The notes under the pieces: model-generated | Databases searched by the model: none | What the model saw: the letters and a program-made list of their open reading frames with translations, nothing else | Told to the model about the DNA's origin: nothing | Assembly: GCF_029626105.1 (NCBI RefSeq) | Contig: NZ_JARUBH010000009.1 | Span: forward strand, 5,890,001-5,954,000 | Reading direction: 5' to 3' | From: Solwaraspora sp. WMMD792 | GTDB lineage: Bacteria; Actinomycetota; Actinomycetes; Mycobacteriales; Micromonosporaceae | DNA length: 64,000 nt | Shown: positions 1-64,000 of the stretch, piece after piece | Layout: every line of letters starts with the position of its first letter | How positions within the stretch are numbered: position 1 is the stretch's first letter | Made by a program: the position numbers and the translations under genes

Positions 1-342
1 ACCCGGGAGCCGCACGACGCCATCAAACGGCGCTGCTTCTACCACTGGATCGACCATCCCGGTCCCGAGCTGGAGGCTCGTATCCTCCACCGGCACGTAG
101 CAGGACTCGCGCCGGACCTGGCCATCGCCATCACCGAGATCATGGCCCAGCTCCGTCGGCTGGACCTGGCCAAGCAGCCCAGCCTGGCCGAGACGATCGA
201 CTACGCGCGGGCGATACACCGGCTCGGCGCCGCCACGCCGGACGACCCGGCAGCGGACGCGGCGATCTGCACCCTGGTCAAGCACCACGACGACGAAGCG
301 CAGGTACGTCGGGTGCTGGCACGTCGACGGCACGACCGATGA
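1..342 (+). CDS. MoxR-type AAA+ ATPase, C-terminal part (5' truncated by window edge)
   Basis: The frame is open from base 1 and stops at 340-342. Only the last 113 codons are present, so the Walker motifs lie outside the window. The residue string REPHDAIKRRCFYHWIDHP near the start matches the conserved 'lid' segment of MoxR ATPases that work with VWA proteins, followed by a helical C-terminus. MoxR proteins are hexameric ATPases that remodel or activate partner complexes. The VWA gene starts inside its stop codon (ATGA overlap at 339-342), so the two are translationally coupled and probably act together. Assignment as MoxR family is fairly firm; its client is inferred from the neighbours. 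Confidence 0.82.
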   Translation, partial: TREPHDAIKRRCFYHWIDHPGPELEARILHRHVAGLAPDLAIAITEIMAQLRRLDLAKQPSLAETIDYARAIHRLGAATPDDPAADAAICTLVKHHDDEAQVRRVLARRRHDR

Positions 343-1454
343 CGGGCGACCCGCTGTCCCTCCTGGTCCGGTTCGCCGAGGCGCTGCGAACCGCCGGGTT
401 GGCCGTCAGCGTCGACCGGGTCGTCGCCGCCGCCGAGGCGCTGGGGCACTGGGGGGTCGCCGCCGACGCGCAACCGTACTGGCCGCTGCGGGTGGCTTTG
501 TGCCGCGACCGGACCGACGTACCCGTCTTCGACATCGTGTACCGCGATTGGTTCGGCACCCCGCCGGACGGCGTCGGTCACACTCGACCGGCGCTGGTCC
601 CAGCCCAGTCCCGCCGCACCGACAACCAGCCGCCTGCCAGCGAACCGGCACCGCAGAGGGCCGACGTACCGTCGCCGCGTGCCGCTGGCGGCGGGGCCGG
701 CAACACCAGCCGGCTGGCCAGCCGTGACTTCGACGACCTGACCGAGGATGAGCTGCGGGAGATGGCGACCTGGGTCGACCTGCTGCGGCCGATGCCCACC
801 CGACGCACGATGCACCGCCGCTCGACCCGGACCGGCCCGATCGATCCGGCCCGGACGATGCGGCTCATGCTGCGCACCGGCGGCGAGTTGGTACGGCTAC
901 GCCACCGCCGCCCGGCGGTACGCACCCGCCGACTGCTCCTGCTCGTCGACGTCAGCGCGTCGATGAGTCCGTACAGTGACATGCTGCTGCGGTTCGCGGC
1001 CGCCGCGCTGGCCGCGAATCCGCGTACCACCGAGGTCTTCGCTGTCGGCACCGACCACACCCGTCTCACCCGGTCGATGCGCGGGCTCCGCCCCCGGGAC
1101 GCGTTGCCCGCCGCCGGACGGGTGCAAACCGGCTGGTCCGGCGGCACGACGCTCGGCGACGCGCTGAACGGTTTCCTGCGACGCTGGGGTGGCACCGACG
1201 TCGTCCGCTCGGCGATCGTGGTCTTCGGCTCGGACGGGCTCGAACACGCGGAGATGGCACCGCTGATCCGGCAGGTCCAGCGGCTCGCAGCCCTCGCCAA
1301 GGTGCTGATCTGGGCCAGTCCCGACTGCCACACCGACGGCGAGCTTTCGCGGGACCACCGCATCGCCCAGGCGCAGCAGTCGGCCACCCGGGTGGTGGGT
1401 TGCCACGACTACCTGGCGCTGCGGAACCTGGCGAAGGTCGTGGCCAATGCGTGA
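339..1454 (+). CDS. VWA domain protein (CoxE-like) of a MoxR/VWA/CHAT operon
   Basis: A 371-aa protein. The N-terminal third contains WPLRVALCRDRTD and DIVYRDWF, typical of CoxE-like VWA proteins. A basic linker follows, then a C-terminal von Willebrand A domain starting with LLLLVDVSASMS. DVSAS at residues 204-208 is an intact MIDAS metal-binding motif, and VFGSDGLEH is probably a later metal loop. VWA proteins of this type dock on MoxR ATPases and pass their action to a third component. The start overlaps the upstream MoxR stop by 4 nt and the stop overlaps the CHAT gene by 8 nt, so the three form one coupled operon. No signal peptide or membrane segment is seen, so it should be cytoplasmic. 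Confidence 0.87.
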   Translation: MTGDPLSLLVRFAEALRTAGLAVSVDRVVAAAEALGHWGVAADAQPYWPLRVALCRDRTDVPVFDIVYRDWFGTPPDGVGHTRPALVPAQSRRTDNQPPASEPAPQRADVPSPRAAGGGAGNTSRLASRDFDDLTEDELREMATWVDLLRPMPTRRTMHRRSTRTGPIDPARTMRLMLRTGGELVRLRHRRPAVRTRRLLLLVDVSASMSPYSDMLLRFAAAALAANPRTTEVFAVGTDHTRLTRSMRGLRPRDALPAAGRVQTGWSGGTTLGDALNGFLRRWGGTDVVRSAIVVFGSDGLEHAEMAPLIRQVQRLAALAKVLIWASPDCHTDGELSRDHRIAQAQQSATRVVGCHDYLALRNLAKVVANA

Positions 1455-3810
1455 CCTCGAAGGACACGACGTCGCGGTGCGGCGAATCATGCGACGCGAC
1501 GACCTGCTGACCCTCGCCGCCGCCGCCGACACGGCCGTGGGAATCGTCCGGATGCGCGAGGCGGAGGCGCTGACCGGGGTCGACGGCAGCACCCTGTTCG
1601 ACCTCGCGCTGAGCAGGCACATCAAGTTGGCGACCGGGGACGCCGGCTGGGCGGAGCGGGCACAGGCCTGGGATCACGCCGCAGTTCTCGTCCGGTACTG
1701 CGAGCTGGCCGGCACCGCGCTGAACAGCCCGTACAGCGCGGTCGGCATGCACGCCCGGTCGCTGCGCCTGCTCAAGGAGAACCAGACCCGGCCCGGTCTG
1801 CGCCCGCTCGACCGGGACCTGACCCTGGGCGCCTTCAACCGCTACCACGCCGCCCGCGACCTGCGACTGGGCGGCCACACCCAGGCGGCCCGCGACCTGG
1901 CCCGCCGGTCACCACAGGACCTGTACGGCACCGGGGCCGAGCCACACATCGCGCACTACCAGTTCGAGGTCGGCGCGACCCACATCGAGCAGGGCGATCC
2001 CCGGCCGTTCCTGCGCCAATTGAGAGAGCTGCGCCCGTACTGGGCAGGTGACCGGGCCAAGGCGTTCTCCACCCACCACCGGTTCGAGTTCATCGAGGCG
2101 TTGGTCTCCTGGCACGCCGATCCCGGCAGCGACCGGGCCGGTGAGTGCTTCGCCGCCGCCATCGACCTGGTCGACACCGGCCGGGACGCCGCAGACGTCA
2201 GCAGCCACGACGGGGTGGACCATCAGGGCGTACGCGAACTGTCGCTGCTGCTCGCCGCCGCCGAGCACCTCGTCCGCACCGGCGGCGACCTCGACCGGGC
2301 AGTGGACCTGGGGTTGCGGGCGCTGGCCGTGGCCGAGCGGGTCCGGGCGCGCTGGCGGGTCATCGCCCGATCCCGGGCGCCGCTGGCCGAGGCGTTCCAC
2401 CGGGTCTACGCCGACGTCTGTCTGCTGGCCCACCGGATAGGCACCGATCGGGCCGCCGGGCTCGGGCTCCGGGCGGCGCTGTCCGCGAAGTCGACCGGTT
2501 TCGCCGCGCGGGTCCGCGACGGGCTGACCTTCGACGACAATCCGCTGATCAAAAACCTGCTGACCCAGATCCTCGATGTCGAAAACCCCAGCCCCGGTGT
2601 CATGACCAGCACGGCGTACCGCCGCCAGACGCAGCTGGACGCGCTGCGTAAGGACCTGGAGGACGCCGTCTCGCCGATGCTCGCCGACACCGTGTTCCCG
2701 CCGCCCACCGACCTGGACGAAGTCGTCCGCGAGATCGGGCCGCGGTACGCCCTCGACTATGTCGAGCTGACCGACAATCTGGCGGTCCCGGCGTTCTTCC
2801 GCACGCTCATCGAGCCGGGTGGCCGGATGACTTTCGACCGGTTCGATCCGGGCGACGATTTTCGGGTCCTGTTCGAGCACGCCCGGGTCGGCCAGCTGAC
2901 CGGCGGCCGGGACGTCGTCGACCCGCCGGTGGCGGGTCTGCGCGACGACGGTCTGCTCGACTTCCGGGCACTGGCCGGCAAGGTCCTGCCGCCACGGTTG
3001 ACCGAGGAGATCCTGCCCGGCTGCACCGTCGACGCGCCCGCCCAGCTGCTGATCTCGGCGCACTCGTGGCTGAGCCTCGTCCCGTGGGCCGCTCTGTGGA
3101 CCGGCCCCGGTACCCGGCTGGTCGAGCGCGCCGTCATCTCGCAGAGCCCGGTGCTCACCTGCCTGTCCGGTAAACTGCCACCGCCGGTCTCGGGTGCCGC
3201 ACTGGTCCGCCTGGTCGGCTCCGACGAGCCGGTGGAGATCGACGGACAGCGCCTTTCCGACCTCGACATCGCACAGGAGCGGGCCGCGTGGGGTCTGCTG
3301 CCCCCGGACACTGTCGGCGTCGCGCTCAGCAGCTGCGATCTGGGCGACGACGGCGTCCCGGCCCCGTACGGCGGCCGGTTCGCGGACGCGTTGCGACGGC
3401 GCGGCCGCTGGCAGTTCCTGCACATCGCCGCGCACGGCGGCGGCCAGGGCTTCGGCCAGTATCTGGCCCTGCCCGGCGAGCGGCTGTCGGCGGCCCGGGC
3501 TCTCGGGCTGCGCTGGCCGGAGTCGGTCCTGATGGCGTCGTGCCACGTCGGACTGGTCCGCAACGATCAACGCGCCGAGCCGCTGAGCCTGGTGATGGCG
3601 CTGCTGACCGGGGGTGCCCGGTGCGTGGTGGCCGGGATCGACAGCGTCGACGACGCCGGCACCGGCCGGATCGCCGCCGCGATGGTGCGCGCCGCTCGGT
3701 CCCCCGAACCGGTCTCCATCGACGTCGCGCTGCGCGACGCCCAGCTGGCCGAGATCCGGGCGGGCACCCCGGAGTCCGGCTGGGCGCTGCTCAGCGCGTA
3801 CGTGCGATGA
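1447..3810 (+). CDS. CHAT-domain (caspase-like) protease with helical repeat N-terminus
   Basis: A 787-aa protein. Residues 1 to about 400 are alpha-helical with TPR-like character; the C-terminal third is a CHAT domain (separase/caspase-fold peptidase). The predicted catalytic dyad is intact: His663 in HIAAHGGG and Cys699 in MASCHVG. The preceding LLISAHSWLSLVPWAAL is the usual CHAT substrate-pocket strand. CHAT proteases are effectors of several conflict and regulated-death systems. As third gene of a MoxR/VWA operon this protein fits the slot of a vWA-MoxR-associated effector, which is inference from context. It ends 7 bp from the convergent minus-strand operon. No membrane segments are seen. 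Confidence 0.85.
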   Translation: MRDLEGHDVAVRRIMRRDDLLTLAAAADTAVGIVRMREAEALTGVDGSTLFDLALSRHIKLATGDAGWAERAQAWDHAAVLVRYCELAGTALNSPYSAVGMHARSLRLLKENQTRPGLRPLDRDLTLGAFNRYHAARDLRLGGHTQAARDLARRSPQDLYGTGAEPHIAHYQFEVGATHIEQGDPRPFLRQLRELRPYWAGDRAKAFSTHHRFEFIEALVSWHADPGSDRAGECFAAAIDLVDTGRDAADVSSHDGVDHQGVRELSLLLAAAEHLVRTGGDLDRAVDLGLRALAVAERVRARWRVIARSRAPLAEAFHRVYADVCLLAHRIGTDRAAGLGLRAALSAKSTGFAARVRDGLTFDDNPLIKNLLTQILDVENPSPGVMTSTAYRRQTQLDALRKDLEDAVSPMLADTVFPPPTDLDEVVREIGPRYALDYVELTDNLAVPAFFRTLIEPGGRMTFDRFDPGDDFRVLFEHARVGQLTGGRDVVDPPVAGLRDDGLLDFRALAGKVLPPRLTEEILPGCTVDAPAQLLISAHSWLSLVPWAALWTGPGTRLVERAVISQSPVLTCLSGKLPPPVSGAALVRLVGSDEPVEIDGQRLSDLDIAQERAAWGLLPPDTVGVALSSCDLGDDGVPAPYGGRFADALRRRGRWQFLHIAAHGGGQGFGQYLALPGERLSAARALGLRWPESVLMASCHVGLVRNDQRAEPLSLVMALLTGGARCVVAGIDSVDDAGTGRIAAAMVRAARSPEPVSIDVALRDAQLAEIRAGTPESGWALLSAYVR

Positions 3811-3817
3811 ACGTTTC

Positions 3818-5215
3818 TCAGCTGTCCTCGTCGTCCGCCAGCCGTCGGGCCTGCTCCAGCGCCCAGCGCACCCGGTCGAGGCGACCCGGCTCCTTGGCGT
3901 GCTGATCCAGCGAGAACCACCGGATCCGCCAGGTCTGATAGCCCTGGTCGGCCGGCCCCAGTCCCCGACACCGGATCAACGACCAGATGAACATCGGCAT
4001 GGTCGCCGCGCCGAGCGCCCGTTCGCGACCGGACCCGCTCGGGCCACCGAGCCAGCTGGACATGGCCTCCACGGCTGCGTCGTCGAGCGGGTTGAGTGCG
4101 AGACAGGCCGGGCCGTCGGTCCGCCGTGACGGAAGGTCAAACCCGGGTTTGAGCAGCGCCAGGTTGAGTCGGACGTGCACCAGCTGCCGCTGGAAGCCTT
4201 CGTCCATCTTCGATTCACCCGGCACGTCCTTCTCGATGGCCGCGTACGCCCGGGTGAACCGGTCCAGCAGGTCCTTCTCCCACAGCTCCCAGGAGTCGAA
4301 CTCCGGTGGCGGGCGCAGGCCGCAGCGCTGCATCGCCGGCCGGATCGCCAGCAGCAGCGACGCCGCCCGGGCCGTCATGATCCCCGGATTCTGCAATGCG
4401 GTCTGCCGGGTGAGCCGGTGCTCGTCGACCTGGTCGGCGAAGCCGAACTCGGCTTCGATCTGGTAGGCCGTGTCGATCGCCCGCTCCCCGACGGCGACGC
4501 CGTCGGTCAGCTCGCGGAACATTCGCTGAATCCACCGCCGCTCCTCGGCGGGTGACCGGTCCGGCCGCGCCGGCTCCTCGGCGGGTGACCGGCCCGACGC
4601 CGCCGGCTCGTCGGACGGATCCGACCAGCGGGCGATCACCCGCTCGGCGGTACGGCAGGCCGTGCCGGTCTCGGCGAGCGCCAGCTGGAGAAACACCTCG
4701 TCCAACTGGAGCCGTAACGGTCGGGTGTCCTCGCCGGCGCCGAGACTGTCTCGGAACTCGACGTACTTCTTCTGGGCCTCGGCGTGCAACGTCCAGGCCG
4801 CGTCGTAGCCGCGCTCCGTGTCCCGCTTGGACTCGGCCAGGGCGAGGGCGCGCAGCGCGCCGAGAGCCCGTGGGGCGAACTCCGGCCACGGGAGTCCACG
4901 GGCACCGTCCGTGATCCGTCGGACCAGGGCGAACTCCGCCTCGCTCCGTTGTCGGACATCCGGCGCGGTGACGTCGCTGTCGAACGATGCCTCGATCCGC
5001 TGGACGCAGTCCCAACTCGTCTCGTAGATCAGCCAGCCCATCAGCGGGAGCCGCTCGGCCAGCTCGGCGGGCGGCAGCTGGGTCGCCCGGGCGGCCAGGA
5101 TGTCGCGGTACGCCTGGACGTCCGCCTCGATCCGGTCGACCAGCTCGCTGTCGGTGCGGCACTCCTTGGCTCGCAGCGCGGTGCACAGGTCGCGCAGCTC
5201 CTGCGGGGTCATCAT
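3818..5215 (-). CDS. Uncharacterised protein, paralogue of the product of 7149-8501, downstream of a caspase gene
   Basis: A 465-aa protein, mostly alpha-helical, with no signal peptide or membrane span. It shares long blocks with the 450-aa product of 7149-8501: QLPPAEL...GWLIYETS near residue 50, LPWPEFAPRALGA, LQLALAETGTACRTAE, and a C-terminal MPxFIxS...YQxWRxxW block. I chose ATG 5215 because GGAGGAG lies 8 nt upstream and it overlaps the caspase stop (ATGA); ATG 5212 is also possible. I do not recognise the family securely. It recalls the caspase/TPR-associated ('CATRA') partners described for conflict systems, but that needs a profile search. It has a low-complexity insert with tandem RSPAEE copies near residues 240-260. 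Confidence 0.72.
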   Translation of the reverse strand: MMTPQELRDLCTALRAKECRTDSELVDRIEADVQAYRDILAARATQLPPAELAERLPLMGWLIYETSWDCVQRIEASFDSDVTAPDVRQRSEAEFALVRRITDGARGLPWPEFAPRALGALRALALAESKRDTERGYDAAWTLHAEAQKKYVEFRDSLGAGEDTRPLRLQLDEVFLQLALAETGTACRTAERVIARWSDPSDEPAASGRSPAEEPARPDRSPAEERRWIQRMFRELTDGVAVGERAIDTAYQIEAEFGFADQVDEHRLTRQTALQNPGIMTARAASLLLAIRPAMQRCGLRPPPEFDSWELWEKDLLDRFTRAYAAIEKDVPGESKMDEGFQRQLVHVRLNLALLKPGFDLPSRRTDGPACLALNPLDDAAVEAMSSWLGGPSGSGRERALGAATMPMFIWSLIRCRGLGPADQGYQTWRIRWFSLDQHAKEPGRLDRVRWALEQARRLADDEDS

Positions 5216-7152
5216 CGTGGGCGCTCCTCCACACTCGGTGTCATCTCGAAGTCGATGCCGTGGATCTCGTACCGCACCCCGTCCGGCCAATTCGGATCGA
5301 TCTCGCGGGAGCCGCCGGTGGCGATCTGGTCGATCAGGTCCCGCAGCCGGGAACCGCCAACGGGTGCGCGGTGATCACGGTCGGGCGGGCGGGGACCGCG
5401 ATCGGGTTCCCGGGTCTGGACGATCTCGGGCTGCTCCAGCGCGGCGAGGCTCTGCGGCGCGGAGCTGAGCACCACCAGGATCGTGTCGGTCCGGGCATGC
5501 GCCGGGTCAAGTCCGGTCGGCCAGGCCAGCCCTACCCCGGTCAGCTCCCGCCGAACGTCGTCGCGGCCGTACGTGTAGCCGGATCGTGGCGGTAGCAGAC
5601 GGCCACTCGGGGTGCCCCGCATCAGCAGCGAGACCCGGCCGGACAGCCCGATGTCCAGCATCGACACGTACACCGGCAGGTCACCCCGGTTGTGGACGGT
5701 CACGTAGATCCGGCTGGCCGGGGTCAGCGGACGACCGGCGGGCGGCGGCGGGTGCTCGGCACCGTCCACGACCAGGCCCCAGTCCACCGTGACATCGGTG
5801 CCCAGCGGGTAGGACGGGTCACCGATCAGTCGCCGCAGCTGGGTCGCCTGGGCGTGGATCAGCACCGCGCGGGCGAGGTCGGCGTACCCCCGGGCGTCAT
5901 CCGGGTACGGCGGATGCAGCGGCCCGATCCGGTCACGGAGCACCACCCCGCCGGAGTCGTCGAACCGGATCTCGGCCGTCCACTCGGCGCCGCGCCGGGC
6001 CGGGCGGGCCAGCACCGTCGACTCCAGCGCCGCCAGCACCTGCCCGCCGCGCGGGTCGCCGGTCGGCACCCGCACCGTGATCTGCGGCGCGGTCACCCTG
6101 GTGCGTACCGCCCGCGCCCCCGCCGGCACCGCCGACCAGTCGGCGGCGAAGCTCACCGTGCCCGCGACCGACGTCTGCGCCACGTGGTCGATCGTCAGAT
6201 CGCCGACCCGGTGCGCCCGGTCGTCGGCTGCCCGACCTGGCGGCATGATCATGAACTCGTCGCCGTGCTGGACCCGCAGCAGGGCGGCGGCGTCCAGCCG
6301 GACCCGGCCGGGCACGTCCAGCGGCGTCACCGGCAGGGAATTCAGCAGGTCCGCGCGCTCGGTGCTGAACAGCAACCGGTCGGCCGGACCCTCCGCCTCG
6401 GGACGCTGCTCGAACATCAGCCCGGTCACCCGGTAGCGGACCTGGTCGAGCAGCCCGGACCAGGTCACCGGTGCGTCGCCGGCCTCGGCGAGGGCCCGGC
6501 ACAGCTGCGTGGTGAGGATGCCACGCCAGAGCCCGTCGTCGCCCGGACGTTCGAACGCACGCTGACCGGGTGCGCAGGCCACGATGCGGACCGCGTGCGG
6601 GTTGCTCTCGATGGGCAGCAGGTCGGTACGCAGCTGGATCCGGTCGAGGTGGGCGCGGACCCAGGCGTACGGTGCCGGTCCGCGCAGCGCCCGCAGCCGC
6701 AGGTTCACGTCGCGGGACATCAGCCCGGAGTGGCAGCAGTCGAGGATCACCGTGACGTTGCGGGTCACCGCGACCAGCTGGGACTGCAGGACGGACAACT
6801 CTGCGGCGGTTACGCCCCGGAAGTCGTCGGCGGTCGACTGGTCGTAGTCGGTCGGCACGATGTACTGCAGATCGGCCGGCCACGGCGGCCCGGTCTGTGG
6901 TGGCCCGGTCCGCGGAGGCTCGGTCGAGCCTCCGTGGCCGGAGTAGTAGACGACGACCGCGTCGCCCGGCCCGGCGTCGGCGATGATCCCTTCGTACGCG
7001 GCGATGATCCCGGCCCGCGTCGCCGCTGCCGGTGGGCACTCACGCACGTCGAACCCGCGTGCCCGCAGAGCCTGCGTCATCGCCGCGAGATCGTGCCGCA
7101 CACCGCGCAGGCCGCCATGGTCGGAGCCGATCAGCAGGGCAAGCCGGCTCAC
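5212..7152 (-). CDS. Caspase-family (C14) peptidase with C-terminal beta-rich region
   Basis: A 646-aa protein. Residues 1 to about 250 form a caspase/metacaspase p20-p10-like domain: ALLIGSDHGGL strand, catalytic His73 in YYSGHGG, and catalytic Cys140 in ILDCCHSG. From about 260 the protein is beta-rich and then has a DUF4384-like part (VHNRGDLPVYVSMLDIG). The GTG start at 7152 overlaps the stop of the upstream paralogue gene by 4 nt (GTGA), and the downstream paralogue starts inside this stop, so three proteins come from one transcript. Bacterial caspases of this kind are proteolytic effectors or activators in conflict systems. The target here is unknown. Confidence 0.86.
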   Translation of the reverse strand: MSRLALLIGSDHGGLRGVRHDLAAMTQALRARGFDVRECPPAAATRAGIIAAYEGIIADAGPGDAVVVYYSGHGGSTEPPRTGPPQTGPPWPADLQYIVPTDYDQSTADDFRGVTAAELSVLQSQLVAVTRNVTVILDCCHSGLMSRDVNLRLRALRGPAPYAWVRAHLDRIQLRTDLLPIESNPHAVRIVACAPGQRAFERPGDDGLWRGILTTQLCRALAEAGDAPVTWSGLLDQVRYRVTGLMFEQRPEAEGPADRLLFSTERADLLNSLPVTPLDVPGRVRLDAAALLRVQHGDEFMIMPPGRAADDRAHRVGDLTIDHVAQTSVAGTVSFAADWSAVPAGARAVRTRVTAPQITVRVPTGDPRGGQVLAALESTVLARPARRGAEWTAEIRFDDSGGVVLRDRIGPLHPPYPDDARGYADLARAVLIHAQATQLRRLIGDPSYPLGTDVTVDWGLVVDGAEHPPPPAGRPLTPASRIYVTVHNRGDLPVYVSMLDIGLSGRVSLLMRGTPSGRLLPPRSGYTYGRDDVRRELTGVGLAWPTGLDPAHARTDTILVVLSSAPQSLAALEQPEIVQTREPDRGPRPPDRDHRAPVGGSRLRDLIDQIATGGSREIDPNWPDGVRYEIHGIDFEMTPSVEERPR

Positions 7153-8501
7153 CAGATCCCGCCGTCCGGATCCCGGTCCAGCAGCGCTTCGATGCCGGTC
7201 CAGCGGTCCGGGCCGTACCGGTCGAGCGCGGTCCATTCCCGCCGCCACTGTTGATAGTTGGCGGTCGCACCGGCGTCGTCCCGGCACGCCTCGACCGAGC
7301 GGATGAAATGAGGCATCGACGCGGAGCCGACGACGCTCGCGTCACCGCGTACCCTGCCGTCGCCGCCGGCCGGTTCCGCCAGCCAGCGCGACATGGCCCG
7401 GGCGGCCTCGTCGTCGAGCCGGTGCAGCGTCAGCGTGTCATCCACGACCAGCGGCTCCTCGAGCGTCTCCGAAGCGGTCAACAGCGCCAAGTGCAGGCAG
7501 AACTGCACGATCGTGCGGGCGTGGTCGTCGAGCAGCGGGGCGAGGGTGCCGTCGGCCTGCATGGCCGGGCGGACCAGGTACGCCAGTGTCTCGTGGAACC
7601 GCTGGCGTACCGAGGACATGAAGTCCGGCCAGGTGTCGTAGCCCCGCGGACGCATGCCGAGACGCTGCATCGCCGGACAGAGCGAGTACATCAGCAGCAA
7701 CGCCCGGCACGTCATGATCGCCGGGTTGCGGAACCCGGTGCGCAGAATGAGCCGGTCCTCGGTGATCGTCTCCACGAAGCCGTACTCCTGGTAGATCCGG
7801 TCGGCGATGTCCAACGCCCGCCTCCCGACCTCGGCACCGTCGGAGAGCTGCCGGAACATCCGGGGCACCCAGCGGTCGGCCTCCCGCCGCTCGGTCGCCA
7901 CGTCCGCGCCGCCCCAGTTCTCGAGCCAACGGCCGATCGTCTGTTCAGCGGTGCGGCAGGCGGTGCCGGTCTCGGCGAGAGCCAGTTGCAGCAGGACTTC
8001 GTCGAGGTCGAGGACCAGGCGCGCATCCGCCGGGTCGGCGCCGAGACTGTCCCGGTACGACTGATGCTTTGTCCGTACTTCCTCGTGCAGCAGCCACGCG
8101 CCGTCATAGTCGTTCCACTTCGACCTGACCAGCGCCAGGGCCCGGATGGCGCCCAGGGCACGGGGGGCGAACTCCGGCCACGGCAGCGATCTGGCGGCGG
8201 TAGCGAGCCGGATGATCAGCGCCGCGTCAGCCTCAGCCGCCCGCCGCGCCTGCTCCGACAGCCCATCGATCTCGGCTGGAACGTTCCACAGCAGCATCAG
8301 CGACGTCTCGTAGATCAACCAGCCGGTCAGCCGCAGACCGGTCCTCAGCTCCGCCGGCGGCAACTGGGTGGGCGCGACGCGCAGGCGGTCGCGGTACGCC
8401 GCCACGTCATGCTCGATCCGAGCGACCAACGCCTCGTCGACGGGGATCCTCTTCCGACGGACGTCGGAGCAGAGTTCACGGAGAACATCGATCTCGGTCA
8501 T
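7149..8501 (-). CDS. Uncharacterised protein, first gene of the caspase operon
   Basis: A 450-aa helical protein with ATG at 8501 and a GGGAGGT ribosome site 9 nt upstream. It is a paralogue of the 465-aa product of 3818-5215. Shared motifs include QLPPAELRTGLRLTGWLIYETS, LPWPEFAPRALGA, LDEVLLQLALAETGTACRTAE and YQQWRREW. The N-terminal segment VLRELCSDVRRK...ALVARIEHDVAAYR has heptad-like spacing. No catalytic motif is seen. Position first in the operon and duplication around the caspase suggest that the two paralogues form a heteromeric adaptor or inhibitor for it; this is inference. It could equally be an independent sensor subunit. Confidence 0.75.
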   Translation of the reverse strand: MTEIDVLRELCSDVRRKRIPVDEALVARIEHDVAAYRDRLRVAPTQLPPAELRTGLRLTGWLIYETSLMLLWNVPAEIDGLSEQARRAAEADAALIIRLATAARSLPWPEFAPRALGAIRALALVRSKWNDYDGAWLLHEEVRTKHQSYRDSLGADPADARLVLDLDEVLLQLALAETGTACRTAEQTIGRWLENWGGADVATERREADRWVPRMFRQLSDGAEVGRRALDIADRIYQEYGFVETITEDRLILRTGFRNPAIMTCRALLLMYSLCPAMQRLGMRPRGYDTWPDFMSSVRQRFHETLAYLVRPAMQADGTLAPLLDDHARTIVQFCLHLALLTASETLEEPLVVDDTLTLHRLDDEAARAMSRWLAEPAGGDGRVRGDASVVGSASMPHFIRSVEACRDDAGATANYQQWRREWTALDRYGPDRWTGIEALLDRDPDGGIW

Positions 8502-8700
8502 GGACCGCCGACCTCCCAGGTGACGTCTACGTTCAACGTCTACTGACGGACCGGCGATCAGCCGACCCGGCTCAGTCGCCGGTCGATGTCCACTGAGTCC
8601 ACCTTACGGACGCGGCGATTCGGCTGCGGCCAGGCGCCGCCCTGGGACACCTATTATCGGTGGCGACCGAGCGCCTCGCCCGATGCCGCGTGGAGGATTC
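8502..8700. other. Divergent intergenic region
   Basis: About 200 bp separate the caspase operon (leftward) from the plus-strand unknown pair. It must hold both promoters. I see no clear repeat, hairpin or consensus promoter beyond the ribosome sites next to each start. Confidence 0.5.
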
Positions 8701-9690
8701 ATGTCCGGCTTCGCACCCGTCCCACTTCCCGCCTGCGAGCCAAACTTCCAGCCGGATGCGGTCGCCGCCGAGATCGAGACCTGGGTGTCCGCTGAGCCGA
8801 TACGGGCACTCGTCGACAGGTTCGGCGGCACCCTGCCGGCCACCGCCGTCGGCCCGCTGCTGACCTGGTTGGACGGCTTCTCCGGTGAGCACTGGGACTT
8901 TCGGAAGAAGGCCGCCGGGGTGGAACGCGACCAGGTCAGACCCCCCCACTTCGATCGGGCGACCGCCCAGTTGGTGACCGACGCGGCAACTGCCCTCCAA
9001 CTGGTCGAGCCGCGGCTGCCGGCCCACCGGGAGTACGACCATCTGCTCGTCCTCGGCGGCCTGGGCCGGGCCTGCCTGCAGCGCACCGAATACGCCGCGC
9101 GGCTGATCGATCAGGGTGCGGTCAGCGTTGCCGAACTGGCCGCGCTGGGCAGTTTCCGGCCGCTGACCACGGCGGAACGGGAACTGCCCGGACTCGCGGA
9201 CAGCGGGTACGAGGTAGACGCGATGGACGCCGGGGTGCGGGCCGCGTTCCGCCTCGACGGACCCGGGCTGCGCGAATCGTCGGACGGCCCGGTCGACCAC
9301 AGCTCCTGGTCGGTGCGCACCTACCGGTCACCGGCCGGTACGGCAGTCCGGGTGCTCGCCGCACCGTCAAGTGAACCGGCCACCCGCCGGGCCAACACCC
9401 CGGACACCTACGAGTTCTGGGCCCGGCGGGTCGACCTACGCGCCACCGACCGGATCTTGGTGGTCACCTCCCCGATCTACGTGCCGTTTCAACACGCCGA
9501 CGCCCTGCGCATGCTGGCGCTGCGGTACGGCTGCGGAATCGACACCATCGGCTTCGACCCTGGCGCGGTGAGCGTGCCGCTCGCGCCCGGCGCCACCAAC
9601 CCGGACCGCTACCTGCAGGAGATCCGCTCCGGGCTGCTGTCCATGATGCGGCTGTACCAGGCCGCCTCCGCGCCCGCAGCCGTACGATGA
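8701..9690 (+). CDS. Uncharacterised protein with DUF218/YdcF-like pattern (first of a paralogous pair)
   Basis: A 329-aa protein. ATG 8701 is preceded by GGAGG about 5 nt away, preferred over ATG 8683. After a helical N-terminus (about 100 residues) come YDHLLVLGGLGRACLQR, then SVAELAALGSFRPL, and late in the protein RILVVTSPIYVPFQHADALRML. This order (VLGG...R, then VVTSxxxxPxQ) recalls the DUF218/YdcF fold, which acts in envelope metabolism in other bacteria. The similarity is pattern-level only. It overlaps the next gene by 4 nt, and that gene is a paralogue. No signal peptide. The function is unknown to me. Confidence 0.7.
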   Translation: MSGFAPVPLPACEPNFQPDAVAAEIETWVSAEPIRALVDRFGGTLPATAVGPLLTWLDGFSGEHWDFRKKAAGVERDQVRPPHFDRATAQLVTDAATALQLVEPRLPAHREYDHLLVLGGLGRACLQRTEYAARLIDQGAVSVAELAALGSFRPLTTAERELPGLADSGYEVDAMDAGVRAAFRLDGPGLRESSDGPVDHSSWSVRTYRSPAGTAVRVLAAPSSEPATRRANTPDTYEFWARRVDLRATDRILVVTSPIYVPFQHADALRMLALRYGCGIDTIGFDPGAVSVPLAPGATNPDRYLQEIRSGLLSMMRLYQAASAPAAVR

Positions 9691-10628
9691 CCAGCGACTT
9701 CGCCCGCGCGCCTCTGCCGTCGTGCCGGTCGGGCGGCGACCGGGCCAGTGTGGCCGAGGGAATCGCCGGGTGGCTGGGCTCGGCCGCGATGACCGCACTG
9801 CTGGCCGCGTTCGGATTCCGGCTGCCGGCTGCCGCCCCGCTCGGCGACCGGCTCGCCGACGCCGCGCGTTTCTCCAGCCGATGGGACTACCGCAAGGGGA
9901 AGGAACGGCACCAGGCGGTCGGCGAGAAATTCGAGCCGGAACTCGACGCGCTGATCAGGCGGACCACCGCCGCCCTCGGCCTGGCCGACTGCGCGACGCC
10001 TGCGGAGCGACGGTACGACCACGTCCTCGTCCTCGGCGGCGGAGTCCGTACCATGCTGGCCCGGGCCCACCTGGCCGCGACGACGGTCCTGCGGGATGGA
10101 ATCGGAGTGTCGGCCGTGGCCGGGCTGGGCAGCACCCGGCCGCTCGTGGGTCAGGCCGAGACAACCCGCGAGCTGGGGCTGCGGCCGTGTCCCACCGAAG
10201 GCGACGCGGTGGCGGAATCGCTACGCCTCGAGTTCGGTCTCGGTGAACCAACCAGTTGCCGGGACGGCGACGGCTGGTGGGTACGGGAGCACGTCGACGT
10301 TCGGCCTCCGGTGTCGGTACTCGCCGCGCCGTCGACCCGGCCGGGGATGCGCGCCAACACGGCCGACACGTTCGTCGGGTGGGCCGAACTCCTGCCCGGA
10401 GCCGCCCGCGACGCCCGGCTGCTGCTGGTCACGACCGACATGTTCGTGCCTTTCCAGCACTGTGACGCGGTACGGGTGCTCGGCCTCGGCTACGGCGCCA
10501 CGATCGAGACGATCGGGTTCGCGACCGCGACCAGCCGGTGGGTGCAGCCCGCCGACACGTTCGAGGTGCTGCAGGAGGTCCGCTCGGCGATCCGCTCCAT
10601 GCAACTGCTCTACGCCGCCGTGGACTGA
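9687..10628 (+). CDS. Uncharacterised protein with DUF218/YdcF-like pattern (second of a paralogous pair)
   Basis: A 313-aa paralogue of the preceding product: YDHVLVLGGGVRTMLAR, GLGSTRPL, RLLLVTTDMFVPFQHCDAVRVLGLGYGATIETIGF and a C-terminal EVRSAIRSMQLLY helix all match it position for position. The ATG overlaps the upstream stop (ATGA), so the pair is probably co-translated and may form a heterodimer. Its 3' end overlaps the 3' end of the convergent MurD-like gene by 19 nt (10610-10628). With the ligase and serine hydrolase next to it, a role in cell-wall or nucleotide-sugar chemistry is possible but unproven. Confidence 0.7.
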   Translation: MTSDFARAPLPSCRSGGDRASVAEGIAGWLGSAAMTALLAAFGFRLPAAAPLGDRLADAARFSSRWDYRKGKERHQAVGEKFEPELDALIRRTTAALGLADCATPAERRYDHVLVLGGGVRTMLARAHLAATTVLRDGIGVSAVAGLGSTRPLVGQAETTRELGLRPCPTEGDAVAESLRLEFGLGEPTSCRDGDGWWVREHVDVRPPVSVLAAPSTRPGMRANTADTFVGWAELLPGAARDARLLLVTTDMFVPFQHCDAVRVLGLGYGATIETIGFATATSRWVQPADTFEVLQEVRSAIRSMQLLYAAVD

Positions 10629-11983
10629 ATCGCCTCGCGGAACACCCGCGACTTGTGTTCCCAGTTGTCGTACCGTCCGTAGCTGGGTGCTGCGGGGGAC
10701 AGCAGCACCACGCCGCCCGCCGGGGTGACCTCGCGGCTCAACCGCACGGCGTGCACCAGATCGCCGGTGGACAATGTGGTGATGCCCGGCAGGTCGCGCA
10801 GCAGGTCGAGGATCACGTCACCGTTGTCCGGCAGGCCGATCAGCGTCGCCGTGATCTTGCGCTGCTCCAGGTAGTCCCGCAGCGGGGTGTAGTCCACCGC
10901 CCGGTCCAGACTTCCGCCGACGATCACGGTCAGCGGGCGGTCCGCGTATGCCTCGATCGCGTACATCGCCGACTGCGGAATGGTCGACAGTGAGTCGTCC
11001 ACAAAAGTAAGCCCGGACGGGTCAGGCAGTTCGGTCATCCGGTACGTCAGCGGCGCGTACTCCCCGACGGCGCGGGCCAGGTCGTCGCGGTGGGTCAGGC
11101 AGTCGACGCCTTCCCCCTGCACCGCGGCCAGCGCCACGCAGAGGTTGCCCTCGTTGTGCCGCCCGACCGGCGCGAACAGGTCGCGTGGGAACAGCGGCTC
11201 GCCGGCCAGGAAAACCCAGCGCCGGCCGTCGGGATGCTCGGTCACATGGAACGAGTCCGGCCGGTTTCCAGCGACCAGCGGCAGCTGGAGACCGGCACCC
11301 AGCTGGTGCAGCTCGGCGGCCAGCCGCTCGTCCTGGCCGTTGTAGACGACCACCTCGGCGCCGTGCATCGCCACGTTGAGCTTGTCGCGGTAGTAGCCAC
11401 TCTCACTGCCCGACCAGTCGAGATGCTCCTGGAACAGCGAAGTCAACGCGACCACCCGGGGCGAGTCCTCGAGGTCGGCACACTGGTAGACGCTCAGTTC
11501 CAGCACGTACCGCTCCGACTCGGGCAGGGCGAGCGCCGCCACTCCGATGTTTCCGCCGAGGGTGGCCTGCCGACCGACCGCCGCCAACATCTGGTGGATC
11601 AGCGTCGTCGTCGTGCTCTTGCCCTTGCTACCGGTGACCCCGACGGTACGCGTGGCGTGGTCGGCCATCCACAGAGCGGTACCGCCGGTCACCACCCCGC
11701 CCCGGGCACGGTGCTCCACGATCCAGGGATGCGTCTGGCCGATGATCGGCGACCGGACGATCACGTCGATCGAGCGGAGCTGGTCGTGGGCCGCCTCGCC
11801 CTCGTACAGCGGCGCGATCTCGGCGAGTCGGCCGTCCCAACCGGTGGCGAGGAAGGTCGTCCGGTCCTGGACCGCGATCATCCGCGCGGGACCGTACGGG
11901 GCGATGGCCTCGGCGGCGGCGATCGCCTCCCGGCCAGTACCCCAGACGGCGACCTGCCGACCTGTCAAGTCCTCCAGATGCAC
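10610..11983 (-). CDS. murD2: MurD-like UDP-N-acetylmuramoyl-L-alanine--glutamate ligase
   Basis: A 457-aa Mur ligase. GTG 11983 is preceded by GAGGAG. The N-terminal Rossmann segment reads VAVWGTGREAIAAAEAI. The ATP-binding P-loop is VTGSKGKSTTT. The central domain has GGNIGVAAL and ELSVYQCADL, and the C-terminal domain has FVDDSLSTIPQSAM and the MurD-like LSPAAPSYGRYDNWEHKS. MurD adds glutamate to UDP-MurNAc-L-Ala in the cytoplasm. Main-pathway MurD usually sits in the dcw cluster, so a copy beside unknown genes looks like the alternative MurD2, which uses L-glutamate in bacteria that also carry an epimerase (MurL). No MurL is recognisable here, so MurD2 versus an ordinary duplicate stays open. 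Confidence 0.78.
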   Translation of the reverse strand: MHLEDLTGRQVAVWGTGREAIAAAEAIAPYGPARMIAVQDRTTFLATGWDGRLAEIAPLYEGEAAHDQLRSIDVIVRSPIIGQTHPWIVEHRARGGVVTGGTALWMADHATRTVGVTGSKGKSTTTTLIHQMLAAVGRQATLGGNIGVAALALPESERYVLELSVYQCADLEDSPRVVALTSLFQEHLDWSGSESGYYRDKLNVAMHGAEVVVYNGQDERLAAELHQLGAGLQLPLVAGNRPDSFHVTEHPDGRRWVFLAGEPLFPRDLFAPVGRHNEGNLCVALAAVQGEGVDCLTHRDDLARAVGEYAPLTYRMTELPDPSGLTFVDDSLSTIPQSAMYAIEAYADRPLTVIVGGSLDRAVDYTPLRDYLEQRKITATLIGLPDNGDVILDLLRDLPGITTLSTGDLVHAVRLSREVTPAGGVVLLSPAAPSYGRYDNWEHKSRVFREAIQSTAA

Positions 11984-12088
11984 GGGCGCTCCTCGGATGC
12001 CACCAGAAACCGGCGACTAGGGCTGTCACAGTACCGAGACGCCAGACGACCACAGTCGGGACGCCTCGGCAGTGAATAACATAGCGCC

Positions 12089-13108
12089 GTGACGTCCCTC
12101 GCGGAGCAGGTAACCGCGCTGGCGCGGGCGGCTCCGATGCCCGCCGTCGCGGTGTGCGTCTTCGACCGGCAGGGCGTACTGGCCCGAGCGGTGCACGGCG
12201 TCGCCGACTTGTCGGTCGGCCGGCCGGCGACTGCCGACGAGTGGTGGGACCTGGCGAGCCTCACCAAGACGCTGGTCACGCTGCCTGAAGTTCTCAGTCT
12301 GGTGGCCGACGGTCGGTTGGCACTGGAACAGCCGCTCGCCGAATGCTGGCACCGGGCGGTCGGCCGACCGGTCGGCAGGGCCACCGTCGCTGACCTGCTC
12401 AGTCACCGGTCCGGACTACCCGCCACCGTTCCCTTCTTCCGGACCCTCACCGGGCGCGCGGCGGTCGTGGACGCGGCGCTACGCACCGAGCTGGCGGACC
12501 AGCCGAGGGTGGTCTACAGCGACCTGGGCTTTCTACTGCTCGGTGCGATGGTCGAGGATCTCGCTGACGAATCGCTGACTGTGCTTGCCCGACGCCGGAC
12601 CGGGCTGCACATGGGGCGGGCCCCCGGCCGCGCCGCCGCCACCGAACACTGCCCGTGGCGTCGGCGACTCATCGTCGGAGAGGTCCACGACGAGAACGCT
12701 TGGACGATGGGCGGTGTCGCCGGGCACGCCGGCGCGTTCGGCACGCTGCAGCTGGTCAGTTCGGCGGCGCGGAGCTGGCTGGCCGAGCAGGCCGTAAGCC
12801 CGGACCTGCATGCGGCGGCCCGGTCGTGCTGGGCTACCGGCCACGACACCGAGCGGTTCGGCTTGGGCTGGTGGCTCACTCCGACCAGAGGCCTGGGCGG
12901 GCCGGTCGCCGGACCGGACGGCTACGGCTGCTCTGGTTTCGTCGGCAACCGGGTGTGGCTCGAGCCCAGCCGTGGCTATGGCGTGGTCATCTTGAGTAAC
13001 CGTGTCCATCCACGGCGCGACGTTCGTGCCCCATTCGCCGCCTGGTGCGATCGCCTGCTTGCAATGCTGGCGACCGAGGTGTGGAGCCAAGGGGACTCGA
13101 ACCCCTAA
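12089..13108 (+). CDS. Serine hydrolase, beta-lactamase/DD-peptidase (class C) family
   Basis: A 339-aa protein with GTG start. The catalytic SxxK motif is SLTK (DLASLTKTLV, about residue 55) and the second motif is YSD (VVYSDLGFLLLG). A later HAGAFGT/SGFVG segment fits the third strand region. No signal peptide is obvious, so it is probably an intracellular esterase or peptidase of the beta-lactamase superfamily rather than an exported PBP. The final residues (EVWSQGDSNP) are encoded by the attL core of the adjacent integrated element, so the gene ends inside the 3' end of the original tRNA gene. It is divergent from the MurD-like gene with a 105-bp gap. Confidence 0.8.
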   Translation: MTSLAEQVTALARAAPMPAVAVCVFDRQGVLARAVHGVADLSVGRPATADEWWDLASLTKTLVTLPEVLSLVADGRLALEQPLAECWHRAVGRPVGRATVADLLSHRSGLPATVPFFRTLTGRAAVVDAALRTELADQPRVVYSDLGFLLLGAMVEDLADESLTVLARRRTGLHMGRAPGRAAATEHCPWRRRLIVGEVHDENAWTMGGVAGHAGAFGTLQLVSSAARSWLAEQAVSPDLHAAARSCWATGHDTERFGLGWWLTPTRGLGGPVAGPDGYGCSGFVGNRVWLEPSRGYGVVILSNRVHPRRDVRAPFAAWCDRLLAMLATEVWSQGDSNP

Positions 13109-13111
13109 CCC
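13081..13111. repeat. attL of the AICE (31-bp direct repeat)
   Basis: These 31 bases are identical to 26982-27012, the 3' part (T-arm and acceptor stem) of tRNA-Ala on the minus strand. Identity stops on both sides, marking the left end of the integrated element. Only the tRNA 3' part is present here; the intact gene lies at the integrase end. Confidence 0.93.
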
Positions 13112-13328
13112 GCGTCCGGGCCTTGGATCGGGTCGAACCGGACACGTCGGCTCGCTGGCCTGCGGCGGGTTCCTCGACGTCTCTCGGCCTCTCGCAGCTG
13201 CTTCGGTTCTCGTTTGTACTGGCGTTGTCGTAGTTGATCTTTGTAGGTCGGCTTGCCGCTGTTTGGCTGGCCCCGGCAGCGATGACGTGATCCCGACTCG
13301 GTGAGTTCGGTGATTGTGCTTGTCGTCG
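13112..13328. other. Left-end non-coding stretch of the AICE
   Basis: About 217 bp between attL and the NB-ARC gene. No convincing gene is seen. It must hold the cargo gene promoter and probably integrase arm sites, but I see no clear consensus or repeat. Confidence 0.45.
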
Positions 13329-15986
13329 ATGATGGTGCGCGTGGCTCGGGTGTTTCCTCGTCGGTGGCGGCGGCGGACGGTTGTGTTTGCGGTCTTCGCT
13401 GTCGTCTGTGGCCTGGTGGCCCTGTTCGCCTGGTGGAATCCGTGGGGGTGGGGGCTGCCTCGGTTCGGTTGGGCGGGTACGGAACAGGCTGGCTGGATCG
13501 CGGGGATTATCGGCAGCGTGGCGGCTTTGGCGGCACTCGTCGACGGGTTCATGGCTCGGCGCGTCAAGCGTGGTCCGTCGTCGGTGCCGAAGGGTGCGGT
13601 GGTGCGTGTCGGGCGGGTCCCGGAGCGGGCGGCGTGGTTTCAGGGTCGGCCTGCGGGCGCGGAGCTGTCGCGGGCGGCCAGGGCGGGCCGGACGGCGGTG
13701 TTGACGCAGGTGTTGTCGGGGATGGGTGGGGTGGGCAAGACCCAGTTGGCGGCGGAGTTCGCGCGCCGGTTGGAGCGGGGTCGTGAGGTGGATGTGCTGG
13801 TGTGGGTGACGGCGTCGAGTCGTGACGCGATCGTCGCCCGTTACGCCGACGCTGCCCGCTCGGTGGGTGCCGCTGTGGCGGGAGACGGGGACGATGAGGC
13901 TGCGGCCAGCCGGTTCGTGTCGTGGTTGGAGCGCACGTCGAAGCGGTGGCTGGTCGTGTTGGACAACCTCGATAGCCCTGGTGACGCTGCGGACTGGTGG
14001 CCGCCGAACAGTCGCAATGGTCGGACGGTGGTGACGACCCGTCGCCGTGATCCGGTGCTGCACACGGACGGCCGTTTCCTGGTCGACGTCGATGTGTTCA
14101 GCCCGGATAACGCTGTCGATTATCTTGACGGTGCGATCGGTGCCAGTGGTGACCAGGATGACGATCTGGCTGCGTTGGCCGCTGATCTGGGGTGTCTGCC
14201 GTTGGCGTTGGCGCAGGCGGCCGCGTTCATCCGGGACCGGGGTATCGATCCTGCCGGTTATCGGGCCCGGCTGGCTGACCGGCGGAAGAGGTTGATTGAG
14301 CTTGTCCCGCCGGATGACGCTCTCCCAGATGGGCACCGGGCGACGGTCGCGGTCACGTGGTCGCTGTCGATCGACGTGGCGGACAGCCATCCGCCAGCCG
14401 GTCTGGCTCGGCATGTCTTGAACCTCGCCGCTGTGCTGGATCCGAACGGCATCCCCGAGGCCGTGTTCACCGCCGATGCTGCCGTGGCGCACCTCGCGGA
14501 CCGCAGCGGGCGGCAGGTGACAGCTGACGACGTACGCGACGCGCTACGGAACCTGCACCGACTGAGCCTTGTCACCCACGACACGGCCACCGGCACGGTC
14601 CGCGTCCACGCCCTGGTGCAGCGGGTCACCCGCGACACCCTCGACCCGGTCCACCTCGCCGCTCTCGCCCGGGCCGCCGCTGACGCTCTACTGGCTGTCT
14701 GGCCCGAGATCGACCGGGACCACGACACCACGCAGACCTTGCGTTCCAATAGCACCGCCCTACGGACGGCCAGCGGTGATGCACTCCTGCAACCCGACGC
14801 TCATCCGCTGCTGTTTCACAGCCCCCGCAGCCTCGGGAACACCGGACAAGTCGCGGCTGCCGCTACCGCGTTCGAGGAGTTGCTCGCCGACTCTGTGCGG
14901 GTGCTGGGGCCGGATCACCCCGACACCCTGACCACCCGCAGCAACGTCGCTTCCTGGCGGGGTCGAGCGGGTGACGCCGTCGGCGCGGCCGCCGCGTTCG
15001 AGGGGTCGCTCGCCGACACTGTGCGGGTGCTGGGGCCGGATCACCCCGACACCCTGACCACCCGCAACAACCTCGCTTACTGGCGGGGTGAAGCGGGTGA
15101 CGTCGCCGGCGCGGCCGCCGCGTTCGAGGAGTTGCTCGCCGACCGGCTGCGGGTGCTGGGGCCGGATCACCCCGACACCCTGACCACCCGCAACAACCTC
15201 GCTTACTGGCGGGGTGAAGCGGGTGACGCCGTCGGCGCGGCCGCCGCGTTCGAGGAGTTGCTCGCCGACTCTGTGCGGGTGCTGGGGCCGGATCACCCCG
15301 ACACCCTGCGCGCCCGCAGCAACGTCGCTTCCTGGCGGGGTGAAGCGGGTGACGCCGTCGGCGCGGCCGCCGCGTTCGAGGAGTTGCTCGCCGACACTGT
15401 GCGGGTGCTGGGGCCGGATCACCCCGACACCCTGCGCGCCCGCAGCAACGTCGCTTACTGGCGGGGTGAAGCGGGTGACGCCGTCGGCGCGGCCGCCGCG
15501 TTCGAGAGGTTGCTCGCCGACCGGCTGCGGGTGCTGGGGCCGGATCACCCCGACACCCTGACCACCCGCAACAACGTCGCTTACTGGCGGGGTGAAGCGG
15601 GTGACGCCGTCGGCGCGGCCGCCGCGTCCGAGGAGTTGCTCGCCGACTCTGTGCGGGTGCTGGGGCCGGATCACCCCGACACCCTGACCACCCGCAGCAA
15701 CGTCGCTTCCTGGCGGGGTCGAGCGGGTGACGCCGTCGGCGCGGTCACTGCGTTCGAGGAGTTGCTCGCCGACACTGTGCGGGTGCTGGGGCCGGATCAC
15801 CCCGACACCCTGACCACCCGCAACAACCTCGCTTACTGGCGGGGTGAAGCGGGTGACGCCGTCGGCGCGGCCGCCGCGTTCGAGGAGTTGCTCGCCGACC
15901 GGCTGCGAGTGCTGGGGCCGGATCACCCCGACACCCTGACCACCCGCAACAACCTCGCCCACTGGCAACGACAGACCAGCACCTGA
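13329..15986 (+). CDS. NB-ARC/STAND ATPase with N-terminal membrane segments and near-identical TPR repeats
   Basis: An 885-aa protein from ATG 13329; TTG 13314 or ATG 13332 are alternatives and no strong ribosome site is present. Residues 10-75 hold two hydrophobic spans (around VVFAVFAVVCGLVALFAWW and WIAGIIGSVAALAAL). A signalling NTPase follows, with P-loop GMGGVGKTQ near residue 130, Walker B WLVVLDNL, and RxVVTTRRR as sensor. A winged-helix-like segment leads to a C-terminal TPR array of 42-residue units marked by VLGPDHPDTL, nine copies at exact 126-bp spacing. STAND proteins with TPRs are sensors that oligomerise on ligand binding. As AICE cargo a defence or exclusion role is plausible. 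No separate effector domain is seen; the membrane part may be the output. Confidence 0.85.
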   Translation: MMVRVARVFPRRWRRRTVVFAVFAVVCGLVALFAWWNPWGWGLPRFGWAGTEQAGWIAGIIGSVAALAALVDGFMARRVKRGPSSVPKGAVVRVGRVPERAAWFQGRPAGAELSRAARAGRTAVLTQVLSGMGGVGKTQLAAEFARRLERGREVDVLVWVTASSRDAIVARYADAARSVGAAVAGDGDDEAAASRFVSWLERTSKRWLVVLDNLDSPGDAADWWPPNSRNGRTVVTTRRRDPVLHTDGRFLVDVDVFSPDNAVDYLDGAIGASGDQDDDLAALAADLGCLPLALAQAAAFIRDRGIDPAGYRARLADRRKRLIELVPPDDALPDGHRATVAVTWSLSIDVADSHPPAGLARHVLNLAAVLDPNGIPEAVFTADAAVAHLADRSGRQVTADDVRDALRNLHRLSLVTHDTATGTVRVHALVQRVTRDTLDPVHLAALARAAADALLAVWPEIDRDHDTTQTLRSNSTALRTASGDALLQPDAHPLLFHSPRSLGNTGQVAAAATAFEELLADSVRVLGPDHPDTLTTRSNVASWRGRAGDAVGAAAAFEGSLADTVRVLGPDHPDTLTTRNNLAYWRGEAGDVAGAAAAFEELLADRLRVLGPDHPDTLTTRNNLAYWRGEAGDAVGAAAAFEELLADSVRVLGPDHPDTLRARSNVASWRGEAGDAVGAAAAFEELLADTVRVLGPDHPDTLRARSNVAYWRGEAGDAVGAAAAFERLLADRLRVLGPDHPDTLTTRNNVAYWRGEAGDAVGAAAASEELLADSVRVLGPDHPDTLTTRSNVASWRGRAGDAVGAVTAFEELLADTVRVLGPDHPDTLTTRNNLAYWRGEAGDAVGAAAAFEELLADRLRVLGPDHPDTLTTRNNLAHWQRQTST
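14845..15965 (+). repeat. In-frame tandem repeat, 126-bp period (TPR-coding)
   Basis: The sequence beginning gtgctggggccggatcaccc recurs at 14901, 15027, 15153, 15279, 15405, 15531, 15657, 15783 and 15909, exactly 126 bp apart. Units differ at a few codons only, e.g. TTR/RAR, NN/SN, L/V, DS/DT/DR. Such homogeneity at DNA level points to recent expansion or gene conversion, and the variable codons recur at the same positions in each unit. Confidence 0.95.
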
Positions 15987-16122
15987 TCTGCGCCTTGATG
16001 CCTTCCGGACAAGGGCAACCGTCTCTCGCCGAGGGCCGAGTAACACGGCGCGGCGGGCGGTTGCCCGGCAGTGACGGTGGTTTTCCGCCCCGGCCGCGTA
16101 GCGGTCCGGGGTGGCTTGCCGC

Positions 16123-16161
16123 CGGGCGGTGTTCCGCCCGCGCGCCGCGCTGGGCGCGGCG
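16123..16161. terminator. Two adjacent GC hairpins between convergent genes
   Basis: A 7-bp stem (16123-16129 with 16134-16140) is followed by an 8-bp stem (16143-16150 with 16154-16161) and then TCTTGATC. They sit in the 406-bp gap between the NB-ARC gene (rightward) and the GntR gene (leftward) and could end both transcripts. The rest of the gap (15987-16392) shows nothing recognisable. Confidence 0.5.
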
Positions 16162-16392
16162 TCTTGATCCAATACAGAACTATTCGGCAACGTGGGAAGC
16201 AGTGACTGCGGGCACCGGCTGCTGGTACGCCGACCCTGCACCAGCGGCAGAAGATCCAAGTTTCTGCCGATCTCCCGGGGTGCTGCGGAAGTAGGTCGGG
16301 ACCAAGCCGACCCGCACCGCAGCCGCGCCAGCGGCGAGGAGCGGAAGCGGCGCGGTAGTTGGGGTTGACCACGACTCGCGGCAACGGCGACG

Positions 16393-16899
16393 TCAGGTCA
16401 CGCGGTGGTGCTGGGCCTGCTCCTCGTCGGCGGTGACGGTGGCGCTGCGGTAGTCGAGTCCGCGTAGCTCGGGGCGGGCGTCAACGAGGGTCGCCGCGAT
16501 GGTTCGGGCTGTTTGGATGGCTGCGGTGAGGTCGTGGGCGTGGATCGGAATGTGGACGACGTAGCGGCGTTGCGCGCTGGTGGCGCTCGCTCGGTCTGCG
16601 TCGTCCTGGTGGTCGCGGTCGGCGCTGCGCAGGGCTGGTGTTGGTCGGGTGTGGGTGCCTCGGCCGTGTTCGGTGGTGACGAGTCCGTCTTGGCGTAGGG
16701 CGTTGATGGCGGCGCGGATGGTGCCGCGTGCGACGTTGAACTCTTTGGCGAGTGCGGTTTCTGCGGGTAGGAGTGCGCCGGGTGGTATGGCGCCGCTGGT
16801 GATGCGGTCGCGGAGTTGGTCGGCTACGCGGCGGTAGCGGGGTGTTCCGTAGTGCGGGGTTGGCACTCGTGTCACGTTACCTGTCTGTTGTGTAGTCAA
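16393..16899 (-). CDS. Short GntR-family transcriptional regulator
   Basis: A 168-aa protein. Residues 18-85 form the GntR winged helix: YRRVADQLRDRITSGAIPPGALLPAETALAKEF..RGTIRAAINALRQDGLV, then the wing TEHGRGT. The C-terminal half (HIPIHAHDLTAAIQTARTIAATL) is short and not a UTRA or FCD effector domain. The first codon is TTG 16899; GTG 16875 or 16866 may be the real start. It is transcribed away from the rest of the element's genes, as an element regulator would be. It probably controls the divergent promoter region at 16900-17217. Ligand unknown. Confidence 0.75.
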   Translation of the reverse strand: MTTQQTGNVTRVPTPHYGTPRYRRVADQLRDRITSGAIPPGALLPAETALAKEFNVARGTIRAAINALRQDGLVTTEHGRGTHTRPTPALRSADRDHQDDADRASATSAQRRYVVHIPIHAHDLTAAIQTARTIAATLVDARPELRGLDYRSATVTADEEQAQHHRVT

Positions 16900-17217
16900 G
16901 TGCCGTCTGGCTGCTCATTTCTACGTCTGGACAACAGGTCCACTTGTAGGTACGTTTCTCTGTGTGTGGTCGGGTTAGCCGCTCGTGATCAAGGGGTTGG
17001 CTGCGTTCGGCGTCCCGGCCACACGCCTCGCGTACTGCCTGTCAGCGCCTCCTCTGTGTGGGGGTGCGGGTGGTGTGCGTCCTGGTCGGGGTGCGGCGTT
17101 ACCCGACTCCGCCCGCCGGGCGGTGCGCCGTATCTCGCGGTGGGGCCGGCGGCTCTGCGCGTTACCCCCGTTGCGTGCGGGGTCGCCGGTCTCCTGTCAG
17201 CGTGGGAGGTGCTGATC
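16900..17217. promoter_or_regulatory. Divergent regulatory gap between GntR gene and small AICE genes
   Basis: A 318-bp gap with no supported gene. Near the GntR start, ACCTGTCTGTTGT (around 16880) and ACAACAGGT (around 16931) form an imperfect inverted pair, a possible operator. GGGAGGT at 17204-17210 is the ribosome site of the gene at 17218. No clear -35/-10 pair is seen. Confidence 0.35.
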
Positions 17218-17412
17218 ATGAAAGCTTCGCGGTCACGTCTGGTGGCGTGGTGGCATCGTCGACGTCGGACCGGCCCGACTGTGCGGGCGGTGGCCCGTGT
17301 CGTCCCTGGGTGGGCGGTGGAACCGACCCGGGTGTCTCCGCTGGTGGTGGGTACGCCGTTGTTGACGGTGGGTCAGCGGTTCCGGGCTGCTGGTGGGCGG
17401 TGGTCGCGGTGA
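17218..17412 (+). CDS. Small basic AICE protein, unknown
   Basis: A 64-aa, Arg-rich protein (WWHRRRRTGPTVRAVARV). ATG 17218 follows GGGAGGT with 7-nt spacing, and the stop overlaps the next GTG (GTGA), so it leads a coupled set of small genes. No recognised domain; the high positive charge could mean nucleic-acid binding or simply high GC content. The good ribosome site and coupling are the main reasons to accept it. Confidence 0.5.
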   Translation: MKASRSRLVAWWHRRRRTGPTVRAVARVVPGWAVEPTRVSPLVVGTPLLTVGQRFRAAGGRWSR

Positions 17413-17786
17413 CCACGGTCGGCGGCAGTGCGGAGAAGGTGGAGCATCCGGCGTGGTGTGCGCGGGATCGGTGCGGGCACGTCGTGCCACCACTCTTTGC
17501 GCACATGGCGCGGCGGCACCGGTCCAGGTTGTGTCAGGTGGGGACGCCTCGTGTCGCTGGCGGCAGTGTGGTGGCGTATCTGATCGGTGGTGACCGGTTG
17601 CCGCCGGTGGTGGCGGTGCACGCGGCTGCGCCGTGGCTGGGCGCGGGGTGTGCTGAGTTGCGGTTGTCGGAGGTGCGCAAGCTCGTCGATGCGTTGACCG
17701 GCCTGCTCGCCGACGCTGATGCGGCTGGCACCGGACCGGGCGACGACACCAACGGTGCCGACCGGGGGAAGGTGGGCGGCTCGTGA
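17409..17786 (+). CDS. Small AICE protein with WC...C motif (DUF6907-like)
   Basis: A 125-aa protein from GTG 17409, coupled by 4-nt overlaps to the genes on both sides. It begins with HPAWCARDRCG, then VAYLIGGDRLPPVVAVHA and an LRLSEVRKLVDALTGLL helix. This layout resembles short actinomycete element proteins of the DUF6907 type, which have a Cys-containing start and a C-terminal helix. That assignment is from memory. The function is unknown. Confidence 0.6.
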   Translation: MTTVGGSAEKVEHPAWCARDRCGHVVPPLFAHMARRHRSRLCQVGTPRVAGGSVVAYLIGGDRLPPVVAVHAAAPWLGAGCAELRLSEVRKLVDALTGLLADADAAGTGPGDDTNGADRGKVGGS

Positions 17787-18295
17787 ACGGGGAGGATGCC
17801 CGGCCGGGTGGGCTGGTGTTGTGTCCGGTGTGGTGTGCGGGGTGTGGTCCGCGTGACCGGATGCACCGGGCTGGTCTGGTGACGGCGGGGACGGAGCGCA
17901 CGGGCTGGGTGAGCGCGGATGTGATCGCTGATCACGGGGCGGTGTCGGATGTGCGGGTGAAGGTGGACGTCACCCGGTACGCGTCGACGCAGACGGTGTT
18001 GCTGCAGCCGGGTCCGGCGGCGCGGTTCCTCGGCGGCCTGAACCAGGCGACTCGGCTGTTGCACGCGTTCACCCGCCCGACAGTGCGGGTGGAGGGGTTG
18101 GCGTACCGGCGGGCTGCGCAGTTGGAGCCGGGGATGCGGGTGCTGCTGTTCGGCGGCGTGGTCCTGGTCGTCGACACCGACGAGGTTCCGGAGTTCCCGA
18201 CGGCGGCGTTGTTGTCGGTGCGGCAGGAGTCCGGCGGCCCGGTCTACACGGTGCTGGTGCCGGCCGATATGGAGCCGCTGGTGATCGGCCCATGA
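17783..18295 (+). CDS. Small AICE protein, unknown
   Basis: A 170-aa protein from GTG 17783, overlapping the previous stop by 4 nt. It begins with LCPVWCAGCGPRD, similar in style to the WC motif of its upstream neighbour, and then has a beta-rich middle (VKVDVTRYASTQTVLLQP) and RVLLFGGVVLVVDTDEV. The C-terminal VPADMEPLVIG ends just before the GntR gene. No family is recognised with confidence. Confidence 0.55.
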   Translation: MNGEDARPGGLVLCPVWCAGCGPRDRMHRAGLVTAGTERTGWVSADVIADHGAVSDVRVKVDVTRYASTQTVLLQPGPAARFLGGLNQATRLLHAFTRPTVRVEGLAYRRAAQLEPGMRVLLFGGVVLVVDTDEVPEFPTAALLSVRQESGGPVYTVLVPADMEPLVIGP

Positions 18296-18363
18296 CCCAG
18301 CGGATCACGCGCCGGGTGGTGCGGGGCGGGGTGTGGGCGGACCGTCCGGGTGCGCCGAGCACC

Positions 18364-18383
18364 TGGCAGACGTATGAACGTCT
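18364..18383. promoter_or_regulatory. Candidate KorSA-type operator upstream of the GntR gene
   Basis: TGGCAGACGT at 18364-18373 is repeated exactly at 20163-20172 in the pra promoter region. Here it runs into a perfect inverted repeat AGACGT-N4-ACGTCT (18368-18383). The site lies just before the ribosome site and GTG start at 18403, which suits autoregulation by the encoded repressor. Confidence 0.6.
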
Positions 18384-18402
18384 AGGGGGTAGCGTTGCCG
18401 GT

Positions 18403-19215
18403 GTGACGGCCAAGGACTGGCGACCCCGGTATCTGCAACTCGCTGAGCAGTTGCGGGGTCAGATCCTGTCCGGGGACATGCCGCCGGGCACGTTGATGCC
18501 GTCGGAAACCGAGTTGGCCGACTCGTCGGGCCTGTCGCGCACGAGTGTCCGTAACGCGATCCGGCAGCTGCGGGAATGGGGCCTGGTCCGCGCCGAACAA
18601 GGACGCGGCACCTACGTGCGGGCTCCCCGTCAGCGGGTACGGCGGCGCAACACGGAGCGCTACCAATGGGAGAAAGACCGCGTCCTACTCTCCGACGAGC
18701 AGCGGCGGGCGACGGGTGGCACGGAGCATGACACCGGGTTGACGGTCGATGATCTGAAGTTCCACGCCGAGTACACCCGCGTCCCGGCCGATGCCGAGAT
18801 GGCGGCCGCGTTCGGCGTCGAGCCGGGTACGGAGTTGCTGCGGCGGGTGTACTGGACGACGACGCGCACGGAGTCGGCTCCGTTGTCGGTGTCGTACTCG
18901 TTCCTGCCGGTGGCGTTGATCGCCGGGAACCCGGACCTGCTCGACGCCTCGAACGAGCCGTGGCCGGGCGGGACACAGCATCAGCTGTACACGGTCGGCA
19001 TCGAGCTGGACCGTATCGTCGACGAGATCCGCGCTAGGCCTCCGTCGCCGGATGAGGCCGAACTCCTCGACATCGATCCGGGCGTGTCCGTGCTCACGGT
19101 GCGGAAGACGTCGGTGGACATCGGTGAGCGGGTGGTGGAGGTCGCCGACGTCGTCATGCCCGGCGACCGGACAGAGCTGGTGTACTCCAACACGCTCACC
19201 CGGTGGCCTGCTTGA
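18403..19215 (+). CDS. korSA: GntR-family repressor with UTRA domain (KorSA-like)
   Basis: A 270-aa protein from GTG 18403; ATG 18292 (overlapping the previous stop) would add 37 residues. I favour 18403 because AGGGGG precedes it and a candidate operator sits just upstream. Residues 5-75 are the winged helix (YLQLAEQLRGQILSGDMPPGTLMPSETELA, RTSVRNAIRQLREWGLV, AEQGRGTYV). From about 120 a UTRA ligand domain follows (ELLRRVYWTTTRTES..., VLTVRKTSVD). In pSAM2, KorSA represses pra and itself. A shared 10-mer upstream of both genes here supports the same circuit. It overlaps the glycosyltransferase gene by 13 nt. Confidence 0.8.
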   Translation: MTAKDWRPRYLQLAEQLRGQILSGDMPPGTLMPSETELADSSGLSRTSVRNAIRQLREWGLVRAEQGRGTYVRAPRQRVRRRNTERYQWEKDRVLLSDEQRRATGGTEHDTGLTVDDLKFHAEYTRVPADAEMAAAFGVEPGTELLRRVYWTTTRTESAPLSVSYSFLPVALIAGNPDLLDASNEPWPGGTQHQLYTVGIELDRIVDEIRARPPSPDEAELLDIDPGVSVLTVRKTSVDIGERVVEVADVVMPGDRTELVYSNTLTRWPA

Positions 19216-19967
19216 CCCAGGTCGTTTCGGTCATCACCCCGGTGCACCCGCCCAGCATCGGCTACCTCGCCGACGCCTACGCCTCCCTGGCCGCCCAGCA
19301 GATGCCGGACGGCTGGGGGTGGCGGTGGCTGGTCCAGGAAGACGGACGCACCGGGACCGTAGCCGACGCCCTACCCGACGACCCGCGTATCTCCGTCGGT
19401 GTCGGCCGACCCGGCGGCCCCGGAGTCGCCCGCACGCTCGCGATGGAACGTGTCGACGGGCCGTTGGTGAAGGTCCTCGACGCCGACGACCAACTCACCC
19501 CCGGTGTCCTCGCCCGGGACATCGCCACCCTGATCACGCACCCGACTATCGGGTGGACGACGTCGCGGGTGCTGGATCTGCTGCCGGACGGGTCCACGGT
19601 CGGCTTCGACTCCGACCCACCCTCCGGCCCGGTAGCCCGCGGTGACGTCCACGCGTTCTGGCTCGCCAACAACTACCGGGCACCCGTGCACCCGGCGACC
19701 CTGTGCCTGCGCACGGATGTGCTGTTCGCCCTGGGCGGCTGGATGGCCCTACCCGCGTCCGAGGACACCGGCCTACTCCTGGCCGCGAGCACCATCACCG
19801 GCGGCTACTTCCACGCCGAAACCGGGCTGCTGTACCGCAAGTGGCCCGGACAGGTCACCAGCCAGGCCGCGCACCGCGAACCCGCCGAACACACGACCCG
19901 GATGCGGATCATCAACACCCGCGTCAAGGCGCTGACCAAGCTCAACGCCACGATCACCCTGCCCTAA
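19203..19967 (+). CDS. Family 2 glycosyltransferase (AICE cargo)
   Basis: A 254-aa protein from GTG 19203, overlapping the repressor gene by 13 nt. It has a GT-A fold pattern: VSVITPVHPP nucleotide-binding strand at residues 8-17, QMPDGWGWRWLVQEDG, and VKVLDADDQL at about residue 90 as the DXD-like metal and sugar-nucleotide motif. The LPASEDTGLLLAA segment would carry the ED motif. It is soluble, with no membrane helix. Glycosyltransferases of this size are seen in other AICEs. The acceptor is unknown; teichoic or surface polymer modification affecting mating is one guess. A hairpin terminator follows directly. Confidence 0.72.
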   Translation: MACLTQVVSVITPVHPPSIGYLADAYASLAAQQMPDGWGWRWLVQEDGRTGTVADALPDDPRISVGVGRPGGPGVARTLAMERVDGPLVKVLDADDQLTPGVLARDIATLITHPTIGWTTSRVLDLLPDGSTVGFDSDPPSGPVARGDVHAFWLANNYRAPVHPATLCLRTDVLFALGGWMALPASEDTGLLLAASTITGGYFHAETGLLYRKWPGQVTSQAAHREPAEHTTRMRIINTRVKALTKLNATITLP

Positions 19968-19979
19968 CCGGCACATCCG

Positions 19980-20011
19980 GCCCCGCCTGGTCCACAGCCG
20001 ACCGGCGGGGC
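19980..20011 (+). terminator. Hairpin terminator after the glycosyltransferase gene
   Basis: An 8-bp GC stem (GCCCCGCC at 19980-19987, GGCGGGGC at 20004-20011) followed by TTCTTC, 12 bp after the stop codon. Confidence 0.7.
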
Positions 20012-20119
20012 TTCTTCGTGTGCTCGTCGACGTCCGTTGACCCGGTAGCCGGCCTGGGCGGGTTGCGGCGTTGTCCGCAAGGGTCATTCGGGGTATACCG
20101 GACCACTTTCCGAGACTTG

Positions 20120-20170
20120 TTGACATGTCTGCCAAGTAATCCCTACCTTTGGTCCTGCCGGTTGGCAGAC
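20120..20170 (+). promoter_or_regulatory. Promoter and operator of the pra-like gene
   Basis: A -35 TTGACA (20120-20125) and -10 TACCTT (20144-20149), 18 bp apart. Perfect 9-bp arms GTCTGCCAA (20127-20135) and TTGGCAGAC (20162-20170) straddle the -10. The right arm belongs to the 10-mer shared with the korSA-like gene. A repressor bound here would block the promoter, as KorSA does at pra in pSAM2. Confidence 0.65.
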
Positions 20171-20196
20171 GTTACTACAAGTTGGGAGTTGCAGAG

Positions 20197-20622
20197 ATGG
20201 CTCTGCGAGGCGGAACGAGGTTCTCGGTCCGGTGTTCGGACGTGTTCCCGGCGGGGTGCGCGTTGGTGCCCGAGTCGTTGGGTGAGGTCGAGGACTACGA
20301 CGAGAAGACGGGTCGGCGGTCGCCGGCGAAGGACAAGCTGACGGGTCAGCGGGTGTGGCAGGTCCGGGTGATGGACCTGGACCCGGAGTTGGGGAAGCGG
20401 TCGCGGGAGACGACGGTGAAGATCTCGGCGGACTACCAGCCGGTCCCGCCGACCGGCACGCCGTTCGAGGCGGTGGAGTTCGACGACATGACGGTCACGC
20501 CGTACGTGGCGAGCAACGGGCGGATGGCGTACTCGCTGCGGGCGTCGGGGATGCGCGCCCCGGCCGGCGCGGCCTCCAACGGCACCGGTAAGGCGCGCAC
20601 GGCTACGGGGTCCGGCTCGTAG
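20197..20622 (+). CDS. pra: Pra-like activator of AICE replication, integration and excision
   Basis: A 141-aa protein. ATG 20197 lies after GGGAG, and the upstream in-frame codons are not needed. It shows the Pra layout: RFSVRCSDVFPAGCALVPESLGEVEDYD near the N-terminus, VWQVRVMDLDPELG, KISADYQPVPP, FDDMTVTPYV and a final AYSLRASGMRAP, then a Gly/Ala/Thr tail. Pra turns on rep, xis and int expression in pSAM2. The gene has its own promoter with an inverted repeat and its own terminator, so it is a single regulated unit. The family call is made from the conserved motif order. Confidence 0.82.
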   Translation: MALRGGTRFSVRCSDVFPAGCALVPESLGEVEDYDEKTGRRSPAKDKLTGQRVWQVRVMDLDPELGKRSRETTVKISADYQPVPPTGTPFEAVEFDDMTVTPYVASNGRMAYSLRASGMRAPAGAASNGTGKARTATGSGS

Positions 20623-20632
20623 CACTCGGTTC

Positions 20633-20674
20633 GGGGTGGGGCTGTCTGGTCTTGGCGGACGGCAGCCCCACCCC
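20633..20674 (+). terminator. Hairpin terminator after pra-like gene
   Basis: A 12-bp perfect stem (20633-20644 with 20663-20674) with an 18-nt loop, beginning 10 bp after the pra-like stop and followed by a C/T-rich run. Confidence 0.72.
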
Positions 20675-20721
20675 TGGTGTCTTCCCCCACTCCTCTTCTT
20701 CAGATTCGGTGAGGTTCCGAC

Positions 20722-20949
20722 GTGTCCCAGGTTAAGCGCGCCCACGATCGGGCGCGGATCCGCTGTGCCGACTGCAAGAACCTGTTCACCCCCAACCCTG
20801 CCGACGCCCAGGGCGACACCGACACCGACAACTCGGCTGCCGGTGGGGATGTAGCCCGGTGTGGGCTGTGTGTGGGCCAGATGGTGTTGCCGTTCCCGAG
20901 GTTGCGCGACGCTCGCGGCCGATTCCTCCCCGTCGGGGGTGGCCGGTGA
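20722..20949 (+). CDS. Small zinc-ribbon-like protein
   Basis: A 75-aa protein from GTG 20722 with GAGG upstream. Two CxxC pairs (CADC near residue 15 and CGLC near residue 47) suggest a zinc ribbon. Its stop shares a base with the TraSA start (TGATG). Small zinc-finger genes occur just before the transfer ATPase gene in other AICEs. The function is unknown. Confidence 0.6.
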   Translation: MSQVKRAHDRARIRCADCKNLFTPNPADAQGDTDTDNSAAGGDVARCGLCVGQMVLPFPRLRDARGRFLPVGGGR

Positions 20950-22613
20950 TGGGGCGTCCCCGTGGTGAGGTCGTCACCACCGTCTCCGGTGACCTGCTCG
21001 TGGTCCGGCCTCGGCGGCTGCGGCTGCCCTGGTGGGCGGTCCTCCTCGGCCTGTTGGCCCGCTGGACCGGTCGGGGCCTGTGGTGGTGCCTCAAGCATCC
21101 ACGCATCCTCACCGTCTCGGTGATCACCGTGGCCGTGTACCTCGACTACGGCGTGCCCGGCCTGGTCACTCCGGTCGTGCTGGCCGGGTTGGGGTCGGCG
21201 GTGTGGCGGTGGCGGCACGAATCGTCCTGGTGGGCGTGGTGCGCCGGGCCTGTGCTCGGTCGGTGGCGGCACACATTCGTCTATCGACGGGTGTGGCGCG
21301 AAGCGATGACCATGTGTGACCTGTCGCGGGTCTACCAACACCAGACCGTGTTACCGCAGCTCCTGGCCGTGCACTGTGACCAGGCCCTTGACGTGTTGTC
21401 GGTGCGGATGCTGCGCGGCCAGACCCCCGCCGACTTCCAACGCGCGACCGAGCAGCTTGCCTATGCGTTCGGCCGGCGGCACGCACGGGTGTACACCGAA
21501 CGGCCGGATGAACTCCCCGTGCGTGGCGGCGGCTGGGTGGGGTGGCTGCTGCGCCAGGTCGACGCCTACCGGTTCCGTGACCGGCCCGACGTCGTCTACG
21601 TCGTCCTGGTCCGCACCGACGCCCTACGCAAGACCGTTCCGCCGTTCCCGGTCCCGACCGTCCCGGACTTCACCGCGCTGCCCCTCGCGGTGCGGGAAGA
21701 CCTTCGCACGTGGCACCTGCATCTGTTGGCGACGCATGTGCTGATCGGTGGGGCGACCCGACGCGGTAAAGGCTCCGTCCTGTGGTCCCTCGTCCGGTCC
21801 CTGGCGGGTGGGGTGTCGTCCGGGCTGGTCCGGCTGTGGGTGATCGATCCCAAGGGCGGGATGGAATTCGCGTTCGGCCGGCCGATGTTCGCCCGGTTCG
21901 CCTCCACCTCCTTCGACGCCATGGCCGACCTGCTAGACGAAGCCGTCGCGGTGCTGCGGGAACGGCAGGCACGCCTTGCCGGCACGGTCCGAGTCCACAC
22001 ACCCACCGTCGATGACCCCCTCGTTGTCGTGGTGATCGACGAGATGGCGGCCCTGACCGCGTACCTGCAAGACGTCGAGCTGCGTAAGCGCATCGCCGCC
22101 TCGTTGGGGCTGCTGCTGTCCCAGGGTGCCGGCGTCGGCGTCCTGGTGGTGGCGGCGTTGCAGGACCCGCGTAAGGAGGTGCTGCCGTTCCGGGACCTGT
22201 TCCCCACCCGGATCGCGCTCGGGCTGACTGAGGCGTCGCAGGTGGACATGGTGTTGGGCGACGGGGCACGGGCACGGGGTGCGTTGGCGGATCAGATGCC
22301 GTCGTGGGCCAAGGGCGTCGGCTACGTCCTGCTGGACGGCACACCCGATCCGGTGCGGGTCCGGTTCTCCTACCTCACCGACACCGACATCAAGGCCATG
22401 GCGGCCGAGTACGCGGCGCCGGTGGCCGCTGCGGACATCCTCGCCCAGGTTGGCCGGGAAACCGCCCCCGAACCCGACCAGTCCCCGGCGACGCCTCGGC
22501 GGATTCCGTTGCCGCATAAGCCCTCCGGGCCACTGCTACCTGACTCACTACTCAACATCCTCCGGCACGACCAGGGCGACACCGACACCAACAGCGGGGG
22601 TGGTTCCCCGTGA
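20949..22613 (+). CDS. traSA: FtsK/SpoIIIE-type transfer ATPase (TraSA/TraB-like)
   Basis: A 554-aa protein from ATG 20949. Two or three N-terminal membrane helices (LPWWAVLLGLLAR; ILTVSVITVAVYLDYGVPGLVTPVVLAGLG) are followed by a cytoplasmic motor domain. Walker A is GATRRGKGS near residue 270, a GKG variant of GKS/T with Lys kept. Walker B is VVVVIDEM near 360, and AALQDPRKEVLPFRDLFPTRIAL is the FtsK-like sensor region. Proteins of this class pump double-stranded DNA between hyphae as hexamers and are enough for AICE conjugation. It starts in the stop of the zinc-ribbon gene and overlaps the next gene by 4 nt. Confidence 0.88.
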   Translation: MGRPRGEVVTTVSGDLLVVRPRRLRLPWWAVLLGLLARWTGRGLWWCLKHPRILTVSVITVAVYLDYGVPGLVTPVVLAGLGSAVWRWRHESSWWAWCAGPVLGRWRHTFVYRRVWREAMTMCDLSRVYQHQTVLPQLLAVHCDQALDVLSVRMLRGQTPADFQRATEQLAYAFGRRHARVYTERPDELPVRGGGWVGWLLRQVDAYRFRDRPDVVYVVLVRTDALRKTVPPFPVPTVPDFTALPLAVREDLRTWHLHLLATHVLIGGATRRGKGSVLWSLVRSLAGGVSSGLVRLWVIDPKGGMEFAFGRPMFARFASTSFDAMADLLDEAVAVLRERQARLAGTVRVHTPTVDDPLVVVVIDEMAALTAYLQDVELRKRIAASLGLLLSQGAGVGVLVVAALQDPRKEVLPFRDLFPTRIALGLTEASQVDMVLGDGARARGALADQMPSWAKGVGYVLLDGTPDPVRVRFSYLTDTDIKAMAAEYAAPVAAADILAQVGRETAPEPDQSPATPRRIPLPHKPSGPLLPDSLLNILRHDQGDTDTNSGGGSP

Positions 22614-22879
22614 GCGAAACGCAGACGCCGGGGCGGCGCTTCTACCGGCTACGGACCCCCACCCCCGACGGCGGACGCGGAACAGCGGTCTCCGTCCGCG
22701 TGGATACCGACCGGCCCGACCCCTACCCGCTGTATGTCGCCATCGGTGGCGGCCGGCGGCGGGTCTACCTGACCCCCGGTGAGGCGTGGGCGCTGTGGCG
22801 CTGCCTGTCCGAAGCGGTCGCCTCCCTCGGCGACCCACCCGACCACATCCGCACCACCATCCACCCCACCCGGAGGTAA
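22610..22879 (+). CDS. Small AICE protein, unknown
   Basis: An 89-aa protein from GTG 22610, coupled to traSA by GTGA. It is beta-rich at first (FYRLRTPTPDGG, YPLYVAIGGGRRRVYLTPGEAWALW), then has a helix (RCLSEAVASL). It has no Cys or membrane span. Position in the transfer operon suggests an accessory role in spread or stability. Not recognised. Confidence 0.55.
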   Translation: MSETQTPGRRFYRLRTPTPDGGRGTAVSVRVDTDRPDPYPLYVAIGGGRRRVYLTPGEAWALWRCLSEAVASLGDPPDHIRTTIHPTRR

Positions 22880-22885
22880 CCGACC

Positions 22886-23098
22886 ATGGCACCCCTCAAC
22901 CGACCCTCCTGGCTCCTCGTCCGGCTGCCGTGGCTGGCCCGACTCCTGCACCGGCCGATCCGCATCACCGCGACCGGCCCCGCCGATCAACTCGCCGCGC
23001 TCCTCTGCGGGCTCCGCACGTACCTCAACCTTCGTGGCCGGCCAGGCATGCGGGTCCGCATCGATCTGACCATCACCGACGACAAGGACAACGCATGA
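22886..23098 (+). CDS. Small AICE protein, unknown
   Basis: A 70-aa protein. ATG 22886 follows GGAGGT. LVRLPWLARLLHRPIRI makes an amphipathic start, then ADQLAALLCGLRTYL and RVRIDLTITDD. It lies 6 bp after the preceding stop. It may be a small partner of the transfer or Spd proteins. Not recognised. Confidence 0.52.
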   Translation: MAPLNRPSWLLVRLPWLARLLHRPIRITATGPADQLAALLCGLRTYLNLRGRPGMRVRIDLTITDDKDNA

Positions 23099-23118
23099 GC
23101 TAGCAGCGTGCGGAAACC

Positions 23119-23718
23119 GTGCTGCGGCTGGTCATCCTGCTCGCCATCGGCTCGATGGCCGGCGCGGCCGCGTTCACCCACGTCCATGACCTGTCCGTCG
23201 CCCACGGCCAACCCCACTGGATCGGCTGGGCCAACGCCGTCGCCGTCGAACTCATGGCCATCTACCTCGGCCTGGAAATCCGCGCACGACGCCGGGCCGG
23301 TCGACCGGTCGGGTTCGTCGCCGTCCTCCTCGTCGGCTTCGCACTGCTCTCCCTGGCCGCGCAGGTCGCCGAAGCCGAACCGTCAGTGTGGGGCTGGATC
23401 GCCGCCGCCGTCCCGTCGCTGGCGTTCCTCGCCCTGGTCAAAGTCGTCCTGTCCAGCGCACCCGCTGTCCCGGCGAGTCCGGCGGCGTCGACTACGGCGG
23501 CCAACCCGACCAATCCGACTGGTCCGGCTGATCGGGTGCGCGTCGACCAGGCGGAAACCGTCGACCAAGTCCCGACCGACGACACCGACCCGTCGCCCGA
23601 TGACGTCGAGCGGCCTGCGGTCGTCGAACCGGTCCGCATGTCCGGTCACGCGTCGGTGCTGCCGCCGCTCGGGGTCGTCCAGCCGCGACGGGCCAACGGG
23701 ATGGTGGTCGGCCGATGA
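23119..23718 (+). CDS. Four-helix membrane protein, SpdB/DUF2637-like
   Basis: A 199-aa protein from GTG 23119; a TAG in frame at 23101 rules out a longer start. There are four hydrophobic segments: LVILLAIGSMAGAAAF, NAVAVELMAIYLGLEI, FVAVLLVGFALLSLAA and AAAVPSLAFLALVKVVL. The motif FTHVHDLSVAHGQ between helices 1 and 2 is typical of DUF2637/Spd membrane proteins of actinomycete plasmids. A polar, Asp-rich tail (about residues 120-199) is cytoplasmic. Spd proteins help spread of the element through the recipient mycelium after transfer. It overlaps repSA by 4 nt. Confidence 0.75.
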   Translation: MLRLVILLAIGSMAGAAAFTHVHDLSVAHGQPHWIGWANAVAVELMAIYLGLEIRARRRAGRPVGFVAVLLVGFALLSLAAQVAEAEPSVWGWIAAAVPSLAFLALVKVVLSSAPAVPASPAASTTAANPTNPTGPADRVRVDQAETVDQVPTDDTDPSPDDVERPAVVEPVRMSGHASVLPPLGVVQPRRANGMVVGR

Positions 23719-25502
23719 CCGCACCCACCACCCTCCCCGGCCTGGAAGCATCCGCCACGGATCGGCCGGCGACCGTCGAGCAGCCTCGACCGGGCTCACG
23801 TGCCGCGCGGATGGGTCTGCCCCGGTCGGTTGATGTCCTGCGGGACGTCGCCACTGAGTACGGGGTGTGTATCCGTCCGCTGGCGATGCACAGGACGGAT
23901 CTCGACACCGGCCGTACCGAGGTCATCGACCTGCCCTGCGGCGCCACCCGCGAGGACAAATGCCCGCCGTGCGCGAAGCGGAACCGGCGTCTACGGCAGG
24001 CGCAGATCCGCGACGGCTGGCACCGCGACGACGAACCACTACCCCCACCCGAACCCGCCTCGGATGAGCAGAAAGCGCTGATCGTGCTGCGGGCGCACTT
24101 CGAGTTCGAACGAGACGCGCCCGTACGGGAAGCCGACTGGAAGCAGGTCACCGACCTCGACGACGCCATCCGCGAAGTCGAAGACGCGATCACCGCCGAA
24201 GGACTACGCGGCCGCGTCGCACCACCCCACACCCCGACCACCGCCGACGCCGACGGTGTCGACCAGGGCGACGCGCAGGACAACGGCAAGCGGCGGAAGC
24301 GGTCGACCAGACGGCGCCAGGACGCACCCGACCTACCCCGCCGCCCGGTGGAGGCGCGCACGGTCGGGAAGACGTACACCGCACCCGACGGCAACACCTA
24401 CCGCCCGTCGATGTGGCTCACGCTCACCCTCGACTCCTACGGACCCGTACGCCCGGACGGCACCCCGGTCAACCCCGACCGGTACGACTACCGCCGGGCC
24501 GCCTGGGACGCGGTCCACTTCCCCCGACTGCTGGACCGCTTCTGGCAAAACCTCCGCCGCTGTGAAGGCTGGAACGTCCAGTACGCCGGATGCGTCGAAC
24601 CGCAACGACGCCTCGCGCCTCACGCGCACTTCGCGATCCGCGGCACCATCCCCCGCCAAACCCTGCGGACCGTGGCGGCCGCGACCTATCACCAGGTGTG
24701 GTGGCCCTCCGTCGACGTCCAGCACTACGGCGGCGAACACCTACCCGTCTGGGACGTCGACCAGGGCGCGTGGGTCGACCCGCACACCCGCGAGCCGCTG
24801 ACCAGCTGGGCGGACGCACTCGACCAGGTCGACGCCGACCCGGACGCCGAACCGGTCCACGTGGTCCGCTTCGGCAGCCAGGTCGACGCACGCGGCGTCA
24901 TGCCCGGCACCGCTGACGCGGAACGGACCATCCGCTACATCACGAAGTACATCACCAAACACGCCGCCGACTGCCACACCACCACGACTGGCCGGCAACG
25001 CGCCCATCTCGAACGGTTCTGGCGACAGCTGCAGGTCACCCCGTGCACCGACCGCTGCGCGAACTGGCTCCTCTACGGCGTCCAACCGAAGAACGCCAGT
25101 GCGAAGCTGCGGCCGGGACGCTGCCGGGGCAAGACCCACCAACGCGCCACCCTCGGCATCGGCGGCCGACGCATCCTCATCTCCCGCGACTGGTCCGGCA
25201 AAACCCTCACCGACCACAAACACGACGCACGGGCCTGGGTCCGGGCACTGCTCGGCGCAACGACCGACCTGGCCGGCGTCGACCAACCCACCGGCACCGA
25301 CGACGCGGGCTCGGTGCGGCACGCGTGGGAACTGGCCCGACCCGACGACCCGGACGTCACACCCCTCGGGCACCGGCTCCTGCGCTCCATCTCCGAACGC
25401 GCCCGCTGGCGCTCCCAACTCCTCGCCGCGAAGGACCGAGCGGCCCAGGAGACGAGGCACAACCTTTCGGCAACTGGCGACGGCGGCGAAGGGAAGCAAT
25501 GA
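23715..25502 (+). CDS. repSA: Replication initiator RepSA-like (rolling circle, HUH type)
   Basis: A 595-aa protein, with ATG overlapping the previous stop (ATGA). An N-terminal zinc-binding set CGATREDKCPPC is at residues 75-90. A linker follows, and from about 230 the Rep domain begins (WLTLTLDSYGPV). The metal-binding HUH-like motif is PHAHFAIRG near residue 302. The catalytic Tyr region is YITKYITKH near 408, followed by LERFWRQL. RepSA nicks the element's double-strand origin and drives rolling-circle replication of the excised circle. It is followed directly by xis and int, the pSAM2 order. Confidence 0.88.
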   Translation: MTAPTTLPGLEASATDRPATVEQPRPGSRAARMGLPRSVDVLRDVATEYGVCIRPLAMHRTDLDTGRTEVIDLPCGATREDKCPPCAKRNRRLRQAQIRDGWHRDDEPLPPPEPASDEQKALIVLRAHFEFERDAPVREADWKQVTDLDDAIREVEDAITAEGLRGRVAPPHTPTTADADGVDQGDAQDNGKRRKRSTRRRQDAPDLPRRPVEARTVGKTYTAPDGNTYRPSMWLTLTLDSYGPVRPDGTPVNPDRYDYRRAAWDAVHFPRLLDRFWQNLRRCEGWNVQYAGCVEPQRRLAPHAHFAIRGTIPRQTLRTVAAATYHQVWWPSVDVQHYGGEHLPVWDVDQGAWVDPHTREPLTSWADALDQVDADPDAEPVHVVRFGSQVDARGVMPGTADAERTIRYITKYITKHAADCHTTTTGRQRAHLERFWRQLQVTPCTDRCANWLLYGVQPKNASAKLRPGRCRGKTHQRATLGIGGRRILISRDWSGKTLTDHKHDARAWVRALLGATTDLAGVDQPTGTDDAGSVRHAWELARPDDPDVTPLGHRLLRSISERARWRSQLLAAKDRAAQETRHNLSATGDGGEGKQ

Positions 25503-25684
25503 CCACCCCCACCATTGAACCTCTCTGGACTGTTCAGGAAGTGTCGACGTACCTGCGGGTTCCTCAGTCGACGCTCTACCAGTGGCGGTACCTGCGGACC
25601 GGGCCACGGGCGTCACGGGTAGGCCGTCACCTCCGGTACGACCCGGCCGACGTGCGGGCCTGGCTCGCGGATCAGGCGGCCTGA
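25499..25684 (+). CDS. xis: Excisionase (Xis), MerR-like helix-turn-helix
   Basis: A 61-aa protein whose ATG at 25499 overlaps the repSA stop (ATGA). It is a single winged HTH of the excisionase/HTH_17 type: LWTVQEVSTYLRVPQSTLYQWR, then GPRASRVGRHLRYDPADVRAWL. Xis binds the att region and steers the integrase toward excision. It lies 1 bp before int and is surely co-transcribed. Confidence 0.9.
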   Translation: MTTPTIEPLWTVQEVSTYLRVPQSTLYQWRYLRTGPRASRVGRHLRYDPADVRAWLADQAA

Positions 25685-25685
25685 C

Positions 25686-26906
25686 ATGCCCGTTGATGAT
25701 CTCTGGTTTCTGAACAAGCGCGGGCCGAACGGCAAACGGCTGCCCTCGAAGCGGCACGGCCAGGGCAACCGGTGGCGGGTCCGGTTCACCGACGCCTCCG
25801 GCCGGGCGCGCACCATGTTCTTTGAGCGCAAGGTCGACGCGGACGCGTGGGATGCCGACGCCCGTGCTGGTGTCGCCCGTGAGACCAGGGTCGACCTGGC
25901 CGACCGACAGATCACGTTCCGGGAGTACGGCGAACGCTGGCGGCTGTCCCGTGAGATCGGCTGGGCGGTGGAGACTCGGCGGCGGGTGGAATCAAACCTG
26001 CGGCTGCACCTGTACCCGGTGTTCGGCGACCAACCGGCGCGGTCGATCCGGCTCACGTCCGTACTCGAATGGTTGACCCGCCGGCTGTCCGAGGACACTC
26101 CGAGATCGACGCTGCGGCTCTACTTCGAGCTGCTGGATGCGGTCCTGGCGGCGGCCGTCACGGACAAGCTCATCCCGGACAACCCGTGCGACGGGGTGAA
26201 GCTGGCCCAGGTGCTGCGGGGCGTCTCGCGGGTGCCCAAGTGGGTGCCGACTGAGGCGGAGGTGTTGGCGCTGATCGACGCCGTTCCTCCGCGCTACCGG
26301 GCGGCCATCTGGCTTGGTGCGGGTCAGGGCTGCCGGCACGGTGAGGCGCTGGGGATGGAAGACAGCACGCGGTGCATCGACGTCGGACGCGGCGAGCTGC
26401 ATATCGTTCAGCAACTGCGCTACTCGCCCAAGGTGTACGACGGGTTCTACCTCAGTGAGCCGAAAGCTCGTTCGTCCGGCACGATCGATCTGGATCCGGT
26501 GGTGGCGGAGATGCTGGCCGATCACGTCCGCGAGTTTCCGCCGGTCGGCGTCGACCTGGTCGACATCTGCGGGGGTGACCCGGTGCGCCGGACGGTGCCG
26601 CTGTTGTTCACCACTACGCGCGGTCGGCCGTTCACTGACCGGACCTGGTCGCGGGAGTGGGCGCGCTGGCGGGAGGCGGCGGGGTGGCCGAAGGAGCACG
26701 GCACGTTCCATGCGCTGCGGCACTTCTTCGCCACGACGTTGATCACGAACCACGCCGAGCCGCAGGAGGTACAGCGGCTGCTGCGACACAAGACGCTGCG
26801 GATCACGCTGGAAACGTACGTGCACTGGTGGCCGAAGCGGGAGCGCACGCGGGGCCTGGTCGGGGCGGCGTTGCGGGCGGCGGCCGACGGGAGCCACCGA
26901 CCATGA
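25686..26906 (+). CDS. int: Tyrosine site-specific integrase
   Basis: A 406-aa protein. An N-terminal arm-binding domain (GNRWRVRFTDASGRARTMFFERKVDADAW) and a core-binding SAM-like domain (about 75-175) come first. The catalytic domain carries Arg in GQGCRHGEAL, His-x-x-Arg in HALRHFFATTL, His in LLRHKTLR and the nucleophile Tyr in LETYVHWW. It recombines attP with the 3' end of tRNA-Ala; the tRNA starts about 75 bp downstream. Full length, no frameshift. Confidence 0.95.
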   Translation: MPVDDLWFLNKRGPNGKRLPSKRHGQGNRWRVRFTDASGRARTMFFERKVDADAWDADARAGVARETRVDLADRQITFREYGERWRLSREIGWAVETRRRVESNLRLHLYPVFGDQPARSIRLTSVLEWLTRRLSEDTPRSTLRLYFELLDAVLAAAVTDKLIPDNPCDGVKLAQVLRGVSRVPKWVPTEAEVLALIDAVPPRYRAAIWLGAGQGCRHGEALGMEDSTRCIDVGRGELHIVQQLRYSPKVYDGFYLSEPKARSSGTIDLDPVVAEMLADHVREFPPVGVDLVDICGGDPVRRTVPLLFTTTRGRPFTDRTWSREWARWREAAGWPKEHGTFHALRHFFATTLITNHAEPQEVQRLLRHKTLRITLETYVHWWPKRERTRGLVGAALRAAADGSHRP

Positions 26907-26981
26907 TCAACACTGGTTTGTACCGAGGTTGTACTAGTAGATCTTGGGAAACGCCCAAGCCCTGGTCAGGGCATGTGGTGA

Positions 26982-27012
26982 GTGGAGCCAAGGGGACTCG
27001 AACCCCTAACCC
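26982..27012. repeat. attR of the AICE (31-bp direct repeat)
   Basis: Identical to 13081-13111. It covers the acceptor stem, T-arm and the base next to them of tRNA-Ala, so integration keeps the tRNA intact at this end. Confidence 0.93.
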
Positions 27013-27055
27013 CTGCCTTGCAAAGGCAGTGCTCTGCCAGTTGAGCTATGGCCCC
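26983..27055 (-). tRNA. tRNA-Ala (TGC)
   Basis: A 73-nt cloverleaf read on the minus strand: 5' GGGGCCA pairs with 3' TGGCTCC, D-arm AGCTCAACTGGCAGAGC, anticodon stem CTGCC/GGCAG with loop TTTGCAA (anticodon TGC), T-arm GGGGTTCGAGTCCCC, discriminator A. CCA is not encoded. It is the integration target of the AICE. Confidence 0.96.
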
Positions 27056-27107
27056 GAGCGGTCCCCGTCGCAGCGGTGCCGACTGCGGTCCGGGGAGAAG
27101 GAGTGGA

Positions 27108-27236
27108 TCAGCGGAGGTCAGGAGCGGTGGTCGCCTCGTGCCAGAGGGCACGCTCGTCGCTGGTCTCCTTGACCTTCTTGGCGATCAACGCAGCAACGCC
27201 GATGACGCCGGCGATGATGAGGATCTTCTTGACCAT
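27108..27236 (-). CDS. DLW-39 family small membrane protein
   Basis: A 42-aa protein: MVKKILIIAGVIGVAALIAK, a single membrane-spanning start, then a polar tail with ERALWHEAT, the place of the DLW motif in this family (here ALW). It lies between tRNA-Ile and tRNA-Ala downstream of gyrA, where actinobacteria usually keep it. Function unknown. The ATG has a GGGG-rich upstream sequence. Confidence 0.8.
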   Translation of the reverse strand: MVKKILIIAGVIGVAALIAKKVKETSDERALWHEATTAPDLR

Positions 27237-27270
27237 GGGGCGTGTCCCCTTACGCTCGACTGTCGTGGAG

Positions 27271-27344
27271 TGGGGCTAGCTGGAATCGAACCAGCGACCT
27301 CAGAGTTATCAGCTCTGCGCTCTAACCGACTGAGCTATAGCCCC
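27271..27344 (-). tRNA. tRNA-Ile (GAT)
   Basis: A 74-nt cloverleaf on the minus strand: acceptor GGGGCTA/TAGCCCC, D-arm AGCTCAGTCGGTTAGAGC, anticodon loop CTGATAA (GAT), T-arm CTGGTTCGATTCCAG, discriminator A. Confidence 0.97.
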
Positions 27345-27519
27345 GTACGCGACGAGCAAGGTTACCGCACCCGTGCCCTACACCCCAACTCGGGGCGAAA
27401 GCCACCGGCGTCCGGCGAACGGAGCGCCGGACCATGGGGGAGACTACCGGATCGCGGACGGCCGGGGCCAATGGGTATCGACCCGCCCGGCCGTCCTCCA
27501 CCTCCCTGCGCGGGCCAGG

Positions 27520-28518
27520 TCAGTCCCGCTCGGCCAGGGTCAGTTCGATCCCGCCGACCAGGTCGGCGCAGACGTTGTAGATGAACGCGCCGAGCGTTGC
27601 CAGCGCGGTGTAGAGCACCACGTTGATCAGCCCGAACAGCGCCGCCGTGCCGATCACGCCCTGGGCGGTGATCCGCAGGCTCGGACCGTCCCCGGCGCCG
27701 GTGCCGATCAGGTCACCGAGGCTGGCGTTGACGCTCTGGAACACGCCCATCGCGTCGAGCGCCAGGTAGAGCACCGAGGTCGCGACGATCACCACGATGA
27801 ACAGCACCAGCGACACGGCGAACGAGAACTTCATGACCGACCAGGGGTCGATCCGCTTCAGGTTCAATCGAGCTCGACGCGGCCCTCGCGAGGCAGCCGA
27901 GCTGACCCCGGGTCGCGCGGTCCGGGCACCGTCCGGGCCGACCCGCGCCGCGCCGACCGCGCCAACTCCGGCACCGGCACCGGCACCACCGATCGTGCGT
28001 ACGGTCGGTGAACCCAACCCGGTCCGCGAGCCGGGGGTGGCCGTACCCACCCGGGCCGTGCCGCCGATGGTGCCGAACTGCCCGGTGGGTCCGAGCCCAC
28101 CGCCCGGTCGGGTGCCACTTGCCGCGGTGGCGCCGAGCGCTCCACCGGTGAATCCGCTGCCGGAGCTGGCCGGCGGAGCGGATGAAACAGGAGGTGCCGA
28201 CGTCACAGGAGGTGCCGACCTTCCGGAAGAGGCGGAGATGCCGCCGAGCTGAGTGGCGCTGTCGCCGGTGCCGCCGGCGCGGGTCGAACCGTCGGCGGAG
28301 TCGCCGGTGCCGCCGGCTGAGTCGTCGGCGGGTCTGTCGGGCGGGGGAGGCATCCCTGGCGCCCGGGTGAACTTAGGCGACGGCGAATCACCGGGCACAC
28401 TGGCCCGGCCGACAGCGGCGCGGCCGGTGGCCGTTGATGTGCCTCCGGCGGCGGATTCCTCGTCGACCGGAGCCGCCGAGGATCCTGTTCCCCCCGACTT
28501 CGCCTGGGTCTCCGTCAT
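27520..28518 (-). CDS. DUF3566 transmembrane protein downstream of gyrA
   Basis: A 332-aa protein. About 215 residues of low-complexity Gly/Pro/Ser/Thr/Ala sequence are followed by a DUF3566 domain: RLNLKRIDPWSVMKFSFAVSL, membrane helix VLFIVVIVATSVLYLAL, a loop with ...LGDLIGT, and a second helix region LFGLINVVLYTALATLGAFIYN. This is the mycobacterial CwsA-region type of gene after gyrA, likely a small envelope or division-associated membrane protein. ATG 28518 is chosen; TTG 28521 directly abuts the gyrA stop. It is almost certainly co-transcribed with gyrB-gyrA. Confidence 0.87.
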   Translation of the reverse strand: MTETQAKSGGTGSSAAPVDEESAAGGTSTATGRAAVGRASVPGDSPSPKFTRAPGMPPPPDRPADDSAGGTGDSADGSTRAGGTGDSATQLGGISASSGRSAPPVTSAPPVSSAPPASSGSGFTGGALGATAASGTRPGGGLGPTGQFGTIGGTARVGTATPGSRTGLGSPTVRTIGGAGAGAGVGAVGAARVGPDGARTARPGVSSAASRGPRRARLNLKRIDPWSVMKFSFAVSLVLFIVVIVATSVLYLALDAMGVFQSVNASLGDLIGTGAGDGPSLRITAQGVIGTAALFGLINVVLYTALATLGAFIYNVCADLVGGIELTLAERD

Positions 28519-28521
28519 CAA

Positions 28522-31050
<2,529 letters not shown>

Positions 31051-31174
31051 AGTTAACCCTTATCAACCTTAAAACCGTCGTACCGTGCTGGACAACGGCT
31101 GTGGAAGCTGGCGAAGTTGCTGATGACGCGGCCGGGCCGGCCCCGGTTCGGGGGTCGGCCGGCCGCGCGGTGCG

Positions 31175-33118
<1,944 letters not shown>

Positions 33119-33706
33119 CCTCAGCCACTTTCTCGCACACCTGGGCCGCGACGGCACAGGGACGCGGGGTTCGGCGAATCTTCCGACGGCGGGCGGACGC
33201 GAACCGGCACCATGGCCGACAACCCGCATCTTCCGGGTGGATCGCCGACGGGTGGCGAAACGCGCCGTACGCCGCAGAGGACCCGCGGATCACGAACGGC
33301 TGGGCCCCGTACGGTCCGGCGATCACGGCTGCCGGTGGTCACCTCGTCGGTGATCCTGCCAGGCGGGCTCCGGATCGTCGCGCCGCGCGGGTCTCCCTCG
33401 TCTCTGTCTCCGATCCTACTGTGCCGAGCCGACATAACCGGGACGCGGCACCCCCGTAAAGCGGCTGAGAGGTTCGTAGCCGGCCGCACCCCACCCACCG
33501 CGACCACCCCCACACGCACCAGACCCGTCATTCGGACGGCCACGGGGCACCGCACCGTCGGTGCGGCGGCCCGCTGGGCCACCTGAAGGTGAAACGACTA
33601 CCCGGATGCCGCTACAGTGCCGCTACCGCACAGGCTCGCACCGGACAGCAGCATCGCGGATGCGCACCCGGCCCGGGCCACCAGCTGGAGAAGGGTGACG
33701 CTTGCG
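33119..33706. other. Divergent gap between gyrB and the 186-aa gene
   Basis: 588 bp with no supported gene. It should contain the gyrB promoter (read leftward) and the promoter of the gene at 33707, plus GAGAAGG before that start. I see no repeats or hairpins of note. Confidence 0.45.
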
Positions 33707-34267
33707 ATGGGGCTGGACAACGTCGCGGTGCAATGGCCACGGGTCGGCGAGTTCTACGAACCGGTCGCACCGGCCGAGTTCGTCGACTTCGACAAGCTGG
33801 CGGAGCAGGCCGACGTCGCAGCGCCGACCGCCGCGCTCGCCGGTTACATCGCGAAGACCGGCAGTGTCCGCGCCACCGCCTACACCGAACTGGTGGACCT
33901 GCTGCTGGGGCTGACCGGAGTGCTGTACGCCACCGAGGCGGCCGCCGAGGACGAGGACCCGGTGATCGACCCGGACGGCTGTGCCTGGATCGCCGGCGGC
34001 CTGGAGCGGTTCGTCGACGGCCACGACCGGTACGGCGACACCGTCACCTTCGACACGGTCGGGGCGGTGCTGCGCGACGCCCTCGCCGGGGCCCGGCTAG
34101 CCGAACAGCAGCTGCGCTGGCTGGACAGCCGGCTCGACGCGCTACGCGACGACGCCGGTGACGCGCCGCAGTGGAGCTTCCCCCGGTCGGAGCTGGCGGT
34201 GCTCTCCCGCTTCTACCGGCGCTGCGCCGACCGCGGCTTCGCCGTCTACGCCGACGCGGAAGCCTGA
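33707..34267 (+). CDS. Conserved-looking hypothetical protein, acidic
   Basis: A 186-aa protein. ATG 33707 follows GAGAAGG with good spacing. It is acidic and helical (EFVDFDKLAEQADV; TAYTELVDLLLGLTGVLYATE; AEQQLRWLDSRLDALRDD; LSRFYRRCADRGFAVYADAEA). It has no Cys-rich, membrane or catalytic motif. It runs opposite to dciA and gyrB, so it is a single gene inserted in the origin cluster. I do not recognise it. A role tied to the cell cycle would be speculation. Confidence 0.7.
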   Translation: MGLDNVAVQWPRVGEFYEPVAPAEFVDFDKLAEQADVAAPTAALAGYIAKTGSVRATAYTELVDLLLGLTGVLYATEAAAEDEDPVIDPDGCAWIAGGLERFVDGHDRYGDTVTFDTVGAVLRDALAGARLAEQQLRWLDSRLDALRDDAGDAPQWSFPRSELAVLSRFYRRCADRGFAVYADAEA

Positions 34268-34331
34268 TCCCGGGCGGCCGGCAACCTCCGGGCGGCCGGC
34301 GTCGGCCAGGGAGCGGCCCGGCCGGGTGGGA

Positions 34332-34913
34332 TCAACCGTACGTGTCCCGCGGGCCACGACCGCGGACCCGCCGCGGACCCTTCGACCAGGACGGCGCGGC
34401 CGGGCCGTGAATGTGCAGTTTCGTCACCACGTTGTGCCCGACCTCAGCGGCGATCTGGCGCAGCAACGAGCGGGCGAGCAGACGTAGCTGGGTCGCCCAC
34501 GCGGTCGACTCCGCCTCGACCGTCAACTCGCCGTTCTCCAACTTGACCGGGCGGCTGTGCTTGGCCACCTCCGGCCCGACCACCCGTTCCCAGGCACCGA
34601 AGACGGTCGCCTCGGCAGCCGGCCGTTGCCAGCCGCGCGCCTTGACCAGCCGGGCCAGCACGTCGCCGAACAGCTGGGGATCGCGGGGGTCAGGCCCCGG
34701 ACCCGAGTAGCCGCGCAGTCGTCGGCCGCCCGACCCGGCTCCCCCCGCGTCGCTGCCGCCACCGGTCCGGCGGCGGGGCCGATTCGCCTCCCGACGGGCG
34801 CGGGCCGCGTCCAGCACCGCCCTGGCCAGCTGCGGGCCGGTGGACGGCGGTGGCAGGATCGGTGGCTGGTCGGCAGCCTGCGCCGGCTCACCGTGCTGCG
34901 GCTCATCCGACAT
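34332..34913 (-). CDS. dciA: DciA family helicase loader (DUF721)
   Basis: A 193-aa protein. A disordered Pro/Arg/Gly-rich N-terminal half is followed by a DUF721 domain: [45 protein letters not shown] and [17 protein letters not shown], the KH-like fold. DciA loads DnaB at the origin in bacteria without DnaC/DnaI. Its ATG overlaps the recF stop by 11 nt, matching the usual actinobacterial recF-dciA coupling. The order here (domain at the C-terminus) is typical for actinobacteria. Confidence 0.9.
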
Positions 34914-36051
34914 GGCGTACCTCCCCGCGGCTGACCTCGAAGCGTGCCCCGCGCAACGCTACCGGGACGTCCTCGGCCACCGCGCAGGTCACCAGCAGTT
35001 GGCTGGCCCCGGCGACCAACTCGGCGAGCCGTTCCCGGCGGCCGCTGTCCAGTTCGGCGAACACGTCGTCGAGGACCAGGACCGGCTCGATGCCTTCCGC
35101 GCGGAGCAGGTCGTACGCGGCCAGCCGCAGCGCCAGCGCGCAGGACCAGGATTCGCCGTGGCTGGCGTACCCCTTCACCGGCAGGCTGCCGATCGTCAGA
35201 TGCAGGTCGTCGCGGTGCGGGCCGACCAGGGTGACGCCACGGTCGACCTCACTGCGGCGGGCCTCGCCCAGCGCGGCCAGCAGCGCTGACTCCAGCGCGG
35301 ACCGGTCCGCCGCCAGCTGCACCGGTCCGCTGTCCGGCAGATCGATCGACGGCCGGTAGCTGATGCCGGCCGCCGCGCTGGTGGCCGCCACCGCGTCGTA
35401 CGCCTTGGCCACGTGCGGGGCCAGGGCGGTGACCAGCTCCAACCGGCCGGCAAGCAGCTCGGCTCCGTGCCGGGCCAGATGGGCGTCCCAGACGTCCAGC
35501 GTGCTCAGGTCACCGCCCCGGTCACCACCGGTCTTGCGGGCCAGGTACGCGCTGCGCAGCAACGCGTTGCGCTGCTTGACCACCCGGTCGTAGTCGGCCC
35601 GCACGCCGGCGAACCGGGGCAGCCGGGTGACCAGCAGCTCGTCCAGGTAGCGGCGGCGTTCGGCCGGGTCGCCCCGGACGATCTCCAGATCCTCGGGGGC
35701 GAACAGCACCAGCCGCAGCGCACCGATCACCTCCCGCGCCCGGCGGGTCGGCGACCGGCCCAGCCTGGCCCGGTTGGCCCGACCCGGCACGATCTCCAGT
35801 TCGACCAGCAGCTCCCGTTGGTCGTGCACGACCAGGCAGCGGATGATCGCCGAGTCGGCGCCGACCCGAACCAGCGGCGCGTCGGTGGCGACCCGGTGGC
35901 TACCCAGCGTTGCCAGGTAGCCGAGCGCCTCGACGAGGTTGGTCTTGCCGACCCCGTTCGGCCCGACCAGCACGCTGCCACCTGGTTCAAAGGTGAGCTC
36001 GACCCGCTGGTACGAGCGGAAGTCGATCAGTTCGAGACGGCGGACGTACAC
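34903..36051 (-). CDS. recF: DNA replication and repair protein RecF
   Basis: A 382-aa protein from GTG 36051 ([18 protein letters not shown] start, as in RecF). Walker A is [14 protein letters not shown] at residues 30-43. The signature region is [19 protein letters not shown] and Walker B is [14 protein letters not shown]. RecF is an SMC-like ATPase that helps RecO/RecR load RecA at gaps. It lies 5 bp after gnd and overlaps dciA. Full length. Confidence 0.96.
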
Positions 36052-36056
36052 GGATG

Positions 36057-36932
36057 TCAGGGGCTGGACTGCACGGCGTGCCCGCCGAACTGGTTGCGCA
36101 GGGCGGCGACCGCCTTCATCGCCGGAGAGTCGTCCTGCCGTGAGGTGAACCGGGCGAACAGCGACGCCGCGATCACGTTCATCGGCACCCCGAGCCGGAT
36201 CGCCTCGTCGACCGTCCAGCGCCCTTCGCCGGTGTCCTCGGCGTACCCGCGCAGCGCCGCCAGTTGCGGGTCCTCGTCGAGCGCGGCGTCCAGCAGATCC
36301 AGCAGCCAGGACCGGACCACGGTCCCGTCCCGCCAGGACTTGATCACGCCGGGCACGTCGGTGATCAGCTCGCTCTGCAACATCAGCTCGTAGCCCTCGG
36401 CGTAGGCGTGCATCAACGCGTACTCCACGCCGTTGTGCACCATCTTCGCGTAGTGTCCGGCACCGACCGGGCCGGCGTGCACGAAGCCGTGCTCCGCCGG
36501 CGGCTTGAGCGCCTCGAAGATCGGCATCATCCGCTGGACGTGCTCGGCGTCGCCGCCGACCATCAGCCCGTACCCAGCCTGCCGGCCCCACACCCCGCCG
36601 GACACCCCGACGTCGAGGTAGCCGACGCCGTGCTCGGCCAGCCGGGCCGCGCGCGGCCCGTCGTCGCTGAACCGGGAGTTGCCGCCGTCGATCACCAGAT
36701 CGCCGGCGTCGAGCAGGCCGCACAGCTCATCGACGACCGACGACGTCACCTGGGCCGGGACCATCATCCAGACGGCCCGCGGGCCGTCGAGCCGGTCGAC
36801 CAGCTCGGCGAGGCTGGCGACGTCGCTGACCGCCGGGTCCCGGTCATAGCCGTACGCCTGGTGACCGGCGTCGCGTAGCCGGTCCCGCATGTTGCCGCCC
36901 ATCCGGCCCAGGCCGATGATGCCCAACTGCAC
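36057..36932 (-). CDS. gnd: 6-phosphogluconate dehydrogenase, decarboxylating (short type)
   Basis: A 291-aa protein, the short GndA-like form. It has an N-terminal Rossmann domain with [12 protein letters not shown] at residues 4-15, [14 protein letters not shown], and substrate motif [21 protein letters not shown]. The catalytic Lys sits in [21 protein letters not shown]. It oxidises and decarboxylates 6-phosphogluconate to ribulose 5-phosphate with NAD(P)+. The position between dnaN and recF is a known actinobacterial arrangement. Confidence 0.93.
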
Positions 36933-36983
36933 GGTGTGCCCCCTTCGTCGCTGCCCGATCGTCGCCCACCGGGTGTCCCGGTG

Positions 36984-38117
36984 TTACCGGGTTACCCGGA
37001 TCGGCATGATCAGATAGCGGTAGCCGGGGATGATCTGATCGTCCTCGCCGGCCGGCGAGATCACCGCGGGCTTGAACGCGTCGACGAAGGTGAACACCGC
37101 CGTGGCCGAGCCGAGGTTCTGCAGGCCGTCGATCAGGTACTGCGGGTTGAACCCGATGGTCAGCGGCTCACCGGTGAACGCGGCCTCCATCGCCTCGCTG
37201 GCCCGCGCCTCCTCGGTGTTGCCCGCCTCCACCACGAGCCCGTCCGTGCTGAAACTGAGCAGCACCGGGGTGGTGCGCTCGGCGACCAGGGCGACCCGGC
37301 GTACCACCTCGACGAGAGTGCTCACGGGCACCCGGGCCTCGGCGTTGTGGCTGCTCGGGAAGAGCGACCGGACCGGCGGGTAGTTGGCCCCGTCCAGCAG
37401 CCGGCTGGTGGTCCGGCGGGTGCCGCCGGCGAACCCGATCATGCCTTCGCCGGCCCCGCCGTGCGCCAGCGCGATGGTGACCTCGCCGCCGATCGGCCCA
37501 AGCGTCTTGGCTGTGTCGGCCAGGGTGCGGGCGGGCACCAGCGCGTTCAGGCTGATCTCCGGATCGTCCGGCTGCCAGTCGATCTCCCGGATGGCCAGCC
37601 GGTACCGGTCGGTGGCGAGCATGGCGAGCCGGCTGCCCTCCAGCTCGACCCGAACCCCGGTCATCATCGGCAGCGTCTCGTCGCGGCCAGCGGCCACCGC
37701 GACCTGGGCGACCGCGGCGGCGAACGTCGGGGCGTCGACCCGGCCGGCGCTGGCCGGCATCTCGGGCAGGGTCGGATAGTCCTCCACCGGCATGGTCGGC
37801 AGGGTGAACCGGGCGCTGCCGCAGACCAGCTCCAGATGCGCACCGACCGCCGCGATGTCGACCGGCTTGGCCGGAAGCGACTTGGTGATCTCGGCGAGCA
37901 GCCGACCGGAGACCAGGGCCGAGCCGTCGGCATCGCCCTGCACATCGACGGTCACCTGGCTGGAAACCTCGTAGTCGAATCCTGAGACCTGCAGGGAACC
38001 GTCGGTGACCCGGAGCATCGCGCCGGCCAGCACCGGCACCGACGGCCGGTTCGGCAGGCTCTTGGCCGTCCAGGCCACCGCGTCGGCGAGCGCATCGCGC
38101 TCCACCCGGAACTTCAT
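36984..38117 (-). CDS. dnaN: DNA polymerase III beta clamp
   Basis: A 377-aa protein from ATG 38117 (MKFRVERDALADAVAW, as in other actinobacterial clamps). There are three sliding-clamp repeats with LPTMPVEDYPTLPEMP and, near the C-terminus, a PLTIGFNPQYLIDGL segment and the final YLIMPIRVTR. It forms the dimeric ring that tethers the replicase. oriC lies immediately upstream. Confidence 0.97.
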   Translation of the reverse strand: MKFRVERDALADAVAWTAKSLPNRPSVPVLAGAMLRVTDGSLQVSGFDYEVSSQVTVDVQGDADGSALVSGRLLAEITKSLPAKPVDIAAVGAHLELVCGSARFTLPTMPVEDYPTLPEMPASAGRVDAPTFAAAVAQVAVAAGRDETLPMMTGVRVELEGSRLAMLATDRYRLAIREIDWQPDDPEISLNALVPARTLADTAKTLGPIGGEVTIALAHGGAGEGMIGFAGGTRRTTSRLLDGANYPPVRSLFPSSHNAEARVPVSTLVEVVRRVALVAERTTPVLLSFSTDGLVVEAGNTEEARASEAMEAAFTGEPLTIGFNPQYLIDGLQNLGSATAVFTFVDAFKPAVISPAGEDDQIIPGYRYLIMPIRVTR

Positions 38118-38876
38118 CCCATGCCTCCGCACTTCATGCCGTGCCTCCGCGTCGACTCGATCGAACGATCTTCGGTGGTGCCGGACCCGAGGCGGTCCCT
38201 GGGCGGCTCGACCGTCATCGGTCGACGGACCTCACCGAACGATAGGCCAGACCGCCGGGCCCGTGCGTCCGGCCCCGGACTTCTGCCGGTCGACCGGACC
38301 GGCAGGTGCGGCAGGTCGGCTGCATCCACACCTATCCCCAACGCCGGTGATTGGTTTTTGTTGTCTAGAAGATAAATCTCATCGTCTTCATCGGGGCTGT
38401 GCACTCTGTGGACATCTCGCGTTTACGCAGGTCAGATGGGTTCGATGGCGGTGGATTACCTGTGGAGAGGGCTGGGTACAACCGGGGTCGTTATCCACAG
38501 GCCGCCCGGCTGCCCACAGCCGGGCCGAGTTATCCACCGGTTGTCCACCGGTTATCCCGAGGGTTCGTCCCCAGCTGTGGACAAGCTGCCGGCACCATGC
38601 CGGTCCGTCGTCCCCAGAACCTTCAACAGGATCCCCACAGGCGGTGGCGGGCCTGTGGACAAGCTGTGACTGAGAGTGATTGTCCACAGCGGTTTCCCCA
38701 ATAGTTGTCCACAGCCTGTGGACAACCGGGCGGGAGGGATGCAGGTGTCATCCACCGCCCGGCGGCGGCCACGGTGGAAAACCTGTGGATGAACCTGTGA
38801 GTGATCCGCCGGATCAACCGGCGCACGAAAGGGCGGACGGACCGGCACACCGCCCGGCCGCCGGATCGGCGGGCCG
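38118..38876. other. oriC: oriC: dnaN-dnaA intergenic region with DnaA boxes
   Basis: 759 bp. The first part (about 38352-38392) is AT-rich for this genome (TTTTTGTTGTC, GATAAATCTC) and may be the unwinding element. DnaA boxes TTGTCCACA/TTATCCACA are at 38491-38499(+), 38576-38584(-), 38654-38662(-), 38680-38688(+), 38705-38713(+) and 38717-38725(-). Near-matches are at 38407(-), 38530(+), 38541(+) and 38784(-). The pair at 38705-38725 is a perfect inverted repeat around GCC. Several copies sit 15-80 bp apart in both directions, as in Streptomyces-type origins. Confidence 0.93.
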
Positions 38877-40727
38877 TCAGGCGATCTGCTTGATCCGGTT
38901 GGTCAGCTCGGCGATCTGGTTGTAGAGGGACCGGCGTTCCGCCATCTGCTGCCGGATCTTGCGGTCGGCGTGCATCACCGTGGTGTGGTCCCGGCCACCG
39001 AACGCCTGTCCGATCCGGGGCAGCGACAGGTCGGTCAGCTCACGACACAGGTACATGGCGACCTGGCGGGCGTTGACCAGCACCCGGGAACGTGAGTGAC
39101 CGCGCAGGTCCTCCAGGCTGACCCCGAAGTAGTCGGCGGTGGCCACCATGATCTGGTCGGCGGTGATCTCCGGGCCGGCGCCGTCCGGGATGAAGTCCCG
39201 CAGGACCTCCTCGGCCAGGCTCAGCTCGACCGGGGACCGGGTGAGACTGGCGAATGCGGTGACCCGGATCAACGCGCCCTCCAGCTCCCGGATCGAGTTG
39301 GCGATCCGGGACGCGATGAACTCCAGCACGTCCGGGGGCGCGTACAGCCGCTCCTGGGCCGCCTTCTTCTGCAGGATGGCGATCCGGGTCTCCAGGTCGG
39401 GCGGCTGGATGTCGGCGAGCAGCCCCCACTCGAAGCGGGTCCGCAGCCGATCCTCCAGGGTGGCGAGCTGCTTCGGTGACCGGTCCGAGGTGATCACGAT
39501 CTGCTTGTTGGCGTTGTGCAGCGTGTTGAAGGTGTGGAAGAACTCCTCCTGGGTCCGCTCCCGGTTCTCCAGGAACTGGATGTCGTCGATCAGGAGGATG
39601 TCCACGTCACGGTAGCGGCGCTGGAAGGCGCTGGTCTTGTCATCACGCAGCGAGTTGATGAAGTCGTTGGTGAACTCTTCGGTCGACACGTACCGCACCG
39701 ACCGGGCGTGCCCGAGGGTGGTGGCGTAGTGACCGATGGCATGCAGCAGGTGGGTCTTGCCCAACCCCGAGCTGCCGTAGATGAACAGCGGGTTGTACGC
39801 CTTCGCCGGTGACTCGGCCACCGCGACCGACGCGGCGTGCGCGAACCGGTTCGAGGAGCCGATGACGAACGTCTCGAACATGTACTTCGGGTTGAGCCGG
39901 TTTCCGCCGGTGTCCACCCCCGGTCCGGTCAGCCGGCGGTCGTCCCGGCCGGTGCCGCGATGGTCCAGCCCACCCCGCCCCGGGCCGCTGTCGGGCGGGC
40001 TGGTCGGCAGGCTGTCGCCGACGCCGCCGTACCGTTGGTCCGGTGGGCGGTAGTCGGTCGGCGGCCGGGCCGAGCGTTGCTGCGCCGGCGGTTCGAGGTC
40101 GTGGTCGAGCCGTTGCGGACCTGGCGGTCCGGCGGCGTAGTCGTCACCGAAGAGCGCGCCCTGGTCGCCGGTCCGGGCCGCCGGCACCACCGGCAGCCGG
40201 CCGGTGGCGCCGTCCAATGCCTCGGGTACGCCGACGCGGTGCTCCGGCGCACGGGGTCCGTCGGGCGTGTCCGGCACGCCGCTGATCGGCTCCGGCGCCT
40301 CGGGTCCGGCAATGCCCTCGCGGTCCCAGCGGTGGTTGTCGGTGTCGCGGTGGTCCGGTCCGGGCGGGGGCGGGCCCAGCCGTGGGTCGGGTTCGTCCGG
40401 GTGGTGCAGCCGGGTCTCGACGGTGGCGGTGCCGTACACCGTGCCGACCGGTCGACCCTGACCGTCCTCCGGCGGACGGACGGTGACCGCCACCTGGATC
40501 GGTCGGCCGAGCCGCCGCGACAGCGCCTCGGTGATCGCCGGGCGCAGTCGCGATTCGATGACGTCGCGGGTGAACGCGTCGGGTACGGACAACAGCGCGG
40601 TGTCCTCGACGATGGCGCGCAGCCGGGTGAGCCGCAGATAGGCCCGCTGCTGGGCGGAGACGATCTCGTCCGCCAGCTCGTCCGTGGTCGCCAACCAGAC
40701 CGCGCCGAGGTCTATCGTCTCGGCCAC
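38877..40727 (-). CDS. dnaA: Chromosomal replication initiator DnaA
   Basis: A 616-aa protein from GTG 40727. Domain I is at about residues 1-95 ([18 protein letters not shown]...). Domain II is long, Pro/Gly/Asp-rich and poorly conserved (about 100-270), typical of actinobacteria. The AAA+ domain begins near [13 protein letters not shown], with Walker [16 protein letters not shown] near residue 318 and Walker [12 protein letters not shown]. Domain IV carries the DnaA signature [15 protein letters not shown]. Binds the boxes on both sides of its gene. Confidence 0.97.
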
Positions 40728-41414
40728 CGTAGCGCCACCCCCATCGCATCCGAGTACCCGGCCGCCGGCACTGTCTCTGTGTCGGCCGCCGGTCGGGATC
40801 GGTCCCGCTCTCGAACAGGTACGACGAGCCATGCTGCGGGCCGCTGAACTGACCGTCATCCACAAGTTATCCACAACCTGTGTGTACTGCTGACCGCGGC
40901 TCCCCGTCGTCCGCCGAACCTGCCCCCTGCCGGCTCGGCGCCCGGTGTCGATCACCGTCGCGGGCGACCGGCCCGGCTGCCTGGTTCGTACCGATGAAGC
41001 GGTGCCAGGTGCTGCCTGATGCTTGACCGGCAATCGGGCACGCTAACAGCGTTGTCCACAACCGTTCAACCGGCGGTCGCCGGTCCCCGTTGTCGGTTCC
41101 GGTGAAAACCGTGTAGCGGCACTGGCCGCGTCGCTCCACGGCCGGATCACCGGCGGTGGCCGGCGGCGGGCCAGCCGTCGGCGCTGGTCCCCTCTGATAA
41201 GCTAGTCGGGTGTGTTGTGCCCTCACGACGCACTGGCGCAGACCTGCACCGTCGGCCTGACCAACGGGCCGGATCAGATCTGCACCGCCGGTTCTGACCA
41301 ACCGCCGGCCCGACCAACGGCCGGATCTGACCAACCGCCGGCCTGACCGACAGCCGGTCTGATCATCTGACTCCGGGCCGCCGGCCGGGAGCCACACCTG
41401 ACGGAGAGTCTGAC
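40728..41414. promoter_or_regulatory. dnaA-rpmH divergent region with DnaA boxes
   Basis: 687 bp without a gene. Perfect DnaA boxes are TTATCCACA at 40867-40875(+) and TTGTCCACA at 41052-41060(+), plus TCATCCACA at 40856. They flank the expected dnaA promoter, so DnaA probably autoregulates. On the rpmH side TGATAAGCTAGT (about 41195) could be a -10, but the -35 is unclear. Degenerate repeats occupy 41241-41375. Confidence 0.7.
41241..41375. repeat. Degenerate direct repeats in the rpmH leader
   Basis: The strings CTGACCAAC, CCGACCAAC and CTGACCGAC followed by GCCGG(C) recur five times, and CTGCACCG twice, within 135 bp just before rpmH. The repeats are imperfect and could form alternative hairpins (GCCGGC cores) in the leader RNA of the ribosomal protein gene. 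No coding sense. Confidence 0.5.
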
Positions 41415-41552
41415 GTGAGCAAGCGCACCTTCCAGCCGAACAACCGCCGGCGTGCCAAGACCCACGGCTTCCGGCTGCGGATGCGTACGCGTGCCGGCCG
41501 TGCCATCCTCTCCACCCGCCGCGCCAAGGGCCGCGCCCGCCTGTCCGCCTGA
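41415..41552 (+). CDS. rpmH: 50S ribosomal protein L34
   Basis: A 45-aa protein from GTG 41415 with GGAGAG upstream. It is the full L34 sequence type: [23 protein letters not shown], then [17 protein letters not shown]. First gene of the conserved rpmH-rnpA-yidD-yidC-jag-rsmG row, divergent from dnaA. Confidence 0.97.
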
Positions 41553-41586
41553 TGGTCTTCGCGGGCGTCGTGGAGATCTAACCGCC

Positions 41587-42048
41587 ATGCTGGCCGCCGC
41601 TGAGCGCGTACGGAATCGTGCCGACTTCACCGAGGTCGTACGCATGGGTCGGCGGGCCGGCCGTGGCTCGCTCGTCGTACACCTGTTGCTGCCGTCTGCG
41701 GTGCCGGGCGACCAACCGGGGCCGACCGGTGGCTCCGGTGCCCGGGCCGGTTTCATCGTCTCCAAGGCGGTCGGCAACGCGGTGACCCGCAACCGGGTGC
41801 GTCGTCGGCTCCGACACCTTGTCCGGTCCCGGCTGGCAGCGTTACCGGGCGGTGCCCTGCTGGTCGTCCGGGCCCTCCCGCCGGCCGCCGGAGCCTCCTC
41901 GGCAGGGCTGGCCGTCGACCTTGACGCCGCGCTGTCCGCCGCGGTCCGCGCCGCCGACCGCCGTTCCCGCGGCACCTCCGGTGATCGCCCGTCCGGCGTG
42001 CCGCGCACCGGACCCCGGACCCGGGCCAGAGCGGGGGACGCCCGATGA
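41587..42048 (+). CDS. rnpA: Ribonuclease P protein component
   Basis: A 153-aa protein from ATG 41587 ([21 protein letters not shown]). The RnpA signature is [21 protein letters not shown], preceded by [10 protein letters not shown] Pro/Arg-rich tail of about 40 residues follows. It partners the RNA subunit in 5' tRNA maturation. It overlaps yidD by 4 nt. Confidence 0.95.
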
Positions 42049-42335
42049 CCGCCTCCGACGATCTACCTCGCCCCGCGACACCGGGTGGCCGCCTGCTGAC
42101 AGGTGCGATCGTCGCGTACCGTCGTTGGATAAGCCCGGCTCTGCCGGCCCGCTGTCGGTTCTACCCGTCGTGCAGTGCGTACGCCCAGGAGGCGATCGCC
42201 CGGCGCGGAGCACTTCGGGGGGTGCTGTTGGCGGGTTGGCGCCTGCTGCGCTGTCATCCCTTCCACCCCGGTGGATATGACCCGGTACCGATGCCGGGCG
42301 GCCGCCGTGCCGATGCGACTGGAGCCCCGAATTGA
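42045..42335 (+). CDS. yidD: Membrane protein insertion efficiency factor YidD
   Basis: A 96-aa protein. The conserved core is [30 protein letters not shown]...[25 protein letters not shown], with CxFxPxCSxY and the RCxPFxxGGxDPVP end both intact. The ATG overlaps the rnpA stop, and its stop lies in the TTG start of yidC. Confidence 0.96.
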
Positions 42336-43396
42336 GTCTCGACTGGATCTACTGGGCCATCTCGTGGATCCTCCTGTTCTGGCACTCGGCCTGGGACCGG
42401 ATCGGTGTGCCGTCGACCGAGGTGCTCGGCACCAACTGGTCGTGGATCCTGGCCATCATCTTCCTGGTGGTCACGGTCCGGGTGATCCTGTTCCCGGTCT
42501 TCGTCAAGCAGATCAAGTCACAGCGGGCCATGCAGGCGCTGCAGCCGAAGGTCAAGGAGCTGCAGGAGAAGCACAAGGGTGACCGGGAGACGCTCCAGAA
42601 GGAAATGATGGAGCTGTACCGGAAGGAGAAGGCCAACCCGCTGATGGGTTGCCTTCCGATGTTCCTGCAGATCCCGGTCTTCCTCGGCCTGTTCCACATC
42701 CTGCGCCGGCTGAACCCGGAGCAGACCCGCAACGTCGACCTGTACGGCTGGACCGCGGACCAGTTCTACGAGGCCTCCCGGGCCAGCCTGTTCACCGCGC
42801 CGATCGCCGGGCGGTTCGGCTCGACGGCCGACGAGCTGGCGGCGATGGGTGCCAGCGGCACCACGGTCAAGGTGATCGCCGGGATCCTGGTGGTCGTCAT
42901 GATCGTGACCACCTACCTGACCAGCCGACAGATGATCCTCAAGACCGGCTGGGCGGAGGACCCGCAGCAGAAGATGATCCAGCGGCTGATGCTCTACGGC
43001 ATCCCGGCCTCGCTGCTCATCTCCGGCGCGATCTTCCCGATCGGCGTCATCATCTACTGGGTGGTGAACAACATGGTCACGCTTGGCCAGCAGCAGTGGG
43101 TACTGCGCAAGTTCCCGCCCCCGCCGATGCCGGCCGGCAAGGGGAAGCCGGCTGCGAAATCGACCTCGACCTCGAAACCGGCCGGTCGGCCGGCGGCGAA
43201 GTCCGGTGCCGGCCAGTCACGCAAGCCCGGCACGACCGACGCCAAGCCCAAGTCGGCCGGTGTCTTCGCCCGACGCGGCAACGGTGCCGAGGCCGCCGCC
43301 CCGGAGCCGGCCCCGGTCCGCGAGGGTCTCAAGCCCAAGCCTGGTGCCAAGCCGGTCAACCCGAAGAAGCGGCGGCCGGCGAAGCGTCCGGGTTGA
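42332..43396 (+). CDS. yidC: Membrane protein insertase YidC
   Basis: A 354-aa protein from TTG 42332 (GGAG 8 nt upstream, overlapping the yidD stop). The five YidC membrane segments begin with [17 protein letters not shown] and [32 protein letters not shown] (the hydrophilic-groove Arg is the R of VRVILFP). [23 protein letters not shown] follows, then the C-terminal helices. A long Lys/Pro/Ala tail from about 265 binds ribosomes. It inserts membrane proteins with or without SecYEG. Confidence 0.96.
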
Positions 43397-43573
43397 CCGG
43401 GCAGGCGTCCCGGCGGCCGGCTACTGCTGGCGGGCGTTTCCGGTGGCCGGCGGGGCGTCCCGCACAGCCGCAACGGCGGCAACGTAGACCTCCCGAGGGC
43501 ACGGCGCCCGTCCGCCGGTCCTCGGTAACCAGCGGACCGACCGGTTCCGCCGAGCGAGTACGGAGATGACACC

Positions 43574-44209
43574 GTGACCGATACCAGCCTGCCCAGTGCC
43601 GACCCGTCTGTCGACGAGGAGGTTGTCCCGGCCCGGGCCGCCGACAGCGCCGACGACCGCCCTGGCGACGCCGACGACGCGGGCACCGACGAGGCTGACG
43701 AGGACGCGGCCGGCAAGGGCGCGTCAGCGCCCGCTTCCGCCGCCACCGACAACGACCTGTTCCAGCAGAGCGAAATCGCCGCCGACTACGTCGAGGGACT
43801 GCTGGACATCCTCGACTACGACGGCGACATCGACGAGCTGGTCTCCGGCGGCCGTCCCGTGGTGGAGGTGGTCGGCGGGCAGCTCAGTGCCCTGGTCGGG
43901 CAGCGGGGTGCGACCCTGGAGGCGCTCCAGGAGCTGACCAGGCTCGCGGTCTTCCGGCAGACCGGATCGCCCAGCCGGCTACTGCTGGATGTCGGCGGTT
44001 ACCGGAACAACCGGCGCAAGGAGTTGGCCGCGGTGGCGAAGAACGCGGTGGAGAAGGTCAAGGAGTACGGCGAGCCGGTGCGGCTGGAGCCGATGTCCGC
44101 CTTCGAGCGCAAGTGCGTACACGACGTGGTGAATGCGCTCGACGGCGTGCTGAGCGAGTCCGAGGGTGTCGAACCGACCCGGCGCATCGTCGTCCGTCCG
44201 GCCGACTGA
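43574..44209 (+). CDS. jag: Jag/KhpB-like RNA-binding protein (KH-R3H)
   Basis: A 211-aa protein from GTG 43574. An acidic, Asp/Ala-rich N-terminal 65 residues come first. A KH domain follows (ISADYVEGLLDILDYDG type; LSALVGQRGATLEALQELTRLAV). An R3H domain ends it (YRNNRRKELAAVAKNAVEKVKEYGEPVRLEPMSAFERKCVHDVV). Such proteins bind RNA and are linked to envelope growth. It lies between yidC and rsmG as usual. Confidence 0.93.
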   Translation: MTDTSLPSADPSVDEEVVPARAADSADDRPGDADDAGTDEADEDAAGKGASAPASAATDNDLFQQSEIAADYVEGLLDILDYDGDIDELVSGGRPVVEVVGGQLSALVGQRGATLEALQELTRLAVFRQTGSPSRLLLDVGGYRNNRRKELAAVAKNAVEKVKEYGEPVRLEPMSAFERKCVHDVVNALDGVLSESEGVEPTRRIVVRPAD

Positions 44210-44214
44210 GCACC

Positions 44215-45039
44215 ATGACCGATCTGCCCGAGCAGACTGATCGGGTGGCTACCGGCCCGGACGGGTTCCCGTCCGGGCCGGTTCCGTCGGGAGCGCCCGT
44301 TCCGTCAGGACCGGCCACGCTGGCGTCGCCCCCCGATTCCGCCCGCGAGATTTTCGGTGCCGAGCAGCTGCGGCTAGCGGTCCGGTACGCCGGCCTGCTG
44401 GCCTCGGAAGGACTGCTCCGTGGACTCATCGGGCCGCGCGAGGTGCCCCGGCTCTGGGAGCGGCATCTGCTGAACTGCGCGGTCGTCGGTGAACTCGTCC
44501 CCGACGGAGCGACGGTGCTGGACGTCGGATCCGGGGCCGGCCTACCCGGGCTGGTCCTGGCCGTGGCGCGGCCGGACCTCAGCGTCATCCTGGTTGAGCC
44601 GTTGGCCCGGCGAACCGCCTTTCTCGTCGAGGCGGTGTCGGTCCTTGGCCTCACCGACCGGGTCGACGTGCTGCGTGGCCGGGCCGAGGAACTGCGCCGG
44701 GATTTCCCCGACGGTGCGGCGCCGGTGGTCACCGCGCGGGCGGTGGCCCCAATCGACCGGCTGGCCGGCTGGTGTCTACCGCTGGTCGAGCCCGGTGGGC
44801 GGCTACTCGCCATGAAGGGCGATTCGGCCGGGGCGGAGATCACCGAGCACCGATCGGCGGTGGTTCGGTCGGGTGGCGGTGATCCGGTGCTGCGTCGCTG
44901 CGGCGAACGATGGCTCGACCCGCCGACCACCGTGGTGGAGATCGAGCGGTCCGCTCCGGTGCCCGGGGCGGGTGGTCGACGCCGCTCGGAACGCGGCGAC
45001 CGAGTACGGCCGCGTTCGTCGCGGCGGACCCGGGGGTGA
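44215..45039 (+). CDS. rsmG: 16S rRNA (guanine527-N7)-methyltransferase RsmG
   Basis: A 274-aa protein from ATG 44215, 5 bp after jag. A disordered Pro-rich N-terminus (about 40 residues) is followed by the RsmG fold: LIGPREVPRLWERHLLNCAVV, SAM motif I VLDVGSGAGLPGLVLAV, VEPLARRTAFL, VTARAVAPIDRL and GGRLLAMKG. The tail is Arg-rich. It methylates G527 of 16S rRNA; loss gives low-level streptomycin resistance in other bacteria. Confidence 0.94.
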   Translation: MTDLPEQTDRVATGPDGFPSGPVPSGAPVPSGPATLASPPDSAREIFGAEQLRLAVRYAGLLASEGLLRGLIGPREVPRLWERHLLNCAVVGELVPDGATVLDVGSGAGLPGLVLAVARPDLSVILVEPLARRTAFLVEAVSVLGLTDRVDVLRGRAEELRRDFPDGAAPVVTARAVAPIDRLAGWCLPLVEPGGRLLAMKGDSAGAEITEHRSAVVRSGGGDPVLRRCGERWLDPPTTVVEIERSAPVPGAGGRRRSERGDRVRPRSSRRTRG

Positions 45040-45279
45040 CCGCCGAACCCGCCCTGATGGCGGGGCGGAACGACGTGAAGGCTGCGACACGTCGGACAGT
45101 CGGCCGTGGCCACACCGGCCCTGATCCCCGTAGGCTGACCGCGCGTCGATAGTCTGGACCGGGCGGCAACGCGAAGTTGCACGACTCCTGCCGCCCCGTG
45201 CCGGTCCGCACGCCACGCCCGAAGCGCGGTCGTGAGCGCTGGCGGTGCCGATCCATCCAACGCGGGCAGGGATGACACG

Positions 45280-46476
45280 GTGCATGACAACGGTAGTTAC
45301 GAGGATCCGCGGTTGACCGGCGAGCGCCACGGTGTCGGCGACCCCACGTTGGTTTCACGTGAAACGGCGTACCACCCGGGTTGGCCGGAGGGCGGGGCGG
45401 CGCCGGTCAGTGGGGCACCTCAACCGCCCACGACGGCGCCGGTGCCCACAGCGCCGGGCGTCCCGACCCGGGCCGGTGTGCCGCTCGTAGCGGACACGTC
45501 GGTCGGCGCCGCACCCCCGACGCCGGAGCAACCGGCGCCCAACCCGACCTCCCCGGCCGCCGACGAGCCGTACGTTTCACGTGAAACACCGAATCGGGAA
45601 GAGGATGATCCCCCCTTGGCAATGGAGGCTTTGCGCGCCGTGCAGATTCTGAACCCCAGCGGCGAGGTGACCATGCCCCGGCCGGACCGGACCCGGGTGA
45701 TGTGCGTGGCCAACCAGAAGGGGGGCGTCGGTAAGACGACCACTACGGTGAATCTCGCGGTGGCCCTGGCGCTGCACGGGAACCGGGTGATGGTTGTCGA
45801 CCTCGACCCACAGGGCAACGCCTCGACCGGACTCAACGTCCCGCACCACGCAGGCGTACCGGACGTCTACGACTGCCTGATCGACAACGTACCGCTGACC
45901 GAGGTGGCGCAGCCGGTCGAGGGGATACCCGACCTCTGGTGCGTTCCCGCGACGATCGATCTGGCCGGGGCCGAGATCGAGCTGGTCTCCGTGGTGGCCC
46001 GGGAGTCCCGGCTGTCCCGAGCCATCACGGCGTACCCGGTCGAGCTGGACTACGTGTTCATCGACTGCCCACCGTCGTTGGGTCTGCTGACGGTCAACGC
46101 GCTGGTCGCCGCGCAAGAGGTGCTGATCCCGATCCAGTGCGAGTACTACGCGCTGGAAGGACTCAACCAGTTGATCAACAACATCAACCTGGTCCGGCAG
46201 CATCTCAACCCGACGCTGGACGTCTCCACCATCCTGCTCACGATGTACGACCGCCGGACCCGGCTGGCCGACGCCGTCGAGCAGGACGTGCGCAACCACT
46301 TCGGGGACAAGGTGCTCCAGTCGGTCATCCCCCGCAACGTCCGGGTCTCGGAGGCACCGAGCTACGGCCAGTCGGTGATGACCTACGATCCCGGATCGCG
46401 GGGTGCAACAAGCTACTTCGAGGCGGCCCAGGAAATCGCCGAGCGCGGTGTCGCTCGGGTCGGTCGCAATGTCTGA
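45280..46476 (+). CDS. parA: Chromosome partitioning ATPase ParA
   Basis: A 398-aa protein from GTG 45280 (AGGGA 8 nt upstream); GTG 45232 would add 16 residues and has a weaker ribosome site. A long disordered N-terminal region of about 135 residues precedes the Walker ATPase: deviant Walker A KGGVGKTTT in CVANQKGGVGKTTTTVNLAVAL, VDLDPQGNASTG, and Walker B FIDCPPSLGLL. Two parS palindromes lie in the N-terminal part, each read as VSRET in the protein. ParA and ParB segregate the origins during sporulation and growth. It ends 27 bp before parB. Confidence 0.96.
   Translation: MHDNGSYEDPRLTGERHGVGDPTLVSRETAYHPGWPEGGAAPVSGAPQPPTTAPVPTAPGVPTRAGVPLVADTSVGAAPPTPEQPAPNPTSPAADEPYVSRETPNREEDDPPLAMEALRAVQILNPSGEVTMPRPDRTRVMCVANQKGGVGKTTTTVNLAVALALHGNRVMVVDLDPQGNASTGLNVPHHAGVPDVYDCLIDNVPLTEVAQPVEGIPDLWCVPATIDLAGAEIELVSVVARESRLSRAITAYPVELDYVFIDCPPSLGLLTVNALVAAQEVLIPIQCEYYALEGLNQLINNINLVRQHLNPTLDVSTILLTMYDRRTRLADAVEQDVRNHFGDKVLQSVIPRNVRVSEAPSYGQSVMTYDPGSRGATSYFEAAQEIAERGVARVGRNV
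45352..45365. promoter_or_regulatory. parS: parS site within parA
   Basis: GTTTCACGTGAAAC, a perfect 14-bp palindrome and the core of the bacterial ParB site. In frame it encodes VSRET. Confidence 0.93.
45574..45587. promoter_or_regulatory. parS: parS site within parA
   Basis: A second perfect GTTTCACGTGAAAC in the 5' part of parA, again read as VSRET, 222 bp after the first. Confidence 0.93.
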
Positions 46477-46503
46477 CACGGTGGTTGGAGCGGGAGGCAG
46501 GGC

Positions 46504-47547
46504 ATGAAGAACCGTCCGAAGGGCGGGCTTGGGCGCGGGCTCGGTGCCCTCATCCCCACCACCGCTCCGGTTCAGCCGGGTGTCGCACAGCCGGCCTCGG
46601 CGCCGGTGACCCCGTCACCGGCCACCGCAGCCGTCTCCGGCAGCGTCGGCACCTCTGCTGCCGTCGCGACGGAACCGGCTGCGCCGCTGCCCGCCGATCT
46701 GTCGCCGGTGCCCGGTGCCCGGTTCGCGGAGCTGCCGGTCGCCGCGATCGTGCCGAACCCGAAGCAGCCCCGGCAGGTCTTCGACGACGAGGCGCTCGAG
46801 GAGCTGAAGGTCTCGATCGAGCAGGTCGGGTTCCTGCAGCCGATCGTCGTACGACAGCTGGACGACGGTGAGCAGTACGAGCTGGTGATGGGGGAACGCC
46901 GCTGGCGTGCCGCGCAGGCGATCGGCCGGGAGTCCATCCCCGCGATCGTCCGGGACACCAGGGACGACGCGATGCTCCGGGACGCGCTGCTGGAGAACAT
47001 CCACCGGGCCAACCTCAACCCGCTCGAGGAGGCGGCCGCGTACCAGCAGTTGCTCGACGAGTTCGGGGCGACCCACGAAGAACTCGCCAGGCGGATCGGC
47101 CGGAGCCGGCCGCAGATCTCCAACACGATCCGGCTGTTGAATCTGCCGGCTCAGGTGCAGCGGAGGGTGGCCGCCGGAGTGCTGTCGGCCGGTCACGCCC
47201 GGGCGCTGCTCAGCCTCGACGATTCCGACGCCCAGGACGCCCTGGCGCTACGCATCGTCGCCGAAGGGCTCTCGGTCCGGGCCACCGAGGAACTGGTGGC
47301 ACTCGCCGGAACCGATGACTCGGCGAAGCGTACGGCCAGTCCGCAGCGACGCCCGAAGGCCCACGCCCCGGCCCTCACCGATCTCGCCGATCGCTTGTCC
47401 GACCGATTCGACACCCGGGTCAAGGTCGACATCGGGCGGAGCAAGGGCAAGATCACTATCGAGTTCGCCACGGTAGACGATCTGGAGCGGATCGTCGGGA
47501 TCATCGGAGTCGGCGACGGGGACGACTCTTCTGGGGCCGTCGACTGA
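46504..47547 (+). CDS. parB: Chromosome partitioning CTPase ParB
   Basis: A 347-aa protein. ATG 46504 follows GGGAGGCAGGG. The N-terminal patch [15 protein letters not shown] is followed by a disordered linker. The CTP-binding ParB domain has [28 protein letters not shown] and [14 protein letters not shown]. The helix-turn-helix that reads parS is [19 protein letters not shown], and the C-terminal dimer domain is at about 290-340. It spreads from the nearby parS sites as a CTP clamp. The strong palindrome at 47592 follows. Confidence 0.96.
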
Positions 47548-47591
47548 TCTGCCGGGCCGGTTCGTCGACCCGGCAGAGGGCATGTCCTCAC

Positions 47592-47625
47592 AAGGGCTGG
47601 TGTTTCACGTGAAACACCAGCCCTT
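47592..47625. terminator. parS: 34-bp perfect palindrome containing parS (likely parB terminator)
   Basis: AAGGGCTGG + TGTTTCACGTGAAACA + CCAGCCCTT is a perfect inverted repeat with no loop. The inner 16 bp (47601-47616) is the exact consensus parS. The outer GC arms would make a strong hairpin in RNA 45 bp after the parB stop, although the T-run is weak. Confidence 0.8.
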
Positions 47626-47763
47626 CTCCTGCGGTCCCTGCCCGCGCCGCAGCAACGCCCCCCGGCCCCCGCCATCGTCGACCGGTCCACCCTCGCCGGC
47701 AGTCCACCCGGAGCCGGTACCCGCTTCTCGTCGGTCGGCCGGGCGGAGGCGACCGCGCGGTTC

Positions 47764-47777
47764 GTTTCACGTGAAAC
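47764..47777. promoter_or_regulatory. parS: parS site
   Basis: A perfect GTTTCACGTGAAAC core in the region downstream of parB. Confidence 0.92.
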
Positions 47778-47823
47778 GGAACGGTGGGCCGATGGAGGCC
47801 GCTACCCGGCCCGGTAGCTGCCC

Positions 47824-47895
47824 GGTGGAGGCGGTGGAGGCGGTGGAGGCGGTGGAGGCGGTGGAGGCGGTGGAGGCGGTGGAGGCGGTGGAGGC
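47824..47895. repeat. Tandem 9-bp repeat, 8 copies
   Basis: GGTGGAGGC repeated eight times without change. It is purine/pyrimidine-skewed (G-rich top strand) and lies between two parS sites. It is the only simple repeat of this size in the window. Confidence 0.92.
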
Positions 47896-47908
47896 GCCCG
47901 GTGGCGAT

Positions 47909-47922
47909 GTTCCACGTGGAAC
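47909..47922. promoter_or_regulatory. Degenerate parS-like palindrome
   Basis: GTTCCACGTGGAAC, a perfect palindrome that differs from parS by symmetrical T-to-C and A-to-G changes. It may bind ParB weakly or be a decayed site. Confidence 0.55.
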
Positions 47923-48153
47923 CGGAACGACGGTCTCGCCCGGCCGCTCCGGTGGCCGACCTACGGCTGTTCCGGGCGGCGCCAAACGGCTCGCCGAGCC
48001 CGGTTACCACTCGGCCGATGGATCGTTGAGAAGACCGGGCCACCGGAGGCACCAAGGCGCATCCGCCGCCGACCGGGCGGGTCCCGGGTACCCCCGGGAT
48101 CGATCCGGTACGGGGCCGGGCGTTTTCCACAGGCGTTTTCCACAGGACGCCTC

Positions 48154-48167
48154 GTTTCACGTGAAAC
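48154..48167. promoter_or_regulatory. parS: parS site
   Basis: A perfect GTTTCACGTGAAAC core, the last canonical site of the cluster, flanked by DnaA-box-like motifs. Confidence 0.92.
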
Positions 48168-48332
48168 AGCGGGTAGACCGGGCTGTCGCCCTGTGGATAA
48201 CTCCTGTGGAAAACTGGGACGGCGGGCCGTAGTCGGCTGCTGACCAGAGACCGGTCGTCCCTCCGGATGAGAGTTGCGGGCCGGCCGAAACGGGGAACGA
48301 CAGGCGGCGCAGACTCGGTTAGGGTCAGCGTC

Positions 48333-49274
48333 GTGCCAGACACCCCTGCCTCGGTTCCCGACTTCGCGCGATGGCCATCCTTCCCCTTCGAGGGCGACCT
48401 GCGGGTCAAGCGACTCGACGACCCGGTTGACATCGAACCGCCTCGCAAGGGTGAGGGCACGGCGGAGTGCTCGTCCTGCTCCGCCCCGGACGACGCGTAC
48501 ATCTGGGTCAGCGAACGCTGGCGGGTCCGCGCGATGGACCGCCCGACCGGGCTACCGATGGTCCTCATCCTGGAGTCCCGGTCCCACTTCGACCTCGGCG
48601 ATCTGCCGAACCTGCTCGCGGCCGAACTTGGCGTGATGACCGTCCGGCTCGAGCGGGCGATCCGGTCGCTCGACGGCGTGGCCCGGGTTCACGTGAACCG
48701 ATGGGGGGACGGCTCGGCGCACCTGCACCTGTGGTTCCTGGCTCGGCCGTACGGGCAGCTGCAGCTCCGTGGCACGTTCCTCTCGCTGTGGGACAGCATC
48801 CTGCCGCCGATCTCCGAGTCACGCTGGCGGGAGAACCTGGCGCTGGTCGCCGCATGGCTGGCGGAGTTCGGCGGTCGTCAGCTCGCCGAGCCGCCGCGGA
48901 TTCAGTGGCGGGCACCGTCGAACCTCACCGAGCAGGCGAGCCATCCGGTCAGCGTCGACGACTTCGACGAGGTCGACGGTGCAGAGCCGGCCGTGGCCGA
49001 GCTGGTGGTGCCGATGGAGAGCATCGAACCAGCTGCTGATCTCGGCGAACTCGCCAGCGACGTCGCTACGACCCAGCAGGGTGAACCTCTTGCTGCCGAC
49101 CCGGCCGACGCCGAGGATGCCGCTGCCCCCGCCGGCGACAGCGCCGCCGCGGCGGCCGGTACCGAGGCGAAGAAGGACGACGACCCGGACCCGGAGGGCG
49201 CTACGGACCAGGACGGGTCCGAAGTCCCGGCTGCGGGCGGTTCGGCGGCGTCGCCGACTGGCGGCGCCCGGTGA
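48333..49274 (+). CDS. HIT-like protein
   Basis: A 313-aa protein from GTG 48333 (AGGG upstream); ATG 48267 would add 22 residues. After a Cys pair (ECSSC at about residue 48) it has HIT-fold features: MVLILESRSHFDLGDLPNL, LERAIRSLDGVARVHVNRWGDG and SAHLHLWFLARP, where the histidine triad HxHxH is HLHLW, so the third His is lost. The last 90 residues are Asp/Ala/Glu-rich and disordered. HIT proteins act on nucleotide phosphates, but the missing His makes the activity uncertain. It converges with the ligase gene with 0 bp between stops. Confidence 0.62.
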   Translation: MPDTPASVPDFARWPSFPFEGDLRVKRLDDPVDIEPPRKGEGTAECSSCSAPDDAYIWVSERWRVRAMDRPTGLPMVLILESRSHFDLGDLPNLLAAELGVMTVRLERAIRSLDGVARVHVNRWGDGSAHLHLWFLARPYGQLQLRGTFLSLWDSILPPISESRWRENLALVAAWLAEFGGRQLAEPPRIQWRAPSNLTEQASHPVSVDDFDEVDGAEPAVAELVVPMESIEPAADLGELASDVATTQQGEPLAADPADAEDAAAPAGDSAAAAAGTEAKKDDDPDPEGATDQDGSEVPAAGGSAASPTGGAR

Positions 49275-50288
49275 TCAGTTAGCCGGGTCGTACGGTCGGG
49301 CCGCAGCCCGAACCACCAGGGTGGCGAGCAGTTCGCCGAGGTCCAGCCCGCCGGCCTGGACCGCCAGCGGCAACAGCGAGGTCTCGGTCATTCCGGGTGA
49401 GACGTTGACCTCCAGGACGTGCGGCCGGCCGTCGGGGTCGACGATCATGTCGACGCGGGAGAGGTCCCGCAGCCCGAGTGCCCGGTGAGCGGCGACGGCG
49501 GTCGCCGCCACCTGCTCGGCGGCCGGCTCGTCCAGCCGGGCCGGCGCGTGCCAGGTCGTCAGTCCGGCGGTGTAGCGGGCAGCGTAGTCGTAGACACCGT
49601 TGCGTGGCACGATCTCGACGGCCGGTAGCGCCTCCGGGCCGTTGCCCCGGTCGACGACCGATACGGCGACGTCCATCCCGGTGACGTACCGCTCCACCAA
49701 CGCCGTCGAGTCGTACGCGAAGCAGCCGACCATCGCTGCGGAGAGCTCTGCCGCCTCGCGTACCACCGCCGCGCCCAGCCCGGAGCCACCCTGCGCCGGC
49801 TTGACCATCAGCGGCAGGCCGAGCCGTTCGACGATCCGCTCCAGCACGGCGACCGCACCCAGCTCGGAGAACCGGTCGTGGGGCAGCGCGACCCAGTCCG
49901 GGGTCGGGATGCCCGCCTCGCGCAGCACCGCCTTGGCCGACGGCTTGTCCCAGGCCAGGCGGGCGGCGCGGGCGTCGCAGCCGATGTACGGCACGCCGCA
50001 AAGATCCAGTACGCCGCGCAGCGAGCCGTCCTCACCGGTCGCCCCGTGCAACGCGATGACCACCGCGTCCGGCGGGTCGGAGCGCAGCGCTGGAATCAGC
50101 GAGACGTCGGCATCGCGCATCTCGGCCTCGACGCCGACCGAGCGGAGCGCGTCCAGCACCCGGCGACCGGACTTCAGCGAGACGTCCCGTTCGTACGACA
50201 ACCCGCCGGCGAGAACGAGCACGCGCGGATCCGGGGCAGCAGGCGACGACGAGGATTCGGTTGCGGTGGGGTCCAGCGCTGGGCTCAT
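49275..50288 (-). CDS. D-alanine--D-alanine ligase-like ATP-grasp protein
   Basis: A 337-aa protein from ATG 50288. N-terminal domain: VLVLAGGLSYERDVSLKSGRRV (Ddl signature 1) and VIALHGATGEDGSLRGVLDLCGVPYIG. ATP-grasp core: DKPSAKAVLREAGIPTPDW and LPLMVKPAQGGSGLGAAVV. Metal and active-site end: RVDMIVDPDGRPHVLEVNVSPGMTETS. The EVNxxPGMT motif is intact. In many actinobacteria this second Ddl-like gene sits near parAB, apart from the cell-wall ddl. Substrate is therefore not certain. It lies 7 bp after the aminotransferase gene and is co-transcribed with it. Confidence 0.82.
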   Translation of the reverse strand: MSPALDPTATESSSSPAAPDPRVLVLAGGLSYERDVSLKSGRRVLDALRSVGVEAEMRDADVSLIPALRSDPPDAVVIALHGATGEDGSLRGVLDLCGVPYIGCDARAARLAWDKPSAKAVLREAGIPTPDWVALPHDRFSELGAVAVLERIVERLGLPLMVKPAQGGSGLGAAVVREAAELSAAMVGCFAYDSTALVERYVTGMDVAVSVVDRGNGPEALPAVEIVPRNGVYDYAARYTAGLTTWHAPARLDEPAAEQVAATAVAAHRALGLRDLSRVDMIVDPDGRPHVLEVNVSPGMTETSLLPLAVQAGGLDLGELLATLVVRAAARPYDPAN

Positions 50289-50295
50289 GCCCGAA

Positions 50296-51609
50296 TCATG
50301 CCAAGTCAGGCCCGGGCGCGTCCGCGCCGGGGCGCTGGCGTCGGCCGGATCCGCCGGTGACCGGTCCAAAGACCTCGCGCATCGCCGACTCCCGCTCCAT
50401 CACACCGGCCAGCCGCCGGACGCCTTCCCGGATCCGCTCCGGCGGGGGGTAGGAGAAGTTGAGCCGCATGTTGCCGGCCCCGGAGCCGTCAGAGTAGAAG
50501 CCGGTGCCGGGAACGTAGGCCACCCGGGCGGCGATGGCCCGGGGGACCATGGCTTTGGCGTCCAACCCGTCCGGCAGCGACGCCCAGACGAACAGGCCGC
50601 CGCTCGGTCGGGTCCAGGTCGTCCCGGCCGGCATCAGGTCGGTCAGCGCGGACAGCAGCGCGTCCCGCCGCTCCCGGTAGACCTCCCGGTACGTCTTGAG
50701 CTGCTCCCGCCACGGCATGGTGGCCAGGTAGGTGGCGACCGCGGCCTGGGCGTAGGCACTGGGGCAGAGGATCTGCGCCTCACTGGCGATGACCAGCTTC
50801 TCGCGTACCGCGTGCGGAGCGAGAATCCAACCGACCCGCAGCCCTGGCGCAAAGGTCTTGGAGAATGTGCTCAGGTAGAAGACGCCGTGCCGGCGTCGGG
50901 CCCGCAGCGGCGCCGGCGCTTCGCCGTCGAAGCTCAGCTGGCCGTACGGGTCGTCCTCAACGACCAGCAGGCCGGCGCGTTCGCAGATGTCGAGTACCCG
51001 GTCGCGGCGCTCGTCGGTCAGCGTCACGCCAGCCGGGTTCTGGAACGTCGGGATGGTGTAGAGGAACTTCGCCCGTCGGCCGGACCGGGCCACCTCGGTG
51101 ATCGCCTGCCCCAGCGCCTCGGGGATCAGCCCGTCGGCGTCCATCGGCACGTGCACCACCTGGGCCTGCGCCGCCTGAAACACGCCGAGGGCGCCGACGT
51201 AGGTGGGGCCCTCGGCGAGGACCACGTCGCCCGGGTCCAGGAATAGCCGGGCGACCAGATCGAGGGCCTGCTGCCCGCCGACGGTCACCACCACGTCCTC
51301 AGGGGAAGCCCCGGACGAGACGTCGATCCCGGACAGCGACATCACTTCGCAGATCCGTTCCCGCAGGTCGAGGGTGCCCTGGCCGATGCCGTACTGCAGG
51401 GTCGAGGTGCCGGTCTCGGCGGCGAGCCGGCCGAGCATCTCGCCGACCGCGTCCAGCGGCAGCGCGGCGACGTACGGGGCTCCGCCAGCGAGCGACACCA
51501 CCTCCGGCCGACTGGCGACGGCGAACAGCGCCCGGATCTCCGAGGCGGTCATCCCCCGGACCCTGCGGGCATAGCGGTCGGTGTAGTCGTCGAGTGTCGT
51601 GCCGGTCAT
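50296..51609 (-). CDS. PLP-dependent aminotransferase (class I/II, 2-aminoadipate-type)
   Basis: A 437-aa protein from ATG 51609. Fold type I features: VVSLAGGAPYVAALPLDAV, LQYGIGQGTLDLRERI, VTVGGQQALDLVARLFLDPGDVV, and IPTFQNPAGVTLTDERR. YLSTFSKTFAPGLRVGWI carries the PLP-binding Lys in SKT, and RLNFSYPP has the carboxylate-binding Arg. This resembles LysN/2-aminoadipate or valine-pyruvate-type enzymes. The exact amino acid is unknown. It heads a two-gene operon with the Ddl-like gene. Confidence 0.87.
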   Translation of the reverse strand: MTGTTLDDYTDRYARRVRGMTASEIRALFAVASRPEVVSLAGGAPYVAALPLDAVGEMLGRLAAETGTSTLQYGIGQGTLDLRERICEVMSLSGIDVSSGASPEDVVVTVGGQQALDLVARLFLDPGDVVLAEGPTYVGALGVFQAAQAQVVHVPMDADGLIPEALGQAITEVARSGRRAKFLYTIPTFQNPAGVTLTDERRDRVLDICERAGLLVVEDDPYGQLSFDGEAPAPLRARRRHGVFYLSTFSKTFAPGLRVGWILAPHAVREKLVIASEAQILCPSAYAQAAVATYLATMPWREQLKTYREVYRERRDALLSALTDLMPAGTTWTRPSGGLFVWASLPDGLDAKAMVPRAIAARVAYVPGTGFYSDGSGAGNMRLNFSYPPPERIREGVRRLAGVMERESAMREVFGPVTGGSGRRQRPGADAPGPDLA

Positions 51610-51764
51610 CAGAGTCCTTCCTTGGATACTCCGGTGTTGCGGCCGGGGAGGAATTGGAACTCCTGCGGAGCAGGGCAGGGAAAGCCGGTTCGCCGCCGAG
51701 GCGGATCGGCGTCCACCGCACACGCGACCCCATGGCTCACGACCGAATCGCTAGACTGTGGACT

Positions 51765-52976
51765 GTGTCCAGGACCGTGAAGCGGGCGTTCAGGTACCGC
51801 TTCCACCCCACCCCCGGGCAGGCCGCCGAGCTCGCCCGGACGTTCGGTTGTGTCCGGCTGGTGTACAACATGGCGCTGGCCGCCCGCAGCGAGGCGTGGA
51901 CCCTGCGTCGGGAACGGGTCACCTACAACGCCACGTCGGCGATGCTCACCGGGTGGAAGAAGACCGACGACCTCGCGTTCCTCAACGACGTCTCCTGCGT
52001 CCCTCTGCAGCAGGCACTGCGGCACCTGCAGACCGCGTTCACCAACTTCTGGGCCAAACGGGCCCGGTACCCGACGTTCAAGTCGAGGAAGAAGTCGCGG
52101 CGGTCGGCGGAGTACACCGCCAGCGCGTTCCGCTGGCGCGACGGCCGCCTCACCCTCGCCAAGATGTCCGAACCGTTGGACATCGTCTGGTCCCGACCGC
52201 TCCCGCAGGGCGCGGCGCCGTCGACGGTGACCGTGTCGCAGGACCCGGCGGGCCGCTGGTTCGTCTCCCTGCTCTGCGACGACCGGATCGAACCGGCCCC
52301 GGCCACCACTGCCGTGGTGGGGGTCGACGCCGGCCTCGACAGCCTGTTCACCCTGTCCACCGGGGAGAAGATCCCCAACCCGAGACATGAACGCCGTGAC
52401 CGCGATCGGCTGGCCCGCGCCCAGCGGAACCTCGCACGCAAGGCCAGAGGTTCGGCGAACCGGGCCAAGGCCCGGTTGGCGGTGGCCCGGGTTCATGCCC
52501 GGATCGCCGACCGCCGCCGCGACCACCTGCACAAGTTGACCACTCGGCTCGTTCGTGAAAGCCAAACGATCGTGATCGAGGACCTGACCGTCCGCAACAT
52601 GACGGCCAACCACCGTCTGGCCCGCGCCATCTCCGACGCGGGCTGGCGGCAGTTCCGCACCATGCTGGGGTACAAAACCGACTGGTACGGCCGGGACCTG
52701 GTGGTCGTGGACCGCTGGTTCCCGTCGACCCGACTGTGCTCGGGCTGTGGCGTACTGGCCGAGCGGATGCCGTTGGCGGTCCGGTCGTGGACCTGCCGGT
52801 GCGGGCAGGCCCACGACCGGGACGTCAACGCGGCCCGCAACATCCTCGCGGAGGGGCTCTCCGTGATTGCCTGTGGAGGCGGTGTAAGACCTCACCGGGA
52901 GTCCTCCTCTCGGACGGGGCGGTCGTCGGTGAAACAGGAACCCCCTGGGGCGACCCAGGGAATCCCCGTCCCTTAG
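51765..52976 (+). CDS. tnpB: TnpB RNA-guided nuclease (IS200/IS605 family, solitary)
   Basis: A 403-aa protein from GTG 51765 (KRAFRYRFHPTPGQAAELARTFGCVRLVYN, the standard TnpB start). RuvC-like catalytic residues: Asp in VVGVDAGLDS, Glu in VIEDLTVRNM and Asp in HDRDVNAARNIL. The zinc finger is CSGCG...CRCG. No tnpA (Y1 transposase) is present, so the element is of IS1341 type and cannot move alone. TnpB uses an RNA made from its own 3' end to cut target DNA. Conserved hairpins occur at the 3' end of the gene. Confidence 0.92.
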   Translation: MSRTVKRAFRYRFHPTPGQAAELARTFGCVRLVYNMALAARSEAWTLRRERVTYNATSAMLTGWKKTDDLAFLNDVSCVPLQQALRHLQTAFTNFWAKRARYPTFKSRKKSRRSAEYTASAFRWRDGRLTLAKMSEPLDIVWSRPLPQGAAPSTVTVSQDPAGRWFVSLLCDDRIEPAPATTAVVGVDAGLDSLFTLSTGEKIPNPRHERRDRDRLARAQRNLARKARGSANRAKARLAVARVHARIADRRRDHLHKLTTRLVRESQTIVIEDLTVRNMTANHRLARAISDAGWRQFRTMLGYKTDWYGRDLVVVDRWFPSTRLCSGCGVLAERMPLAVRSWTCRCGQAHDRDVNAARNILAEGLSVIACGGGVRPHRESSSRTGRSSVKQEPPGATQGIPVP

Positions 52977-52992
52977 TGCGGGGAGGAAGTCA
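52943..52992 (+). ncRNA. Omega-RNA 3' scaffold / right end of the tnpB element
   Basis: Two hairpins overlap the tnpB stop: 7-bp stem 52943-52949/52954-52960 and 5-bp stem 52964-52968/52979-52983. The GAGGAAGTCAA type of right end known for IS605 TnpB elements follows. The bases after about 52993 would be the guide. 5' limit of the RNA is unknown. Confidence 0.6.
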
Positions 52993-53280
52993 AGACCTCA
53001 CCTCGGAATTGCGTCGCACCGGTGGTGCCGGGTCGGGCCGCGACACGCACTGATCGTCTGATGGTAGTCCGGCGTGTCGCCGTCCGGCGTGGGCATTACC
53101 ACACCGACCACATGTCGGACCAGCGAACCCGGATTGGCCTGCGAAGACAGCGACCGGCCGCCCGACCTCTCCCCTGACGCGAGGTTGCGGCGTACGATCG
53201 CTCGTTGGGGACAGGAGACGGCGCGTGGTGAAGCTCGGCGGGTTTCAACGCTTGACCGGTTCGGTGGTGGGGGATCGCCA
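52993..53280. other. Gap between TnpB right end and GNAT gene
   Basis: About 290 bp. Starts with the putative guide-specified flank. Otherwise no gene or repeat is visible; the GNAT promoter should lie here. Confidence 0.4.
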
Positions 53281-53931
53281 ATGTCGCGACGTCTGGTCAG
53301 TCTGACGCTGGACACGCTGGAGGAGCTACCCAGATCCTGCCGGCGGTGTGTCTTCTGGGAGCTCGATCCGGTGGCAGCCGACCGCGCCCGGACCTCCGGC
53401 GACCCGGCGCTGGAGAAGGAGGCGTGGGTCTCCCAGACCCTGCTGGAGTGGGGTTCCTGCGGCAAGCTCGCCTACGTCGACGGCATGCCGGCCGGCTTCG
53501 TGATGTACGCGCCGCCGGCCTACCTGCCGAGGTCGATGGCGTTCCCGACGTCCCCGGTCTCCGCCGATGCGGTACTGCTGACCACGGCGCACGTGGTGCA
53601 GCCGTTCGCCGGTGGTGGCCTCGGGCGGATGCTGGTGCAGGGCGTGGCCCGGGATCTCACCAAACGGGGCATCAAGGCGATCGAGGCGTTCGGTGACGCC
53701 ACCGCCGACCCGGAGGAGACGGCCGGTCGGGGCTGTCTCGCCCCAGCCGACTTCTACCTGTCGGTCGGCTTCAAGACGGTCCGGCAGCACCCCCGGTTCC
53801 CCCGGCTACGGCTGGAGTTGCGGACCGCGTTGTCGTGGAAGTCGGACGTCGAGTACGCCCTGGAGAAGCTGCTCGGCTCGATGACTCCGGAGAGCCTGCT
53901 TCGCCCGGCCACCCGCGCGGCGACGAACTGA
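53281..53931 (+). CDS. GNAT-family N-acetyltransferase
   Basis: A 216-aa protein from ATG 53281 (GGGGG upstream). It starts RLVSLTLDTLEELPRSCRRCVFWELD, a Cys-containing start shared by a group of actinobacterial GNATs. The acetyl-CoA site is QPFAGGGLGRMLVQGVARDL (the Q/RxxGxG/A type). LAPADFYLSVGFKTVRQHPRFPRLRLEL forms the C-terminal strands. Acceptor unknown. It is convergent with cwlM, ending 10 bp from its stop. Confidence 0.85.
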   Translation: MSRRLVSLTLDTLEELPRSCRRCVFWELDPVAADRARTSGDPALEKEAWVSQTLLEWGSCGKLAYVDGMPAGFVMYAPPAYLPRSMAFPTSPVSADAVLLTTAHVVQPFAGGGLGRMLVQGVARDLTKRGIKAIEAFGDATADPEETAGRGCLAPADFYLSVGFKTVRQHPRFPRLRLELRTALSWKSDVEYALEKLLGSMTPESLLRPATRAATN

Positions 53932-53941
53932 CTGACGTGGT

Positions 53942-55099
53942 TCAGGCCTCCGCCGTCGCGTCGACCACCGCCCGCAGCGTGTGTACGTCGATCGACCCGG
54001 TCGGCACGTCCAGCTCCACCGGGTAGTACATCCGCTGCACCGCCGCGACCAGCGCCTCTGCCACCTGGTCGCGGAACCCGGGCCGGATCAGCCGGGCCCG
54101 GTCGGCCGAGCAGGTCAGATAACCGACGTCCACCCGTACCGCCGGCATCCGGGTCAGCCGTAGCAACTCCCAGCTCTTCGCGTGGACCCGGCAGTCGCGC
54201 AGGCCGGTACGTACCGCGATCTCCCGCTGTACCAGCCCGGCCAGCCGCTCGCCGACCGTCGACGTGACCCCGTTGCCGGTGCCGTAGTGGTAGGTGGCCA
54301 CCCCGTCGGCGGCCGGGTTGGCGTGCCCGTCGACGTGCAGGGAGATGAACAGGTCCGCGCCGACGTCGTTGGCCAGCTGGGTCCGCGCCGGGTCGCTGAG
54401 CACCGAGGTGGTGGCCGGACCCCGGGTGAGATGCACCCGCATCCCGGCTGCCGCCAGCCGCCCCTCCAACCGGGCGGCGAGGTCGTACGCCAGCTCCGCC
54501 TCGGACCAGCGCCGGCCGCTGTCGATGACCACAACGCCGGGATCGGGTCCCCCGTGACCAGGGTCGACGACGATCGTCTTGCCCACCAGGTTGGGGCCGG
54601 ACTCGCGGAACGCGTCGGCTTCCCGCAGCCACTGCGGGCGTCCGCCGACCACCTTGCGGCCCAGCCTGCGCATCGCGTGCATGGTGTACGGCCCGCAGCT
54701 GCCGTCGGCGGTCAGTCCCACCTCCCGCTGGAACTGGGTGACCGAGCGGGCGGTGCGCCCGCCGTACACGCCGTCGGCGCGGCCCACGTCGTAGCCCATC
54801 TCCAGCAGACGTTCCTGCAGCGCCCGGACATCCTCGCCGACCAGTGGCTGCGGTATCGAGTGGTAGAGCGCCCGGTCGCCGAGCCGCCAGCGGGCGGCGT
54901 CCAGCGCCCGCCAGGTCTCCGCGCCTACCCGGCCGTCGATGCTCAGGCCACGGAGCTGCTGGAAGGCGCGTACGGCGTGCTCGGTGCGGGCGTCGAAGAC
55001 GTCGGCCCCCGGGGTTGGCTCGAGCAGCTCCAGGTTGACCAGGATGGAGCGGATCTCGGCAACGGCGGGACCCTGATCGTCACGGCGGATCGGGCGCAC
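53942..55099 (-). CDS. cwlM: CwlM-like peptidoglycan amidase-fold protein
   Basis: A 385-aa protein from GTG 55099. Two peptidoglycan-binding domains are at about residues 8-75 and 80-150 (EHAVRAFQQLRGLSIDGRVG; TARSVTQFQREVGLTADGSCG). An Amidase_3 domain (about 173-370) has VVDPGHGG (Zn His near 182), SEAELAYDLA and SLHVDGHAN. The position of the catalytic Glu reads VDVGYLT, with Asp. No signal peptide, as in mycobacterial CwlM, which regulates MurA in the cytoplasm. The trxA-trxB neighbourhood also matches cwlM. A strong terminator separates it from trxA. Confidence 0.88.
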   Translation of the reverse strand: MRPIRRDDQGPAVAEIRSILVNLELLEPTPGADVFDARTEHAVRAFQQLRGLSIDGRVGAETWRALDAARWRLGDRALYHSIPQPLVGEDVRALQERLLEMGYDVGRADGVYGGRTARSVTQFQREVGLTADGSCGPYTMHAMRRLGRKVVGGRPQWLREADAFRESGPNLVGKTIVVDPGHGGPDPGVVVIDSGRRWSEAELAYDLAARLEGRLAAAGMRVHLTRGPATTSVLSDPARTQLANDVGADLFISLHVDGHANPAADGVATYHYGTGNGVTSTVGERLAGLVQREIAVRTGLRDCRVHAKSWELLRLTRMPAVRVDVGYLTCSADRARLIRPGFRDQVAEALVAAVQRMYYPVELDVPTGSIDVHTLRAVVDATAEA

Positions 55100-55272
55100 G
55101 GGACGTGGACCTCCCCCCTGCAGGCGCGGACGATCCGGAGCGTAACCCGGCCGGCAGGTGCCCGTACCCGGGTTACGGCGAAGCGGACCGTACGGGGAGC
55201 GCCCGGTGTCCGGACGATCAGCCCGGGAACGGACCAGCCAGCAGCCCTACCCGCCGCCAGCAGCCTGAAAAT

Positions 55273-55311
55273 GGACCAGCCGGCCCACCCGACGGGTGGG
55301 CCGGCTGGTCC
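55273..55311. terminator. Strong hairpin terminator after trxA
   Basis: An 18-bp perfect stem with 3-nt loop (55273-55290 / 55294-55311). It lies 31 bp past the trxA stop on the minus strand and works in either direction. Confidence 0.88.
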
Positions 55312-55342
55312 GCCGTGCCACGCGGGGCAGCCCCGCTGAAGT

Positions 55343-55666
55343 TCAGAAGGCCGACTCGATCAGCTTGACCAGGTCGCCCTTGGGCCGGGCGCCGGCCACC
55401 GACTGCACCGGCTCACCGGCCTTGAACACGGTGAGCGTGGGAACCGACATCACCCGGTACCGGCGGGCGATCTCCGGGTTCTCGTCGATGTTCAGTTTGA
55501 CGATCGACACCTTGTCACCCATCTCGGTGGCGATCTCCTCGAGCAGCGGTGCGACCTTGCGGCACGGCTGGCACCACTCGGCCCAGAAGTCCACCAGCAC
55601 CGGCTTGTCGGACATCAGTACGTCGGTGGCGAAGCTGGCCTCGGTGACCGCTCGGGTAGCTCCCAC
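55343..55666 (-). CDS. trxA: Thioredoxin
   Basis: A 107-aa protein from GTG 55666 with GAGGAGG upstream. The active-site motif reads WCQPC in VDFWAEWCQPCRKVAPLLEE, so it is CQPC rather than the usual CGPC. The cis-Pro loop is MSVPTLTVFK. It reduces protein disulfides with electrons from TrxB, encoded 37 bp upstream in the same operon. Confidence 0.95.
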   Translation of the reverse strand: MGATRAVTEASFATDVLMSDKPVLVDFWAEWCQPCRKVAPLLEEIATEMGDKVSIVKLNIDENPEIARRYRVMSVPTLTVFKAGEPVQSVAGARPKGDLVKLIESAF

Positions 55667-55703
55667 GGAAAATCCTCCTCCTCGACCGCCGGTGCGCCGG
55701 CGG

Positions 55704-56660
55704 TCAGACCTCTTCGAGTGTGGCGAGGTAACGCTCGGCGTCGAGCGCCGCCGCGCAACCGCTGCCGGCAGCGGTGATCGCCTGCTGGTAGGTGTGGTCG
55801 ACCAGGTCACCGGCGGCGAACACGCCCGGCACGCTGGTCCGGGTGCTCGGCGAGTCGACCAGCACGTAGCCGTTCTCGTCGAGCTCCACCTGGCCGCGGA
55901 ACATTTCGCTCCGTGGGTCGTGACCGATCGCGACGAAGACCCCGGTGACGTCGAGTGTCCGGGACTCGCCGGTGTGCGTGTTGCGCAGCCGGATTCCGGA
56001 GACCTTACCGTCGGCGCCGAGGATCTCCTCGACGACACTGTTCCATTCGACCCGGATCTTGTCGTTGCCGAGCGCGCGGGCCGCCATGATCTGGCTGGCC
56101 CGGAACTCGTCGCGGCGGTGCACGATGGTCACCGATTCGGCGAACCGGGTTAGGAAGGTGGCTTCCTCCATCGCCGAGTCGCCACCGCCGACCACCACGA
56201 CGTGCTGCCCCCGGAAGAAGAAGCCGTCACAGGTTGCGCAGGAAGAGACCCCGTGGCCGAGGAACTCCTGCTCACCGGGGACGTTCAGGGGACGCCACGC
56301 GGAGCCGGTGGCCAGGATGATCGCCTTGGCCCGGTAGCCGGTCTCGCCCACGTAGACGGTGCTGGCCTCGGTGGTGCCCGGGGTGCCGGTGTCGGCCAAC
56401 TCGACCCGCGTCACGTCGTCGGTGACGAACTCGGCACCGAAGCGCTCGGCCTGCTTGCGGATCGAGTCCATCAGCTCCGGACCCATGATGCCGTCCGGGA
56501 AGCCCGGGAAGTTCTCCACCTCGGTGGTGGTCATCAGCGCTCCGCCGGACTGCACCCCCTCGATGACGAGTGGGCGCAGGTTGGCGCGTGCGGCGTACAC
56601 CGCGGCGGTGTAACCGGCCGGCCCCGAGCCGATGATGATCAGGTTGCGGACCTCGTCCAC
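55704..56660 (-). CDS. trxB: Thioredoxin reductase
   Basis: A 318-aa protein from GTG 56660 ([25 protein letters not shown]). FAD-binding GSGPAG is at residues 10-15. Redox-active CATC is in [16 protein letters not shown]-binding [12 protein letters not shown] comes next, and the C-terminal FAD motif [23 protein letters not shown]. It passes electrons from NADPH to TrxA. Confidence 0.96.
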
Positions 56661-56775
56661 TGCCGACTCCCAAAGTCTGATTTCTGCGCAACGGCGACCG
56701 TTGACGACAACGCCACGGAGCCGGGGAGTAATCCCGCTCCGGTGCCGCGTGTCCCACGTCACGCGACCGGCAGGG

Positions 56776-57726
56776 TCACCCTACCTGTGCCGAGTACCTG
56801 GTGTCCGCGCCGGCCACAGGCGTACCGCAGCCGGTGCCGCTCACCCAGATCCAGCTGGCACCGAAGCTGTCGCTGAACGAGAGGACCAGCGCCGGTTCAC
56901 CTTCGAACGCCGCGAAGTCCACCAGGTCGACGCCGAGTACGCCGTTACCGTGCTCGGCGGTCACCGCGGCCACGCAGTCGGCCAGCGCGGCCGGGTCGGC
57001 GAGTCTGGCCAGTGCCGTCGAGGCGGGCGACTCCTGCAGTACGGTGTCTTCGCCGGCCGCCGGTTGCCCCCCGTCGACGCCGCCGCGCCCGACGGCCTCG
57101 AACATCGGCACGATCGTCGCCCGCTGGTAGTCGGTGCCGCTGGCCAGCAGCCGAGGTGCGGAGGCGTCCATCATCGTGCCCGGCTGGTCCTCCTGCCGGG
57201 TCTCGGCGCTCTGCTGGCTTTCGGCGCTGCCGGCACCGTCCGACGAGCTACCCGCCGTGGTGCTCGCGTCGTCGGCGGACCCGGCACCGAGCAGCTGGCC
57301 GACCCCGAGGCCGGCGAACGCCACGGCGGCCGCCGCGACGGTGATCGGAGCGGCGTACCGCTGCCAGCGGCGGCGACGGTCCCGCCGTGTGCGGGCCGCC
57401 GCCAGCGGCACCGGTGCCGCGACGGTGGCCAGATCCGGGCTGATCGCCGGATCCGGGGTCGGCTGTGGTAGCGGCTCGGCGGCCAGGGCGGCGTGCACCC
57501 GGTCGGCGACGTCGGGTGGGATCGGCTCGACGACGCTGCCCCACTCGGCGAGCATCGTCTGGACCAGCTGGGTGGCCTCGACCAGCTCGTCGTGGGCCGC
57601 CCGCCAGGACGGCCGTTCCGCGATCAGCCGGGCCACGGTGACCTCGTCCGGGGTGCCGTCGAGCGCCCCACCGACATAGTCGGCGAGCAGCTCTCGATCG
57701 ACCTCCTGGAACCGGTCGGCGGTCAC
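56776..57726 (-). CDS. Anti-sigma-factor-like membrane protein (partner of SigM)
   Basis: A 316-aa protein. GTG 57726 overlaps the sigM stop by 4 nt (GTGA), the usual coupling of an ECF sigma gene and its anti-sigma. The N-terminal cytoplasmic part ([36 protein letters not shown]) is the anti-sigma-like helical domain. A basic stretch and one membrane helix follow ([21 protein letters not shown], about residue 130-150). The outside domain is Ser/Gly-rich, then folded, with a Cys pair. It should hold SigM inactive until an envelope signal arrives. Confidence 0.8.
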
Positions 57727-58415
57727 CGTTCCTCCTTGCCACCGTCGCCACGTGCGGACCCTGATGGGACGTCGTCGAGCCGCTGCGGGTTCCGTGGGGT
57801 GAGCGACGACACCTGGGCGCGTGGCGGTGCCACCTGCGCGTTCGCCCGCTGTGGTCGTAGATGCCCGAGAAGCCCGGCCAGCCGGGCCCGCCCCCGGGCG
57901 CAGCGGCTCTTCACCGTGCCCTCGGCGACGCCCAGCATCACCGCCGCGTCGGCGACCGGGTAGCCCTGCACGTCGACCAGGATCAACGCGGCCCGCTGCT
58001 CCGCCGGTAGCTCGGCCAGTGCCTGGCGGACGACCAGGGCGGTGTCGTGATCGACCGGGGGTGCCGCCGGCTCGGTGCCGCGTACGCCGTCGTCGTCCCG
58101 GCCACCGTCGGGCAGCGGGACCGTGGGGTGGGACTTGCGGCGGCGTACCCGGTCCAGGCACGCGTTGACCACGATGCGGTGCAGCCAGGTGGTGACCGCA
58201 GCGTCGCCCCGGAACCGGGCGGCCGCGCGGTGTGCCGACAGCAGCGCGTCCTGCAGCGCGTCGGCGGCCTCCTCCCGGTCGCTGAGCGTCCGCAGGGCAA
58301 CCGCCCAGAGCCGGTCCTGGTGCCGCCGTACCAACTCGGCGAATGCCTCCGGGTCGCCGTCGACGTGTGCCCGGAGCAGTTCCTCGTCGCCGAGGTCGGC
58401 CCGGCGTCCGGTCAT
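57723..58415 (-). CDS. sigM: ECF RNA polymerase sigma factor SigM
   Basis: A 230-aa protein from ATG 58415. Region 2: AFAELVRRHQDRLWAVALRTL, DREEAADALQDALLSAHRAAARFRGDAAVTTWLHRIVVNACLDRVRRR. Region 4: LPAEQRAALILVDVQGYPVADAAVMLGVAEGTVKSRCARGRARL. A disordered tail follows. Order with trxB-trxA and murJ matches mycobacterial sigM. It starts in the stop of the pseudokinase gene (ATGA), so these genes are coupled. Confidence 0.92.
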   Translation of the reverse strand: MTGRRADLGDEELLRAHVDGDPEAFAELVRRHQDRLWAVALRTLSDREEAADALQDALLSAHRAAARFRGDAAVTTWLHRIVVNACLDRVRRRKSHPTVPLPDGGRDDDGVRGTEPAAPPVDHDTALVVRQALAELPAEQRAALILVDVQGYPVADAAVMLGVAEGTVKSRCARGRARLAGLLGHLRPQRANAQVAPPRAQVSSLTPRNPQRLDDVPSGSARGDGGKEER

Positions 58416-59953
58416 GGCCCCTCGACCGTGATCTCCTGAACGCCGATCTGGTATTTGTCGTTGCCGATCGGAGGCAGCTTGGTGATCCATACCAGGAGGT
58501 ACTGGTAGGTCTCGTCGGGCGAGAACCCGCTGAAGGTGAGGGTTGCGCCGTCGGCGTTCTCGAATCGGGCACCGATCCGGTCGGTGAACGTCTCGAGGAT
58601 CTCGTCGTCGCCTTCCCGGGTCGCTCCCGGATCGTTCGGACCGGCCAGTAGCTCGGCGGTGGCACCGGACGCGGACAGCTCGACCTTCACGCTGGTCACC
58701 GCCCGTGGCTCCTGCAGGTCGATCAGCACCCCCATGCCCCGCTTCAGGTTGCCGAAGTTGGGGTTGCGCTCGTAGGCGTCGGTCTCCCAGCCGGTGTTGG
58801 TGTCGCCGTCGACGGCGGCCTCCGCCCCGTCGAGCTCGTCACGGGCACCGTCGGCGTCGACGATGCGGACCTGGTCGCCGGAGAGGGCGATCGGCTGTGG
58901 CTGGGCCGGGGCACTGGTCTCGGTGGGACCCGGGGTCGAGGTCACCTGAGTCTGCGGCGGTGTCGGCTGACCGTCTTCGCCGTCACCGTCGTTGCCGAGC
59001 GCGCTGATCCCGAAGTACAGCCCGGTCACCGCGATGACCAGCAGGCCGGCGACACCGGCGGCGATCTTGCGGCGGGACGCGAGCGGGGTGCCGGTCGGCT
59101 CGTCGTCGTCGGCCGCCGAGAACCGCAGCGGTCCGACGCTGTCGAGGTAGTGCTCCTCGGTGCTGGCGTCGAGCCGACCCAGCTCGGCGGCGAGCACCTC
59201 CGAGGAGGGCAGGGCGAGTCGCGGGTCGAGCAGATCCATGGTCAGGTCGTCGAGGTACGCCGGAACACCGGAGCGCACCTGACGGGGGGCGGCGACCGCC
59301 CCGGTCGCATCCCGGACCGCGTCCGGCAGCGTCGTGCTGCCGGCCTCGTGCTGTGGCCACTGACCGGTCATCGCGAAGTAGAGCACCCCGCCGATCGCCC
59401 GGATGTCGGTTTCGTAGGTGTCGGAGCTGTCGGCCCGTGCGTCGGCCAGCACCACTCGGCCGTCGTGGCCGATCATCACCGTGCCGGGGTGGATGTTGCC
59501 GTGCACCATGCCGGTGGCGTGCACCGCAGCGATGGCGGAGGCGACCGAGTGGGCGATCATGGTGGCCCGGGCCGCGTCCAACGGACCGGCGGCGGCGATC
59601 ACCTCGCGCAGCGAGTCGCCCTCCACCCACTCGCGGACCACGTAGGCCCGCTGCCCCTCGTCGATGGCGTCGTAGACGCCGACCAGGTTGGAGTGGATGA
59701 CCCGACTGGCCCGGACCGCGGCCTGCAGCATTTCCATGGCGGAATCGCCACCGGGGTAGCGCAGCACCACCGCGACCGGACGGCGGAGCACCACGTCGAC
59801 CCCACGCCAGACCTGCCGGCCCGCACTGTCGTTGTTGACGTGCTGAGCCAGCTGGTATCGCTCGGCGAGGATCTCGCCGGCGGAGGGCGCATCGAAGGCC
59901 ATCATCGGCGGACTGGCCTCGTCCGCCTCCTGGCCTTCGCCGACCTGGGTCAC
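58412..59953 (-). CDS. Membrane pseudokinase (MviN/FhaA-type cell-wall regulator)
   Basis: A 513-aa protein from GTG 59953. A Ser/Thr-kinase-like fold lies at about residues 30-285, but catalytic motifs are lost: the HRD loop reads MVHGNIHPGTV, DFG reads VLADARA, and the ATP-site Lys region is RPVAVVLRYPG. A single membrane helix follows (VAGLLVIAVTGLYFGISALG). An outside beta-sandwich domain has F5/8- or galactose-binding-like features (DGDTNTGWETDAYER). In mycobacteria the equivalent domain is fused to MurJ (MviN) and binds FhaA. Here it is separate, next to murJ. Overlaps sigM by 4 nt. Confidence 0.88.
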   Translation of the reverse strand: MTQVGEGQEADEASPPMMAFDAPSAGEILAERYQLAQHVNNDSAGRQVWRGVDVVLRRPVAVVLRYPGGDSAMEMLQAAVRASRVIHSNLVGVYDAIDEGQRAYVVREWVEGDSLREVIAAAGPLDAARATMIAHSVASAIAAVHATGMVHGNIHPGTVMIGHDGRVVLADARADSSDTYETDIRAIGGVLYFAMTGQWPQHEAGSTTLPDAVRDATGAVAAPRQVRSGVPAYLDDLTMDLLDPRLALPSSEVLAAELGRLDASTEEHYLDSVGPLRFSAADDDEPTGTPLASRRKIAAGVAGLLVIAVTGLYFGISALGNDGDGEDGQPTPPQTQVTSTPGPTETSAPAQPQPIALSGDQVRIVDADGARDELDGAEAAVDGDTNTGWETDAYERNPNFGNLKRGMGVLIDLQEPRAVTSVKVELSASGATAELLAGPNDPGATREGDDEILETFTDRIGARFENADGATLTFSGFSPDETYQYLLVWITKLPPIGNDKYQIGVQEITVEGP

Positions 59954-60523
59954 CCGTCCTCCCTGTGGATCGTCTCGGTCGAACCCTGGTGCTGGTCGTC
60001 CGGTGTTCTGCCGGTTGTCCGGTTGTCCTGCTGGTCGCTCTTGCCGTGCTGGTCGGCGTGCTACCGGCACCGGCCGGCCCCGCAGCGGTGGAACGTCACC
60101 GTTCACGACCCGGTGTCGCACGTATCCGTCCAGAACGACCTTACCTGCGTTGCGGCACCACCAACATGTCAGCTTCCCGCAGCTCCCGCAATGCCGACCC
60201 GGGATCGACCTGCCGTCGGGCGGACCATCGGTCAATGCCGCCCCGCCCGTACGGCCAGCCGCACGCCCGGCCGGTGAGTAGCTACCGGGCGTGACACTGG
60301 CCCGGACGCATAACCTCCATCGCAAATATACGTTGTACCGCCCGGGTGCCGCTCCCAGCCCGCCGCGACAGCCCACTCGACAACCCGCCGGGACCGGGCC
60401 ACGGAGGCTCCGACACCGCCCGTAACGAGGATCCTGGTTTTGAGTTATCCACAGGTGCTGACCTGGTGTCGAGCGTGTCCAACCCGGTTATCCACAGGTC
60501 CGTCCACAGGCTGATCTCGCCGG
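59954..60523. promoter_or_regulatory. murJ-pseudokinase gap with DnaA boxes
   Basis: 570 bp. Two perfect TTATCCACA boxes (60445-60453 and 60488-60496), followed by GTCCACAGG near 60500, lie just after murJ. The remaining stretch shows no gene. It should hold the promoter of the pseudokinase-sigM-anti-sigma operon. Confidence 0.65.
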
Positions 60524-62305
60524 TCAGCGGCCGAGGCGACGGCGCACCATCGCCAGCACGTCGACGATCTCGCGGATCCGGAGGAGCACCGCCAACCCGA
60601 GGTAGACCAGCCCGACGGCGGCACCGCCGACCAGGAGTTGCAGGATCGCCAACGGCTGGCTCGGCGTGTCACCACCGGGCAGCAACGTGACAACGAGCCA
60701 CCCGGCCAGGGCGGCACCGCCGGCCGCCAGCGCCACCTTGCCGAAGGTGACCATGATGCCGCCGAACCCGATCCGACCGACCCGGCGGCGCAGCAACCAG
60801 GCCGACAGCACCGCCGCCGCCAGGTACGAGACCCCGTTGCCGATCATCAGGCCGGCCGCCGCGAACTGCACCGACAGGGCGACGAACAGCCCGATCTGGA
60901 CGAGAATCCGGAGCGCCACCACCGGAATGTTGATCAACGCCGGGGTGCGGGTGTCCGGCAGGGCGTAGAAGCCGAAGGTGAACAGCTGACTGACCGCGAA
61001 CGGCACCAAGGCGACCGCCGCCGCCAGCAGTACCACGGCGGTGGCGTCGGCGGCTTCGGTGTCGAACGCGCCGTACCGGAACAGGGAGAAGGAAACCGGG
61101 GTGGCCAGCACCGCGTAGCAGACGGCGATCGGCGCGAGTACCGCCGTCACCGTCCGGGTGCCGCGCGCCAGGTCGACGGCCATGTCCGAGTAGCGGCCGT
61201 CGGCAGCGGCCGAGCTCATCCGCGGCATCAGCGCGGTGATCACCGAGACGGCGATGATGCCGTGCGCCATCATCAACAGCAGGAACACATTGTTGTAGAT
61301 CAGCGGGCCGGCTTCGTCCTCGTCGCCCGCCCGGTTCAGCAGGTTGAACACCACCACCAGGCCGAGTTGGCTGACCGCCACGTAGCAGAACATCCAGACC
61401 CCGAGCCGACCCAGTTCGGCGAGGCCCAATTGGCGGAAGTCGAACCGCCAGCGCCACCGGAAACCAACCTTGCGCAGCGCCGGGACCAGGCCGGCGGCCT
61501 GCACCACCACGCCGAGCAGGGTGCCGCCGCCGAGCAGCACGATCCGGCCGGGGGTCATCTCGCCCGGTTCGATGATCCGGGCACCGAAGATCGCGATGTA
61601 CGTGCCCAGGGTGGCGATCACCACCAGGTTGTTGAGGATCGGCGCCCACATCGGCGCCGCGAAGTGCCCCCGGGTGTTCAACAACGCGCTGACCAGCGCC
61701 GACAACCCGGTGAAGAAGATCATCGGCAACATCAGGTACGACAGCAGAGTGACCAGGTCACGGAACTCCTCCGTGGTGCGGTCACTGGAGTAGAGCAGCG
61801 TCAGCAGCGGTGCCGCGGCCATCGCGACCAGGGTGGCGACGGCCAGCGCCAGCACCGCCAGCGACAGCAGCCGCTGCGCGTACGCCTGACCGCGGTCCGG
61901 GTCCGACTTGCGTCGCCGCACCAGCACCGGCACCAGGACGCTGGTCAGGATCCCGCCGAGCAGGAACTCGTACACCATGCCGGGGAAGATCTGCGCCGTG
62001 GTGTAGGCGTTGCCGACCAGCGATCCGCCGAGCGCTGCCGCCAGTACCAGGGTCCGCAGGAAGCCGGTGCCCCGGCTGACCAGGCTGCCCAGCGCCATGA
62101 CCGCGCTGTTGGTGGCGGCGCTGCCGCCCTCCTGCGGCTCCTGCACCGCCGGGTCCGGCATGGCCGCCGGCCGCTCGGACGGTGGCGCGGTCGACTCCAC
62201 CACCGGCTGGCCGCCCGGTCCGACGGAGATCAGCGTGGCGCCGTCCGGCTCCGGGCCGCCCCGACCGGGGTCGGCGTTCGTACTCCGGTACAACCCGCTA
62301 CTCAT
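60524..62305 (-). CDS. murJ: Lipid II flippase MurJ
   Basis: A 593-aa protein. A disordered N-terminal 65 residues are followed by a MATE/MOP-fold membrane protein with about 14 helices: SAVMALGSLVSRGTGFLRTLVLAAAL, NAYTTAQIFPGMVYEFLLGGILTSVLVPVLV (the conserved GGxxSxxxxPxL type), and many later helices such as PMIFFTGLSALVSALLNTRGHF. It flips lipid II across the membrane. Unlike mycobacterial MviN it has no C-terminal pseudokinase; that is the separate downstream gene. Confidence 0.95.
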   Translation of the reverse strand: MSSGLYRSTNADPGRGGPEPDGATLISVGPGGQPVVESTAPPSERPAAMPDPAVQEPQEGGSAATNSAVMALGSLVSRGTGFLRTLVLAAALGGSLVGNAYTTAQIFPGMVYEFLLGGILTSVLVPVLVRRRKSDPDRGQAYAQRLLSLAVLALAVATLVAMAAAPLLTLLYSSDRTTEEFRDLVTLLSYLMLPMIFFTGLSALVSALLNTRGHFAAPMWAPILNNLVVIATLGTYIAIFGARIIEPGEMTPGRIVLLGGGTLLGVVVQAAGLVPALRKVGFRWRWRFDFRQLGLAELGRLGVWMFCYVAVSQLGLVVVFNLLNRAGDEDEAGPLIYNNVFLLLMMAHGIIAVSVITALMPRMSSAAADGRYSDMAVDLARGTRTVTAVLAPIAVCYAVLATPVSFSLFRYGAFDTEAADATAVVLLAAAVALVPFAVSQLFTFGFYALPDTRTPALINIPVVALRILVQIGLFVALSVQFAAAGLMIGNGVSYLAAAVLSAWLLRRRVGRIGFGGIMVTFGKVALAAGGAALAGWLVVTLLPGGDTPSQPLAILQLLVGGAAVGLVYLGLAVLLRIREIVDVLAMVRRRLGR

Positions 62306-62360
62306 CGGACCTCCACCCCGCCGGTACGCCGGAATTGCCGCGCCGGACGCAGGCTCGAGC

Positions 62361-63416
62361 CTATCGGCCGTCGTCGTCGGCCGGGACGATGCCCGACAGT
62401 GCGTCGACCACCCAGGCGGCCTCGGCCGGCACCACCGGCTCGGTCAGCGCGTCCAGCACGGTCGGATGGTCGCAGCCGGCCTCGGCCAGCGTCCGACCGA
62501 GTACTGGCACCACCGCCAGGTCGCCGGTGTCGCGGGCCCGCCGGGCCAGTTCGGCGACGGCCGGGGTACGCCACGGAGTGTCGAGCACCCGGCGGTGCCG
62601 GGCCGCCGCCCGGCGTACCAACTCGGTGACCTCGTCGAACGGGAAGGACTCGGCACCGAGGACGCGGGCCGGTGCGCCGGGGCCGTCCGGCTGTCCGGCG
62701 GCCACCCAGCCCCAGCCGACGGCGTACCGCCAGTGTGTCCGGGCACCGTGGTCGAGATGGTCACGCACCTGCCGGGCCACCGACTCGTCGTCGAGGATCC
62801 GGGGGTCGACCGTGGCCGGTGCCGGCCACCAGGACGGGTCGGCGAACAGCTCCAGCGGCGGCTGCACCGGACCCGTCGTCGCCCTGGCCGCCGTATCGGT
62901 GCCACCGGGGCCGCCCGTCGGGCCGTCGCCAGTGGTCGCCGGGCCATCAGGTGTTGCCGGGTCTTCGGTTCCCGACGGCTCGTCGCGGCGTAGCGCGCGC
63001 AGCGCGGTGGCCAGCACGGTGGCTGCCCGGTCCGCCTCCGGCGGGTCACCGGCCGGTGGTGCGTACCGGTGCAGCAGCGCCACCAGTAGACCGGGATGCG
63101 GCCACGCCGGATCGTCCAGGGCGAGCAGCCGGCCGATCAGGTCCAGCTCCGCCCAGCGCAGCACCGCCGCGTACGGCCGGCCCGGATCCAGCCGGGCCAG
63201 CGGCAGCGGCTCGGTCGCTCCCGGCTGGCGCAGGCCGAGCAGGCATTCGCCGTACCCGAGGTCGATCTCCAGCACCAGGCCGTAGCCGTCGGCGACCGGC
63301 AGCACCACCCGGGTCTGCGCGTGATGGGCCGGTACGGGTCCGTCCACTGGCGGCAGGTACGCCGCCCAGAAGGTCGGATCGGTGGTCAGGCTGGCCAACG
63401 GTTCGGGAATCGGCAC
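62361..63416 (-). CDS. Conserved hypothetical protein
   Basis: A 351-aa protein from GTG 63416. The N-terminal domain includes FWAAYLPP, VVLPVADGYGLVLEIDLGYGECLLGL and AVLRWAELDLIGRLLAL. A variable Pro/Thr/Gly-rich middle is at about residues 140-175. The C-terminal helical part ends in ALSGIVPADDDGR. No signal or membrane segment is seen. It lies between murJ and the CCA gene; I do not recognise the family. Its start is about 60 bp from the divergent cca start. Confidence 0.68.
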   Translation of the reverse strand: MPIPEPLASLTTDPTFWAAYLPPVDGPVPAHHAQTRVVLPVADGYGLVLEIDLGYGECLLGLRQPGATEPLPLARLDPGRPYAAVLRWAELDLIGRLLALDDPAWPHPGLLVALLHRYAPPAGDPPEADRAATVLATALRALRRDEPSGTEDPATPDGPATTGDGPTGGPGGTDTAARATTGPVQPPLELFADPSWWPAPATVDPRILDDESVARQVRDHLDHGARTHWRYAVGWGWVAAGQPDGPGAPARVLGAESFPFDEVTELVRRAAARHRRVLDTPWRTPAVAELARRARDTGDLAVVPVLGRTLAEAGCDHPTVLDALTEPVVPAEAAWVVDALSGIVPADDDGR

Positions 63417-63475
63417 GGTGACTCATCCTGCCCGGCGGGGGCGGCGACGGCCACAGCGGCTACTCTGGCGATCCC

Positions 63476-64000
63476 ATGTCCGAAACCTCCGCGCCTCGCG
63501 CCACCGATGCTCGCGCCACGGACGCTCGTGCCGCCGTCGGGTCCGACCGCACTGCGGCGACCCCGGGTGACCTGACCGCCGTGCAACGCAACGCCGTCGC
63601 CGAACTGCTCCGGGTCTCCCCGGTCGCCGACGAACTCGGCAACCGGTTCGCCGCCGCCGGCCACGAGCTGCACCTGGTCGGCGGCTCGGTCCGCGACGCG
63701 CTGCTCGGCCGACTCGGCAGCGACCTGGACTTCTGCACCGACGCGCACCCGGACCAGACCCTGGGGGTGCTCAAAGGCTGGGCGGAGGCGATCTGGGAGA
63801 CCGGCCGCGAATTCGGCACCATCGGCGCCCGTCGGGGTGGGATGACCCTGGAGATCACCACCTACCGGGCGGAAGCCTACGACGGGGTGACCCGTAACCC
63901 GGTGGTCGCCTACGGCACCAGTCTCGCCGACGACCTGCGGCGGCGCGACTTCACCATCAACGCGATGGCGGTCAGCCTGCCCGAGCACCGGTTCACCGAC
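63476..64000 (+). CDS. cca: CCA tRNA nucleotidyltransferase (3' truncated by window edge)
   Basis: The first 175 codons of a class II CCA-adding enzyme from ATG 63476. After a 30-residue variable start come ELHLVGGSVRDALLGRLGSDLDFCTDAHPD (nucleotidyltransferase motif with the two metal Asp residues in DLDF), FGTIGARRGGMTLEITTYR, and LADDLRRRDFTINAMAVSL. It adds or repairs the 3' CCA of tRNAs; the two tRNAs in this window lack an encoded CCA, so the enzyme is needed. The frame runs past base 64000. Confidence 0.94.
   Translation, partial: MSETSAPRATDARATDARAAVGSDRTAATPGDLTAVQRNAVAELLRVSPVADELGNRFAAAGHELHLVGGSVRDALLGRLGSDLDFCTDAHPDQTLGVLKGWAEAIWETGREFGTIGARRGGMTLEITTYRAEAYDGVTRNPVVAYGTSLADDLRRRDFTINAMAVSLPEHRFTD

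Follow-up and report, generated by a model that had tools for sequence, protein, structure and literature searches.

A candidate MoxR-vWA/TPR-CHAT conflict system of Solwaraspora with a constant partner family, P5, and exchangeable caspase or CATRA modules

MoxR-vWA ternary conflict systems have been described in VMAP, iSTAND, FtsH and beta-propeller forms, together with iSTAND2 and TERNS3, in the accessible parts of PMC7159879 and PMC8195603. The accessible part of PMC7159879 reports that about 70% of the caspases in effector positions are inactive, and its main text contains no word starting with CHAT. In the Canu caspase-nuclease systems of phage defence, a caspase activates its partner nuclease, according to the portion of PMC12799240 available. 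A CHAT-bearing retroelement target near MoxR-vWA-type systems appears in the available portion of PMC10907252. We found no account in the literature of a MoxR-vWA pair with CHAT as the third component; the original CATRA paper, which lay outside this search, may cover part of it.

We analysed a stretch of 64,000 nucleotides from Solwaraspora sp. WMMD792 (the window), which begins with two facing operons. The plus-strand operon is ordered MoxR-VWA-CHAT. The gene for the MoxR AAA+ ATPase is present as its 3' end (positions 1-342; 113 codons), the start being located upstream of the window in the same assembly. It overlaps by 4 nt with the gene for the VWA (CoxE-like) protein P0008 (339-1454; 371 aa), which in turn overlaps by 8 nt with that of the TPR-CHAT protease P0002 (1447-3810; 787 aa). 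The minus-strand operon consists of P5-alpha (7149-8501; 450 aa), the caspase-like protease P0004 (5212-7152; 646 aa) and P5-beta (3818-5215; 465 aa), in that order and with a 4-nt overlap at each junction, the start codons of caspase and P5-beta having been picked by coding score. The two P5 proteins are paralogues without annotation, 45% identical, that enclose the caspase gene. The ORF coordinates confirmed the convergence of the two operons reported by the first-pass annotation, with 7 bp separating the stop codons of CHAT (3810) and P5-beta (3818). The dN/dS values of the six genes relative to a close relative (genome G003) were 0.18-0.51, indicating purifying selection on average across them.

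The same annotation had described the parts as known from conflict systems and their active sites as intact, and both statements held. Pfam matched MoxR to AAA_5 (4.4e-15; Walker A and B present), the VWA protein to VWA_CoxE (5.2e-36), P0002 to CHAT (1.3e-18) and P0004 to Peptidase_C14 (4.1e-19), the last also scoring 48.1 bits with the padloc caspase model. The MIDAS motif DVSAS is present in the VWA protein. His663 and Cys699 of CHAT are present and do not vary across an alignment of 20 CHAT proteins, and the caspase has His73 and the DCCH motif (Cys139/140), of which we take the second Cys (Cys140) to be the catalytic residue from the DxCH motif.

Profile scans beyond these families were mostly negative. 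P0003 and P0005, the P5 proteins around the caspase, had no Pfam match at E<=1, and 23 members of the P5 family gave a best Pfam match of only E 0.05. P0008 matched VWA families alone, with no further or C-terminal effector domain in Pfam. Neither VMAP-C (Pfam, E<=1, six proteins) nor any nuclease family (Pfam, six genes) was matched; nor were Cas effector families by the operon genes in general Pfam and NCBIfam scans, and P0002 did not match the NCBIfam Csx29 model. The iSTAND, iSTAND2, TERNS3, FtsH and beta-propeller third components were likewise not matched by the six proteins at E<=1 in Pfam, whose coverage of these components is uncertain. Some NCBIfam models scored below their curated cut-offs: MadB with MoxR (227.8 bits, cut-off 475), MadC (43.1 bits, cut-off 600) and EACC1-caspase with the window caspase (38.9 bits, cut-off 140). 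A literature search for MadB and MadC under these NCBIfam names found nothing, and beside the caspase, where EACC1-caspase systems have the EACC1 transmembrane gene, stand the P5 proteins without a Pfam match. PHROGs gave matches for MoxR only. Sequence searches of the PDB gave none for CHAT at E<=0.1 and none for P5 at E<=1. The structure model of CHAT, on the other hand, matched the Craspase TPR-CHAT protein (Csx29) and separase over nearly its whole length, so the protein is predicted to be a full-length Csx29/separase-type TPR-CHAT protease. P5 was modelled as a TPR-like solenoid.

We surveyed the distribution of these genes. Full-length CHAT was found in 5 of 81 genomes of relatives, while five others matched over a short CHAT domain alone. 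Among 354 family genomes it was full-length in 17, with at least 18 loci. Full-length P5 occurs in the same 17 family genomes, with fragments in two more. As only the best two (CHAT) or best four (P5) candidates per genome were scored in the family searches, extra gene copies can be missed. In the class sample P5 was found in 1 of 394 genomes, the window's own, and CHAT was not found in the five other genomes of the genus that were searched (G001, G002, G004, G005 and G006). tblastn of P5-alpha and CHAT against 72,556 plasmid records gave no match, and one scan of viral contigs with P5 as query gave no relative. Had the plus-strand operon been a conserved housekeeping set of the Micromonosporaceae, as the first-pass annotation allowed, full-length CHAT would not be confined to 17 of the 354 family genomes; a housekeeping operon was thus ruled out.

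The comparison rests on 20 CHAT-P5 loci: 18 from the family, one found through P5 (L109, genome G112) and one from outside the family (G073). Relatives include Dactylosporangium siamense, Actinoplanes italicus, Plantactinospora alkalitolerans and Micromonospora sp. HM5-17. The make-up of the loci was verified by tblastn, and presence or absence refers to the 15.7 to 35 kb around CHAT. Left out of the counts were a genome with a partial CHAT match (G094; 85 bits, no P5 match), two with P5 fragments (G115 and G337; about 44 bits) and, from the CHAT-locus counts, L108, which has no CHAT gene.

P5 was present in all 20 loci and lies tail-to-tail with CHAT in 16 of them, the stop codons of the two genes being within -24 to +7 bp of each other in 13 of these 16 convergent loci. 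The distance matrices of CHAT and P5-beta are correlated (r=0.96 over 16 loci, a value reached by none of 5000 permutations), a correlation that co-inheritance alone could produce. A tree built from 25 P5 domains, from which the P5-alpha of L096 is absent, needs a single change to divide the 16 convergent (beta) copies from the 9 others (alpha); none of 500 shuffles gave so low a number, and the branch has a support of 86/78. P5-alpha accompanies a caspase in the window, L037, L098, L099 and the fusion locus L108 described below, a CATRA protein in L040, L094 and L095, and neither in L038 and, by tblastn, L096. On this comparison of sequences, the constant companion of CHAT is P5 and not the caspase.

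Could the P5 proteins be sensors? Their solenoids might bind a peptide or protein of the invader and deliver it to the MoxR-vWA-CHAT complex, the substrates of CHAT then being other host or phage proteins. The two diverged P5 clades would suit such a role, as would the best structural matches of the P5 model, which include the peptide-binding solenoids LGN, Rap and NprR. However, a common helical-repeat fold shows no function, and the core motifs conserved over 23 sequences are no less consistent with a fixed partner; we give the sensor role a rather small chance.

The remaining components vary among the loci. MoxR and VWA are present in 14 of the 20 and missing in L038, L097, L103, L104, L107 and L109. 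A CATRA protein occurs in ten loci and a caspase in five, never both together, and five have neither. The CATRA calls were made by CATRA-N/CATRA-C matches in three members scanned and by similarity in the remainder; counted among the five caspase loci are L099, with a caspase that resembles P0004 only remotely (30%), and L097, in which caspase and CHAT are separated by two c0 genes. All five caspase loci fall within one CHAT clade of seven rows (support 100/99) that is without CATRA, the other two rows being without caspase. Each state sits in few clades, so the caspase/CATRA exclusivity rests on few independent events. Some loci carry further genes. In L100, which is without caspase and CATRA, an LCAT-like alpha/beta-hydrolase gene adjoins P5-beta (12863-14230) and is perhaps another output module. 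L097 has a second TPR-CHAT (1000-5573) that matches Csx29 weakly (23.8 of 300 bits), and L099 has two caspase-like genes beside the CHAT system (12476-16988), the second recognised by eye.

The first-pass annotation had paired the caspase with the CHAT operon and proposed a co-occurrence survey of the two. The pairing recurs within the one clade just described, but in 15 of 20 loci no caspase lies in the stretch covered, and a fixed caspase-CHAT pair was rejected. Of 81 genomes, 12 have a match to P0004, and it adjoins this CHAT only in the window's genome (G000) and G003. One might then regard the island as holding two unrelated conflict systems side by side, the caspase being a passenger. 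Its position indeed changes from locus to locus: it lies between alpha and beta, after alpha, upstream of MoxR or beyond c0. In a poorly resolved tree, moreover, the caspases fall into more than a single clade. But the alpha-caspase-beta genes overlap in both G000 and G003, caspases are limited to a single CHAT clade, and a caspase-P5 fusion exists; a mere passenger is therefore improbable.

The fusion is located in L108 of Actinoplanes italicus (G112, contig C22) and is the one full-length P5 found away from CHAT among the best four P5 candidates per genome. It is a protein of 1593 aa comprising an N-terminal region of the SAV_2336 type (425.6 bits against a cut-off of 200), a caspase-like region that resembles P0004 (386 bits by tblastn to other caspases; no Pfam caspase match) and P5. 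Its gene adjoins those of MoxR and a VMAP-C protein (130.3 bits), so that caspase plus P5 occupies the effector place of the VMAP ternary systems as set out in the accessible part of PMC7159879. The His of its caspase is replaced (NGRGG), in agreement with the inactive majority of effector-position caspases in the same source.

Other relatives of the window caspase share their operons with a regulator of the LuxR-type AAA-TPR kind. In L041 (5625-18133) such a regulator, a caspase and two Pfam CHAT genes are all in one direction, and L045, L046 and L047 have members of the same two CHAT gene clusters; none was found in the stretches covered of L042, L043, L044 and L048. The L041-type loci are a second type of caspase-CHAT operon, so that caspase plus CHAT is a recurring pairing, which favours the idea of two proteases working together in its general form.

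The specific form of this idea is a direct relay, in which CHAT, licensed by MoxR-vWA, would cut and activate the facing caspase, with the P5 proteins as caspase scaffolds. The five caspase-bearing CHAT loci, with the caspase between alpha and beta in the window and G003, the caspase-P5 fusion and the L041-type loci are all in line with it. Yet P5 is kept without a caspase in 15 of 20 CHAT loci, and the loss of His from the fusion caspase means that a relay of active proteases is not general. We consider the direct relay unlikely. In favour of the original two-protease proposal are the parts known from conflict systems, the recurring pairing, the intact dyads and the location on an island; against it are the mostly separate occurrence of the two proteases, the constancy of P5 as partner and the fusion caspase without His.

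The island is defined by its junctions. In G004 the match to our sequence extends up to window position -662 and resumes about 70 bp later from 13080; G004 thus lacks about 13.7 kb that the window's chromosome has. The right edge is marked by a 31-bp copy of a tRNA-Ala 3' end (13081-13111), and the intact tRNA-Ala gene that it matches lies near gyrA (26982-27055). In G002 and G006 an intact tRNA-Ala lies within about 105 bp of the left flank, and G003 has one within 1 kb of the right side of its CHAT cluster; G005 differs, its right flank being joined to sequence further left. Between the 31-bp copy and the intact gene (13081-27055) lies a pSAM2-type integrative element with an FtsK-like protein (20859-22613), RepSA (23715-25502) and an integrase (25686-26906). 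These junctions and the element place the CHAT cluster at an integration hotspot; no integrase belonging to the CHAT-cluster island itself was identified. The pSAM2-type element also encodes an NB-ARC-TPR protein of 811 aa with strongly repeated TPR units (13551-15986), and a beta-lactamase family (serine hydrolase) gene lies at the right end of the island (12089-13108; Pfam 5.1e-39).

The same island carries two copies of a c0 gene on the plus strand (8701-9690 and 9687-10628) and a MurD-like ligase (241.9 bits with murD, cut-off 211.95), together spanning 8701-11983. The c0 family is weakly DUF218-like, this being its only match (3 of 12 members, best E 0.072). Flanking genes of other loci were by eye taken to be MurB and MurL. 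A role in the cell envelope, where the cluster would work with c0 and the ligase and not in conflict, is hinted at by c0 near 14 and the MurD cluster near 10 of the 20 loci, and by c0 being in the same two of seven genomes of the genus as CHAT. However, 12 of 81 genomes have c0 but not this CHAT, CHAT is patchy in the family and its partners are conflict-system proteins, all of which makes an envelope role very improbable.

We tentatively favour a mobile intracellular conflict system in which TPR-CHAT is gated by MoxR-vWA and acts through P5, the output being either a caspase or CATRA, as exchangeable modules; a role against invaders such as viruses is probable. The MoxR-vWA chaperone pair would stand in place of the RNA-guided effector of Craspase and would hold or license the separase-like TPR-CHAT. 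Upon a trigger, possibly phage, CHAT would act on the constant partner encoded tail-to-tail with it, P5-beta being the leading candidate for its substrate or, failing that, an inhibitor that it displaces. The output would then pass to the exchangeable module, caspase with P5-alpha here, the caspase as putative executioner, and the CATRA protein in other loci. This proposal is supported by P5 in every CHAT locus, the convergent stops, the CHAT/P5-beta correlation, the caspase-fused lone P5, the CHAT model and the tRNA-Ala hotspot, and also by the caspase-activated nuclease of phage defence in the accessible part of PMC12799240. More doubtful is a two-step proteolytic death circuit, drawn by analogy with initiator and executioner caspases, where TPR-CHAT, gated by an ATP-driven MoxR-vWA chaperone, would work through a dedicated pair of paralogous TPR-like adaptors to release the caspase, CATRA filling the same slot elsewhere. 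P5 becomes a named constant partner family without annotation, and the substrate of a chaperone-gated CHAT becomes directly testable.

Compared with described systems, the locus shares with the MoxR-vWA ternary systems the MoxR AAA+ and vWA gene pair (here adjacent and overlapping) plus a third component, and with VMAP, in L108, the caspase-P5 module in the effector position. It differs in that its third component is a TPR-CHAT protease and not VMAP-C, in its separate obligate partner P5 and in a vWA protein without a matched effector domain. As for CATRA systems, half of the CHAT-P5 loci have a CATRA protein, and TPR-CHAT and caspase in the window fit the TPR plus caspase-type protease partner; CHAT-like genes near two of four stand-alone CATRA loci lead us to infer that CHAT is the protease partner in these systems. 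The window locus, by contrast, has the caspase-P5 module instead of CATRA (CATRA-N, 0 matches in the genome; CATRA by tblastn, 0 in 35 kb around the locus). The type III-E Craspase (Cas7-11/gRAMP with TPR-CHAT/Csx29, and Csx30/Csx31 genes in its locus) likewise has a TPR-CHAT protease with a His/Cys dyad, but among the operon genes here MoxR-VWA takes the place of the Cas effector, as judged by general Pfam and NCBIfam scans. As in Canu, within the available portion of PMC12799240, the output module consists of a caspase gene and its partner genes, the partners here being P5 proteins with no matched nuclease. Caspase and CATRA alternate within a single type of locus, and together with the caspase-P5 fusion in a VMAP system this shows protease outputs being swapped between conflict systems. 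The locus shares parts with VMAP, CATRA and Craspase and lacks a defining feature of the VMAP and of the CATRA systems. From gene content, it is best read as a variant on these known conflict systems, and it links Craspase-type TPR-CHAT proteases with the MoxR-vWA ternary and the CATRA systems, all three of which have been described separately.
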